Assembly: GCF_027942865.1 (NCBI RefSeq)
Contig: NC_134516.1
Coordinates: 25,627,322-25,691,321, forward strand
DNA: 64,000 bases
Direction of reading: 5' to 3'
Origin: Odontesthes bonariensis
Lineage: Eukaryota; Chordata; Actinopteri; Atheriniformes; Atherinopsidae
Each line of letters starts with the position of its first letter. Positions within the stretch are counted from its first letter, which is position 1. The position numbers and the translations under genes were made by a program. Of this stretch, positions 1 to 64,000 are shown in pieces. The notes below the pieces were generated by a model. That model had not been told where the DNA came from. It made no database searches and was given only the letters and a program-made list of their open reading frames with translations.

Positions 1-19
1 TCATGGTATCTCTTTTGTT

Positions 20-507
20 AGTAACAGTTAGTAAGATGGCGCCAGTGTGTGAGGCGCTCTGTCAGCCGTTCCGACTTTTGTGTGTTTTTATACTGTTTGT
101 ACTATGTGTTGCACATCATGTTGACTGCCTGACGGTGTATAGTCGGCAAACGTTGCTTGAACTGAGAATTTCCGCCAAAGATTGGCGCAATTCAGATCGC
201 GATGGCCATCAAAATCTGCCTCCTTTCCATTCCATTAAAAAGCAGGCAACATAAAGTTAAACCAGAGCCCTGGTTGAATGAAACAACTCGCAATGCGAGA
301 CAGGTGTGTCGCAGAGCTGAGCGTAAGTGGAATAAGGATAAACTGGAAGTGTCTCTGCCAATATTGGGTGACTGTTGGCGTCGATATCAGTCCTCTGTGA
401 AAGAGGCCAAAAGAAAATATTTCTCTGATCTTATTGCTTCAAATTCCCACAAACCTCTTGTGTTTTTTAAAGTTTTAAATTCTGAGTTTTCTGAGTGTTT
501 TATTTGA
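20..507 (+). mobile_element. LINE ORF2 5' remnant (jockey/L2-like), internally deleted
   Basis: An ATG at 36 opens a peptide with the hydrophobic start and CLTVYSRQTLLELR segment that commonly precede the endonuclease of fish LINE ORF2. A second frame (202-507) has PWLNETTRNARQVCRRAERKW and SVKEAKRKYFSDLI, typical of the linker between endonuclease and reverse transcriptase in fish L2/jockey LINEs. The endonuclease domain itself is missing between them, so this is an internally deleted fragment and is not mobile. Equivalent copies start at 3253, 6480 and 9741. Family assignment is from remembered motifs; the exact clade is uncertain. Confidence 0.75.
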
Positions 508-559
508 CATTTTGTACTGGATGTTCGTTGATACTACTCCGCCACCGCTAAGAAAATAG

Positions 560-1330
560 TGCGAGCGTGAACGAGCTGCCAAATAAAACACGACAGAAGC
601 AACTTTTCGCAACGAAATTTGATTTGGATTACCAGTGCACACCAGTAACCACTCCGGTGAGTTGATTATTTTGAAGACGGACGTTTATGGCAAACAGTCA
701 AGACAGCCCCTCAGGCATCGCCAACATTACAGGCACGACTACAGGAGAAGACAAACTCAGAAATGGACATGAAGAAACCATTGAAGGACCGAAAGGATCC
801 TTCTGCTGAAGGACTGGCAGATACTTCTGACCAAAAGGATCCTTTTCTCTCTATCTCCTCAGCATTAAAGTTGGGAACCTGCGCACCCTGGTAGGTTTAA
901 AGGCATCAAAGTGGACAGAGTTTTTTGGCATGGGACCTTCCCCTGAAGGCTGTTGGCGGTCCCTGTACAAACCTCCTGTTGACAAACGGACAGGACACAT
1001 CCAGTGGAGGATCGTACATGGGGCCATAGCTACAAACAGGTATCTGGTGCACCTCGATCCTGGCACAGGGGATGGCTGTCCGTTCTGCCCTCGGTCAGAG
1101 ACACTCTACCACCTCTTTGTCCAATGTCCCAGACTGGAGGCGCTGTTCAGACAGCTGCAGAGGTGGTTTCAGGGGTTAAGTGAGGGTTTCTCCTCCAGCC
1201 TGTTCATCTTTGGGCCACATTATTGTGCAAGGAGGAAGGCTGTACTTCAGTTGATTAAAGGGATAATCCGGAGTAAAATGCACTTTAGATCCATTTACGG
1301 GATGTTGGGAGTACATATGTTGAGTTGACA
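560..1330 (+). mobile_element. Tx1/L1-like LINE remnant with zf-RVT C-terminus
   Basis: The frame at 930-1328 encodes WRSLYKPPVDKRTGHIQWR, then a Cys/His cluster (CPFCPRSETLYHLFVQCPRL) and FIFGPHYCARR. This is the C-terminal zinc-binding (zf-RVT) region of fish Tx1-type L1 ORF2. Upstream, around 690-810, a short reading frame beginning MANSQDSPSG may be an ORF1 start; most of the element between is missing. Copies are at about 3793-4563, 7020-7790 and 10281-11051. Confidence 0.75.
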
Positions 1331-1571
1331 TCAAAATCATGTCATTCGGATGTGTTCTGAGAATTTCGATTTGACCGTTTTTAGCCAAAAGTCGTTAGCC
1401 TGGAAGTGAGAGAGGCATATCATGTCACCGGTACAAAACGCTATTTTTATACCTCTTCTACAGCTCCAAACAACATAACACTTACGTGGTAGTGAGTAGA
1501 GGGTCCCTAAAGCCAAACCGAAGTGTCCCGAGGTCTTCATGTGGTCGGATATAGAGTCCAGAATGAATTTA

Positions 1572-1795
1572 ATCAAGCCAGTACCTTTCCGGAAATGTTG
1601 CTGCTGCAGCTGCTGCTGAAGACCGTGGTGAAGTTGGTTTGATGTTGGATATTGGACAGATATTCAAAATAAGGAAATAAGGTGTCTTTTTTTTCAAACC
1701 TGCTTTTAAACATGTATAGCACTTTGTGCTACATGTTAATGTATGAAAAGTGCTTTATAAATAAAGTTTGATTTGATTTTGATCAGAGGCCCTAC
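1572..1795 (+). mobile_element. LINE/SINE 3' tail (L2-type)
   Basis: The sequence ends in AAAGTGCTTTATAAATAAAG followed by TTTGATTT repeats, the 3' tail of many fish L2-type LINEs and their SINE partners. It repeats in copies 2 and 3 at about 4805-5028 and 8038-8248. No coding potential was seen. Confidence 0.6.
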
Positions 1796-2045
1796 GGGTG
1801 GGGCGAGAAGCCTGTCTGCGTCTGCGTCTTCTAGAATAGAAAAATACTTTATCCATCCCCCAATGGGGGAAATTTAAATGAGTCAAGTAGCTCAAAAAGA
1901 AATGATTATTATTTACAATGATTGTATATCAAAATATTATATATAATACTAGATTCTCCGAAATGTTGGGTATGCATCATGAGGTTACTACTCATATTCA
2001 AACTACCCAAGATGCAACGTAACGTGACGTCGCTGATCGGTCTCA
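1796..2045. other. Non-coding spacer with retroposon-tail-like stretch
   Basis: Around 1830-1880 there is AATACTTTATCCATCCCCCA followed by GGGGGAAATTT, which resembles another fish retroposon 3' end. I see no gene here. Confidence 0.4.
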
Positions 2046-2457
2046 CTTAGCATGTAGCAGTAGCATCAACAGATCCCTGATCAGGGTTTTGTGAGTCCGG
2101 GACTGCAGAGCTGTAGCTTCAGCTTCAGACATTCAGGCAGGTTTACTCTGCAAAGATTCCCTTTCTTTCCTTCAGCTGCTTTGATGTTTTAAATCATCAG
2201 GCTTTTTCTCTTAACGATTCCCTGTTATATTTTGGTGGGCTAGCAGCACACCCACTATGCGCTTGGTAATCACAAAGAGTGACGCCACACTTGTGCTGAC
2301 AGAGGAAGTGTGCTTATGGAAGATGAGCCAGATGCAGACAGATGTTTTCTACCTGTGGACACGTAATCAGAACCAGAATTTATTGCCAAGTAGGTTTGCA
2401 CTTACAAGGAATCTGACTTGGTGTCGTTGGTGCAGACGATATAGATATATATACAGA

Positions 2458-2518
<61 letters not shown>

Positions 2519-2619
2519 GATCTATATAAAAGGTTGGACCTCCCAAAACCTGCTCTCCAGTCATCGACCCACACAAACCCCTGATCAAGGATCTGTTGAT
2601 GCTACTGCTACATGCTAAG
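2046..2619. mobile_element. 574-bp inverted-repeat (MITE-like) element with TCA target duplication
   Basis: The left end (2046-2095) is an imperfect inverted copy of the right end (about 2570-2619) over about 50 bp, starting CTTAGCATGTAGCAGTAGCA. The trinucleotide TCA flanks both ends (2043-2045, 2620-2622), which suits a PIF/Harbinger-like 3-bp duplication. It contains a short frame at 2257-2529 that I consider non-coding, and the CTAT microsatellite. The same element sits at 5279-5860 and 8506-9107 in the next copies. Confidence 0.65.
2459..2518. repeat. CTAT microsatellite
   Basis: A near-perfect (CTAT)n run of about 60 bp. It is longer in copy 2 (about 5692-5759) and copy 3 (about 8919-9005), so it marks slippage after the unit was duplicated. 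Confidence 0.95.
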
Positions 2620-2734
2620 TCATGGACAGAAACTGCGACATTTTTCAGTAAAACTGACCAACATGAATAACGGATTCATTCTCTGGAAAATCAATAACGG
2701 AGTGAAATAATGTTTTCAGTTCCACAATTGTGTG

Positions 2735-2890
2735 ATGACAACAGCACAGAAATGTTATGACATCACAAAAGCAATATTCACAAGATGGAATGTCATAGAT
2801 GACATCACAGCGATGTCATCAGTGACATCAATGTGATGTTATCATAGATGACATCACTGTGATGTTATCATAGATGACATCACAAAATGA
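2735..2890. repeat. Palindromic ATGACATCA cluster
   Basis: ATGACATCAC and its complement GTGATGTCAT recur many times in about 150 bp, including two tandem copies of a roughly 34-bp block. The motif resembles a CRE/ATF-type half-palindrome. The block recurs in copies 2 and 3, and a similar cluster lies at 28055-28135. Confidence 0.7.
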
Positions 2891-2937
2891 TATCTCCAGA
2901 GTTTATAAATAGAACCCCCTCCTCAAGATGTATACTA

Positions 2938-3155
2938 GCTTGCCTGCTTGCTTGCCCGCTTGTTCGCCCGCTTAGTTGTAGCTTGCTCGCACGCTTGAGC
3001 TTGCCCGCTTGCTCGCCCGCTTGCTCGCCCGCTTGCTCGCCCGCATGGTCGCCCGCTTGAGCTCGCCCGCTTGGTTGCCCGCTTGCTCGCCCGCTTGTTC
3101 GCCTGCTTGAGCTCGCACGCTTTGCCGCTTGTTCGCCCGCTTGCTCGCTCGCTCG
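2938..3155. repeat. 12-bp GCTTGCTCGCCC minisatellite
   Basis: Degenerate tandem 12-mers related to GCTTGCTCGCCC. Because 12 is a multiple of three, several frames stay open (for example Glu-Gln-Ala-Gly repeats on the minus strand), which is not evidence of coding. Equivalents lie at about 6181-6385 and 9426-9645. Confidence 0.9.
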
Positions 3156-3235
3156 CTCACTACTTGTTAGTAATTTGTCCTAACAAGTAGACGTTACGTG
3201 ATCGAGATTCATGCTGCACAATCTTTCCAACAGTC

Positions 3236-5690
3236 ATGGTATCTCTTTTGTTAGTAACAGTTAGTAAGATGGCGCCAGTGTGTGAGGCGCTCTGTCAGCC
3301 GTTCCGACTTTTGTGTGTTTTTATACTGTTTGTACTATGTGTTGCACATCATGTTGACTGCCTGACGGTGTATAGTCGGCAAACGTTGCTTGAACTGAGA
3401 ATTTCCGCCAAAGATTGGCGCAATTCAGATCGCGATGGCCATCAAAATCTGCCTCCTTTCCATTCCATTAAAAAGCAGGCAACATAAAGTTAAACCAGAG
3501 CCCTGGTTGAATGAAACAACTCGCAATGCGAGACAGGTGTGTCGCAGAGCTGAGCGTAAGTGGAATAAGGATAAACTGGAAGTGTCTCTGCCAATATTGG
3601 GTGACTGTTGGCGTCGATATCAGTCCTCTGTGAAAGAGGCCAAAAGAAAATATTTCTCTGATCTTATTGCTTCAAATTCCCACAAACCTCTTGTGTTTTT
3701 TAAAGTTTTAAATTCTGAGTTTTCTGAGTGTTTTATTTGACATTTTGTACTGGATGTTCGTTGATACTACTCCGCCACCGCTAAGAAAATAGTGCGAGCG
3801 TGAACGAGCTGCCAAATAAAACACGACAGAAGCAACTTTTCGCAACGAAATTTGATTTGGATTACCAGTGCACACCAGTAACCACTCCGGTGAGTTGATT
3901 ATTTTGAAGACGGACGTTTATGGCAAACAGTCAAGACAGCCCCTCAGGCATCGCCAACATTACAGGCACGACTACAGGAGAAGACAAACTCAGAAATGGA
4001 CATGAAGAAACCATTGAAGGACCGAAAGGATCCTTCTGCTGAAGGACTGGCAGATACTTCTGACCAAAAGGATCCTTTTCTCTCTATCTCCTCAGCATTA
4101 AAGTTGGGAACCTGCGCACCCTGGTAGGTTTAAAGGCATCAAAGTGGACAGAGTTTTTTGGCATGGGACCTTCCCCTGAAGGCTGTTGGCGGTCCCTGTA
4201 CAAACCTCCTGTTGACAAACGGACAGGACACATCCAGTGGAGGATCGTACATGGGGCCATAGCTACAAACAGGTATCTGGTGCACCTCGATCCTGGCACA
4301 GGGGATGGCTGTCCGTTCTGCCCTCGGTCAGAGACACTCTACCACCTCTTTGTCCAATGTCCCAGACTGGAGGCGCTGTTCAGACAGCTGCAGAGGTGGT
4401 TTCAGGGGTTAAGTGAGGGTTTCTCCTCCAGCCTGTTCATCTTTGGGCCACATTATTGTGCAAGGAGGAAGGCTGTACTTCAGTTGATTAAAGGGATAAT
4501 CCGGAGTAAAATGCACTTTAGATCCATTTACGGGATGTTGGGAGTACATATGTTGAGTTGACATCAAAATCATGTCATTCGGATGTGTTCTGAGAATTTC
4601 GATTTGACCGTTTTTAGCCAAAAGTCGTTAGCCTGGAAGTGAGAGAGGCATATCATGTCACCGGTACAAAACGCTATTTTTATACCTCTTCTACAGCTCC
4701 AAACAACATAACACTTACGTGGTAGTGAGTAGAGGGTCCCTAAAGCCAAACCGAAGTGTCCCGAGGTCTTCATGTGGTCGGATATAGAGTCCAGAATGAA
4801 TTTAATCAAGCCAGTACCTTTCCGGAAATGTTGCTGCTGCAGCTGCTGCTGAAGACCGTGGTGAAGTTGGTTTGATGTTGGATATTGGACAGATATTCAA
4901 AATAAGGAAATAAGGTGTCTTTTTTTTCAAACCTGCTTTTAAACATGTATAGCACTTTGTGCTACATGTTAATGTATGAAAAGTGCTTTATAAATAAAGT
5001 TTGATTTGATTTTGATCAGAGGCCCTACGGGTGGGGCGAGAAGCCTGTCTGCGTCTGCGTCTTCTAGAATAGAAAAATACTTTATCCATCCCCCAATGGG
5101 GGAAATTTAAATGAGTCAAGTAGCTCAAAAAGAAATGATTATTATTTACAATGATTGTATATCAAAATATTATATATAATACTAGATTCTCCGAAATGTT
5201 GGGTATGCATCATGAGGTTACTACTCATATTCAAACTACCCAAGATGCAACGTAACGTGACGTCGCTGATCGGTCTCACTTAGCATGTAGCAGTAGCATC
5301 AACAGATCCCTGATCAGGGTTTTGTGAGTCCGGGACTGCAGAGCTGTAGCTTCAGCTTCAGACATTCAGGCAGGTTTACTCTGCAAAGATTCCCTTTCTT
5401 TCCTTCAGCTGCTTTGATGTTTTAAATCATCAGGCTTTTTCTCTTAACGATTCCCTGTTATATTTTGGTGGGCTAGCAGCACACCCACTATGCGCTTGGT
5501 AATCACAAAGAGTGACGCCACACTTGTGCTGACAGAGGAAGTGTGCTTATGGAAGATGAGCCAGATGCAGACAGATGTTTTCTACCTGTGGACACGTAAT
5601 CAGAACCAGAATTTATTGCCAAGTAGGTTTGCACTTACAAGGAATCTGACTTGGTGTCGTTGGTGCAGACGATATAGATATATATACAGA

Positions 5691-5759
<69 letters not shown>

Positions 5760-6462
5760 GATCTATATAAAAGGTTGGACCTCCCAAAACCTGCTCTCCA
5801 GTCATCGACCCACACAAACCCCTGATCAAGGATCTGTTGATGCTACTGCTACATGCTAAGTCATGGACAGAAACTGCGACATTTTTCAGTAAAACTGACC
5901 AACATGAATAACGGATTCATTCTCTGGAAAATCAATAACGGAGTGAAATAATGTTTTCAGTTCCACAATTGTGTGATGACAACAGCACAGAAATGTTATG
6001 ACATCACAAAAGCAATATTCACAAGATGGAATGTCATAGATGACATCACAGCGATGTCATCAGTGACATCAATGTGATGTTATCATAGATGACATCACTG
6101 TGATGTTATCATAGATGACATCACAAAATGATATCTCCAGAGTTTATAAATAGAACCCCCTCCTCAAGATGTATACTAGCTTGCCTGCTTGCTTGCCCGC
6201 TTGTTCGCCCGCTTAGTTGTAGCTTGCTCGCACGCTTGAGCTTGCCCGCTTGCTCGCCCGCTTGCTCGCCCGCTTGCTCGCCCGCTTGCTCGCCCGCATG
6301 GTCGCCCGCTTGCTCGCCCGCTTGTTCGCCTGCTTGAGCTCGCACGCTTTGCCGCTTGTTCGCCCGCTTGCTCGCTCGCTCGCTCACTACTTGTTAGTAA
6401 TTTGTCCTAACAAGTAGACGTTACGTGATCGAGATTCATGCTGCACAATCTTTCCAACAGTC
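3236..6462. repeat. Macrosatellite copy 2
   Basis: This copy appears identical to copy 1 in its LINE parts. It differs in a longer CTAT run (about 5692-5759) and a shorter 12-bp minisatellite (about 6181-6385). Confidence 0.9.
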
Positions 6463-8921
6463 ATGGTATCTCTTTTGTTAGTAACAGTTAGTAAGATGGC
6501 GCCAGTGTGTGAGGCGCTCTGTCAGCCGTTCCGACTTTTGTGTGTTTTTATACTGTTTGTACTATGTGTTGCACATCATGTTGACTGCCTGACGGTGTAT
6601 AGTCGGCAAACGTTGCTTGAACTGAGAATTTCCGCCAAAGATTGGCGCAATTCAGATCGCGATGGCCATCAAAATCTGCCTCCTTTCCATTCCATTAAAA
6701 AGCAGGCAACATAAAGTTAAACCAGAGCCCTGGTTGAATGAAACAACTCGCAATGCGAGACAGGTGTGTCGCAGAGCTGAGCGCAAGTGGAATAAGGATA
6801 AACTGGAAGTGTCTCTGCCAATATTGGGTGACTGTTGGCGTCGATATCAGTCCTCTGTGAAAGAGGCCAAAAGAAAATATTTCTCTGATCTTATTGCTTC
6901 AAATTCCCACAAACCTCTTGTGTTTTTTAAAGTTTTAAATTCTGAGTTTTCTGAGTGTTTTATTTGACATTTTGTACTGGATGTTCGTTGATACTACTCC
7001 GCCACCGCTAAGAAAATAGTGCGAGCGTGAACGAGCTGCCAAATAAAACACGACAGAAGCAACTTTTCGCAACGAAATTTGATTTGGATTACCAGTGCAC
7101 ACCAGTAACCACTCCGGTGAGTTGATTATTTTGAAAACGGACGTTTATGGCAAACAGTCAAGACAGCCCCTCAGGCATCGCCAACATTACAGGCACGACT
7201 ACAGGAGAAGACAAACTCAGAAATGGACATGAAGAAACCATTGAAGGACCGAAAGGATCCTTCTGCTGAAGGACTGGCAGATACTTCTGACCAAAAGGAT
7301 CCTTTTCTCTCTATCTCCTCAGCATTAAAGTTGGGAACCTGCGCACCCTGGTAGGTTTAAAGGCATCAAAGTGGACAGAGTTTTTTGGCATGGGACCTTC
7401 CCCTGAAGGCTGTTGGCGGTCCCTGTACATACCTCCTGTTGACAAACGGACAGGAGACATCCAGTGGAGGATCGTACATGGGGCCATAACTACAAACAGG
7501 TATCTGGTGCACCTCGATCCTGGCACAGGGGATGGCTGTCCGTTCTGCCCTCGGTCAGAGACAGTCTACCACCTCTTTGTCCAATGTCCCAGACTGGAGG
7601 CGCTGTTCAGACAGCTGCAGAGGTGGTTTCAGGGGTTAAGTGAGGGTTTCTCCTCCAGCCTGTTCATCTTTGGGCCACATTATTGTGCAAGGAGGAAGGC
7701 TGTACTTCAGTTGATTAAAGGGATAATCCGGAGTAAAATGCATTTTAGATCCATTTACGGGATGTTGGGAGTACATATGTTGAGTTGACATCAAAATCAT
7801 GTCATTCGGATGTGTTCTGAGAATTTCGATTTGACCGTTTTTAGCCAAAGGTCGTTAGCCTGGAAGTGAGAGAGGCATATCATGTCACCGCTACAAAACG
7901 CTATTTTTATACCTCTTCTACAGCTCCAAACAACATAACACTTACGTGGTAGTGAGTAGAGGGTCCCTAAAGCCAAACCGAAGTGTCCCGAGGTCTTCAT
8001 GTGGTCGGATATAGAGTCCAGAATGAATTTAATCAAGCCAGTACCTTTCCGGAAATGTTGCTGCTGCAGCTGCTGCTGAAGACCGTGGTGAAGTTGGTTT
8101 GATATTGGATATTGGACAGATATTCAAAATAAGGAAATAAGGTGTCTTTTTTTTCAAACCTGCTTTTAAACATGTATAGCACTTTGTGCTACATGTTAAT
8201 GTATGAAAAGTGCTTTATAAATAAAGTTTGATTTGATTTTGACCAGAGGCCCTACGGGTGGGGCGAGAAGCCTGTCTGCATCTGCGTCTTCTAGAATAGA
8301 AAAATACTTTATCCATCCCCCAATGGGGGAAATTTAAATGAGTCAAGTAGCTCAAAAAGAAATGATTATTATTTACAATGATTGTATATCAAAATATTAT
8401 ATATAATACTAGATTCTCCGAAATGTTGGGTATGCATCATGAGGTTACTACTCATATTCAAACTACCCAAGATGCAACGTAACGTGACGTCGCTGATCGG
8501 TCTCACTTAGTATGTAGCAGTAGCATCAACAGATCCCTGATCAGGGTTTTGTGAGTCCGGGACTGCAGAGCTGTAGCTTCAGCTTCAGACATTCAGGCAG
8601 GTTTACTCTGCAAAGATTCCCTTTCTTTCCTTCAGCTGCTTTGATGTTTTAAATCATCAGGCTTTTTCTCTTAACGATTCCCTGTTATATTTTGGTGGGA
8701 TAGCAGCACACCCACTATGCGCTTGGTCATCACAAAGAGTGACGCGACACTTGTGCTGACAGAGGAAGTGTGCTTATGGAAGATGAGCCAGATGCAGACA
8801 GATGTTTTCTACCTGTGGACACGTAATCAGAACCAGAATTTATTGCCAAGTAGGTTTGCACTTACAAGGAATCTGACTTGGTGTCGTTGGTGCAGACGAT
8901 ATAGATATATATACAGAATCC

Positions 8922-9006
<85 letters not shown>

Positions 9007-9723
9007 GATCTATATAAAAGGTTGGACCTCCCAAAACCTGCTCTCCAGTCATCGACCCACACAAACCCCTGATCAAGGATCTGTTGATGCTACTGCTACA
9101 TGCTAAGTCATGGACAGAAACTGCGACATTTTTCAGTAAAACTGACCAACATGAATAACGGATTCATTCTCTGGAAAATCAATAACGGAGTGAAATAATG
9201 TTTTCAGTTCCACAATTGTGTGATGACAACAGCACAGAAATGTTATGACATCACAAAAGCAATATTCACAAGATGGAATGTCATAGATGACATCACAGCG
9301 ATGTCATCAGTGACATCAATGTGATGTTATCATAGATGACATCACTGTGATGTTATCATAGATGACATCACAAAATGATATCTCCAGAGTTTATAAATAG
9401 AACCCCCTCCTCAAGATGTATACTAGCTTGCCTGCTTGCTTGCCCGCTTGTTCGCCCGCTTAGTTGTAGCTTGCTCGCACGCTTGAGCTTGCCCGCTTGC
9501 TCGCCCGCTTGCTCGCCTGCTTGCTCGCCCGCATGGTTGCCCGCTTGAGCTCGCCCGCTTGGTTGCCCGCTTGCTCGCCCGCTTGTTCGCCTGCTTGAGC
9601 TCGCACGCTTTGCCGCTTGTTCGCCCGCTTGCTCGCTCGCTCGCTCACTACTTGTTAGTAATTTGTCCTAACAAGTAGACGTTACGTGATCGAGATTCAT
9701 GCTGCACAATCTTTCCAACAGTC
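6463..9723. repeat. Macrosatellite copy 3
   Basis: This copy has a handful of substitutions relative to copies 1 and 2, for example in the zf-RVT peptide, and the longest CTAT run (about 8919-9005). Its minisatellite arrangement is like that of copy 1, not copy 2. Confidence 0.9.
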
Positions 9724-11144
9724 ATGGTATCTCTTTTGTTAGTAACAGTTAGTAAGATGGCGCCAGTGTGTGAGGCGCTCTGTCAGCCGTTCCGACTTTT
9801 GTGTGTTTTTATACTGTTTGTACTATGTGTTACACATCATGTTGACTGCCTGACGGTGTATAGTCACCAAACGTTGCTTGAACTGAGAATTTCCGCCAAA
9901 GATTGGCGCAATTCAGATCGCGATGGCCATCAAAATCTGCCTCCTTTCCATTCCATTAAAAAGCAGGTAGCATAAAGTTAAACCAGAGCCCTGGTTGAAT
10001 GAAACAACTCGCAATGCGAGACAGGTGTGTCGCAGAGCTGAGCGCAAGTGGAATAAGGATAAACTGGAAGTGTCTCTGCCAATATTGGGTGACTGTTGGC
10101 GTCGATATCAGTCCTCTGTGAAAGAGGCCAAAAGAAAATATTTCTCTGATCTTATTGCTTCAAATTCCCACAAACCTCTTGTGTTTTTTAAAGTTTTAAA
10201 TTCTGAGTTTTCTGAGTGTTTTATTTGACATTTTGTACTGGATGTTCGTTGATACTACTCCGCCACCGCTAAGAAAATAGTGCGAGCGTGAACGAGCTGC
10301 CAAATAAAACACGACAGAAGCAACTTTTCGCAACGAAATTTGATTTGGATTACCAGTGCACACCAGTAACCACTCCGGTGAGTTGATTATTTTGAAGACG
10401 GACGTTTATGGCAAACAGTCAAGACAGCCCCTCAGGCATCGCCAACATTACAGGCACGACTACAGGAGAAGACAAACTCAGAAATGGACATGAAGAAACC
10501 ATTGAAGGACCGAAAGGATCCTTCTGCTGAAGGACTGGCAGATACTTCTGACCAAAAGGATCCTTTTCTCTCTATCTCCTCAGCATTAAAGTTGGGAACC
10601 TGCGCACCCTGGTAGGTTTAAAGGCATCAAAGTGGACAGAGTTTTTTGGCATGGGACCTTCCCCTGAAGGCTGTTGGCGGTCCCTGTACAAACCTCCTGT
10701 TGACAAACGGACAGGACACATCCAGTGGAGGATCGTACATGGGGCCATAGCTACAAACAGGTATCTGGTGCACCTCGATCCTGGCACAGGGGATGGCTGT
10801 CCGTTCTGCCCTCGGTCAGAGACAGTCTACCACCTCTTTGTCCAATGTCCCAGACTGGAGGCGCTGTTCAGACAGCTGCAGAGGTGGTTTCAGGGGTTAA
10901 GTGAGGGTTTCTCCTCCAGCCTGTTCATCTTTGGGCCACATTATTGTGCAAGGAGGAAGGCTGTACTTCAGTTGATTAAAGGGATAATCCGGAGTAAAAT
11001 GCACTTTAGATCCATTTACGGGATGTTGGGAGTACATATGTTGAGTTGACATCAAAATCATGTCATTTGGATGTGTTCTGAGAATTTCGATTTGACCGTT
11101 TTTAGCCAAAAGTCGTTAGCCTGGAAGTGAGAGAGGCATATCAT
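9724..11144. repeat. Macrosatellite copy 4, partial
   Basis: This copy contains the LINE pieces and stops at a transposon insertion. About 56 bp of unit sequence resume at 11858 and end near 11914, where the 39-bp minisatellite begins. It shares the T-to-G change of the zf-RVT piece with copy 3. Confidence 0.85.
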
Positions 11145-11857
11145 AGCCGCTTTCGGACTGTAGGAACCTTTGGGAGTTCTAATAACCTTTTAATCCGCGG
11201 GGCCGTTTTCTCCCGTGTTCGGACATACAGGAACTCGGGGCTTTCTCCCTTAGTTCCTATAACTATTTAGCTCCTTCTCCGAGGTCGGGTCTTTTCATAG
11301 TTCTATAGAACTAATCTAAGGGAGGTGTTAGGTGGTTGGTAGCTACGCCCCATGTCATGCTATCACGGCTGAATTGTTTCCTCATAGACACAGACACAAC
11401 CAGCGGGTGTTTAATAAGTTAAACTTACACTGGTCTCATTTGTCTGCAGCGCTCTGCTCTCCTTTCTTCCTTCATGAAATAAAAAAGTATCTCCTGAGTC
11501 CTGACTCTCTCTGTGAGCTCTTCCAGCCTCGATATTAGACGCCTGATGTGATTGTCCATGATTAATATCACCATCATGCAGACCATAAACACGGTGGCCT
11601 CCCCGCTCTCCATATTAGCTTCTTGGTGGTGTTTTTTCTACTCTCCTTACTTTTACCGTTTTGTTTTGTGTTTGAATGTAGCGCTAACGGCTAACGGCTA
11701 ACACGTCACTGAAGCAGACGGCTGCGTGCGGCGCATCAGTCCCTATCAGGAATGCAGACTGAAACAGTTCCGCCGGGGAAGGATAGTTATCAGAACGAAA
11801 TTCGAGGAGGGTAGTTCTGATAACTACTTTCTTAGAACTGTCTGTCCGAAAGCGGCT
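11145..11857. mobile_element. 713-bp TIR transposon (AGCCGCTTTCGG family), non-autonomous
   Basis: The ends are inverted copies, starting AGCCGCTTTCGGAC and ending GTCCGAAAGCGGCT. The interrupted macrosatellite sequence is known from copies 1-3, so the insertion point is exact and shows a 3-bp duplication CAT (11142-11144 and 11858-11860). The interior has no recognisable transposase. A second copy in inverted orientation lies at 54776-55684. The 3-bp duplication suggests PIF/Harbinger-like mobilisation, but the family is inferred. Confidence 0.85.
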
Positions 11858-11913
11858 CATGTCACCTTTACAAAACGCTATTTTTATACCTCTTCTACAG
11901 CTCCAAATAACAT

Positions 11914-12368
11914 AACAGGCTGCTCTGATTGGCTGTCGCAGGATCAAACATCTTCAGGCTGCTCTGATTGGCTGTCGCAGGATTAAAGGTCTTCAGGCTG
12001 CTCTGATTGGCTGTCGCAGGATCAAAGGTCTTCAGGCTGCTCTGATTGGCTGTCGCAGGATCTAACATCTTCAGGCTGCTCTGATTGGCTGTCGCAGGAT
12101 TAAAGGTCTTCAGGCTGCTCTGATTGGCTGTCGCAGGATCAAAGGTCTTCAGGCTGCTCTGATTGGCTGTCGCAGGATCAAAGGTCTTCAGGCTGATCTG
12201 ATTGGCTGTCGCAGGATCAAAGGTCTTCAGGCTGCTCTTATTGGCTGTCGCAGGATCAAAGGTCTTCAGGCTGATCTGATTGGCTGTCGCAGGATCAAAG
12301 GTCTTCAGGCTACTCTGATTGGCTGTCGCAGGATCAAAGTTCTTCAGGCTACTCTGATTGGCTGTCGG
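11914..12368. repeat. 39-bp CCAAT minisatellite, array 1 (~12 copies)
   Basis: The monomer runs from CAGGCTGCTC through TGATTGGCTG and CGCAGGATCAAAGGTCTT. TGATTGGCTG is the complement of CAGCCAATCA, a good match to an NF-Y (CCAAT-box) site, so each monomer carries one. The period of 13 codons keeps all frames open. Confidence 0.93.
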
Positions 12369-13155
12369 GTCCGGGTACCAAACTATAATCCGTTTTTCTG
12401 TCAAAACGAAAAAATGAAAAAACGGAAATAGCTGTCCTTTTTCCTTTTTTCGTTTTAAACCAAAAACGGATTTTTCTGTCTTCCTAAAAAAACGAAAAAC
12501 CAAAATCAAATAACGGACAAAATTTGTTTTTTGGAAATTACTTTTTTCATTTTTCGTTTCTTACATTCGAACATGACGGCGGGCAGACCGGAAGCGGAAG
12601 TAACGCCAAAATAAAAGTAGCGTGCTTATTTAATATCAAACATATTTCCGCTTTTTATACACCCATTGTAGGTAGTAGACTGCATTTATTTTAGTTAAGT
12701 GGAACTACAACAGCTGGTTGTTTGGGAGAACATAATAGGCTATATAAATTATGATAGGCTACAAAAAAGTGATCACAGCCAAATATGACAAAAGATTAGG
12801 CTAGCCTTTCATTTCTGACAGCTGAACATTGCACATCTACTAACCTTAAAACTAAATAAACGAGAGCAACAACCGTCTTTTTTTTTCTTCTTAAAAGATG
12901 TTTTATGTTATTTTCATATAATTTGCTGATGGCAATTATAGAATGTGAGTGCTTGTGTTATATTGAAAGCGAGGCTGGGTGTGTCTATGAATATAGACAA
13001 CAGTGAGGTTTTTTTTTTAGGTGCTGTACAAGCAAATCATAGCGTCTCTGTACAATGACAGAGGACTTTAGGTAACACTTCACAATACTGACTGTGTATT
13101 AGAGTGTACATTCCGTTCACTTATTTCCTACTTTGCCCGGACTTCCAGTGTAGCC
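12369..13155. other. Macrosatellite block 1, first part
   Basis: This 790-bp stretch holds AAAACG-rich sequence with partial self-complementarity (about 12385-12520) and an ETS-like CCGGAAG motif near 12590. I see no gene in it. Confidence 0.5.
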
Positions 13156-13158
13156 TAA

Positions 13159-13759
13159 AGCCTGGTTTATAGTCGGTAACGCAAGACGCAAAGCCAGACG
13201 CAAGAAGAAACGCAAGCCCTTGCGCGGTTGCAAGCCCCCCATTGCGAGCTTGCGTGTGTCACCTCAATTTTCTAAACTTTACGCAAGAAAAGACGCAAGC
13301 CTACTACTTGAAAACGTCATACTCATCGATCTGACAGCATGCAGAGCGTTTACACACAGTGCACTTCACTCCTGCCCGAGCCGAAATCAGCCGGCCTGAA
13401 AAGCTGATTTCCCTTAAGCTATTTCTCTGTAAATATATAACTTTAGCAACATTTGAAACATTTTCAGGCGAGAAAGTAGTCGTTTAGACCCCCAAGGTGT
13501 TGAAAATCTGACAAAATACCGGCTATTTACAAGAAGATGAAGCATGAATCACTCGAAGAGGTCCTGGCGGTGAATTTCCTTTTATCATAGTAGGCTTGTC
13601 ATTGAAAAAACCCGCTACTCCACCTGCTCTCCTGGCAGTGAATCGCCACACAGCACACGCAAGCGCCGGCAAAGCTAAATTAAGTATAAACGTCTCGAGC
13701 CATTAACATAAACGCAAGAAGAAAGCGCAAGGGCAGTAAAAAGAAGTATAACTCAGCCT
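13159..13759. mobile_element. Harbinger-type MITE, 601 bp, TAA duplication
   Basis: The insertion is exact because blocks 2-4 lack it. It starts AGCCTGGTTTATAGTCGG, ends ATAACTCAGCCT and is flanked by TAA (13156-13158, 13760-13762). Ends are imperfect inverted repeats. TWA duplications are diagnostic of PIF/Harbinger. It carries GCAAGACGCAAG-type short repeats and no transposase. A relative with a TTA duplication is at 51389-51946. Confidence 0.88.
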
Positions 13760-14106
13760 TAACTCCTGGCCAATTCCCACCTTCTCCAGTCTTACAGCAT
13801 AACTCGCCGCGACACTTACCATGTAATACGCGAAACTCCCCCCAACTTTTGCTCTTTGCTCATGGCAGTTGTGTATGTATACATGTCAGCGGACAAGCTT
13901 CACCCTTATTCCAGGCATTTATTATGTTTGTCTTACAGCCTTGTATGATTGGGAATAAGAATATTTTGAGAAATGGACAAAACAAATTGTCCCTGACATA
14001 AAATAACAGAGTTCCACTGATTTTTCTTATTCATGTTGTTCCTTCATTTAGCTAATACTACTACTGCTTTGATTACCACTGAAGCCTCTTCCTGTCTGCC
14101 TCAGTG

Positions 14107-14247
14107 CAGGTCCCAGCGGGCTCTCAATACAAGATCTTCATCAGTTTGGTGTCTAGATTGTTCAATCTGGACAATGTGGTGGTCCTCCTCACTGTTGGGC
14201 CCATGTCAGGATTTCTGGAGATTACAGTAAAATACACCCTGACATAG
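14107..14247 (+). other. Conserved exon-like frame in macrosatellite blocks (copy 1)
   Basis: A 46-codon frame follows a pyrimidine-rich tract ending CTGCCTCAG that looks like a splice acceptor, and reads through VPAGSQYK, RLFNLDNVVVLLTVGPMSG and EITVKYTLT to a TAG stop. Copies lie at 16371-16511, 18626-18766 and 21003-21143. The fourth copy has an internal stop. It could be a terminal exon of a gene swept into the satellite. I do not recognise the protein and no upstream exon was found. The complementary strand is also open in all four copies, so coding status is unproven. Confidence 0.3.
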
Positions 14248-14680
14248 CCTACAGTTAAGAGTGAACATGTCAGACCCTGTAATGTGACCTTGCATTTTGC
14301 TCCTTTGGAGCCAAAATGTTGCAGGTGTGCGAACAGAGTGGAGTACCATTTTAATGGTTTGAATGTGTTAAAACAAAACAACTCATGTCTGTGGGGCATG
14401 TGTTTAACTAATAGAACTAGCACTTGAACCCAAACGCACAACTCAGGAACCAAAGGAGTACCCAGTAAAAAAAAATAGTACAAACAACAAAAAACACTTT
14501 TTTCAAAACACGTTCTCAACAGAACTATATAACATGCACACACATTGGTAGCAATTCAAACATTCCCTTTCATAACTATAACTAACTTAACTAACTAACT
14601 AACAGAATAACCACAAAAAGAAACCATTAACAATTATGAACCAAAAAAGAAAATATTTTCAGTTAACTAATCACGTCATC

Positions 14681-15244
14681 ATGTGATTGGCTGTTGCAGA
14701 ATCTAACGTCTTCAGGATGCTCTGATTGGCTGTCGCAGGATCGAACGTCTTCAGGCTTCTCTGATTGGCTGTCGCAGGATCAAAGGTCTTCAGGCTGCTC
14801 TGATTGGCTGTAGCAGGATCAAACGTCTTCAGGCTGCTCTGATTGGCTGTCGCAGGATCAAAGGTCTTCAGGCTGCTCTGATTGGCTGTCGCAGGATCTA
14901 ACGTCTTCAGGCTGCTCTGATTGGCTGTCGCAGGATCAAAGGTCTTCAGGCTGCTCTGATTTGCTGTCGCAGGATCAAAGGTCTTCAGGCTGCTCTGATT
15001 GGCTGTCGCAGAATCTAATGTCTTCAGGCTGCTCTGATTGGCTGTCGCAGGATCAAAGGTCTTCAGGCTGATCTGAATTGCTGTCGCAGGATCAAAGGTC
15101 TTCAGGCTGATCTGATTGGCTGTCGCAGGATCAAAGGTCTTCAGGCTACTCTGATTGGCTGTCGCAAGATCAAAGGTCTTCAGGCTGCCCTTATTGGCTG
15201 TCGCAGGATCAAAGGTCTTCAGGCTACTCTGATTGGCTGTCGGG
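14681..15244. repeat. 39-bp CCAAT minisatellite, array 2 (~14 copies)
   Basis: Same monomer as array 1. Variant monomers with GAATCTAA or GATCGAAC in place of GATCAAAG occur near the start and recur in equivalent places in arrays 3 and 4. Confidence 0.93.
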
Positions 15245-16942
15245 TCCGGGTACCAAAGTATAATCCGTTTTTCTGTCAAAACGACAAAATGAAAAAACGG
15301 AAATAGGTGTCCATTTTCCATTTTTCGTTTTAAACCAAAAACGGATTTTTCTGTCTTCCTAAAAAAACGAAAAACCAAAATCAAATAACGGACAAAATTT
15401 TGTTTTTGGAAATTACTTTTTTCATTTTTCGTTTCTTACATTCGAACATGACGGCGGGCAGACCGGAAGCGGAAGTAACGCCAAAATAAAAGTAGCGTGC
15501 TAATTTAATATCAAACATATTTTCCGCTTTTTATACACCCATTGTAGGTAGTAGACTGCATTTATTTTAGTTAAGTGAAACTACAACAGCTGGTTGTTTG
15601 GGAGATCGTCCTAGGCTATATAAATTATGATAGGCTACAAAAAAGTGATCACAGCCAAATATGACAAAAGATTAGGCTAGCCTTTCATTTCTGACAGCTG
15701 AACATTGCACATCTACTAACCTTATAACAAAATAAACGAGAGCAACAACCGTCTTTTTTTTTCTTCTTAAAAGATGTTTTATATTATTTTCATATAATTT
15801 GCTGATGGCAATTACAGAATGTGAGTGCTTGTGTTATATTGAAAGCGAGGCTGGGTGTGTCTATGAATATAGACAACAGTGAGGTTTTTTTTAGGTGCTG
15901 TACAAGCAAATCATGGCATCTCTGTACAATGACAGAGGCCTTTAGGTAACACTTCACAATACTGACTGTGTATTAGAGTGTACATTCCGTTCACTTATTT
16001 CCTACTTTGCTCGGACTTCCAGTGAAGCCTAACTCCTGGCCAATTCCCACCTTCTCCAGTCTTACATTATAACTCGCCGCGACACTTACCATGTAATACG
16101 CGAAACTACCCCAACTTTTTGCTCATGGCGGTTGTGTATGTATACATGTCAGCGGACAAGCTTCACCCTTATTCCAGGGATATATTATGTTTGTCTTACA
16201 GCCTTGTATGATTCGGAATAAGAATATGTTGAGAAATGGACAAAACAAAGTATCCCTGACATAAAATAACAGAGTTCCACTGATTTTTCTTATTCATGTT
16301 GTTCCTTCATTTAGCTAATACTACTACTGCTTTGATTACCCACTGAAGCCTCTTCCTGTCTGCCTCAGTGCAGGTCCCAGCGGGCTCTCAATACAAGGTC
16401 TTCAGCAGTTTGGTGTCTAGATTGTTCAATCTGGACAATGTGGTGGTCCTCCTCACTGTTGGGCCCATGTCAGGATTGCTGGAGATTACAGTAAAATACA
16501 CCCTGACATAGCCTACAGTTAAGAGTGAACATGTCAGACCCTGTAATGTGACCTTGCATTTTGCTCCTTTGAAACCAAAATGTTGCAGGTGTGCAGACAA
16601 AGTGGAGTACCATTTTAATGGTTTGAATGTGTTAAAACAAAACAACTCATGTCTGTGTGGCATGTGTTTAACTAATAGAACTAGCACTTGAACCCAAACG
16701 CACAACTCAGGAACCAAAGGAGTACCCAGTAAACAAAATAGTACAAACTACAAAAAACACTTTATACAAAACACATTCTCAACAGAACTATATAACACGC
16801 ACACACACTGGTAGCAATTCAAACATTCCCTTTCATAACTATAACTAACTTAACTAACTAACTAACAGAATAACCACAAAAAGAAACCATTAACAATTAT
16901 GAACCAAAAAAGAAAATATTTTCATTTAACTAATCACGTCAT

Positions 16943-17507
16943 CATGTGATTGGCTGTTGCAGAATCAAACGTCTTCAGGCTGCTCTGATTGGCTGTCGCA
17001 GGATCGAACGTCTTCAGGCTACTCTGATTGGCGGTTGCAGAATCAAACGTCTTCAGGCTGCTCTGATTGGCTGTCGCAGGATCAAAGGTCTTCAGGCTGC
17101 TCTGATTGGCTGTCGCAGGATCAAAGGTCTTCAGGCGGCTCTGATTGGCTGTCGCAGGATCAAACATATTAAGGCTGCTCTGATTGGCTGTTGCAGGATC
17201 AAAGGTCTTCAGGCTGCTCTGATTGGCTGTTGCAGGATCAAACATCTTCAGGCTGCTCTGATTGGCTGTCGCAGGATTAAAGGTCTTCAGGCTGCTCTGA
17301 TTGGTTGTCGCAGGATCAAAGGTCTTCAGGCTGCTCTTATTTGCTGTCGCAGGATCTAACGTCTTCAGGCTGCTCTGATTTGCTGTCGCAGGATCAAATG
17401 TCTTCAGGCTGCTCTGATTGGCTGTCGCAGGATCAAAGGTCTTCAGGCTGCCCTTATTGGCTGTCGCAGGATCAAAGGTCTTCAGGCTACTCTGATTGGC
17501 TGTCGGG
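16943..17507. repeat. 39-bp CCAAT minisatellite, array 3 (~14 copies)
   Basis: Same monomer. The last monomer runs into the GTCGGGTCCGGGTACC boundary that ends arrays 1-4. Confidence 0.93.
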
Positions 17508-19199
17508 TCCGGGTACCAAAGTATAATCCGTTTTTCTGTCAAAACGAAAAAATGAAAAAACGGAAATAGCTGTCCTTTTTCCACTTTTTTGTTTTAAACC
17601 AAAAACAGATTTTTCTGTCTTCCTAAAAAAACCAAAAATCAAAATAATGGACAAAATTTGTTTTTGGAAATTACTTTTTTCATTTTTCGTGTCTTACATT
17701 CGAACATGACGGCGGGCAGACCGGAAGCGGAAGTAACGCCAAAATAAAAGTAGCGTGCTAATTTAATGTCAAACATATTTTCCGCTTTTTATACACCCAT
17801 TGTAGGTAGTAGACTGCATTTATTTTAGTTAAGTGAAACTACAACAGCTGGTTGTTTGGGAGAACGTCATAGCCTATATAAATTATGATAGGCTACAAAA
17901 AAGTGATCACAGCCAAATATGACAAAAGATTAGGCTAGCCTTTCATTTCTGACAGCTGAACATTGCACATCTACTAACCTTAAAACAAAATAAACGAGAG
18001 CAACAACCGTCTTGTTTTTTCTTCTTAAAAGATGTTTTATATTATTTTCATATAATTTGCTGATGGCAATTATAGAATGTGAGTGCTTGTGTTATATTGA
18101 AAACGAGGCTGGGTGTGTCTATGAATATAGACAACAGTGAGGTTTTTTTTTTAGGTGCTGTACAAGCAAATCATAGCGTCTCTGTACAATGACAGAGGCC
18201 TTTAGGTAACACTTCACAATACTGACTGTGTATTAGAGTGTACATTCCGTTCACTTATTTCCTACTTTGCTCGGACTTCCAGTGTAGCCTAACTCCTGGC
18301 CAATTCCCACCTTCACCAGTCTTACAGCATAACTCGCCGCGACACTTACCATGTAATACGCGAAACTACCCCAACTTTTGCTCTTTGCTCATGGCGGTTG
18401 TGTATGTATACATGTCAGCGGACAAGCTTCACCCCTATTCCAGGGATATATTATGTTTGTCTTACAGCCTTGTATGATTGGGAATAAGAATATGAAAAAA
18501 CAAAGTGTCCCTGACATAAAATAACAGAGTTCCACAGATTTTTCTTATTCATGTTGTTCCTTCGTTTAGCTAATACTACTACTGCTTTGATTACCCACTG
18601 AAGCCTCTTCCTGTCTGCCTCAGTGCAGGTCCCAGCGGGCTCTCAATACAAGGTGCTCAGCAGTTTGGTGTGTAGATTGTTCAATCTGGACAATGTGGTG
18701 GTCCTCCTCACTGTTGGGCCCATGTCAGGATTGCTGGAGATTACAGTAAAATACACCCTGACATAGCCTACAGTTAAGAGTGAACATGTCAGACCCTGTA
18801 ATGTGACCTTGCATTTTGCTCCTTTGGAGCCAAAATGTTGCAGGTGTGCGGACAAAGTGGAGTACCATTTTAATGGTTTGAATGTGTTAAAACAAAACAA
18901 CTCATGTCTGTGTGGCATGTGTTTAACTAATAGAACTAGCACTTGAACCCAAACGCACAACTCAGGAACCAAAGGAGTACCCAGTAAACAAAATAGTACA
19001 AACAACAAAAAACACTTTATACAAAACACATTCTCAACAGAACTATATAACACGCACACACACTGGTAGCAATTCAAACATTCCCTTTCATAACTATAAC
19101 TAACTTAACTAACTAACTAACAGAATAACCACAAAAAGAAACCATTAACAATTATGAACCAAAAAAGAAAATATTTTCAGTTAACTAATCACGTCATCA

Positions 19200-19878
19200 T
19201 GTGATTGGCTGTTGCAGAATCAAACGTCTTCAGGCTGCTCTGATTGGCTGTCGCAGGATCGAACGTCTTCAGGCTGCTCTGATTGGCTGTCGCAGGATCA
19301 AAGGTCTTCAGGCTGCTCTGATTGGCTGTCGCAGGATCGAACGTCTTCAGGCTACTCTGATTGGCTGTTGCAGAATCAAACGTCTTCAGGCTGCTCTGAT
19401 TGGCTGTCGCAGGATCAAAGGTCTTCAGGCTGCTCTGATTGGCTGTCGCAGGATCAAAGGTCTTCAGGCTGCTCTGATTGGCTGTCGCAGGATCAAAGTT
19501 CTTCAGGCTGCTCTGATTGGCTGTCGCAGGATCAAACATATTCAGGCTGCTCTGATTGGCTGTTGCAGGATCAAAGGTCTTCAGGCTGCTCTGATTGGCT
19601 TTTGCAGGATCAAACATCTTCAGGCTGCTCTGATTGGCTGTCGCAGGATTAAAGGTCTTCAGGCTGCTCTGATTGGTTGTCGCAGGATCAAAGGTCTTCA
19701 GGCTGCCCTTATTGGCTGTCGCAGGATCAAAGGTCTTCAGGCTGCTCTGATTGGTTGTCGCAGGATCAAAGGTCTTCAGGCTGCCCTTATTGGTTGTCGC
19801 AGGATCAAAGGTCTTCAGGCTGCCCTTATTGGCTGTCGCAGGATCAAAGGTCTTCAGGCTACTCTGATTGGCTGTCGG
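19200..19878. repeat. 39-bp CCAAT minisatellite, array 4 (~17 copies)
   Basis: The longest array. Both strands stay open over more than 240 codons, an effect of the 39-bp period. Confidence 0.93.
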
Positions 19879-21579
19879 GTCCGGGTACCAAAGTATAATC
19901 CGTTTTTCTGTCAAAACAAAAAAATGAAAAAACGGAAATAGCTGTCCTTTTTCCACTTTTTTGTTTTAAACCAAAAACGGATTTTTCTGTCTTCCTAAAA
20001 AAACCAAAAACCAAAATCAAAATAATGGACAAAATTTGTTTTTGGAAATTACTTTTTTCATTTTTCGTGTCTTACATTCGAACATGACGGCGGGCAGACC
20101 GGAAACGGAAGTAACGCCAAAATAAAAGTAGCGTGCTAATTTAATGTCAAACATATTTTCCGCTTTTTATACACCCATTGTAGGTAGTAGACTGCATTTA
20201 TTTTAGTTAAGTGAAACTACAACAGCTGGTTGTTTGGGAGAACGTCATAGCCTATATAAATTATGATAGGCTACAAAAAAGTGATCACAGCCAAATATGA
20301 CAAAAGATTAGGCTAGCCTTTCATTTCTGACAGCTGAACATTGCACATCTACTAACCTTAAAACTAAATAAACGAGAGCAACAACCGTCTTGTTTTTTCT
20401 TCTTAAAAGATGTTTTATATTATTTTCATATAATTTGCTGATGGCAATTATAGAATGTGAGTGCCTGTGTTATATTGAAAGCGAGGCTGGGTGTGTCTAT
20501 GAATATAGACAACAGTGAGGTTTTTTTTTTAGGTGCTGTACAAGCAAATCATAGCGTCTCTGTACAATGACAGAGGACTTTAGGTAACACTTCACAATAC
20601 TGACTGTGTATTAGAGTGTACATTCCGTTCACTTATTTCCTACTTTGCTCGGACTTCCAGTGTAGCCTAACTCCTGGCCAATTCCCACCTTCACCAGTCT
20701 TACAGCATAACTCGCCGCGACACTTACCATGTAATACGCGAAACTACCCCAACTTTTGCTCTTTGCTCATGGCAGTTGTGTATGTATACATGTCAGCGGA
20801 CAAGCTTCACCCCTATTCCAGGGATATATTATGTTTGTCTTACAGCCTTGTATGATTGGGAATAAGAATATGAAAAAACAAAGTGTCCCTGACATAAAAT
20901 AACAGAGTTCCACAGATTTTTCTTATTCATGTTGTTCCTTCGTTTAGCTAATACTACTACTGCTTTGATTACCACTGAAGCCTCTTCCTGTCTGCCTCAG
21001 TGCAGGTCCCAGCGGGCTCTCAATACAAGGTGCTCAGCAGTTTGGTGTCTAGATTGTTCAATCTGGACAATGTGGTGGTCCTCCTCACTGTTGGGCCCAT
21101 GTCAGGATTGCTGTAGATTACAGTAAAATACACCCTGACATAGCCTACAGTTAAGAGTGAACATGTCAGACCCTGTAATGTGACCTTGCATTTTGCTCCT
21201 TTGGAGCCAAAATGTTGCAGGTGTGCGGACAAAGTGGAGTACCATTTTAATGGTTTGAATGTGTTAAAACAAAACAACTCATGTCTGTGTGGCATGTGTT
21301 TATCTAATAGAACTAGCACTTGAACCCAAACGCACAACTCAGGAACCAAAGGAGTACCCAGTAAACAAAATAGTACAAACAACTACAAACACTTTATTCA
21401 AAACACATTCTTAACAGAACTATATAACACGCACACACACTGGTAGCAATTCAAACATTCCCTTTCATAACTATAACTAACTTAACTAACTAACTAACAA
21501 AATAACCACTAAAAGAAACCATTAACAATTATGAACCAAACAAGAAAATATTTTCAGTTTACTAATCACGTCATCATGT

Positions 21580-21735
21580 TATTGGCTGTCGCAGAATCAA
21601 AGGTCTTCAGGCTGCTCTGATTGGCTGTCGCAGGATCAAACATCTTCCGACTGCTCTGATTGGCTGTCGCAGGATCAAAGGTCTTCAGGCTGCTCTGATT
21701 GGCTGTCGCAGGATCAAAGGTCTTCAGGCTGCTCG
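21580..21735. repeat. 39-bp CCAAT minisatellite, array 5 (~4 copies), end of macrosatellite
   Basis: Four monomers, then the sequence leaves the satellite at GGCTGCTCGGTCTG. No further block follows. Confidence 0.9.
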
Positions 21736-22875
21736 GTCTGTGTATCATCCGATCATTCAACTATTCCATTGAATCTGGCAAACGAAAAACTAAATAACGA
21801 ATCCATATTTTGTTTTCCCGTTTTTCTGTATGACCAAAAAAAGGGAATTGGTGTTTGTTCTCCCTTTTTCCAACACAAAACAGAACATTTAATAAACAGG
21901 GAAACTAAAACGAAATAATAAATCTAATTTACGTTCTTGGGTTATTGGTTTCCCGGTCATCCGCTCCACTCAGTGCAATCTGGCTGGCTGGTGCAATGAA
22001 GTGTCAGCTCATCAATCATAACTCGCTTGAATACAAAACTGATTTTCACGGGGGTTTTGTTTCTGCAAAATTCATATATGTAGGCATGATACGAGACACA
22101 TGATTCAGCGTATTTTAATATTCATAGTAGGCTTAACAGTAATATATCCTGGTAACATATGTGATGTAAAATAGGTTATTTTGCAAAAGACATACGATAT
22201 ATAAAATATAATACATACGATAACGTGGAGGTGCGTTGCTTACTTAAAAAAATCCGGGTTACTGTCATTTTGAATTTTAGCCGAATGAATAAATAGGCAG
22301 CAGGTCTGTGGGCTGTCTGTGGTAGTAGCACGAGGATGACGTCAGTAACACCCACTTTACGACAAAAAATCTAAATTACAACTTCCTACTTCTTCCTCAT
22401 ATCTTTGTCTTTGGGAAACCTTCAAAATATAAACGTGAGATTCGACAAAGTCAACACAAAAACATTTTAAAAAGGAGGTCAAGCTTATTTTCTTCCTTCT
22501 TCTGCCTTCACATTTCTTAAGAGGGTTAGGGTCAACAAACTGTTGATAATAAACCAAAGCTGCTGAAAGTGTTAGTAAGCTTGTTTGCAAACTATTCTAC
22601 AGTCAGATGTTGTGTTGTCTGTATTTTTAAGTAAGTGGGGTGGGTGTGAGACATGAGAGGTATCTTACTCTTGTTAGGATAAAAGAATTACATGTGAACA
22701 ATACAGCCTGTGTCAGCTGTAAAATTTGCTGGTCAATGTTATACCACCAACATTTGCATTATTTCTACAATAGCATTCTTGTGTCAGTTTTAATCTAAGC
22801 CTGTGTTATGGAATTTATGATTTATAAAGTCTCCGTTGGCCTAATAGCCGGGTGAACACCGGCTATAACCATAGC
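21736..22875. other. No gene; contains a TTAA-element core fragment
   Basis: Most of this stretch shows nothing recognisable apart from short direct repeats. At 22211-22380, from GATAACGTGGAGGTGCGT onward, it matches the right-hand arm and centre of the palindromic element at 42932-43587. No TIR ends were found on either side here. Confidence 0.6.
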
Positions 22876-23337
22876 TTAGCTTAATGTTTGCTGGCTACGA
22901 TTTCGCTGGCGGACATAAGTACAGTACAATAATATTTTATTCACAAAATACAACCAATAATAATGTTGAATCTTACTTGTGAAAAGTAATCCCCCTACCC
23001 TGTTCGCAATCGTCTGCCGATTTGCACAGGAATACGCCGCACAGTGCTGTGGCATGTTGAATACTTTATGGGTGTCTATGGGTAGGATGGCCGCTCCAAG
23101 AAGGCTGTTTTTTGCAAGCAGTCTCCGGACACTGCTCTTAGAGCATCCCCGCTGGACACCCATTTCTTGCCATTTCTGTGAGATATCATGATGTGTCTCT
23201 CCATTCATGAACATATCATTGATTATATGGATGTATGGCTGGAGTGAGGCCATTATAACGTGCTCTGGACCATACCGTGGAACTTTCTGTAGCTTCCACT
23301 TTTGGTGCGAGGACCGGTCTGTTTCATCTTTCCCCAT
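22876..23337 (-). CDS. HTH-like N-terminus reading into a THAP zinc-finger start
   Basis: The ATG at 23337 sits in a good Kozak context (ACC before ATGG). The first ~80 residues include EHVIMASLQPYIHIINDMF, GETHHDISQKWQEMGVQRG and CSKSSVRRLL, which looks like a helix-turn-helix of the kind found at the start of fish integrase-like proteins. Further on, MPQHCAAYSCANRQTIANRV matches the opening of a THAP zinc finger (Met-Pro plus the first Cys-x4-Cys). The expected GITFHK that follows is out of frame: the G run at about 22990 appears two bases long for it. A CACAAG followed by GTAAGA gives a plausible splice donor just after. THAP domains occur in P-element and other transposases and in host factors. 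It may be a transposon gene or a host remnant; the joining of the two domains may be accidental. Confidence 0.5.
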   Translation of the reverse strand: MGKDETDRSSHQKWKLQKVPRYGPEHVIMASLQPYIHIINDMFMNGETHHDISQKWQEMGVQRGCSKSSVRRLLAKNSLLGAAILPIDTHKVFNMPQHCAAYSCANRQTIANRVGGLLFTSKIQHYYWLYFVNKILLYCTYVRQRNRSQQTLS

Positions 23338-23345
23338 GGTAACTG

Positions 23346-24174
23346 TCGCTGAGGATCATGGGAACGCTAATACAGCCTTCATGCACGTATGCGCAGAATG
23401 TGCGCACGCAACCAGAGAATGTCTAAGGCACCGCGGGAAATGGGGAAACCAATAACCCAACAAGGCAGGAGCTCCTGGTCTTGTTGGCCAAGTTTTTGCC
23501 CCAAAAGTGTATTTTATTACCTAAACATGATGTTTTTCTAACTTTAACCCGGTACTTTTAATGTTTTACACCTTTCGACCAAGTAGTTCTGGAAAAAAGA
23601 TCAAAATAAGGAGAAAATGAATGAAGGAAACAACAGGTAAACTTGAACAGCAGTTCAAAGTCTGGTCTTAACATTTACCACATTTCACTGACAGGCTGGT
23701 TCTGACCTGGTTATAGCTCCCCATCTTCCGTGGGTGTTCTGATGTGGAGTGAAGTCCTGGAATGTGCAACACTTTAGTGGATTCTCTGCTCATCTCTTTG
23801 TAATTCTGGCCCACTGAGTTGGAGCTCATATATATTGCATTCTGATGGACACTTGTTGCTTGCTTATATGACCCTGAATGGTTCTTTGGTGTTTGTGTGA
23901 TTTGTAAATATTAAAGTGTGTATAAAAACTGTTTTGCAGGACTTGCAGTATTTAGTGTGTAATAGGCCCTGATCTACATTTCATGGGTTCCTCCAACTCC
24001 AGTTTCTGACTGATTGTTTTGCATTAAAGGGGAAGTTTTTTTTTTTTTAAACCTGGACCTTATTTCTGGCATAGAATACGTTCATCTACTCACCGATAAC
24101 AGTTTGGTGAAAGTCGGCATCCTTCGGAAGAGTATTAGATATCCATATAACGGGAGAGAACGGGGCATAGACAA
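23346..24174. other. No gene recognised
   Basis: This is unremarkable sequence upstream of the HTH/THAP fragment. I see no domain, RNA or repeat in it, apart from short poly-T near 24030. Confidence 0.5.
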
Positions 24175-24175
24175 T

Positions 24176-24211
<36 letters not shown>

Positions 24212-24242
24212 CCAATCAAACAATCAATCAACCAATCAAACT
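24175..24242. repeat. AATC microsatellite
   Basis: A run of (AATC)n with CAACC and CAAAC variants, directly joined to a retroposon 3' end at its right. Confidence 0.9.
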
Positions 24243-24725
24243 TTATTTATATAGCCCTTTACAATAGCCAACTGGTACTCAAAGTACTTTACAACAGGAT
24301 AAAAACAACAATACATAAAACAAAACATAAAACACCATTCAGAAATTGTAAAAGTGCTGAAAGTGCTGCAGGGCATTAAAAGCCTTCCACAAGTGCAATA
24401 AAATGGATTGAATAAACTTTGTGTAAAATTACTATAATTAAAAAAGAGCAGATAGAATGGATGCATAGTGGCCCTAATCAGAGTTCGAACGCCAGTCTAA
24501 AAAGGTGGGTCTTAAACTTCGATTTAAAAAAGGCCGAGATCAGTGATGGTGCGGATGCCAGGGGGCAGTTTGTTCCACAGTCTATGGCAAAGGAACGATC
24601 ACCCCACTGTTTAGATCTCGACCTTGGGATCTCTAAAAGAAGTCTCTTTATTTCACTATGGTCACGCCATCTGCGCTTCGGAGAGGCACGGTCTCACTAT
24701 CTACACTTTAAAATCGAATGAGAGA
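24236..24725 (-). mobile_element. RTE-like (Rex3/Expander-type) retroposon 3' region
   Basis: CAAACTTTATTTATATAGCC next to the AATC run, then CAAAGTACTTTACAA, and later GGTCTTAAACTTCGATTTAA and GGGGGCAGTTTGTTCCACAG, are hallmarks of the 3' portion of fish RTE-type LINEs. Orientation is inferred from the short-repeat tail at the left. No reverse transcriptase frame remains. Confidence 0.55.
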
Positions 24726-26219
24726 CGGACAAAGTTCCTACTGGCTCCTGAAGCCGGTGTAGCGGAAGTGGTTCTGGAGGCAGCAGCGACACTTGTAATG
24801 TTCACAGCTTCTGTTTGACACCTCAGAGTTTATAAAACTCATACAACACTATCAGAATACATCGTCACCATAGGAGCCTTTATAAGTTCAGGCTTTCTAA
24901 AGTAACGGGACACACACACATCAGTCCAATCCAGATGTTTTTCTCATCTTTTCATAGTTTCCTGTTTTGCCTTCATAACTCAGATGGAATCAGTCAGTGA
25001 AAAACACAGCAGGCTGTGAGAGAAAGTAAAGGTGTTCACCAGACCAACCAAGGCTGAACCTGAGGGATGTATCACTGAAATTACTGAGCACATCATCAGA
25101 CAGGAGAAGAAGAAGCCCATTTTCACTGATATCAGCATCAGACAGCAGATCTGGAGGTGCTTTTCTTTCTACAGCTGGCCTTCACTCCTCTGTGTCTTCT
25201 CTCCAACCATCTTTGTCCCAACCATTGCATCTGTGGTGTTCAGCACATCTGCAGCATCAGGCCCGCTGGCTCCGTTCTGCTCGTCTTCTGCAGACGGAGC
25301 TTTTTCATGGCAGGAAACCATCCAGTGAGTCAGGATTCTGCAGGAACCACTGGAAGACTTTCACTTCCTCCTTTAGTTGAACGCTTCATCAAACTGACAT
25401 CGTGCAGTTCCTCTATTCGCCACCAGAGGGAGACACATCTCCATCAATGCAGAGTCCCGCTCAGTATTACTGACAGTACTTCACAGCCACTGAGAGGACA
25501 CATTTAAATCAGTAACATACAAAGAAATGATTTCTACATTTGAGCCAGGCTTCCACCTCCATATAAGACACACACTGTGTCCTCATACAACAAGCAGCTC
25601 TCCTGTCTGAGCTTCACATCTTTACAGTTAGCATCAGCACACACAGCATGTTGATGAAGATTCTCACTCATCCAGGTCATGGTAATCCTAAGAGCTCACA
25701 TCCTCTGGCCTAAAAGGCCTCTAGCAAAGAGCCAGATAAGACCAGAGCCACCCACTCTCCAGATAAAGTGCCTTATGAGCTGCTGAAGTTCTTCAAGTAA
25801 ATAAGTTTATATTAGTTTCTCTTTTGGTCAGAGGCTCTGGTGCTCTGGAGTTACACCAAGTGTTTCTGAATGTTAGCTGCAACACCTTTAAAACCTGTTT
25901 TATCTCCATGCAAACAACAGATAATCCTAACTGTCCTGTAGTTCGTAATGTGTCAGATCTCCATTTATTCCATCTCTTTCGCTGCAGTTTTAAAACTTCA
26001 TTACATTTGTTTTGTTGTTGAACCACCAAACCAGCTCAGAAGACACAGTATTTAATGGCTATCAGGTTGAGTGGAGGATGTAAATGAACAAGTGGTTCAC
26101 TTCAAGGCAAGTAAGAACATTCATCTTGAAAATCAACAGAAATCAGCTTGCTGCACTTTTGCATGAAAGGAGAACAAATCCAAGCCTGCAATTGTTATTA
26201 AGTTTTAAACAAGAGGCAC
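24726..26219. other. No gene recognised
   Basis: Several frames of 60-120 codons are open here but none resembles a known domain. AAGATTCTCACTCATCCAGG near 25658 resembles a fish interspersed repeat. The rest is unassigned. Confidence 0.45.
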
Positions 26220-26225
26220 AAGCCT

Positions 26226-26995
26226 GAAGCGTTGAAACAGACAATTATAGCAGATAATAAAACACTTGTGATCTGTGGTGATTTCAACATGGACCTCTTA
26301 AAGGTACATACTCCTAAACAAACTTGTGATTTCTTGGCTGCGTTATACGGTAGAGGCTTGTATCCACTGATCACAAAGCCGAGCAGAGGAGCCACAGATA
26401 GTGCAACATTAACTGACAACATTTTTACACATTCCTTGGACACTGGTATAAATAGTGGTTTGGTAATAAGTGATGTAAGTGATCATTTAGCTGTATTTGC
26501 AACATTTAATGATCAGCTACAGAGGAAGAAAACAGAAAAGCGTAGATATGAAAGGGTAAGGACTGTTAAAGCAATTAATGCTTCAGAAATGAGCTTTAAA
26601 ACAAGAGTGGAATGAGTTTCATACAGATGAAGTAAACACTGCAGACAATTCATTCTTCAACTGTTATTTATCTCTCTATGATAAACACTGTCCAACAGTT
26701 TTATGTTCACATAAGCATAGTTATGCTGAGAAACCTCGGATAACAAAGGCATTAAAAAATGCATGTGAGAAGAAAAATAAACTTTATGGAGACTTCATCA
26801 AAACTAGAACAGAGGTTGCTGAAAAACGCTGAGATGTACAAAAACAGGCTGACCAACATGTTGAGGCAATTAAAGAAGCAACATTATGATAAAATGTTAC
26901 AAATAAATCAAAATAATATGAAGCGCACATGGAACATCCTAAATAATGTAATGGTGAATAAGCCTTATCACCAGATCAACCTAAGTGTTTCATAA
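26226..26995 (+). mobile_element. LINE fragment: endonuclease C-terminus and linker (jockey/L2-like)
   Basis: The first frame (26232-26615) has VICGDFNMDLL and later VISDVSDHLAVFATF, the GDFN and SDH motifs of an AP-type LINE endonuclease. Farther on, YDKHCPTV, KPRITKALKNACEKKNKLY and YKNRLTNMLRQLKKQHYD match the linker before the reverse transcriptase. The frame changes at least twice, around 26610 and again near 26820, so this is a dead 5'-truncated copy. It ends at about 26995 without RT domain. Confidence 0.8.
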
Positions 26996-27045
26996 AGGAC
27001 AATAAGGTGTTTGGCAATCTGACTGAAGCGGCTGATGAATGTAAC

Positions 27046-27650
27046 TCAGTACAGCGGCTCGTGAATCCTCTGGTGCACGTTGAGCATCGTCATGCTCTTG
27101 AATTCCTTCCCGCAGTCGTCACATTTCATGAGGTCCCTCATTTCCACGAGGTTCTCCTGGTGCTCCTTCAGGGCGGACGCGTACTGGAAGTGTTTGCCGC
27201 AGTTTGAGCACCACACGGGTATCTTCAGCGACGACCCCTGTTGGTGGTCGGTGCCGCTCACTTCTGCTCTTGACTCTTTTCTCCAAAAGAAACGGGTGCT
27301 CTTCTTCTGGCAAATGGCGTAAATCTGGTGTCTTTTCAGCCGTGCATGTGTTTAAAATGCTTGTTGCAGTGGATGCAGTGATAGGGCCGATCGTCCGTGT
27401 GGCACTGTGTGTGTCTGTTCAGTGTTCTGACACAATCAAATGCTTTAGAGCAAACGGGGCACACTTTGAGGGCTTTCTTTGCCACGTTTTGCACAGGTGC
27501 AGATGGGCTCTCCTCAGACGTCCCAGGAAGTGTTTCTAAATGAGCTTCCTTTGTGTCGCTGTCACAGTTCTGAGCGGCAGCGCCTGCCAGAATCTGCTCC
27601 AGCGTCTTGCTCTGCAGTGTGTCCTTAAAACATCTGAGGAAACTGGACAA
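27046..27650 (-). pseudogene. C2H2 zinc-finger gene remnant
   Basis: On the minus strand the first part (27650-27336) has two fingers, CPVCSKAFDCVRTLNRHTQC and YHCIHCNKHFK, after an acidic spacer. That frame stops at about 27336, inside the second finger. Another frame (27261-27046) gives VWCSNCGKHFQYASALKEHQ and MKCDDCGKEFKSMTMLNVHQ. The fingers do not continue in one frame, and no KRAB, BTB or SCAN domain is visible. I take it as a broken fragment of a poly-zinc-finger gene, or an exon with draft errors. Confidence 0.6.
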
Positions 27651-27899
27651 GTGGAGGACAAAAGAAGAAGTGTCAGACCTAAAAAACTATCTACAGAAGA
27701 TGAGCAATATCTGAAAGTGATGTCCTTAAGAAAGAGGAAAAAATCCAGCAAAGACCTGACACAGGAGCTGAGAGATGCATCTGGACCTTCAGCTGATCCA
27801 TCGGCTGTTGGCCCGAGCCTCATCAGAGATGGGCTCCATGGAAGGGTGGCTGTCAAGAAGCCGTTCTTAAGGAAGGGAAACAGTAAGCGTTGTTTCTAA
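27640..27899 (+). mobile_element. Tc1/mariner transposase fragment
   Basis: The frame encodes RPKKLSTEDEQYLKVMSLR, KKSSKDLTQELRDASG and GLHGRVAVKKPFLRKGN, the bipartite helix-turn-helix and linker of a fish Tc1 transposase. The catalytic DDE part is absent. It abuts the zinc-finger remnant. Confidence 0.85.
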
Positions 27900-28394
27900 G
27901 TGCTTGTTAAAATGATTATTTAAGATAGTAATTAAGTGTTTTTTAGGCGATGTGAAAACCGTTTGCTGTGACTTTCAAATCTGCTTCAGAACCTGGACGT
28001 GTTTCTTCAGATAAACTCCTGACCAGCTGTGAAAAAGCAGTGAAAATGTCTGGCCTGTAGAAACTTTGTGATGTCAAACAAGATCAGAGATGACATCACT
28101 TGTGATGTCACTACAGTGATGACATCACAGCTTTGTGAAGGCTTCTGTTCTGTCTCTTCTGGTCTGTGGTTCCAACCACAGATTCTGGATGGAAGTGAAG
28201 TCCGGATTCCAGAATGTTGATTTGTGTTCTCTGTTAATCTCTGGACGACTTCAGCTGATTACTTCCTGTCACTGTCACGTTGGAAGGTCCACTTCTGCCA
28301 GTTTTTCAGCAGCCAGTATCATGTTTTCCACCAGCAGTGTTTCCCAAGACAGAATAATGTCAGTTTTTTTTTTAAATCTGACAGGTAACCAGGG
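27900..28394. other. Non-coding stretch with ATGACATCA palindromes
   Basis: At 28055-28135 GATGACATCAC and GTGATGTCAC repeat four to five times, as in the 3.23 kb macrosatellite unit. Nothing else was recognised. Confidence 0.5.
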
Positions 28395-28720
28395 AAGGAA
28401 GGACAAGAGGCAGGGAGGTGGTCAGCCACTGTGTGGCCTGGTGTGGGAATAATCACCTCAGCTGCTGATTTTAGGAGGAGCACCACTAAGCCAAACAGCG
28501 TCTCCATCCCAGGAGAAGAGGTGGCTGAGGAACACCTGGGAGTTTACCTGTTGCATATCTCTTATAAGTCTGTGGTGCAGAGTGCATCTTTCTTCAGCAC
28601 CATCTGCTGTGGCAGCAGCATCAGAGCCAGCGACTCAAAGAAACTGAGCAAACTGCTAAAGAAGGCTGGCTCTGACCTGGGGACTGCTTTGGAGCTGTGT
28701 TTGATGAGCACTCACTTCTT
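28395..28720 (+). mobile_element. LINE fragment: reverse transcriptase C-terminal part (L2/CR1-like)
   Basis: The reading frame includes DFRRSTTKPNSVSIPGEEV, EEHLGVYLL, then SYKSVVQSASFFSTICCG, SSIRASDSKKLSKLLKKAGS and LGTALEL. These match the thumb region at the end of fish L2/CR1-like RTs (usually HLGVYLDNKLDW and VCWGSSI). About 40 residues between the two blocks are missing. Confidence 0.7.
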
Positions 28721-28859
28721 TTTTTTTTTTTTAAACCCCTTGTCCTGTCCAGCATTATGGCAGCAGAATTGTAATCTGAATACCGTTTATGGCAAACACA
28801 TTTGCTATACCAAGGGTTGCTTTATGAATGTAAAGCTCCCCTTGATGCCCATCAACTCC

Positions 28860-29290
28860 TTATTTATTTATTTATTTTTGTTACAATACTTAACATGATG
28901 TGATAGTGTGATAGTGCCAAACCGGACCGGGGGACAGAGAGAGAGAGGGAGAGCGAAGAAGGGAAAAAAAGGAACAGAAATATGAAGAGACAAACATAGA
29001 AAACAATGAAAAATCAGACAACCAGCTGCTACACCTGTAAAAACAAAACTGAAGACAATCCAAGGCTTTTGTGGGGAATCCAGCCTTAGAGGCACCAGGA
29101 GCACCTGTAAGCAGACAAGCAGAGAACAAACACACAAACACAAACAAACAAAAAAGCACAAGCAGCAGCAATCACATGGCAACCTTCCGTCAAGGAATCG
29201 AATCCTGTTCCTCCGCTTAACAGGCGGATTCTAACCATTGACCAGCGAATTGTCAAGCATTTGCATGACTGAGAGCGTAAATTGACTGTG
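28860..29290. other. Low-complexity, AG-rich non-coding stretch
   Basis: Contains a TTTA run (28860-28878), a GA-rich tract (28935-28980) and CAAACA repeats (29130-29155). There is no gene. Confidence 0.5.
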
Positions 29291-29295
29291 GAAGG

Positions 29296-29367
29296 GGTTC
29301 CATGGTGTAAAGGTCAGCACTCTGGACTCTGAATCCAGTGATCTGAGTTGAAATCTCGGTGGAAACT
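29296..29367 (+). tRNA. tRNA-Gln(CTG)-like gene, decayed
   Basis: The sequence folds as a tRNA with anticodon loop CTCTGAA inside the CTGGA/TCCAG stem, which gives anticodon CTG, and it closely matches eukaryotic tRNA-Gln. One acceptor pair is lost (G2 opposite A71) and the T loop reads TTGAAAT instead of TTCAAAT, which damages the B-box. No T4 terminator follows nearby. Probably a pseudogene. Confidence 0.75.
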
Positions 29368-29678
29368 TCAGGTGTGTGCTGTCATGGTTGTGTTCTGGAA
29401 AGAAGATGAGTTGAGTAGGCTAGTCAGTTGTGAAATGACACCAGAGTGCACGATTCCAGATGAGAGGATCTATGGTATGTGACATCACACCTCTGTGTTG
29501 ATAGTTGAATCTTTTTTGGTTTCTTCTTGCATATTCATTTACGATTCTTCTATTTATCCATGCTCTCCCACAGGAGTGTGTTACAATCCCACTTCTGACT
29601 CAATTTGTTGAAACAAAATTTGGGAAAACTTACATCATTCTTTGGCTTCCGGAACACTAGTGAATAGACATGGTTCCA

Positions 29679-29751
29679 GTTTCCGTAGTGTAGTGGTTAT
29701 CACATTCGCCTAACACGCGAAAGGTCCTCAGTTCGAAACTGGGCGGAAACA
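29679..29751 (+). tRNA. tRNA-Val(AAC)
   Basis: A complete 73-nt tRNA: acceptor GTTTCCG pairs perfectly with CGGAAAC, the anticodon stem TTCGC/GCGAA encloses loop CTAACAC (anticodon AAC), and the B-box GTTCGAAAC is intact. The A-box region TAGTGTAGTGGTTA is standard. Only runs of three T follow in the first 40 bases, so the terminator is weak. It is likely functional or recently so. Confidence 0.93.
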
Positions 29752-30204
29752 TTACTTGCTCCTCCTTTATTTATTTCATCCTTGTGTGAAGATGTATGAC
29801 TGCACGTTAATGATAGCAACATCAACATATTCATAATTATGGATAGGAGGGGAGCCTCATCTGCTATTCTTGACATGTAAAGTACATTTTTGCAGGTTTT
29901 GAAAGGATTTTCTGATGCTATGGTGTGAAACGGACTTAGGCGAATCCCTAGCTGCTGAGCGAAAATGGCAGCTTTTATGAGTATTAAAGGAGACATATTT
30001 TACCTCTTTAAACAAGTTAGAATTGGTCTATGGCACTGATGCCATGGTAACGGCCCGCGGGCTGGAACCGGCCCGAATGGACATCACAACCGGCCCGGTT
30101 ACATCAGTGGTTGAGAAGTTTTTTTTTTTTTTAAATAAATAATACTATTATCAACAAATTTAAATCTACTTTTGTTTTTTGATCCTTAACCCCCTTGTGT
30201 CTAA

Positions 30205-30903
30205 GGCCCCATCCACACGTAGCCGGGTATCTGCTAAAACGAATATATTTTTCTACGTCTGGACCTGTCGTCCACATGAAAACGCATAAAAACGCATCGT
30301 AAAGGCATGTTTTTAAAAACTCCGGGCAAAGTGAAGATTTTTGAAAACTCCGTTTATGCAGCTGCGTGTAGACAGATAACCGGAGATTTGCGTTTTCGAA
30401 CGTCACAATATGCGCCAAAACAACAACAGATCTCCTTTAAAGTCTAAAGTGCGACCTTTGTTTACTGAAGAAGCATGGATGCCTTGAGAACTGTGGTGGT
30501 TATTATTGTGCAGGCGCTGTTTACTGCCTTGATTTTACACACCCAAGTCGTACTCCCAGAGGAATGGCGTGACAATTTCCACATGTCCCGGTCCTCACTC
30601 CTGTCGCTGTCGGAATTATGACGTCCTCATATCGAGGGGCAGTCCACTGTCATGCGATCACCTGTCCGTGTGCTCAAAAAAGTGGCGTGCACACTTTATT
30701 ATTTAGCTGACGAGGGCAGATTGCGCAAAACAGCAAATGCATTTGGGTTGTCAAGACAGGTGAAAACGCAAATGTTCGGTTATGTGTGGAAGGTGTTTTT
30801 TTCGAAAACGAGGTAATGTGGATACAGATTTTTTTATAAACGGAGGGGGGGAAACGTTCGGTTTTAAAAATACCCGGCTACGTGTGTACATAGTCTAGGG
30901 CCT
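30205..30903 (+). mobile_element. PIF/Harbinger element with transposase remnant
   Basis: Both ends carry inverted ACACGTAGCCGGGTAT. Inside, around 30545-30760, the frames encode PEEWRDNFHMSRSSLLSL, LRPHIEGQSTVMRSPVRV and KVACTLYYLADEGRLRKTAN, the N-terminal part of a HARBI1-type transposase, with a stop between the first two blocks. The catalytic core is missing, so it is a deleted, non-autonomous copy. Target duplication is unclear. Confidence 0.8.
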
Positions 30904-31618
30904 TTTCAGAGACTTTGAGGCAGTTGTCATCACCTTGACATTTTCAAGTATTTCAACTAACTGTAAACATCTATGCAAAAGTGACACATATGGTTGTATT
31001 CTGAGAAGCCTAACAAAAAACAATATGAGAGTGAAGTGAATGTAATACAAACAAGTTTTATTTCAATTGAGGGGAAACACAACTGTACAAAAAAACAAGT
31101 TTTAGAGGTCTTCAAACAGTGCAAGAAAACACACTATAAATATATCTAGCCAAGACTTTTGAAGGTTGAACCTTGTAAACAAAAGTGTTGGCTGCATAAA
31201 AGTAAAAAGTGCAGTCAGAAATGTTTTGTTGTTTTCACACAAACTCTAAAAAAGTTTTTGTAACTCCAGGCAGTGGCCCTCATTTATCAAACTTGCGTAA
31301 GACGAAAAACGTGCGTAGGTCGTGTGTACGTTCTTTTCTGCACAAAGGTTGGCATTTATCAAATCCATCGTGAGCGCAGGAAAGATGAAATCGCCACGAC
31401 AGGTCTGAGGCCGTGTACGCACTTTTCCATTTTGACTTGCGGTGACTGCAACACAGCAGCGTCACTAGTGCGTGCCTCAGGAGTCGCAACAAATCCCTTG
31501 GTTAAAATTACAGACTTATCACTTCAAAGAAGGCCCATGTTTTATTTGACTTCAACATAAATATAAACATAAACGCAAATTAAATAAATTAAACAAGTAC
31601 AACTCCGTATTTGGAAGA

Positions 31619-31954
31619 GTGATGGCTCATTATTCAACCGTGCACCCTCACACCGAACAAGAGAGGCGCTTTAACACTGCGCATACGCGCACGCGTGCCA
31701 CTGTGGAGAGCTGTATAGGGCTCCTAAAGCTGGATCTGTCTCTCGGCTGCGGGGGGAACCCTATACGCCCGAAAAGGTATGCAATATTATTATTGCATGC
31801 GGGGATCTCCATAACATTGCCCAAAAAAATGGAGTGCCATTTCCAGATGTACATCCAGAGGACCACGCACCCAGAGATCCCTTCCACCAGCCTGCACAGC
31901 CAAGAGCGCTCAGGAGGAGAGAGGAACTTATTCAGCGATTCTGACTTTCGGTAA
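31619..31954 (+). pseudogene. Harbinger transposase C-terminal fragment
   Basis: The peptide has EQERRFNTAHTRTRATVESC and IGLLKLDLSLGCGGNPIRPK, matching the (F/Y)N..H...R..VE..IG.LK signature near the end of HARBI1-like transposases, including the last catalytic Glu. The rest of the enzyme upstream is missing, so it cannot act. Confidence 0.8.
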
Positions 31955-32000
31955 GCATTCTGTTATTCAAGGAAAAAAGAAAGGAGAACAACGATTTCTT

Positions 32001-32655
32001 TCAGCATTTATTCTGTGACTTCAGTGTTTCATTTATGTCTTTCAATGTACTGTCAATAGATTGCATGGTGTGTGTTAAAGCCATCATCCACTTCACGATC
32101 TCTGTTTGTCTTTCTAGGACCTCTGTGGTTAACACGGCTGGCCGGTGTGACGCTGCAGACCGGGGGGCAGAGGCAGAGGCTTCGGTTGTTGACGGGGCCG
32201 CGTATTCGTTGCGCGGGTCAGGTTGCCCGGATGCCACTTCGGATTCATCTGTGAATGAAAAATATTAGTTTGATTAGGAACCTCATTTGTGTTGAAAATT
32301 AAAGCAACTGTGTTATTTAAACGTCTTGGGTGTGCAGTCATTCTTACCATTCTCGAGCTCTGACATGGGCGCATCAGTGTCAAGTTTCCCTGGCACGCCT
32401 GATGAGGACGTAGCTCCGATCAGGCCAGCCACCCTCTCCTCCAAGGCACTCAAATCCAAACCTGGATCCCCCCCCCCCCCGTTTGTGACATGCTGCGTCG
32501 GAGAGCTGCGACCTTCTTTTTTGGCCAATTTCATATCGGACCACTTCTTCCTGATCTTACTGGAGAAAAAGTAAAACGTCGCTCAATTTTAGATTTAATT
32601 TAATCTGGAGTTTATCACATTTTATTGACCATCACAGTAGGGGAAAATACATACC
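32001..32655 (-). pseudogene. Harbinger SANT/Myb-like accessory gene, partly deleted
   Basis: On the minus strand three exons can be traced. An exon end at 32655 (donor before GTATGT) gives VNSVGDVNRRPDE; a middle exon begins after CTTTTTCTCCAG at about 32556 with KIRKKWSDMKLAKKEG and ends at about 32347 at a GTAAGA donor; a last exon from about 32250 to 32001 ends ...IDSTLKDINETLKSQNKC. The pattern KKWxDMK and the coiled C-terminus are typical of the DNA-binding partner protein of Harbingers. The N-terminal half of the SANT domain is not recognisable. Confidence 0.7.
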
Positions 32656-32999
32656 TCGTCCGGTCTGCGATTTACATCGCCAACGCTGTTGACAGCCGTC
32701 CCAGCTGTCGACGCTGTTGGCAGCGTTTCTTTGCCGCCTTTCGTCTATCCATGTCGCAAACTCTAGAGGTGCGGCCTCTCAGCCCCCTTTTGTAGAAGGC
32801 GTGGTTAGGATCATTACGATGGATTTCGGCCGCCGGATTTATCAACAGCCGCTCTGTTTTACGATGGGATTGGTGTGGTACGCATGTTCTGTAAATCTCA
32901 CTTGAGCCTCTGCGTACGACGAGTTCTCCGCTCATATCTACGATGCTTTCTACGACGGCTTGATAAATGAGGGCCAGTGTCTCTGAGCGTTGAATACTA

Positions 33000-33495
33000 A
33001 TTAGATGGGTGTGTAACACCCCTGATTCCCCCCACCCCCCTGTCACTCTCCATGTGATAATTGTCTGTCACTGGCAGGACATTGCTGCCTTCCCCCACAT
33101 GCTGGCTGAATGGGGCGTGTTCTCACCTGTGAATAGCCACTCAATCACCTGGTACTTTACATGTGAATAGCAATGGGTGTGGCCTAGGAAGCTGCTGCAG
33201 TCTGCGACTACAGAAAATCCAAAGATTTCTGTTCACTCTCTTTAAAAAGGGCCAGCTATATAATTTATTTATAAAATATATATATTTGAAAACTAGAAGT
33301 TTCAAGGTTTTTAATGGTGTCACTTATATGTTTGAATGACAAAAACTCACAGAGTTACAGATGTGTTTTTGGAGATGTGTCAAAAATGCCCACCGGTGGG
33401 CATTAGACCCCAGAGTGTTAATGGTTTTAAGTATAATATTCATTTAATTAATTTTCACGTAATCCAACAGTTTGTCTCTCGCTCGTGCCGGTCTC
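33000..33495. other. Remainder of TTAA element and unassigned flank
   Basis: Up to 33417 this is the inner right part of the TTAA-flanked element. From 33422 to 33495 I see nothing. Confidence 0.4.
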
Positions 33496-33565
33496 AGTAC
33501 CTTGGACAGAGACCAGTGCACGCGCTGCAACAGAGACGGGCAGCGCGTGCACTGTCCAAGGTACT
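33496..33565. repeat. Imperfect hairpin upstream of hAT-like gene
   Basis: AGTACCTTGGACAG plus GTGCACGCGCTGC on the left (with a 6-nt bulge AGACCA) pair with the complementary 33540-33565, around an 11-nt loop. It ends 34 bp before the transposase ATG. Confidence 0.85.
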
Positions 33566-33598
33566 GACTGACGAGTCGCGCGACATCAGTCAGGAAGG

Positions 33599-34677
33599 AT
33601 GTTGTCTAAAAAGCGGAAGGTTGACTCTGAATGTAGAATCTTTCAGGAGAGATGGAAAGAAAAGTATTTCTTTTGGGAAGTGAGGGGCAAACCAGTGTGT
33701 TTAATTTGTTCGCAACAAGTGGCTGTGCCAAAGGAGTACAACATCAGACGACATTACGAGACCCATCAGGAGAAGTACAACGACTACACAGGGCAACGTA
33801 GGACACAAAAGCTAAACGAGCTAGCCTCATCCCTCCAAAAACAGCAAGCGGCTTTCTCGAAATGCCGAGAGACATATGAAGGTTCTTTTTAATTGTATAT
33901 CTTCTCAAATTCTTATTTTTACGTTAACTGCAGCTGTTTTCGAATGGGGATTTCTGTCTCGGCGCGCCTCCGTTAAGTTCTGATGGCGTTGCCCCTGGCA
34001 ACCAACAGCGTCTCCTGCCAACATGGCCGACCGCGACTCCTCATTCTCAATACTAACTTAACATTTTATTTCATGTTTATGGGCAGTGAAGGCGAGCTAT
34101 GTCATCGCATGGGAGATAGCCAAAGCTTCCAAGCCTTTCTCTGAGGGCGAATTCGTGAGGACCTGCATGATAAAGGCAGCCGAGCTAGTGTGTTCAGAAA
34201 ATCGACAAGCTCTTGCGAACATCAGCTTATCCCGACCAACAATGACCGAGAGAGTGGAAGAGCTCTCCAGAGACTTGCATAGCCAACTTAAAGAAAAGAT
34301 TAAATCCTTCGTCGCGTTCTCCATTGCTCTTGACGAGAGCACTGATGTGACTGATACGGCTCAGTTGGCGATATTTATTCGCGGAGTGGATGCTGCCTTA
34401 AATGTCACGGAGGAGTTTGTTTCCGTGGTACCCATGACAGAAACGACTACAGCTAACGACGTGTTTGTTAGCCTTGTCGGGGCCCTTGACAATCTGGAGG
34501 TGGACTGGAGTCGTGCTGTCAGTGTGGCTACGGATGGTGCACCTTCCATGGTAGGAAGAAAGGCCGGAGTTGTCGTCAAGTTGAGAGAAAAGGTACGAGA
34601 GGCTAACCCAGACCAGGTATTCTGGAACTTTCACTGCATTTTACACCAAGAGGCGTTGTGCAGCAAAAGTCTGAAGT
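33599..34677 (+). pseudogene. hAT-type transposase-derived gene (GTF2IRD2/ZBED-like), truncated
   Basis: The first exon starts at the ATG at 33599 (MLSKKRKVDSECRIFQERW), with a zinc-finger-like CLICSQQVAVPKEYNIRRHY ending H.xxxxH. After an intron (acceptor TTTATGGGCAG at about 34086), the second exon reads KASYVIAWEIAKASKPFSEG, CMIKAAELVC, LDESTDVTDTAQL, VATDGAPSMVGR and NFHCILHQEALCSKSLK. These are the hAT RNase-H-fold motifs including the DESTD and TDGAPSM blocks of GTF2IRD2-like proteins. After about 200 codons of exon 2 the homology stops at 34677, exactly where the tRNA-Ser array begins, so the C-terminal half (with the last catalytic Glu and dimerisation region) is lost. Confidence 0.85.
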
Positions 34678-34845
34678 TAACTTTTCGCAACCCTGAGTCA
34701 ATAGTGTTATCGTCAGAGATCAATCTGTGCAAGAGTTCATGTGATCAACGACACGTCTGCCCTCTGTTTTGTTTCATCAAATAGTCTAAGGAACTTGTGC
34801 TTCTTTCCAGGTTAACTTTTCGCAACCCTGAGTCAATAATGTTAT

Positions 34846-34927
34846 CGTTGTCGGCAGGACTCGAACCTACGCTGGGAGACCCAAATGGATTTCTAATCCA
34901 TCGCCTTAACCTCTCGGCCACGACAAC
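34846..34927 (-). tRNA. tRNA-Ser(AGA), array copy 1
   Basis: Acceptor GTTGTCG pairs with CGACAAC, loop TTAGAAA gives anticodon AGA, and the long variable arm (TGGGTCTCCCA) of serine tRNAs is present. B-box GGTTCGAGTCC is intact. It is the best preserved member. No T4 run follows on its strand for well over 100 nt. Confidence 0.92.
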
Positions 34928-35231
34928 TACGTACATGTTCGTTCATCTTTGACATTCAACGGTTACAAATCATCATTTTCATGAAAGAATTCAACTCCTG
35001 AGACAGACCTAAGTTATGGCGATCAAGAAAAAGCTTTTTTGTTTGTTTGTTAGAAATGGTCAATCTTTCAAAATGGGTCAGAGGAAGGAGCTGTCTCTTC
35101 AGAGATCAATCTGTGCAAGAGTTCATGTGATCAACGACACGTCTGCCCTCTGTTTTGTTTCATCAAATAGTCTAAGGAACTTGTGGTTCTTTCCAGGTTA
35201 ACTTTTCGCAACCCTGAGTCAGTAAAGTCAT

Positions 35232-35313
35232 CGTTGTCGGCAGGACCTGAACCTACGCGGGGAGACCCCAATGGATTTCAAATCCATCGCCTTAACCTCT
35301 CGGCCACGGCAAC
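35232..35313 (-). tRNA. tRNA-Ser(TGA), array copy 2
   Basis: Loop TTTGAAA gives anticodon TGA. The acceptor has one mismatch (C5 opposite A68) and the T loop reads TTCAGGT, which departs from the B-box consensus. Likely weakened. Confidence 0.85.
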
Positions 35314-35617
35314 GACATACACTTGTGTTCACCTTTGACATTCAAAGGTTCAAACTCATCATTTTCATGAAGGACTTCAACTCCTGAGACAGACCTAAGT
35401 TATGGCGATCAAGAAAAAGCTTTTTTGTTTTTTTGTTAGAAATGGTCAATCTTTCAAAATGGGTCAGAGGAAGGAGCTGTGTCTTCAGAGATCAATCTGT
35501 GCAGAAGTTCATGTGATCAACATGTTATCTGGCATTTGTTTTGTTGAATCAAATGGTCCAAGGAACTTGTGCTTCTTTCCAGGTTAACTTTAAGCAACCT
35601 TGAATCATTAATGTTAT

Positions 35618-35699
35618 CGTTGTCGGCAGGACTCGAACCTACGCGGGGAGACCCCAATGGATTTCTAAGCCATCACCTTACCCTCTCGGCCACGACAAC
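35618..35699 (-). tRNA. tRNA-Ser(AGA), array copy 3
   Basis: Acceptor and B-box (GGTTCGAGTCC) are intact and the anticodon is AGA, but the last pair of the anticodon stem is lost (C31 opposite T39) and the D arm carries changes. Confidence 0.85.
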
Positions 35700-36003
35700 G
35701 ACGTACATGTATGTTCATCTTTGACATTCAACGGTTACAAATCATCATTTTCATGAAGGACTTCCACTCCTGAGACAGACCTAAGTTATGGCGATCAAGA
35801 AAAAGCTTTTTTGTTTGTTTGTTAGAAATGGTCAATCTTTCAAAATGGGTCAGAGGAAGGAGCTGTCTCTTCAGAGATCAATCTGTGCAAGAGTTCATGT
35901 GATCAACGACACGTCTGCCCTCTGTTTTGTTTCATCAAATAGTCTAATGAACTTGTGGTTCTTTCCAGGTTAACTTTTCGCAACCCTGAGTCAATAATGT
36001 TAT

Positions 36004-36085
36004 CGTTATCGGCAGGATTTGAACCTACGCTGGGAGACCCCAATGGATTTCAAATCCATCGCCTTAACCTCTCGGCCACAGCAAC
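36004..36085 (-). tRNA. tRNA-Ser(TGA), array copy 4
   Basis: Anticodon TGA and B-box GGTTCAAATCC are good. The acceptor stem is weakened (GTTGCTG against CGATAAC: one mismatch, two wobble pairs). Confidence 0.85.
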
Positions 36086-36389
36086 GACATACACTTGTGT
36101 TCACCTTTGACATTCAAAGGTTAAAACTCATCATTTTCATGAAGGACTTCAACTCCTGAGACAGACCTAAGTTATGGCGATCAAGAAAAAGCTTTTTTGT
36201 TTGTTTGTTAGAAATGGTCAATCTTTCAAAATGGGTCAGAGGAAGGAGCTGTCTCTTCAGAGATCAATCTGTGCAAGAGTTCATGTGATCAACGACACGT
36301 CTGCCCTCTGTTTTGTTTCATCAAATAGTCTAATGAACTTGTGGTTCTTTCCAGGTTAACTTTTCGCAACCCTGAGTCAATAATGTTAT

Positions 36390-36471
36390 CATTGTCGGCA
36401 GGACCTGAACCTACGCGGGGAGACCCCAATGGATTTCAAATCCATCGCCTTAACCTCTCGGCCACGACAAC
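36390..36471 (-). tRNA. tRNA-Ser(TGA), array copy 5
   Basis: Anticodon TGA. The acceptor is intact except for a terminal G1-T72 wobble. The T loop is TTCAGGT as in copy 2. Confidence 0.85.
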
Positions 36472-36777
36472 GACATACACTTGTGTTCACCTTTGACATT
36501 CATCGGTTACAAATCATCATTTTCATGAAGGAATTCAACTCCTGAGACAGACCTAAGTTATGGCGATCAAGAAAAAGCTTTTTTGTTTGTTTGTTAGAAA
36601 TGGTCAATCTTTCAAAATGGGTCAGAGGAAGGAGCTGTGTCTTCAGAGATCAATCTGTGCAGAAGTTCATGTGATCAAAGACACATCTGCCCTCTGTTTT
36701 TTTTTTTCATCAAATGGTCAAAGAACTTGTGCTTCTTTCCAGCTTAACTTTTCGCAACCCTGAGTCAATAATGTTAT

Positions 36778-36859
36778 CGTTGTCGGCAGGATTTGAACCT
36801 ACGCGGGGAGACCCCAATGGATTTCTAATCCATCCCCTTAACCTCTCGGCCACGACATA
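36778..36859 (-). tRNA. tRNA-Ser(AGA), array copy 6, damaged 5' end
   Basis: Anticodon AGA and B-box GGTTCAAATCC are fine. A small deletion next to the 5' end breaks the first two acceptor pairs. Probably a pseudogene. Confidence 0.8.
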
Positions 36860-37157
36860 CATGTATGTTCATCTTTGACATTCAACGGTTACAAATCATC
36901 ATTTTCATGAAGGAATTCAACTCCTGAGACAGACGTAAGTTATGGCGATCAAGAAAAAGCTTTTTTGTTTGTTTGTTAGAAATGGTCAATCTTTCAAAAT
37001 GGGTCAGAGGAGGAAGCTGTGTCTTCAGAGATCAATCTGTGCAGGAGTTCATGTGATCAACATGTGATCTGGCCTTTGTTTTGTTTAATCAAATGGCCCA
37101 AGGAACTTGTGCTTCTTTCCAGGTTAACTTTTCGCAACCCTGAGTCAATAATGTTAT

Positions 37158-37239
37158 CGTTGTCGGCAGGACTCTAACCTACGCGGGGAGACCCCAATGG
37201 ATTTCAAATCCATCGCCTTAACCTCTTGGCCACGACAAC
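37158..37239 (-). tRNA. tRNA-Ser(TGA), array copy 7
   Basis: Acceptor intact and anticodon TGA, but the T loop reads TTAGAGT, so the B-box is disrupted, and the D arm has a change (CCAAGAGG). Confidence 0.82.
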
Positions 37240-37432
37240 GACATACACTTGTGTTCACCTTTGACATTCAACGGTTACAAATCATCATTTTCATGAAGGA
37301 CTTCAACTCCTGAGAGAGACCTAAGTTATGGCGATCAAGAAAAAGCTTTTTTGTTTGTTTGTTAGAAATGGTCAGTCTTCGAAATATGTGAGAGGAAGGA
37401 GTTGTGTCTTTAGAGATCAATCTGTGCAGGGG

Positions 37433-38525
37433 CCCGTTGCACAAAAGTAGGATTTAGACATCCAGGATGAATTACTTAGCCAGGTTCAAGGAATCCAAAA
37501 CATGGGCGCCCAGGCTTAGTTGGTTGCACAAAGGCCAATCCAGGATGAGCAGACACGGATTCATTAAGCCAGCTGAAAGCGATCCTGGATAAGTGCTGCA
37601 CACGGCTTTCTTAAATAGACCCCACGATCGATCATAGATTCACTGATTCACCATGGCAACAAGGGCGGCGCATTTCTCCCCAGCGGAGCAATAATTATTA
37701 ATGGAAGCATATGAAGAGGTGACGGAGAAAATAAAACAAAAAGGAAATACTGCCACAGTTAAAAAACAAAGGGAGCAAGCGTGGCAAACCATTGCTGACC
37801 TCCTGAATGCGTAAGTAGTGCACAAATCACACTCACCACTCCACTGAAATTATCACAATTAGGCAGTGTTCGAACTACGGGGGACTCGGGGGATCCGAGA
37901 CCCCCTGAAACTGACAAGAGACCCCCCTGAAAACATGATTTGGGAAATGTTGGGGGGTCTCTAAAATATTGGCAAAATGTGATTTCCCCTGATGAGTTAT
38001 GATTGCAGACGCGATGCGTGTGGAGGTGTGGAGCCTGTGTGCGTAATTGGCATAAAGCTGTGCTGTCCGCCGCGTATGATTCTGTATAGCTTCTCATGTG
38101 TTTGAGATCCGCGCTCTGAGTCAAGCGCAAGCAAGCAACCAAAATGGACATGGCAGCAACTTTTTATTAAGAATGTGCCCGCCCACACATTGCCTGTACT
38201 GTTTTAGCAGTGAAATAAAAAACGCAATTAAAGGACTTGCAAGCATCTTCATCTCCTTCCCTGGGCATAGAAGACTCTGTGACATCAAGTTCTACAGGAT
38301 TGCAGGTAAGAATTTTTTTTTTTAAATTACAGTTACAATTACAATGTTAACATTCAGAGTAAGATACTCATTGCATTGTATTACAGGTTTCCCCATTGTC
38401 ATTGGTGCAGTGGACTGCACAGTGATCCAAACACATGTGAACACTGAACAGAAACCTCTGCACACTGTTCCCATCTGTATTTATCTGCTCTCCTGTAGGG
38501 GGAGCTCAAGTACAAGCTCACATTG
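37433..38525 (+). mobile_element. PIF/Harbinger element, truncated (GGGCCCGTTGCAC family)
   Basis: The left end GGGCCCGTTGCACAAAAGTA is the TIR of a common fish Harbinger. A minus-of-type SANT domain remnant follows on the plus strand (about 37690-37815, MEAYEEVTEKIKQKGNTATV and REQAWQTIADLLN). Near 38200-38460 two blocks, GLASIFISFPGHRRLCDIKF and GFPIVIGAVDCTVIQ, are from a HARBI1-like transposase (GAVDCT holds the first catalytic Asp). The element is cut at its right by another Harbinger and has no right TIR. A stretch from about 37862 (CAGTGTTCGAACTACGGGGG) looks like a further nested insertion of unknown family. Confidence 0.75.
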
Positions 38526-39330
38526 GGCCTCATGCAAGAAGCGTTCGTACGCACAGATTTGTTCTTAAATCGTCCGTACGAGTGATTTAAGAGAATTTGC
38601 ACATTCAGCAATCTTTTCGTATTTTACGTTTTCTTTCAGGTACGAACAGAATTTACGAGTGATCCAGAGCTGTCGTAGGAGTTTCGTAAAATAGTCCGCT
38701 GTTATTCAAATCAAGTTTGCTTGACTAATGGATTGTATATTTAATCACTTTGAAGAAAACATAAATAAATATACATTATACCCCATAGTGATGCTGACAT
38801 TATTCTGTTTAACTTAAATTGTGCACTAATTAAAGGTTCATTTGAATCTGTATATAACGGGAAGCGTAACCAGCGGCTGACTTGCTACTTTTGGATGCCT
38901 TAGTGCGTCAGGCCAGAAGACCCCCCTCATGGACCACCCCATCAAAGTGCCATCATGATGAGGCAACAGCTGATTGCACGGCTTTAGTTGCAGTCATCGA
39001 TCGCCTGCCCAGGCCGAGACGTTTTTTTAAGCCATTTTCATATCAAACCATTTATTTTTTATTTCGGTGACATGGTATTAACAGCACTCGTAATTGCTTC
39101 CCATTTCTTCGCTTTAGCAGGTCCCGTAATTCCACTGCTGACACTGCTAAAAATGACAAATTTTCCTTTCTGGATCTCTGAAAGCAGAACTTCAGTCTCA
39201 GAGCTCCTAAAGTTGTTCTTTTTGCGCCTTGATGCCTTTCTCATGACTCAACACTCAACACTTCCTGGCACAGGAGCGAGGAAGCACAGCCTTATATGAT
39301 ATCATTTGGGGCGTGGAGTATGCAAATCTA
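38526..39330 (-). mobile_element. PIF/Harbinger element, truncated, with SANT-like gene
   Basis: It starts GGGCCTCATGCAAGAAGCGT with short ACGTACG-type repeats, typical of a fish Harbinger TIR. On the minus strand (39244-39059) a peptide reads MRKASRRKKNNFRSSETEVL, SEIQKGKFVIF and KAKKWEAITSAVNTMSPK, the SANT/Myb-like accessory protein of such elements. No transposase and no clear right TIR were found. A related stretch of about 120 bp recurs at 58141-58262. Confidence 0.7.
39059..39244 (-). pseudogene. Harbinger SANT/Myb-like domain exon
   Basis: RRKKNNFRSSETEVLLSEIQ followed by KKWEAITSAVNTMSPK fits the first exon of the Harbinger-encoded Myb-like DNA-binding protein, ATG at 39244. The following exon is not seen, so it is partial. 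Confidence 0.65.
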
Positions 39331-39364
39331 CTATCCTAGTGCACGTGAACTTAAGATACGCTCA

Positions 39365-40278
39365 GGTCTCTGCACTGGCTTCCTGTCGCTCAGAGAATAG
39401 ACTTTAAGGCTGCCGTTGGCAGGTTTTCAAAATTCCGAGTCTAAAGTCGGAAAATTCGAACTGATACAACTTTCAGGTCCCTCCCCCTCTGTGGACGAGG
39501 TTGTGCACGTGAGTTCACACCAGTGTACGCGCACACAAGCTGGGGGCAGACTCACGCTCAGCATGAAAGACGTGGTTGGTGACTGTTCTGCTCAGATAAT
39601 AGATCAATAATAAACCTAACGTGATTGGTTAAAAACAGCCGGGAGCGTTCGATTTTTGCAGGCATGATTACAGGCTTCAGAGGGAGCTACAGAATTTGGG
39701 ATTTTTCCTAAACAGCCTATTTAATATTCTACTTCCAGAATCCCATGACAGTTCAAGCTAATATGACTAAAAAAAGTTGCCGACGGCAGCTTTAAAACAG
39801 CTCTGCTTGTGTACAAGTCTCTTCATGGTCAAGCGCCAAAGTACATCTCTGACATGTTAGAGCCATATGAACCAACTCGGGCTCTGAGAACCTCAGGGAG
39901 GGGTCTCCTGCCCCAGGGAGGGGTTTCCTGCTGGTGCCCAGAGTCAGGACTAAACAAGGTGAGGCTGCGTTTCAGTTTTATGCCCCTAAAATCTGGAAGA
40001 TGTGAGACAGGCCTCAACTCTGACAATGTTTAAATCCAGGCTGAAAACAGTTCTATTTAGCTGTGCATATGACACCTGAAAGTATTTTATCTGCACTCTT
40101 CACTTTTGAATTAATTAATGATTATTTTAATGTTTTTTTTTGTTTGTTTGTTTTATTATTTCTTTATTTTATTTTTTTTTAATGATTTTATTGCCTTCTT
40201 GTGATTGTATGTAGCTGTGAAGCACTTTGAATTGCCCTGTGTATGAATTGTGCTCTATAAATAAAATTGCCTTGCCTA
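39365..40278 (+). mobile_element. LINE 3' end (CR1/L2/Rex-like), interrupted by a MITE
   Basis: On either side of the insert at 39408-39791, the plus strand encodes LHWLPVAQRIDF and then TALLVYKSLHGQAPKYISDM, LEPYEPTRALRTSGRGLLPQ. These are the last ~70 residues of fish CR1/L2-like ORF2. The 3' tail ends GTGCTCTATAAATAAAATTG at about 40278. Frame is lost near 39925. Confidence 0.8.
39408..39791. mobile_element. 384-bp MITE with TTAA duplication
   Basis: Ends are inverted (GGCTGCCGTTGGCA and TGCCGACGGCAGC). TTAA flanks it at 39404-39407 and 39792-39795, and the LINE reading frame resumes across the site (RIDF then K-TALLV), so the boundaries are well fixed. There is no coding content. Confidence 0.88.
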
Positions 40279-40289
40279 TTCTCTGATAT

Positions 40290-40575
40290 GCAGAGAAAGA
40301 GCAGCTGGAGCTCAAGAGCAAGAGCAGGCACCAATGGGGAGGTTGGTGGTTTCACTCCGGCTTCCCCGGCCACATGTGGAAGACGCTGAACCCCACGTTG
40401 CCTAGCGACGCATCCATGGGTGTATGAATGTGTGTGACTGAGTAGAAAGCCTGTAGTTACAGACTAAGACGTGCTGTGTGAGTGTGGCTGAATGTGGCAG
40501 GTAGTGTTGAAGCTCTGAGTGGTCATTAAGATCATAAAAGTGCTGTACAGGAACAGTCCATTTCTACTTTCTGAT
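40290..40575. mobile_element. SINE/L2-tail-like sequence
   Basis: GTATGAATGTGTGTGACTGA, then GAAGCTCTGAGTGGTCATTA and AAAGTGCTGTACAGGAACAG followed by TCCATTT match the common 3' region shared by fish SINEs and L2 LINEs. Confidence 0.5.
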
Positions 40576-42927
40576 AAGGTTCTGTGTGGGCGTGGCCTAA
40601 AGCCCATCTCTCTCTGACACCACTGTCTCTTAGATTTCCTCAAACATTTTCTGTTGTCGACTTTAGCAGAAAACACCTGAGCTGAAACAAGGTGGGGCGA
40701 GCAGTGGTAAAGCCCTGCTGCCCCCCCCCCCCCCCTTCATTCTTTACACGCTCAGCTGCAGGAGTTTGGATCAAACTGAGCATTTATTTTGCATTCTTTT
40801 CACTTAGTTTCTGTACGCTCTGACTTGTGTAAAGTTCCTCCTGAAGCAGCTCATCATGTGTTTTCCATCTGACCTCAGCCTGAGCTGTGTTAATGTCCCC
40901 TCCACTATCAGAAGTTCTCCACAGAGCAGGAACGGTTAAAGGATTTCAGCTAAAGCAGAAAAACACAGCTTCTCTACTTACAGAGCAGCTGCTGAACACT
41001 TGTTTCCATCGTTGTGTCTCTCACTCATTTGGCCAGTTTGAGCTTGTTGTTGAAGCCCCAAATAAAGCCCGCCCTCTTCCTGTGTGGGTCCCTGTGCTTT
41101 CTTCTTCTCTTCATACACCAGGGGGCAAAGTTTTTAAAGATACAAGCCATAAACCATTCATTCCACAAATATGTCCAAAGCTGAATGAAGATGTTGTAAG
41201 TAATCAGATCAGATAAATCATCTGCCTTTAACTGAGCATCTGGACGCACGGCTCGGGCTGCGAGCTGAAAGACAGCTGTGACTCAGAGCATCTGAGGGAA
41301 CTGAACCCATGAGGAGTCCAACCCCAGGCAGCGTCCCATCATCCTGAGCTGCTCCTTGTGAGCAGCGTTGTTGAACTTTAAAAGTGGTCTGCTCGTAGTT
41401 TCCACGTTCTCAGAGGCTCAGAGCTTTCAGCCGACAGCCTGAGCTGTTCAACTCCACACTGAAGGGCTGAATCCTAAAGTTTCTCTTTTCATTTTGGCTT
41501 GATAAATCCCAGCCTGCTCTGAGCTGAACAACCTGCCCTTCCTTTCCTAACGGCCATCAGCATCCACAGGAGCTGAAGCCCCTCCCTCTGCTTCCAGAAG
41601 CTGCTCTGCATCTGCCTGAAGCGCCCAATCACAGCTTCAGCCTCCTTTCTGAGCTGCTTCCATTCTTCTGTTGGGATGCTGAACTGCAGACTTTATTTCT
41701 TTAGGAGCTTTCATCCCTCATTCTGACAAACTAAAAGCTGCTCAGTACCAGTTTGAGCCATTAAATCAGAGAATGAAACTTTCCACCTTAAAGCTTTTCA
41801 CTCTTTGCTTTGGCCTCTAAAACCTGGAGACATTTAAACTCTTTGAGCAGCTCTCACAGGACTTGAACATATGATCTCCGAGTCCCAAAGCAGTTTATTG
41901 ACCCTCTGAGCGATGCCTCTGCTGCTTTGTGCTGCTTTCTTGGCACTTTTTACCTGAGACTGATGACCACAGACACTATCTTTTAGTCTTCCAACATGTT
42001 TCCTGTGAAGCAGCTTTGCTCATCAACTGTCTCTGGCTTGTTCAGCTGCTTGGTGTTCTGTCTCATGCTCTGTATCCCAATAAAGTCTCAGATTTGTTGG
42101 TTTCAAACTTTGAAGACTGAGAAAAATTGAGTGGAACCTGGAAAAGGCTTGAACTCAGTCCCTATGAAAAGAAAATGAAAAGAGAAAGTTTACGATTCAA
42201 CCTTTCAGTGTGTAGTTGATCCGTGTAGTTGTCTTATCCACCAGTGACCTCACATTTCCCCTGATGATCGAGGGATGAAATGCTTTAAACTTCATCCTCC
42301 TTTTCCTCCAGTTTGTTCCTGCTCTACATCCGAGACATCTCCTCTTCAGCTCATCCAGATTTGGGGTATTTTTCCAGCCATTTCTTGGGCTTTTGTGAAG
42401 CTCAGTTAGCTGCACCAACAGGTGAACAACTTTCCCGTTGCTACGGTTACACATCATGACAGATGTGAAAAACTACCAGAGTGACCAGCAGAGGTCCTTC
42501 CAGCAGCATCCACACCAGCTCAGAAACATGTGTCAGAAGTCTCTGTTTTCACAGAGAAAATCTGAAGAAGATGCAAAGAATTCTGGAATAATGGTGCTGA
42601 CCTGGTTCGGTTCCACCTGAACCCAAGACATTTCATCCGGAGCCAAAAGCTTCCATCCAATATGTATCATCAATCTACATTTATAAATAACTAAAGCTGA
42701 CATATGAGTTTATTATTTTATTTTTTTAACTAGAGTTATATTACGGTGGAATTCTGCAGTTAAAGAAAGAGGAAAACCTCCATTTTACCAGGAGTTACAG
42801 CAGATTAAATCTATAAGTTAGTGTAAATATAAATATATATGGTGCACTGGAGGAACCTCAGGTATTCTGCAGAAGCACAGGAGTTCATCCCCTTCAGATC
42901 ATGAATATCTGACGTTGATTCCTGCTT
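40576..42927. other. No gene recognised
   Basis: Apart from a C-run at 40723-40735, this 2.3 kb looks like ordinary non-repetitive intergenic DNA. Frames up to 109 codons are open but match nothing I know. Confidence 0.5.
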
Positions 42928-42931
42928 TTAA

Positions 42932-43587
42932 AGGATAAGATCGGTTTTTTGACATTGGGCCCTTGATTTCACATTATAACATGATGTTCTACTCACCCCT
43001 GCTTGTTGTTGAACATTTGGAGCTGTTCCGAAGATATTCGCGAGCCGTCTGGCTGCTCTCTTGAGATATTCGGCCATGAAACGGTTTCCTATGGGCAAGC
43101 TTATACGGCCACAAACTATGCTGTTTATAATTTATTAATTACTGTACACTAGCACTGATAACGTGGAGGTGCGTCGCTTACTTAAAAAAATCCGGGTTAT
43201 TGTAATTTTGATTTTTTTTGTTGTAAAGTGGGTGTTACTGACGTCATCGTCGTGCTACTACCACAGACAGCCCACAGACCTGCTGTCTATTTATTCATTC
43301 GGCTAAAATTCAAAATTAGTAACCCGGATTTTTTTAAGTAAGCGACGCACCTCCACGTTATCAGTGCTAGTGTAGAGTAATTAATAAATTATAAACAGCA
43401 TAGTTTGTGCCTGTATAAGCTTGCCCATAGGAAACCGTTTCATGGCCGAATATCTCAAGAGAGCAGCCAGACGCCTCTCGAATATCTTCGGAACAGCTCC
43501 AAATGACCAACAACAAGCAGGGGTGAGTAGAACATCATGTTATAATGTGAAATCAAGGGCCCAATGTCAAAAAACCGGTCTTATCCT
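42932..43587. mobile_element. 656-bp palindromic element with ~270-bp TIRs and TTAA duplication
   Basis: The left arm (42932-about 43203) is almost the exact complement of the right arm (about 43316-43587), around a ~110-bp centre. It starts AGGATAAGATCGGTTTTTTG and is flanked by TTAA (42928-42931, 43588-43591). No coding sequence. Its arm-plus-centre recurs at 22211-22380. TTAA duplication suits piggyBac or Kolobok; the family is inferred. Confidence 0.85.
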
Positions 43588-43591
43588 TTAA

Positions 43592-45581
43592 AAGAATCAA
43601 TGAGAAATCCCCAGTGAGACGACACTGCCACCAGGAGGTCAGATTGGAACATTACACTATTGTTTGGATCCAGCACTGTGTTCTTCAACAACCTTTTACA
43701 GATCATTACGGAGGTGGAAAAAGTGAACACAAACTACTGAAAAACACTGAAGCACAGAAGCAGCGCTCAGTGTGCTTTGGGAGCAGGAACCCTAGAAAGA
43801 CTTCTGGGGACTGAGGGGATTTTCCTCATTTTTACGTCCCTTCATTCATTTGCCTTTTTGAAGCACTTGTTATTACTTCTTTGAATTAGCTGATGTGACA
43901 ATTCTTCATGCTACTTCCTGCTTTTGATTAGTTTCAGGTGTAGTCTGACTAAGAGGAGAGAATATTGCAAAACAAGAAACTGCAGCATTGATCAGACACG
44001 GCTGGATCTCAACAGGAAACAGTCCCTGAGAACCAGATCTAACGTGTGACTTCCACTGTGAGTCAGCTCAGTTACAAACTGGGTTTAACTTCTGAGGTTG
44101 GTCTCTGACTGAGGGACTGTCTCTGTCCCGCTAACAGCCCCCCCGGCTGGCTCGCCATGTTTCGCCACATATACACAACATGACGGGGTTCATTCGGGGG
44201 AGGTGACTTCACTGATGACCATCTGCATACAGGAAGACAGTCCTGCGTAACATTCAGTCGCTACAGCGACTGTCTTGCATTTCTGGTGGCTACTTCCTGT
44301 TCAGCCAGGACCGTAGCGCCAGTCGCTAACACACAAAAGTCACCGCTGATCACATCTTTAGGCCAAAGTGGGATTTGTCAGTGAGGTCCTCCCACTGTGA
44401 GCGACAGAAAGCGCTTTCTAAGAAACTCTTAAGGACATCATAGCTGTGGGGACGTAGTTACCACAAGAGCACAATACAACTCCAAGTCTGTGCTGAACAT
44501 TTTCCACTGAAATGCTCAGGGTACGCCAAACACAGTCAGCTTAAAACTAAAGGGAACAAAAACAGCCTGAAGCAGGTTTAAATGATCAGCGTTTCAGTTT
44601 GTAGATACAATCCAATAAAGTATAAGGGTGTCGTGTGCACACTGCCACCGGGTGTTCTGGGTAAGTTGTGCAGCCGTCGGGGCAGAAGAAGAAGAAGAAG
44701 AAGAAGAAGAGTTGTGGACTAAAACAACGTGAGCAGCGCGACAGAGTATCTGAGATTACAGCAGAATGTCTGTTTGGTAAATCTGCTCAGTACCTGATTG
44801 TGAGAGTAACTGAGCAGTTGTAGAAGCAACAAACAGATCAGTTCAGTTTTCTCGTGTTAAACGGTTTAATTCAAAGTACCGTTAGCCTACTTAGCTGCCT
44901 TTTCCCTCGTTTGGACTAAAATGCGTTCACACATCTGTTTCCAACACAACAGACATTTGAAAGAGTTTCACAGCTTGAAGTTGAGCCTCGTGCCCTTTTA
45001 GTGTTGGAACAGCCTTAACTTTCAGCTTCAGCCATGAGCATCATACAGCTGTCTGGGAAGTACAGGGAACAACTCCAAACCTTTTTCAGACTGCGTTAAA
45101 GATTTCTGGGTCTTTGGGGAAGATGATAAGGGTCAACTTTCCCTCGTAACCAAACACACATTTTCTTCAAAAATATCTGTGTAGCAAGAACATGAGAAGC
45201 ATGAGAAAAGTTAACATTGACCTTTAATGAAATGCAGAACAATGAAATACAGACGAGTGTAAAGCTCGACTTCACATCAAACTGAAATGATATATTGCTT
45301 CTTCAGATGTTTACAGAAATACCGGTTTGCTGGTGCAAAGCTACTTTGTGGATCTTAACTTTAAAGCAATCCCAACAAATTATAAAGCACTTTCAATGGT
45401 TCTTCAAACATGTGCTCCCCACAGAACATTCAGAACTAAAGTCCTGACAAGAGAAGGTGGTAATCCACAAAGAAGATTTTTAATCTGAACAAAGGCAAGG
45501 CTTCTGATTGGTAGTTCCTGTTGCTGCTCCCAGGTGAATGTTTGCTTATCTGCCGTAAAAATTGTTGTTGATTTATGCCAA
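43592..45581. other. No gene recognised; GAA microsatellite
   Basis: A (GAA)n run lies at 44686-44711. AGTCGCTACAGCGACTG (about 44257) is a short palindrome. The part next to 45581 is downstream of the zinc-finger stop and is probably its 3' UTR. Confidence 0.45.
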
Positions 45582-46448
45582 TCATTTCTCTGCAGTGTGA
45601 CTACGTTGGTGTCTCTTTAGACTACCTAATTCAGTGAAAGTTGCCCCACACTGACCACAGCTGAAAGGCTTCTCTCCTGTATGAATATGTTGGTGTGTCT
45701 TTAGATGAGATAATCGAGTGACAGCTGCCCCACACTGACCACAGATGAAAGGTTTCTCTCCTGTGTGAATACGTTGGTGTGTCTTTAGATTAGATAATTG
45801 AGTGAAAGCTGCCCCACATTGACCACAGATGAAAGGTTTCTCTCCTGTGTGAATACGTTGGTGTGTCTTTAGATAAGATAATCTAGTGAAAGCTGCCTCA
45901 CACTGACCACAGCTGAAAGGTTTCTCTCCTGAGTGAATACGTTGGTGTGTCTTTAGACTACCTAATGCAGTGAAAGCTGCCCCACACTGGCCACAGCTGA
46001 AAGGTTTCTCTCCTGTGTGAATACGTTGGTGTGTCTTTAGATGACTTAATCTAGTGAAAGCTGCCCCACACTGACCACAGATGAAAGGTTTCTCTCCTGA
46101 GTGAATACGTTGGTGTCTCTTTAGACTATCTAATTGAGTGAAAGCTGCCCCACACTGGCCACAGCTGAAAGGTTTCTCTCCTGAGTGAATACGTTGGTGT
46201 TTCTTTAGATTAGAGAATTGAGTGAAAGCTGCCCCACACTGACCACAGCTGTATGGCTTCTCTCCTGAGTGAATACCTTGGTGTGTCTTTAGATGAGATA
46301 ATACAGTGAAAGCTGCCCCACACTGGTCACAGCTGTATGGCTTCTCTCCTGTGTGAATTCTCTGATGATACCTCAGATTTGATCGTTTGATAACTTTCCC
46401 ACAGTCCTTACAGCAGTGCCATCTGGATCCCTCTTGGGCTCTACGTTT
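45582..46448 (-). CDS. C2H2 zinc-finger protein, terminal exon with ten fingers
   Basis: The exon begins at the acceptor TGTCATTGCAG (46449-46459) and encodes 288 residues to a TAA stop: KRRAQEGSRWHCCKDCGK, then ten consecutive C2H2 fingers joined by HTGEKP/HSGEKP linkers. Fingers 2-10 share the core CGQCGAAFT and vary at the helix (for example QLDSLKRH, ALGSLKTH, ELGSLKRH), typical of a lineage-specific poly-zinc-finger DNA-binding protein. Finger 1 differs (CCKDCGKVIKRSNLRYHQ). All zinc ligands are present. Expected to bind DNA in the nucleus. The upstream exon is not adjacent; the Glu/Gln-rich exon at 53953-54510 ends in the matching phase. Finger repeats are so alike that unequal exchange within the exon is likely. 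Confidence 0.9.
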   Translation of the reverse strand, partial: KRRAQEGSRWHCCKDCGKVIKRSNLRYHQRIHTGEKPYSCDQCGAAFTVLSHLKTHQGIHSGEKPYSCGQCGAAFTQFSNLKKHQRIHSGEKPFSCGQCGAAFTQLDSLKRHQRIHSGEKPFICGQCGAAFTRLSHLKTHQRIHTGEKPFSCGQCGAAFTALGSLKTHQRIHSGEKPFSCGQCEAAFTRLSYLKTHQRIHTGEKPFICGQCGAAFTQLSNLKTHQRIHTGEKPFICGQCGAAVTRLSHLKTHQHIHTGEKPFSCGQCGATFTELGSLKRHQRSHTAEK

Positions 46449-46860
46449 CTGCAATGACAGAGAGGAAGAAGACTTAGATCCTTTTGAAGTTCACACAAAA
46501 GATTTCTCTAAGCTAACCTACGCTAACCAACATATTCTAACTGGACCTGGACAGACCGAGCCACACAGGTCTCAATATCTCAGATCAAACGTGAAAGCTG
46601 AGGGTGCGTTTATAAGTGCCCTCAGCTATCAGCACTGTGCTCTGATGTGTTCTGCACACGTTCAGCTTTTTAAGCAGTAAACTCTGGATTTTTGGTCTTT
46701 TACTAATTCTTTTTGTCATGATGAAACTCTGAATAGGAACTTGAGCTATGTGTTTTGTGTTTTATGATCATCTTCAGACAATCTTAAATCACTGCAACTC
46801 GAAAAAGGAAATCATCCTACTCTCTGATTCAGGAAAAATATTAAACAGCTGATGGGTGAG
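46449..46860. other. Putative intron of the zinc-finger gene, nothing recognised
   Basis: This follows the acceptor (on the minus strand, upstream). A GAGGAAGAAG tract lies next to it. There is no further exon that I can support. Confidence 0.4.
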
Positions 46861-46864
46861 TACA

Positions 46865-48625
46865 ATTTGAGATAAATTATAAAAGGAGCGACAAGAATAA
46901 CTTATACGTCAAATACAACAATTAATCTAATATTTACTAATAATCCTGAAAGAATCTCTAAGACTTTTAATCTATTATCAGGCCTGTCGAATCATAATTT
47001 TATCTTGTGCTCATGGAAAATTAAGATGAAGCATTTAATGGCATCCACCAGAGGTTGGGGTGTGCAAAATAATCGTCATGACGATGCATCGCGATTCTAA
47101 TTTTCGCGATCTACTGCATCGATTCTGGACGCCAAGTATCGATTATTTAAAAAAAATAAATAAAAAAAATATATTATTTTTATTTTTTATGCCTTTAATG
47201 ATAGGACACATGTAATTGATACATTTCGCTGCAAGGGATGTTTGCAATATATATATATATATATATCTACATATATACATATATATTTATAGTTTTATAA
47301 AGCCTATGCACTTTTTTTGTCTGTACTGATCAACCCTATTTTGTTATTTTAAGTTTTAAGTTTTATAAATCCTATGCACTTTTTGTGATGAATTTGTCCA
47401 GTAATAGTAATATTTGTATCCAGTAATATTTGTTTTAATGGTAATACCTCCAAAAGTTGTTTCAATAAATACAGTTATGAATTGATTTGCTTTGAGTTAT
47501 GTATCAATTGAAGACACTATCCTGATCATACACAGCCAGTCAGCCACTGGTAATGGCTGTTTTTTTTTTTTTTTTGAAAAAGGTAGGGTAGGAGATCCTG
47601 GATTTTGAGTCCAGCGAAGCTGCATTTTGAAAATACACAGGTAAAAAGTCCCAACCCTTTTCTTCACTTTCCCCCCAAAGGCACGCCTCTAGAGTAGATG
47701 AACGTGCACGAAGGTGCACGAGCGCTGTTCTGACAGCAAGCATCGATCGTTGACGTATTTAGTATTTAGTTTATGCTAACTATACTTTAATAATGCTAGG
47801 TGCTAGCCAAGCTGGCTCTAGTTTAGCTTCCTGCCAAGCTTCTGGACGCGTAATTCGTTCACGGAGCAGGGTAAGCGCACAGGGGGAAGGAGGGGGAGGG
47901 AGGAGCAGATGCAGTTTGATAGACAGCATCAGAATCCAATCATTGTGTACGGTCCGTTCACAATGATTGGATACTGTTTTTCCTAGATTGTACGTTCAAG
48001 AGGCCACTAAAACATTTCATATTTGTGTCAAAACTTTTAATTAATTGGTTGCAATGGGGGTGTGAAGAGTATTTCAAGCAATATGTAAACAAATGTTGCA
48101 GAAAAAGATCCCCTACCCTGCCTTTAAGTATGTTCAGTGAAAATATCGGAATGTATCGTAATAATTCAAGTATCGTGATGCATCGTGATGGAATCGCATC
48201 GTGGCATGTGAATTGTGATTCGAATCGAATCGTGACTTATTTGCCAATACCCACCCCTAACCAGAGGTCACCAGTTCTACTTCATACCCAAAAGCCAGCA
48301 ACAATTCCTCAATGAGGAAATCCAAAATCTAGAAGGTCTAATATTCTGGAAAATAACGACATTGATCTCTAGCTCAGATACTTTATTTAAAAAGTCAATG
48401 ATATTATAACAATTCACAAAAAAAAATTTAATCCAAGCAACATAGAAATAATCTGCCCTGGTTGAACAATGAAATTATAAAATGAATGAAAAATAGAGAT
48501 AAAGTCTTAAGGATGACCCGTAAGGTGAAAGCAGATTCTATATTGAGGCCATAAATGGGGCAAATGGTGATTAAAAGCTAATATGGAACAAAATTAATAA
48601 TATTAAACCAAACTAAAAACAAATA
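46865..48625 (+). mobile_element. LINE fragment split by a hAT element
   Basis: Left of 47056 the plus strand encodes TTINLIFTNNPERISKTFNL and LSGLSNHNFILC, the end of a LINE endonuclease. Right of 48260 it continues with FIPKSQQQFLNEEIQNL and LPWLNNEIIKMK-like pieces of the linker region. Frames are broken and no RT domain follows. The clade is probably L2/CR1-like. Confidence 0.65.
47056..48260. mobile_element. hAT element, 1.2 kb, non-autonomous, 8-bp duplication
   Basis: CCAGAGGT flanks both ends (47048-47055, 48261-48268), an 8-bp duplication diagnostic of hAT. Ends are TGGGGTGTG and ACCCACCCCTAA, followed inward by CGATGCATCG-rich subterminal sequence (47090-47140 and 48160-48230). The interior has an AT dinucleotide run (about 47250) and a T-run at 47560 but no transposase frame. 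Confidence 0.9.
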
Positions 48626-49340
48626 GTAAAATTGAGTCATTGTATTGTTGTATCGTAAAATATAAAGTTGAGTCTACTGTCACATAAACTTTGAATGAGG
48701 TCTCTGTGATGTTGTATGGCTGAGTTGTGAGGCCTCCAAAATAGGGCAGTTTTTGGCTCGTTAAGTGCTTTCAATGCATTTTCCCATTATACTGTGGGTA
48801 ATTTCAAACTTCCCTTAAAGACCTCATGACACGTGGAAAATACTGTAATATACATAAACACATAGAAAGTACACATACAAAATAGTCACTTGAAGCTGGT
48901 TTTAATCATTATGATAGAGAAATTGAGTTTGTACGGCCTTTTAAAAGTGCGATTTTTGCGATCTGCTGGCGAGCTTCCTATTAGTCCGTCACGTGACCTA
49001 TGACGTACACTCTGGAACAATCCTGACATCTGTCATAGCTAGCAATACACGTCATGGGCAATATATACCATACAATATGTGTAAATCCGGAAAAATGTGC
49101 AATATTTTATTAGTTTAAATAACTCTGTTCCATTCACTACCATATATTATTTTATATTTCATACTGTGCCTTCATTTTATTTAAATATATTTAAATTTAT
49201 TTTTAACATAGCTTTGTTTTCATTTCTGATTGTTTTATAAGCACCTTTGGAGTTGCAACCAAATTTCATTGTAATGTAAATTATAATGACAATAAAGGTG
49301 ATCACTTTAATATGACACACTTACCTTCTTATTCTCCTCA
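48626..49340. other. No gene; LINE-tail-like sequence at right
   Basis: Nothing is recognisable until about 49240-49300, where GAGTTGCAACCAAATTTCAT and TGACAATAAAGGTG resemble a common fish retroposon 3' end. Confidence 0.45.
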
Positions 49341-49344
49341 GTCT

Positions 49345-49450
49345 TTAAAATTTGGCATGCCAAGGGCATGGCGTCTTCGCCAGTTTCACACAACTCAAAG
49401 AAAAATATGATCTGCCACGGTATCCTTTCTTCCAGTACTTGAAGGTGAGG
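49345..49450 (+). mobile_element. Short Tx1/L1-like LINE fragment
   Basis: The frame reads ASFTQLKEKYDLPRYPFFQY and LKVRDFI, a conserved block downstream of the RT domain in fish L1/Tx1 ORF2. Only about 35 codons remain; it joins directly to the BEL/Pao remnant. Confidence 0.6.
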
Positions 49451-52400
49451 GATTTTATTATTACAACACTGAAAAGGAGGCGAGGACAAGCTAAAGCAGC
49501 TGTAACCAAGATGATAATGGCTGTGAATGTACAAATCCGAGAAAACAAACCTGAAGAGTTGTAAGCAGCATTGGAAAGCCTCGACCTAGCCCTCACACAA
49601 CTTCAAGAAGCACACAGATGTTATCATGATAGACTCACTGATGACATTGAGAAAGAAGAGTTTGATGCCTATGAGAAGCTTATCTTGATGAGCGTTCATG
49701 ATGTGCATAATGAGGCTCTAGCCTGGCTGCATGTCACAAACCAAAATGATTTAGTCAATGAACCTTAAGCCGACACAAATGATGAAAATTCTGTGTCAGG
49801 AGAGCTAGAGATGCTACAAGCTCTGCGAAAGAGGGAACAGGAAAACTTTGAAGTGCTGCTTCAACGCAACAAAGAGTAGTTTGAAATGGAACTCATGCAA
49901 ATGCATCACAAGGCCGAGCTAGATGCACAGATGCTACACAATGAAGAAAAGAAGCAAGCCCTGACTGCACATTTCTATTCTACATCGAGAGCTGGCAGGA
50001 TCCCTGCAATGACAAAACCGTCACTTTCACCAATATCTAGGGATTCAATATCACAATTGCTAGAGTTTTCAAGGCAGCAGTATCAAGTCCAAGTAGACTC
50101 TCTTAGGGTCCCACCAAGGGATATGGTCAAGTTTGATGGAGACCCCCTCCAGTATTGGAAGTTCATGGGGCTTTTCACCACAATGGTTAACTCGTCTACA
50201 CCAGTACACCGAAGGAAAGGCTCGAGAGGCCATAAGTCACTGCTTATACAACCCCAATCCTAGTGCGGGTAGCAAGGAGGCACTTGAGCAACTAAGAACA
50301 AGATTCAGAAATCCTCATTCCATCTCACAAGCTTGGGTAGGAAAGGTTTTGAACTTTAAGGAGATAAGAGACAATGTGCAACTCAGAGACTTCGCAGACC
50401 AACTGAGAGGCTGTGAGGATATGCTTGCTGCCATGAAGTGTGAGGAAGAACTCAGTGGTCGCCGCACATTGGTTGAGATCATTGGCAAGCTACCATCAGA
50501 TCTCAGGGCCAAATGGTTAAATAAGAACTATGAAATTACAAAAGAAGAACATCTTCTGAAACTTGACGACTTTGTCAGCTTCGTAGAGACAGAGGCTGAA
50601 AAGAGGTCTGATCCAGTCTTTGGTGGGTTAGTTAGCTATAAGAAACAGGAGAAACCAAACAATTTTACATTGACTACAAAGGGGTTCAAAAAACCTTTTC
50701 AAAACTACCCCACAAGTGTTAAGGCACTGCTGTTCAGGAGAACAAGTCTACACGTACCAAGCAACCAGCTAATCTAAAGTGTTCTGAAGTGCTCAGAGCG
50801 CCACTTCTTGAACCAGTGTCCAGCTTTCCGCTCATTAACTGAGCCAGATCGCCTCGTGTTCGTTCAGGAGAAAAACCTGTGCCAAAACTGTTTCATGATG
50901 GGGCACAACACTGAGGTCTGCACACGCTATTGGGTACGTAATGTGCCTGGCTGCGGACAGAAACATAACAAATGATTGCATCCTAACCACACGAGCAAAC
51001 AGAATACTACAGCAAGTCAGGACGCCACTGTTGACAGTAAAACTCCCCAACAAACACAACCTACCAGATCACCTAATGCCACTTGTGGATTTGCTGGAGC
51101 TGGAAATGGTAAGGTTTGCTTACCTATTGTTCCTGTTGTGGTTAGAAGCAAGGCTGGCAGCATCAGTTCTGTCACGTACGCATTACTCGATCCAGGAGCC
51201 AACACCAGTTTAGTGTCGGAAGAACTCACCAAGAAACTCAAGGTTAAGGTTAGACCTTGATACAGTAGGAGGCAGTCGAGAAGGAATATTTACTGGAAGT
51301 GTGGACCTTGAGATAGATTCACTGCACGATGGCAGCATGTACACGCTTAATGGTGCGAGAACACTAAATAAGTTAAACATAGGACTTAAGCCTGGTTTAT
51401 AGTCGGTAACGCAAGACGCAAGAAGAAACGCAAGCCCTTGCGCGGTTGCGTGTGTCACCTCAATTTTCTAAACTTCACGCAAGAAGAGACGCAAGCCTAC
51501 TACTTGAAAACGGCATACTCATCGATCTGACAGTATGCAGAGCGTTTACACACAGTGCACTTCACTCCTGTCCGAGCCGAAATCAGCCGGCCTGAAAAGC
51601 TGATTTCCCTTAAGCTATAAACTCTGTAAATATATAACTTTAGCAACATTTGAAACATTTTCAGGCGAGAAAGTTGTCGTTTAGACCCCCAAGGTGTTGA
51701 AAATCTGACAAAATACCGGCTATTTACAAGAAGAAGAAGAAGCATGAATCCAGGTGAGAGGTCCTGGCGGGGAATTTCCTTTCATCATAGTAGGCTTGTC
51801 ATTGAAAAAACCCGCTACTCCACCTACTGTCCTGGTGGTGAATCGCCACGCAGCACACGCAACCGCCGACAAAGCAAAATTAAGTATAAACGTCTCGAGC
51901 CATTAACACACGCGCAAGGGCAGTTAAAAGAAGTATAACTCAGCCTTTATCCGTCTAGCTACACCTGATGAGACGGCCAGATGGGATCACTTAGCGGACA
52001 TCCCTATTCCCAGGGTCAACTCCAAAGATGTGCACCTTGTTATTGGACAAGATCCACCATGTCTTCTGAGAGCTGAAGAATATCCTGTAGGAGGAGATAA
52101 TGACCCATATGCTACCAGAACGGTGCTTGGCTGGGCCATAAACGGACCAATTGATTACAAGGAAAGAAGGAAGGCCAGCGCCTACTTCCTCAAGTCCGAT
52201 CATAGCCTGCAAACTCAGGTGGAAAGGTTTTGGAAACTTGATGACCCCACACACAAGAACAATCTATCAATCAATGACCACAAAGTCATTAAACTGTGGA
52301 AAAAGTCATTCTCCAAAGAAGGCTCACACTATAGCGTAGACATACCTTTCAAAAGGAAACAGTGACATTACCAAACAACATCAACTTAGCAACACAGACT

Positions 52401-52606
52401 ACGATTACTGGAACGCAGACTAAGAAAGAACGTACAGTATGTGGAGGCGATGAAGTCGACCATCGACAAAGGTTATGCAGAAGAGGTCTCAGCTTCGTCA
52501 CTTGACCGCAGCGATAGCAAGATCTGGTACCTCCCACATCACCCAGTGACTCATCCCCGCAAGCCTGGAAAGGTACGTGTCGTCTTTTATTGTGCAGCTA
52601 AGCAAC
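49451..52606 (+). mobile_element. BEL/Pao LTR-retroelement fossil (internal region, broken)
   Basis: Gag-like sequence (about 49450-50780), a zinc-knuckle/protease region (about 50780-51260) and the start of the reverse transcriptase region (about 51950-52606) lie in BEL/Pao order on the plus strand. The protease region shows the DPGANTS-type active-site motif and the pol part includes VIGQDPPC and ATRTVLGWAINGP, which are BEL/Pao hallmarks. It is broken, with perhaps six to eight disruptions, lacks most of pol and shows no LTR at either end, so it cannot be dated by LTR comparison. A Harbinger MITE inserted later at 51389-51946. I judge it moderately old. Confidence 0.8.
51389..51946. mobile_element. 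Harbinger-type MITE, 558 bp, TTA duplication
   Basis: Same family as 13159-13759: starts AGCCTGGTTTATAGTCGG, ends ATAACTCAGCCT, flanked by TTA (51386-51388, 51947-51949). It lies within the BEL/Pao fossil and is therefore younger than it. Confidence 0.88.
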
Positions 52607-53030
52607 GTTCCCTCTGAGCTGCTCGCAGTCTCAGCGCACAAGAAAATCTATGCAGCGCATAAAATAAAATTCACCATAAACGTATTAATTCTGCCAATGA
52701 GACGGCTTACTTACGCTATGCAGCCAATCAGAGCATTGATGGTGCTTGCATATGTGCCCTGCCCATACGCACCGTGCAGGTTAGCTAGCTAACAGTGAGA
52801 CGCAACCCCTTATCATGGCGAAACGAACGGGCAGCGCCAGCGACACATCCACTCACCGAGCCAAAGTAAAAAAGAAATGCGGTTCTTTTAGGATGGAATG
52901 GCTGTCTGAGTGCAAACAGAAGAACAAGCGGTGAAACTGGGTCAGATTTTTTCTTTTTCGAGTGAGAAAGGTCTACTCTGCAAAACAAGGCTGCAAGCAT
53001 GACTCTCACATATAACATACTACACATCTC
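52603..53030 (+). mobile_element. hAT element 5' fragment with transposase N-terminus
   Basis: AACGTTCCCTCTGAGCTGCTC resembles the TIR of a common fish hAT (shown here as its first bases). From 52815 the frame MAKRTGSASDTSTHRAKVKK and KCGSFRMEWLSECKQKNKR matches the start of hAT-derived ZNF862/KIAA1586-like proteins, followed by a stop and a shifted frame. The rest of the transposase is absent. Confidence 0.6.
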
Positions 53031-53950
53031 ATGAACAACAAGATTTTTGTCTTTTTCATTTTAAGTGGGCCAAATCGCTTTTATTAAAAGTAAACTAATG
53101 GAAAATGCTGCTGTGATTTGATTCTTTTAATAAGCCATGTAACTGGCTATGATCCAGGGTTTTGAACAGGTGTGATGCAGGTGTGTGGCCACAGCGTGCA
53201 CATCTGATGCTGCTCACAGTGGTCCTCAGTGTGCTCAGGGAACTGGTGTGTTTGCCCAGACATGAAATATTAGAGGGAAGGCAGCTGAGTATGAAGGAGT
53301 ATCCCTCAATGACGTCCACTATTTTTGCCTCCCTTCATATCAATGCTAACAGCCACCTAGCGATAGCTGCAGCTGTTACGGTGTTTGCTGCTCGGAAGCA
53401 GGGGAGTGCTCGGTCTGCACTTCGGTCTGCACAGTTTACACAGCAGGCAGTGATACGAAGGGAGAGAAAATAGGGCCAAGCGATGTGAGCTCTGACTTTT
53501 TCTGGAGGGAGGGTTTTGTGATGCAAATATATTACTCTTTGGAACGCATATTGTTTTGGGAAGCAAAACGCTTTATTTTCGGGACCCTAGCAAACTAGCC
53601 GGACTACTTTCATCAACACCAAAACGAGGCTGGAACTCTGCTCACAGGACGCAGCAGGGGCTAAGAAGATGTTCATAAATGATGTTGCTTATATGGGATG
53701 TTATACAGCTTCATGTCAAAAGAGGTGAACTGTCCCTTTAACTTTGATGTGAATCTTTGTTTGTTCTTTAGTTTTTTGTCATGGTGTATTGTCTGTGTGT
53801 TTTTATGATACCTGCCTGAGGACAACGGATGAAATTTAGCAACTGTGCTAACTCCGGCATATTTACATGGATGCTTTGCTGATATGTTGATTAATGTGCA
53901 GAGTCCTAACCAAATAAATAAGAAATAAAATAAAAACCTCCTCCACACTG
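53031..53950. other. No gene recognised
   Basis: Unassigned sequence downstream of the Glu/Gln-rich exon on its strand. It may belong to the intron of the zinc-finger gene. Confidence 0.4.
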
Positions 53951-53952
53951 AC

Positions 53953-54510
53953 CTGTGGCCCTGTGGATCCAGAGGATGAGCCGGCTCTGTTCCTGGTGGA
54001 AGGGTTCTGCTCCTCGTTCTGCTCCTCGTTCTGCTCCTCGTTCTGCTCCAGGTTCTGCTCCAGGTTCTGCTCCAGGTTCTGCTCCTGCTTCAGCTCCTGC
54101 TTCAGCTCCTCGTTCTGCTCCTCGTTCTGCTCCTCGTTCTGCTCCTCGTTCTGCTCCTGCTTCTGCTCCAGGTTCTGCTCCAGGTTCTGCTCCAGGTTCT
54201 GCTCCAGGTTCTGCTCCTGCTTCAGCTCCTGCTTCAGCTCCTCGTTCTGCTCCTCGTTCTGCTCCTCGTTCTGCTCCTGCTTCAGCTTCTGGTTCTGCTC
54301 CTCGTTCTGCTCCTCGTTCTGCTCCTCGTTCTGCTCCTCGTTCTGCTCCTGCTTCAGCTTCTCGTTCTGCTCCTCGTTCTGCTCCTCGTTCTGCTCCTCG
54401 TTCTGCTCCTCGTTCTGCTCCTCGTTCTGCTCCTGCTTCAGCTCCTGGTTCTGCTCCTGGTTCTGCTCCTGGTTCTGCTCCTGGTTCTGCTCCTGCTTCA
54501 GCTGCTCCAT
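53953..54510 (-). CDS. Glu/Gln/Asn-rich repeat exon, possibly 5' exon of the zinc-finger gene
   Basis: From the ATG at 54510 the minus strand encodes exactly 186 codons to a donor CCACAG followed by GTCAGT (boundary at 53953): MEQLKQEQ, then about 40 four-residue repeats of EEQN, LEQN, QEQN and LKQE type, then NPSTRNRAGSSSGSTGPQ. Repeats are 12-bp units (complement of CTCCTCGTTCTG) over about 54000-54500. The charged, glutamine-rich peptide probably forms a coiled coil or low-complexity tail. The donor is phase 0, as is the acceptor of the ten-finger exon at 46448, and both lie on the minus strand, so they may splice across 7.5 kb. All other frames are open too because of the period, so coding rests on the non-repeat ends and the splice match. 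Not proven. Confidence 0.5.
54000..54500. repeat. 12-bp minisatellite (CTCCTCGTTCTG)
   Basis: About 40 tandem 12-mers of CTCCTCGTTCTG, CTCCAGGTTCTG, CTCCTGCTTCAG and CTCCTGGTTCTG, in blocks that are themselves repeated. It forms most of the Glu/Gln/Asn-rich exon. Confidence 0.95.
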
Positions 54511-54775
54511 TCTGGTCTGCACAGTTTTTAACCATTCAGTCACATTCCATTAAACTCATTACTGTGCTTTTTATTTAAATCCCTGTGAACTTTAAAATGC
54601 TTCTTTAAAGACCCACTAAGGTGACAGTTCAAAATATTTGTAGCTTTTTGATCAAATTCAGAAAAAAAATTTAATAACTCTGTAGAGCGACACCCACTGT
54701 GTGCAATAGTCCATAAATCTCATCTGAGTCAGTGGAACACCATCAACTTAAATCATTTTACTACATTAAGACAAT

Positions 54776-55684
54776 AGCCGCTTTCGGACAGAGCCGTTCT
54801 AAGAACACAGTTATTATCAGAACTGTCCTACTCGAATTTCGTTCTGATAATAACTGCGTCCTTCCCCAGCGGAGCTGTTTCAGTCTGCATTCGCACATGA
54901 GTCGGGACTGATGTGCCGCGCGCAGCCGTCTGCGTGACGTGTTAGCCGTTAGTCGTTTAGCGCCACATTCAACAACAAAACAAAACAAAACCTGGTAAAA
55001 ATAAGGAGAGAAGAAAAACACAACAAAGAAGCTAATATGGAGAGCTAGGAGGCCACCGTGTTCATGGTCTGCATGATGGTAATATTAATCATGGACAATC
55101 ACATCAGGCGTCTAATATCGAGGCTGGAAGAGCTCACAGATACTGCTTTTCGACCAGGGCCGTGCCGGTGCTGGTGCTGGTGCTGGTGCCCAGCAACTTC
55201 GCGGAGCCGACGGTGCCGGGTTTTTTGGGCACCGGCACCAGTCGTGTATTGGTCGAAAAGCATAGAACCGGTGCTGGGCACGGCACCAGCACCGGCACCG
55301 CGTTGGTCGAAACGAGCTGAGAGAGAGTCAGGAGACGATACTTTTTCATTTCATGAAGGAAGAAAGGAGAGCAGAGCGACGCAGACAAATGAGACCAGTG
55401 TAAGTTTAACTTATTAAACACCCGCAAGTTGTGTCCGTTTCCTATGAGGAAACATTTCAGCCGTGATAGCATGACATGGGGCGTAGCTACCGACCACCAC
55501 ACACCTCCGTCAGATGCGTTCTATAGAACTATGAAAAGACCCGACCTCGGAGAAGGAGCTAAATAGTTATAGGAACTAAGGGAGAAAGCCCCGAGTTCCT
55601 GTATGTCCGAACACGGGAGAAAACGGCCCCGCGGATTAAAAGGTTATTAGAACTGCCAAAGGTTCCTACAGTCCGAAAGCGGCT
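54776..55684. mobile_element. AGCCGCTTTCGG-family TIR transposon, inverted copy
   Basis: It begins AGCCGCTTTCGGAC and ends GTCCGAAAGCGGCT and is a reverse-oriented homologue of 11145-11857, longer by one nested insert at about 55143-55313. Clear target duplication is not seen. Confidence 0.85.
55143..55313. mobile_element. Small nested TIR element (~170 bp)
   Basis: Absent from the copy at 11145-11857. Ends are TGCTTTTCGACCAGGGC and GCGTTGGTCGAAACGA, near-complementary, with GGTGCTGGTGC repeats inside. GAGCTCACAGA before and GAGCTGAGAGA after may be an 8- to 11-bp target duplication that has diverged, which would suit hAT. Confidence 0.65.
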
Positions 55685-55726
55685 ATCGATCCTGTTTGAG
55701 GAAAAGGTCCCAATATCATCCTAAAT

Positions 55727-56512
55727 AAGGCCCGACCGATTATCGGCCCCACCGATATATCGGGCCAATATTTAGCATTTTGGGGATATCGGCATTGGCC
55801 ATACTTTCCATGAATTTCCTCCGATAAGTTCATATAATTTTCACAACAAATTTTGCAGCCGTTTGGTTCTGAACGCGTCTTCTGCTCTCGCTCTCACCAC
55901 TTTGAGTTCATGAGCATTGCCCCGCCCGTCACAGCATCGGATTTGTTTGGCACGCGGAATACAACCAATCAACACGCAAGGCTGCGAACGGTTTCAAGGC
56001 GGCCGTGGCGAAAGTAGAATTAAGTTTTGGCCATTCGCCGCGTTTCAAACATCTGGAGTAACATCTTGTTACGGGTAGCCAGACAGGCTGTCACACCACC
56101 ACCAAGTAGCTAGCAGGCTTTCGCTAACAACCATGGTGTTAGGTGAACAACTTCATGAAGCCGTACGCGACGCGACTCAGATGGTTCATTGTAAAGTTGT
56201 ACAGGGATGTTTATATTTATTTTACTGTTTAAAAATGCTATAAGCAGCTCCCTACACTTGCTTTTTAGTTCTCAGTCAGTTCATTTTCTATTACTTCTTA
56301 ATATAAAAATAGCATATATTCAAGTATTCTCGTGGCAGGGAGTGATTTATTTTTTTATTGATAATTATGTATATTATTATTTTATTTTATAAGTTATGTT
56401 TGGCTTTATTTTACAAATGCTGCTGGCAGCTCCCTGCACTTTTCATTTTTACTATTAAAAAGACTTAATGGATATGAAAGTTTGTGTCAGGGCATGCTAT
56501 ATTTAATTTATT
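55727..56512. mobile_element. hAT-like element fragment
   Basis: GGCCCGACCGATTATCGGCC at the left is a common fish hAT end (GCCCGACCGATATATCGG class). No transposase frame and no right end were found. Confidence 0.55.
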
Positions 56513-57015
56513 GTAGGGCTGCACGATTATGGAAAAAAATCATAATCACGATTATTTGGATCATAATTGAAATCAAGATTATTAATCACGATTATGGAAC
56601 AACGATAAACAACTGAATTTTATTGCACTTCTTTCCAAAAAAACAAAACAATTTTCAGTGCAGAATGTAATTTAAAATTCCGAAATGAAATCTAGCTAAA
56701 AATGTACTATGTAAGGAATAAACAAAATAAAACTGAAATGCAATTATTATTGCACAGTCTTTGCACAACACCTGCTTTTGTTGGACATCGCTCGCCCTGA
56801 ATCTGAAGTAGCTCCACACAGCCGAAATTGAGCCCCTTCGAGGGATGAGCTCGTCCTTCTCACCAGAGAGACCGGCTGTGGGCTTACCTTCTGCCGCAGC
56901 TTCAGCTTGGCTCTCGGTCATTTATATCATCCTCACCACCAGTTTTGTCTTCCCTTATATCACTACTACTCTGCTCTCACCACTTGAACTGGACACCACT
57001 GCTGGCTGCACTAGT
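56513..57015 (-). mobile_element. hAT element fragment with BED-finger transposase N-terminus
   Basis: TAGGGCTGCACGATTATGGA at 56515 is a well-known fish hAT end. On the minus strand 56921-56757 encodes MTESQAEAAAEGKPTAGLSG, ELIPRRGSISAVWSYFRF and VQQKQVLCKDC, the start of a ZBED1-like transposase with the first half of its BED zinc finger. The remainder is missing. Confidence 0.7.
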
Positions 57016-57600
57016 GAAATCACATGTTTTGGCTGCACACTTCTATCAAAAAGCCAAATGATGCTCAGATAAGTCTGGAAAGAACCATTCTACATTTGAC
57101 ATTGATCATCAAACTTTTTAAATCACAAAAGATTTCAGCAAAACTACAGAAAGAAGTTAAGAAAACTGCAGCTTTAGTGGGAAATGTGACAGGATGGTCA
57201 AAAAGTGCCCCAAAAGGTTAGAAAAAAGGAAGAAAAGGGCCCAGAAGTATGTTTCACACACAGCTAAAAGGATAAAGCTCCATTTTATTTGGCCATCTGG
57301 CCGGCTTATTGAAATCTATAGCTGAGGTTGTGTTTCTGGGATGGTTTAACGCTTTAACGGTTAGCATTAGCTTTAGCATGCCGGGCTAACTGTGAATAGC
57401 AGCCAGGTTATCTGAACTTTTTACTCTCTGCTGCATGTTCTGACTGCCCGTGTCCAGCAGCAGGAATCAAACCAATGACACAGAGCACTTTGAAGACATT
57501 TCTGCTAACGTCTGACCGCTAAATTAATTCTTTTCTGGACTCACCTGCATGAAGCTTTCTGTTGCTATGCTACCAGATGTTCCGAGATGAGCCGAGATGA
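57016..57600. repeat. Left inner inverted arm
   Basis: GAAATCACATGTTTTGGCTG at 57018 onward and 57366-57600 are complementary to 59455-59705. About 300 bp (57052-57356), not in the right arm, is inserted here. Confidence 0.85.
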
Positions 57601-58038
57601 ACCGAGGTGAGCCGAGGCTTCGCAGTGTGTGTCGGGTAATGGGCCTTTTCTCAATGTGCGTATTTGTCTGTAGTGATGTTTCCAACAGGGTCTTGACTCT
57701 GAAGCGCGTGTCCAGTAACTTCGGATGTATTTTGTGAAGCTTGTACCGAGGCGCGTGTCGATGACTATATGGTTACGTCAGAGGCCTTTCGAACCGGCCG
57801 TACCATGTGACCGGTTTAGGAGGTTTTTTTTTTTTTTTCAATAAAATGTATTGGTCTATGTAAATGTACAAAAAGCATGGCATACAAAACATTGTACAGA
57901 TATCTGTAGTGTTGAGCTGACTGTAGAAATATCAACATAATCAACATGTTATTCTGTGTATGATTAAGTTGAAAAATGAAGAAATAATACATTATACATA
58001 GAAGATAAAACACAATAGACAGAAACTATAAAATAAAC

Positions 58039-58076
<38 letters not shown>

Positions 58077-59454
58077 TCTCAGAAGAAATTAATACATATA
58101 TATAATATATATATATATAGATAAATATATATATATATATACTAATGGATTTTATATTTAATTACTTTGAAGATATGATGAATAAATAAATCCATGAAAC
58201 CCCATAGTGATGCTGACATGATTCTGTTGGACCTAAATGATGCACTAACTGAAGGTTAATCTGACTGATGAAAGTATCTCGGGAACAAAGACGGAACAGG
58301 ATGAGACCAAGAGGCTTCAGTTGAAGATGCTGCATACGTCTCCCACTAAGAATCTCTGGGGAAAACAGTGAGAACAATAAATATGTAGTTCCACCATCCT
58401 GTCCTCACACCACACTGCTAAGATTCCAATAAATGTCAGTCTGCTGTAGTTCCCCTACAATCCAGCAGAGGGTGCTGTGACTAAGAGGAGCTGAATAAGT
58501 GGAATCTGTGAGATGCAGTTTTATCTCAGAAGCAGATGATGTTCTGGTAGAAGAGACATTTCCATCTTACTAACATGGCTGCGGGTGATAGTCAGAGGGT
58601 GGGACATGGTGGAAGATGGATGTTCTGGGAACTACTAAGAAGCTGAAGATGTAAAAATCTACTTTTATGGAGGAGACTAAGAATGACAAAGAGTTGTGTT
58701 CCTGAAACTGACTTTTCAGTGACTCAGACCTGATCCCACTCACTGGTGATTGATGGAAATGATCAACACGACCATCTAACCCAACTCCAGCAGAGTTGCT
58801 TCATGGTTCACGTGAGATATACAGAATAATTAGGTCTTCTACAGAAAAGAAGAACTGATCCCGGCTCATCAGTCAAAGCATCTACAGCCACATATTTCCC
58901 TCCAAGTCATTTAAAGCTTCTTTAAAATCAGTTATTCAGCCTAGCTTTGCCATTATACACTATATATATATATAGTGTATGTATATACACACATTTCCAA
59001 CAGAACAATTTTTGCTAGTTTTATGTACATTTATATGCAGGAGTCCACACGCATATAGTCAAAGAGGTTATTGCTGCTCAGCACACAAAACTGAAAATGA
59101 AGCTTGTCTTCAGAGTGAACCAAGGCCAAAATGATTCAACTAAACAAACTAGATCTTAAAGCTTTGGGGCTAGTGGTGGTCAAGGTGTGGTACACACTAT
59201 TTTGTAGGAAATATTTCATTTCTTCCTAAAAGGTCTCCATAGCTGCTGCCGATCACCGAAAGACCGAGAAAAAAACTCTCCTAGTTACGGTTACTATGGC
59301 TACTACAGCCAATCACAATGTACTCCCTTTCAAGCCGACAGCCATACAGTGTGACGTAATCAGCAGGCGACGGAAGCCGAGCCGATTCGACCAAACAATG
59401 CGTTCTGCGCTTCGGAAGCGTTGTCATAGAGACTCTCTGGCGTTGTGCCGAAGC
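57601..59454. other. Centre of the inverted-repeat structure, no gene recognised
   Basis: It holds a TA-rich microsatellite (58041-58140), a 120-bp Harbinger-related stretch (58141-58262, like 38724-38850) and unassigned sequence. Confidence 0.5.
58041..58140. repeat. TA microsatellite
   Basis: Interrupted (TA)n runs over about 100 bp. Confidence 0.9.
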
Positions 59455-59705
59455 ATCTGGTAGCATAGCAACAGAAAGCTGCATGCAGGTGAGTCCAGAA
59501 AAGAATGAATTTAGCGGTCAGACGTTAGCAGAAATGTCTTCAAAGTGCTCTGTGTCATTGGTTTGATTCCTGCTGCTGGACACGGGCAGTCAGAACATGC
59601 AGCAGAGAGTAAAAAGTTCAGATAACCTGGCTGCTATTCACAGTTAGCCCGGCCTGCTAATGCTAACGCTTGATAGAAGTGTGCAGCCAAAACATGTGAT
59701 TTGAT
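59455..59705. repeat. Right inner inverted arm
   Basis: Complementary to 57018-57600 without its 300-bp insert. It includes CAGCAGCAGGAATCAAACCA (as complement) and GGCTGCTATTCACAGTTAGC. Confidence 0.85.
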
Positions 59706-59863
59706 GTGTTTAACGTACACAATATGCCATATTTCATGATTAGATCTTAAAATGGGACTTAATTATGCTCAATATAAATCCTTTAATTACATGAAGAGTT
59801 TAAGTTGTGTGAAGAGGAGTCATAGCATTATTATAAAGACTTGTGGGTGATCCAGGAAAGTAT

Positions 59864-60382
59864 TAGCCTGACTACGTCATACTCACGATTCTAGTCAGAA
59901 TGTGAGTCTGATACCGCTCAATAGAGTTTTGAGTATGGGGCGTGTTTCAACCGAACCAGGAGAAAAAATGCCTCTTCGCTCAATTGGATAGACCTACAAC
60001 CAATCAGAGCAACATAGTATGTGACGTAGTTTAAGCAACACACACTTGTTGTTGGAAGGACGGCAAAAACATATTTTCTATCGATAAAAGCCTTTATCGC
60101 GTTGCTCTGTTCGTCTTTCAAAATGAATGCAATGTGGAGATCCTGTAGAACAGACTCGATGGCAGAATCTCCAGCGGCAGCCGTGTTCAGCTCTTTAGTG
60201 ACGTAGTCGATATTGTCCCTGTTGATCATCTGTCCATCATCGTATAAAGCCCGCCCTGGCAATCTGATTGGGTCGACTGTTTTGATGTCGAGGATAGAGA
60301 TTTCCCAACTGAGCAGAGCCAGACCGAACTTCCCGACCAAAACTTTTATGGGCGGGGCTAAGTTCGGCTGGCACCCAGGCTA
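59864..60382 (-). mobile_element. 519-bp MITE with 9-bp duplication and a RecQ-like helicase fragment
   Basis: GGAAAGTAT flanks it at 59855-59863 and 60383-60391; ends are TAGCCTGACTACG and CCCAGGCTA. On the minus strand a frame (60340-59918) includes VLQDLHIAFILKDEQSNAIK, AFIDRKYVFAVLPTTSV. This resembles the Q-motif and motif I region of RecQ-type helicases, whose usual LPTGxGKS is degenerate here. A 9-bp duplication fits Mutator-like elements or a hAT with imprecise ends. Non-autonomous. Confidence 0.75.
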
Positions 60383-60606
60383 GGAAAGTATCACAGGAGC
60401 AGTAGAAATCCAGTTCTCCTCAGTATCAGTGTGTGATTTCTCAGATTTACACTCAGAAGCCCATTAAAAGACAGTCTGACTGTCCTCTTCAGAAGTGTCT
60501 CATGAAAGCTTCATTATTCACTTTCCTTTACATATCCAATATTTTCTGTTATCCACCAATCAACAAGGACTGAGCACATGATAGAAAGGTTCTGGAAATG
60601 AGAACT

Positions 60607-61413
60607 GGGGCCATATTACAGAAACATCCTAACTAGAGAATCTTATCTTATCTGTCTAGTTACCGTGGTAACGGCACTTTAGGACCGTATTTAGGAAAAG
60701 CGCATTACAGAACAGCGTTTCCTATCTTGGTTTACGCATCCTATCTCTCAAGTTAAGAAAAGTGTATTACAGAAGCATCCTAACTTCGAAAAATCTTAAA
60801 TAAATTGTCCTAACTTTAGGATAACCCCCTTTGCTATCCTAAGTGGTGTTTTGTCAGTTAGGTAGGCCTATTAGTTATTTGTCAGTTCTATCGAGAAAAT
60901 ATGGCACGAATTTTATTAGTACAACGTCGTAGGGAAAATAGAAATTTTTATATCGAAAGGGCAATGATGGACCCCGGCGATGTTTTACGGTTTGACGACC
61001 GTACTTTAATTAGCTGGTACCGTTTGCCCCGGCACTTAATAATATTGTTAACCGAGCAACTCCGCCCGACTTTGGAAAGGCCTACGCGGCGACATGGAGC
61101 CCTGCCGGTGATATGTCAAGTAACAAATGCGCTACGCTTTTTTGCGAAAGGAGACTTCCAAACCGAAGTCGCTGACCTGTCAAAAATGTAGCATCAGTTG
61201 CTAGGTAACAGACATGAAAGTCGATCGTAGATGTTTAGATCGCTTACTTAGGATTCCTAACTCAAGATAAGATAGGATTTCCAAAGATAAGATAAGATTC
61301 CTAAACGGAGTTAGGATTTGCTTTCAGTAATACCAAACTTGAAAAAATCTTATCTCCACTCGTCCTATCTTAACTTTTGACTTAAGATAGGATGTTTTCT
61401 GTAATACGGCCCC
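60607..61413 (+). mobile_element. PIF/Harbinger element with transposase N-terminal frame
   Basis: GGGGCCATATTACAGAAACA at the left and its near complement at the right form the TIRs; arms also carry repeated CTTATCTTATC-type subterminal motifs. Target duplication is not clear. It encodes the peptide given at 60901-61191. Confidence 0.8.
60901..61191 (+). pseudogene. HARBI1-like transposase N-terminal fragment
   Basis: The ATG at 60901 opens a 96-codon frame: VLRFDDRTLISWYRLPRHLI, then RPTLERPTRRHGALPVICQV, TNALRFFAKGDFQTEVADLS. This is the helix-turn-helix N-terminal part of HARBI1-like transposases (usually LPV..Q...ALRFFA.G.FQ..VGD). It stops before the DDE catalytic region. Confidence 0.8.
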
Positions 61414-61499
61414 AGGTTTAGAAACGGAGAGAATCTGAACCTCAGTCTTTGGGATGATATTGGGACCCTTTCCTCAAACAGGATCATTGTCTTAAAGCC

Positions 61500-61805
61500 A
61501 TAATGTGTAATATTTCACGTTGTCTATTAAAGTTCCCATGGCATGGTATAGTAGCGGCACTTTAAATGGGCTTTCGGAGGCTTCAGGATGTTATACCCCC
61601 AGGCGTTCTCAAAATTCACCCGGAAAACGCAGATTTGGCCTCTTAGAAGAAAGCCGCATTTCAGCGCTTTCTCCAGTGCCCTGTTTTCCTAATGAGAAGC
61701 AAGGAGGAGCGCGAGGGGTGTGTCATGGCTGAATGGGGGCGTGTCTGATTCTCTGTTTTGGCTCCGCGCATGTTAGCTGCCTGCTAGTAGGAAAAAAAAA
61801 TAGAA
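61500..61805 (+). promoter_or_regulatory. Probable 5' region of the P2X7-C-like gene
   Basis: GGGGGCGTGTCTG (61735-61747) is a GC/GT-box-like motif about 60 bp before the ATG. No TATA box was seen. Assignment as promoter is by position only. Confidence 0.3.
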
Positions 61806-63461
61806 ATGGCAGGTGAGCAAACCATCGTACCGTTCGCCTTCTACCCGGAATCGGACCCTGAAGCCGAGGCGCAGGCAGTTCAGCAACAAACTGCAGCTCA
61901 GCAGCGCCTTCAGCAACACGTCTCAGAATGGTGAGTTTGAAATGTTATGTCTGGAAACGTTTATAGTTGGGTCGGTCCGAACCACTGAGGTGCGCAGATA
62001 CTAGCAGTGGCTTAGCCTACGGTAGCCTAATTAGAGCAGAAATTGTAGTCACTACATCAGGACTACCTAAAATATTATTTTTGCTTACAAAACGTATAAG
62101 TTCCCAACTTATTTTGCAATGTGGGCACGTATTTGCAGTGCTAACATTAGTGAGTATGGCTGCTGGCATCTCCAGTCTCTACACCAAGTAACTTTCTCAA
62201 TGTCGCCTTGCATTGTACAACAGTAACACTGCCAAAGTATTTCCCATAGTACACATTGCCAACGTGTTATGAAAAACAACTGTAATAAACGCCGGTGGGT
62301 AATGGACTTTTTACCCCCACAAACACTGTCCTGTTTGGCAAATGATTCTCCACCCAGTGTTGACATAAGGGGAGCGATTTATAACCAAGTTTTCTAGACA
62401 AAAAGGTTTACATGCTATAATATACAAAAAAAAAAAAACTTCCTCATCATATCCTGACCAGGTGCTGGATCCAAAGTGTAACTACACGAAGTGAAACTTA
62501 TGCTACAGATTTCTGTGTACACCTTTTTAGTAGCCTGTCTTCACTGGGAACAGCCAGCTGTTTGTTGCCCATGTAGTTATACAGTAGCCTATGGCATGCA
62601 AAAAAACATGATAGTATTCTGACCAGCATGTAATTATTCTCCATGCTCACCTGTTAACTCATTTACTTGCCACTAAAGATGTTTCATTGTTATATTTGCC
62701 GGCATTACCTGAAAACAGAATATCATTACACTGCCTTTTTTTTTTTTTTTAATAATAGGTGTCAATGTGGAATTTGCGAGATAATGCCCACAGAAAGGGA
62801 GAATAGATGCTGCATGGAGATCCCTCAGGTAACACTGTAAACATTTGGATCTACCTGTTCCTGAAATGACACTTACCATGTCTAGTTCTAATCTTTATTA
62901 GGTCACAGCACTACAGGAGAAGTGGCGGCAGAGCCAGCATGTATGCTGGATCATCCAGGGTTTGAGCCGGTCTGTCTCAATGTATATTCGCTACAAACCG
63001 CTGGGCGAGTCTACAGGCACCATTTTGGCAGTTTACGCCTGAGAAGAACGCATCGGTAAGCGCTGTAAAATAATTACTCATAGCCACATACATAGAGTTT
63101 ACAGTATACCCACCCAATAGAGCCTGAGAATTCCACTAGGCAGACGGTATGAAGAGTGTTTGTAGATTTATTTACAAGACATTATTAAAACACAATCAAG
63201 AATAATCCATAGGAATATGTAAATATGTACAACATAGCAATAACAGAAGAACAACAACATTCTCTGCAAGTGTCATTTTTTCTATCTGTTCTTCCAGGCG
63301 CTTCAGGTATTTGGCCTACAGCGCAGTTCGTGGCGTGGTGCTGGGGCTTTTTGGGTCGCCGGATCAGAGTGGTCATTCCTGCCTGTGTGGTCCTGCGTAT
63401 CCGTGCCGAGTACCCCGATGATGAAGGACACTGCACCGGGTTTAGACTGCCTCGCATGTGA
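61806..63461 (+). CDS. P2X7-C-terminal-like (P2RX7_C domain) gene, four exons, frame-broken
   Basis: Exon 1 (61806-61930) starts at ATG with MAGEQTIVPFAFYPESDPEA and ends at donor TG/GTGAG. Exon 2 (62759-62828) completes Trp and gives CQCGICEIMPTERENRCCME, the cysteine-rich core of the P2X7 C-terminal (ballast-like) domain. Exon 3 (62902-63055) opens VTALQEKWRQSQ but the domain continues in another frame (MLDHPGFEPVCLNVYSLQTA). Exon 4 (63298-63461) gives RFRYLAY and, again in another frame, QFVAWCWGFLGRRIRVVIPA and YPDDEGHCTGFRLPRM. Splice sites are good. In fish this domain occurs as a stand-alone multicopy protein without the ion channel. Two single-base frame breaks mean a young pseudogene or draft errors. 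Function is unknown; in P2X7 the domain is cytoplasmic. Confidence 0.75.
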
Positions 63462-63725
63462 AAAATTAGGTCCATCAGGACATCCACATACCCTTTCACA
63501 CAGAACATTCATACACACTGTATACGCACAACATTTGTATATTTCAGTTAGTCATTTGTACATTTCAATGTTTATTTATATATTTATATTTGTTCTATAT
63601 ATTTATGTTTGTTTAGATTTATATTTCTCACATTTTTTGTATTCCTATTTGTTGGAATTAACCTCAGTAAATTTGATACAGGCAAAAGTAGTTGTACTTG
63701 AATTCTTGAACTTTTGAGGTCTTAC

Positions 63726-63872
63726 CAAAGGTTGGCTTAGTCTTTTGACGTTTGACTGCACTCCCCCTTCTTGGATTTGGGAAAGGAGATTTTGAAGAGA
63801 GGTACACCGTCTGCTGTCTGGGCCTGTGGTCGGTTCGCATTTTCATTAAAGTGGATCCCCGCCAAGTACAGT
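63726..63872 (-). CDS. Internal exon of a fish uncharacterised protein gene, frame-broken
   Basis: On the minus strand an acceptor CTTGTACTTTCAG precedes 63872 and a donor GTAAGAC follows 63726. The 147-bp exon reads LYLAGIHFNENANRPQAQTA, DGVPLFKISFPKSKKGE, then VKRQKTKPTFG in a shifted frame. I recognise the pattern AxHFNENxxRxQ..T..G...Y.I.FPKxKKGE from uncharacterised multicopy fish proteins, without known function. One extra base near 63758 breaks the frame. It converges on the P2X7-C-like gene. Confidence 0.55.
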
Positions 63873-64000
63873 CTGAAAGTACAAGAAACAATGTGTAAAC
63901 GGTGTTTCTCACAGAATTTTCATTTGTCATGGTGGTGGGGGTTAGCTGATAGAGACACATCATCATCATGGGAGAGCATATGAAAAGCTCTTTTCCAAAA

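Follow-up and report, generated by a model that had tools for sequence, protein, structure and literature searches.

Genomic Organization of the tRNA-Ser Array

Seven tRNA-Ser genes were predicted by ARAGORN on the minus strand at positions 34846–37240 of a 64,000-nucleotide stretch of the Odontesthes bonariensis genome (positions 25627322–25691321 of contig NC_134516.1, hereafter C16), which we call the window; the prediction is unchanged under the standard code. Their anticodons are, in coordinate order, AGA, TGA, AGA, TGA, TGA, AGA, and TGA, and this bears out the initial annotation as to the count, the coordinates, and the assignment of AGA to copies 1, 3, and 6 and of TGA to copies 2, 4, 5, and 7. 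All seven copies pass the tRNA model of Rfam with 37.4–58.7 bits (gathering score 29), and both the model and ARAGORN recognize the complete type II tRNA-Ser fold with a long variable arm in the window copies.

The array is far beyond chance, since Tandem Repeats Finder reports a repeat of period 386 bp with 7.0 copies, 91% matches, and a score of 4540. The start-to-start distance of the tRNAs is 386 bp four times, then 388 and 380 bp. The tRNA and the spacer are both common to the units, which are 89–97% identical in pairwise comparisons over their whole length, as expected of true tandem duplication; the description of the repeats as near-perfect was therefore too strong. The seven genes share one orientation, all being on the minus strand, and with spacings of about 386 bp they form a tDNA cluster as defined by Bermudez-Santana et al. 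(2010; PMC2888827), with adjacent tDNAs less than 1000 nt apart. The recurrence of diverged copies of the array at 16 further loci of this contig makes an assembly artefact unlikely, while the number of units would be that of the assembly as it stands. The features of the locus are collected in Table 1.

Table 1. The tRNA-Ser array and its surroundings, in positions of the window
Feature	Positions	Strand	Evidence
Stretch common, with gaps, to other array-bearing blocks of C16; ends are breakpoints of the window's lineage	24721..38421		block comparison
tRNA-Gln (CTG) and tRNA-Val (AAC), in the same block as the array	29295..29751	+	ARAGORN, Rfam
Remnant taken to be transposase-like, cut into by the left edge of the array	33572..34676	+	zf-C2H2_12 at 33572–33892; weak DUF4371 in 34062–34784, below the Pfam cut-off
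Truncated eighth copy: 37 bp of the sequence immediately 3' of the tRNA, after which the next unit follows abruptly	34676..34712	-	84–97% to the seven units
Tandem array, seven full units, period about 386 bp	34713..37428	-	Tandem Repeats Finder
Copy 1, tRNA-Ser (AGA); free of detected defects; both bases of one variable-arm pair replaced (U-A for G-C)	34846..34927	-	ARAGORN, Rfam
Copy 2, tRNA-Ser (TGA); acceptor mismatch 5-68; T-loop A58 to G	35232..35313	-	ARAGORN, Rfam
Copy 3, tRNA-Ser (AGA); anticodon-stem mismatch 31-39	35618..35699	-	ARAGORN, Rfam
Copy 4, tRNA-Ser (TGA); acceptor mismatch 5-68 and a variable-arm mismatch	36004..36085	-	ARAGORN, Rfam
Copy 5, tRNA-Ser (TGA); T-loop A58 to G, pairs unbroken	36390..36471	-	ARAGORN, Rfam
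Copy 6, tRNA-Ser (AGA); 6-bp deletion across the 5' end; two acceptor pairs and pair 10-25 broken	36778..36859	-	ARAGORN, Rfam
Copy 7, tRNA-Ser (TGA); T-loop C56 to A (B box), pairs unbroken	37158..37239	-	ARAGORN, Rfam

Several other repeats lie in the window. Its first 11,500 positions (1–11500) hold about four tandem copies of a unit of approximately 3.2 kb with short repeats of its own, and a reading frame in the first copy matches zf-RVT, the reverse-transcriptase zinc-binding domain. Between 11916 and 21755, blocks of a 39-bp minisatellite, open in several frames, recur every 2.3–2.8 kb or so. An inverted repeat at 42918–43601 has 282-nt arms, 96% complementary and 120 nt apart, and an open reading frame on the minus strand at 45582–46490 contains an 84-bp repeat with numerous C2H2 zinc fingers.

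Related Arrays on the Same Contig

A search of the species' own 945-Mb assembly (187 contigs) with one 386-bp unit yielded at least 252 matches; among the matches listed, which occupy both strands, all fall within 24.80–35.78 Mb of C16. An exact search with one 24-mer of the spacer returned no match in prokaryote contigs and none in viral contigs. For comparison, we took 17 stretches covering 16 further array loci, i.e., with the window, 18 sequence pieces from 17 loci. A profile of the seven window units gave 243 hits in these pieces, of which 201 were retained as full units (at least 330 of 386 columns) and 42 shorter ones were dropped.

The anticodons of the 201 full units are AGA (109), TGA (83), ATT (2), ACA (2), and GGA (1), with a gap at this place in four units. 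Both main anticodons occur together in 15 of the 18 pieces (14 of the 17 loci, the window included), and the readable units of L020, L021, and L026 are all AGA. In some units of L015, L023, L026, and L027, the anticodon is either altered to ATT, ACA, or GGA or absent owing to a deletion that runs through its arm.

The similarity extends beyond the arrays. The flank of the window array is matched on both sides in 9 of the 17 other pieces, on the left side alone in four (L018, L020, L021, L024), and on the right side alone in one (L026); for L019, L022, and L023, the last of which adjoins L024, no flank match was found at the thresholds used. The flanks retrieved for this comparison were short. 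In seven loci taken with wider surroundings, the segments in common with the window match it at about 91–99%. A mobile element carrying the array, with its ends at 24721 and 38421, was considered and rejected: since the blocks, compared with one another, continue past both positions, the surroundings of the array are, as judged by these alignments, duplicated chromosome blocks rather than copies of one element with those ends.

Two segments, 30208–30893 and 31275–32975, are found in the window and in block J17 and are missing from six blocks (J14, J25, J27, J13, J24, J20). Each is bounded by inverted repeats, and they are likely later transposon insertions. At the left edge of the array, the remnant with zf-C2H2_12 and weak DUF4371 similarity is what we take to be a transposase-like sequence. 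The wobble base of the neighboring tRNAs also varies between blocks (the window, L014, L033, and the others fetched): Gln copies carry CTG (9) or TTG (3), Val copies AAC (7) or CAC (5), and Thr copies in the same blocks AGT (2) or GGT (1). The Gln copy of the window has a changed T-loop base.

Inheritance of the Anticodon

The arrays closest to that of the window, L012 and L017, match it unit by unit. Six of the seven window units have a partner in one of these sister arrays at 0–0.8% divergence, and the anticodon is the same in each case. The nearest relatives of the seventh, copy 6, are AGA units at 4.5%, at a place where the sisters hold one and two extra AGA units.

The same tendency holds over all arrays. 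The nearest neighbor in another array bears the same anticodon in 45/45 cases at a flank divergence below 0.5%, in 18/21 at 0.5–1%, and in 11/14 at 1–2%; the figures are 30/41 at 2–3%, 35/65 at 3–5%, and 2/6 above. Among pairs of units, which are non-independent as whole blocks have been duplicated, the anticodon differs in 0/40 pairs with identical flanks, 3/48 pairs below 1%, 8/56 at 1–2%, and 376/864 at 2–4%; above 4% it differs in about half of the pairs, like in random ones (0.493). Thus, the anticodon is inherited with its unit at short divergence. Anticodon switching inside the array, which the initial annotation had proposed, is as a repeated event not supported by these counts, neither in the pairs with identical flanks nor among the nearest neighbors below 0.5%.

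The three exceptions below 1% all involve a single unit of L022 (C16:31702873), whose tRNA body differs by 6–10% from those of its partners and carries the opposite anticodon. Since the rest of the body differs as well, this unit would fit a replaced tract better than one replaced base.

Shuffling of Variants Between Units

Linkage between common variants in 192 units decays within about 40–80 bp. In classes that start at 5 bp, below which no class was computable, mean r2 is 0.61 at 5–15 bp, 0.25 at 15–40 bp, 0.06 at 40–80 bp, and 0.02 beyond 80 bp. Position 34 behaves like other sites beyond 40 bp; at 15–40 bp its values are 0.00–0.04 versus the mean of 0.25, a comparison of only three pairs. 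In the window itself, 119 of 325 site pairs fail the four-gamete test, and the anticodon requires one change on the best trees of the block from -59 to +33 and two to three changes on the trees of other blocks. The decay is what exchange over short tracts would predict, and that explanation is partly supported. The suggestion of conversion between two isoacceptors therefore survives in one part: exchange over short tracts agrees with the linkage decay and with the L022 unit, while repeated switching does not follow.

Five sites of the 5' flank, between -18 and -3, separate the AGA from the TGA units of the window. An anticodon tied to one of two haplotypes was nonetheless rejected genome-wide (the best mutual information with the 5' flank is 0.08 bit), the association being local to the window.

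As for the order of the anticodons, the two kinds are interspersed in the window, as had been noted, but the claim that they alternate does not hold against chance: 7 of the 35 possible orders of three AGA and four TGA units have as few equal neighbors. A dimeric AGA-TGA unit has no support here either, with a lag-2 divergence of 27.6 versus a mean of 27.9. With all arrays pooled, 92 of 178 neighbors are equal versus 100.9 expected (P 0.064); in this test, as in the genome-wide linkage table, the four ATT/ACA units were counted as A, and the gapped and GGA units were excluded. Near-perfect alternation of TGA and AGA was seen in the 17 units of L019 (C16:28890954–28897464), with one equal neighbor versus 7.5 expected (P 0.0006), this being one of three arrays picked for single tests, of which L018 and L013 were not significant. 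The L019 pattern has perhaps arisen from an amplified two-unit repeat; no lag-2 signal was found in its flank divergence.

Constraint and Damage in the tRNA Body

If the units supplied the cell with tRNA, their tRNA part should be more conserved than the spacer, and this is not what was found. In the window, diversity is 0.072 in the tRNA and 0.073 in the spacer (ratio 0.99, 0.52–1.63), and over the 201 units the ratio is 0.93 (95% range 0.60–1.37).

Certain bases and pairs are universal in tRNAs. Accordingly, each copy was scored against the inferred unmutated body, a defect being a broken pair or a changed universal base. Six of the seven window copies are defective by the full rule and four of the seven by broken pairs alone; copy 1 (AGA) alone is clean. 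When equally many changes were placed at random, zero to two copies stayed clean in 96% of trials. One pair is changed on both sides among the seven copies, a number reached by 140 of 500 shuffles. Among the 201 units, 58 are defect-free, and the 182 ungapped AGA/TGA copies comprise 58 defect-free ones versus 55.7 (46–65) under random mutation, with 220 defects in total versus 222 (201–244).

The allele spectrum gives a different hint. Defective alleles make up 55/89 of the rarer ones, close to the 150/243 of possible single substitutions, while the four commonest alleles (at least 25 copies), including the wobble base, are all structure-neutral (0/4 defective versus 55/89; Fisher p 0.025), with the threshold of 25 copies picked post hoc and p = 0.42 and 0.15 at 10 and 20 copies. 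This hints at past or weak selection on the arrays.

A functional tRNA gene is expected to be followed soon by a Pol III terminator, a run of four or more T. No such run was found within 158 nt downstream of any of the seven window copies, nor was T4 found within 50 nt of any of the 201 units; six units have T4 at 96 nt. In a partial control on the seven wider loci, T4 lies within 28 nt of 4/4 tRNA-Asp copies, and within 60 nt of 0/11 Gln, 0/11 Val, and 0/3 Thr copies. Since the Gln, Val, and Thr copies of these blocks lack T4 too, its absence by itself is no proof of death and may mean little. CpG decay was also considered and proved uninformative: relative to the local consensus, CpG transitions account for 4 of the 24 changes in the tRNA and for 6 of the 93 in the flanks.

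The name of tRNA factory thus hardly suits a locus whose tRNA part has no visible constraint, whose copies are defective in six cases out of seven, and which lacks T4 nearby; judged from the DNA, it is presumably not expressed. The arrays appear to be mostly relics, of which a minority of units could still work.

Comparison with Known tRNA Clusters

Arrays of this kind are already known, and the view that mixed anticodons are unusual does not stand: the figure 4 legend of PMC2888827, published in 2010, describes a cluster of Arg(TCT) with Thr(AGT or TGT), pseudogenes included. According to the same source, clustered tDNAs constitute 65% in zebrafish and 87% in stickleback. The heterogeneous clusters of zebrafish and other eukaryotes resemble the window array in their parallel tandem tDNAs, in the mixture of genes with pseudogenes, and in the A/T mixture at the wobble base, and differ from it in that the window array holds one amino acid only, in a 386-bp unit of one tRNA (PMC2888827).

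Very many tRNA copies on one chromosome are likewise known from chromosome 4 of zebrafish, which holds 60% of the predicted tRNA genes and whose large clusters show near-complete CpG methylation in early embryos (PMC11574265). There, too, tRNAs that are almost the same except for position 34 are grouped (Gln-CTG/TTG, Thr-AGT/TGT/CGT; PMC11574265, PMC11417395), and one study merged such tRNAs (Gln-CTG/TTG; PMC11417395). Isoacceptor shifts mostly alter the first anticodon base (PMC3923123, PMC3868979), and shallow remolding has been interpreted as mostly pseudogenes (PMC4981973). Both traits have their likeness here, in a wobble-base change between isoacceptors in copies many of which are degenerate; in contrast, shift and remolding are described as changes at orthologous loci or in gene trees, whereas in the C16 arrays an old variant has apparently been passed between tandem units (PMC3923123, PMC4981973, PMC3868979). 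The Ser/Tyr cluster of Arabidopsis also consists of tandem tRNA-Ser repeats grown by tandem duplication and is silent in most tissues; unlike the C16 arrays, it is a plant cluster of mixed Ser/Tyr units, with expression shown in root tips (PMC12308677). A literature search of limited depth turned up no report of AGA and TGA tRNA-Ser genes arrayed in tandem in a fish, which is not proof of absence.

Evolutionary History of the Arrays

The simplest history assumes a single old A/T difference at position 34 that travelled with duplicated blocks and units and was redistributed by exchange over short tracts. We consider it highly probable that the locus is a block-copied tandem tRNA-Ser array with such an old variant, now mainly a relic. 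One tRNA with its spacer would have been amplified head to tail, and the array, mostly within a larger block, would have been copied many times along one 11-Mb stretch of C16. Both anticodons, with A or T at the wobble position, were probably present in the array family before the block copying. They would then have been spread and shuffled as blocks were duplicated, as units were gained or lost, and as units exchanged short tracts, for which gene conversion would be a plausible mechanism. Seryl-tRNA synthetase does not read the anticodon; hence, either wobble base was presumably tolerated. After a putative earlier functional phase, most copies now seem to drift with no visible constraint, and many are broken; for this reason the array would be mainly a relic and not a working supply.

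Point mutations at position 34 arising repeatedly inside the array would account for an anticodon nearly unlinked to other common sites (r2 0–0.10), and the wobble base indeed varies in the Gln, Val, and Thr copies of the same blocks as well. Low linkage beyond 40 bp is, however, general in the array units, and such mutations should have left differing anticodons among the closest pairs, where they are absent at identical flanks and, below 1%, are confined to the three pairs that share the L022 unit with its diverged tRNA; recurrent switching is thus very improbable. That the units never were tRNA genes, but a tRNA-derived SINE or a satellite, has scarcely any probability. Tandem arrangement, high copy number, and frequent degeneration would suit such an origin, but the type II tRNA-Ser fold is complete down to the long variable arm, the window has, among the matches listed, no dispersed single copy besides the 37-bp copy at the edge, and the left-hand block sequence recurs at L020, the only locus where just one full unit was found.

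More weight, though not much, goes to readings in which the arrays serve or have served a function. The arrays might be a reserve that is kept silent yet remains usable, with transcription confined to oocytes or early embryos like that of the chromosome-4 arrays of zebrafish and with mixed anticodons that decode both kinds of UCN codon; this would agree with the defect-free units and with the Arabidopsis cluster that is active in root tips (PMC12308677). Against it stand the equal variability of tRNA part and spacer, a number of defects such as random mutation would give, the lack of T4 within 50 nt in all units, and the nearly full CpG methylation of tRNA genes in the large zebrafish clusters in early embryos (PMC11574265); we regard it as quite unlikely. 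Also unlikely, if a shade less so, is that the wobble base was a variant kept in balance and exchanged freely within a tRNA pool spanning many arrays, in which the body was selected and both anticodons were tolerated or favored while the arrays were active, so that one locus supplied two isoacceptors and the present arrays are the fading record; the structure-neutral commonest alleles and the wobble variation of the Gln, Val, and Thr copies hint in this direction.

Under the preferred history of a block-copied array that is now mainly a relic, the C16 loci would show, in nature, how a variant anticodon spreads through tandem tRNA arrays, namely, with its unit over short divergence and via short exchanges over longer times. 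They also call for caution, as counts of tRNA genes by anticodon in such genomes may mostly be counts of drifting copies.
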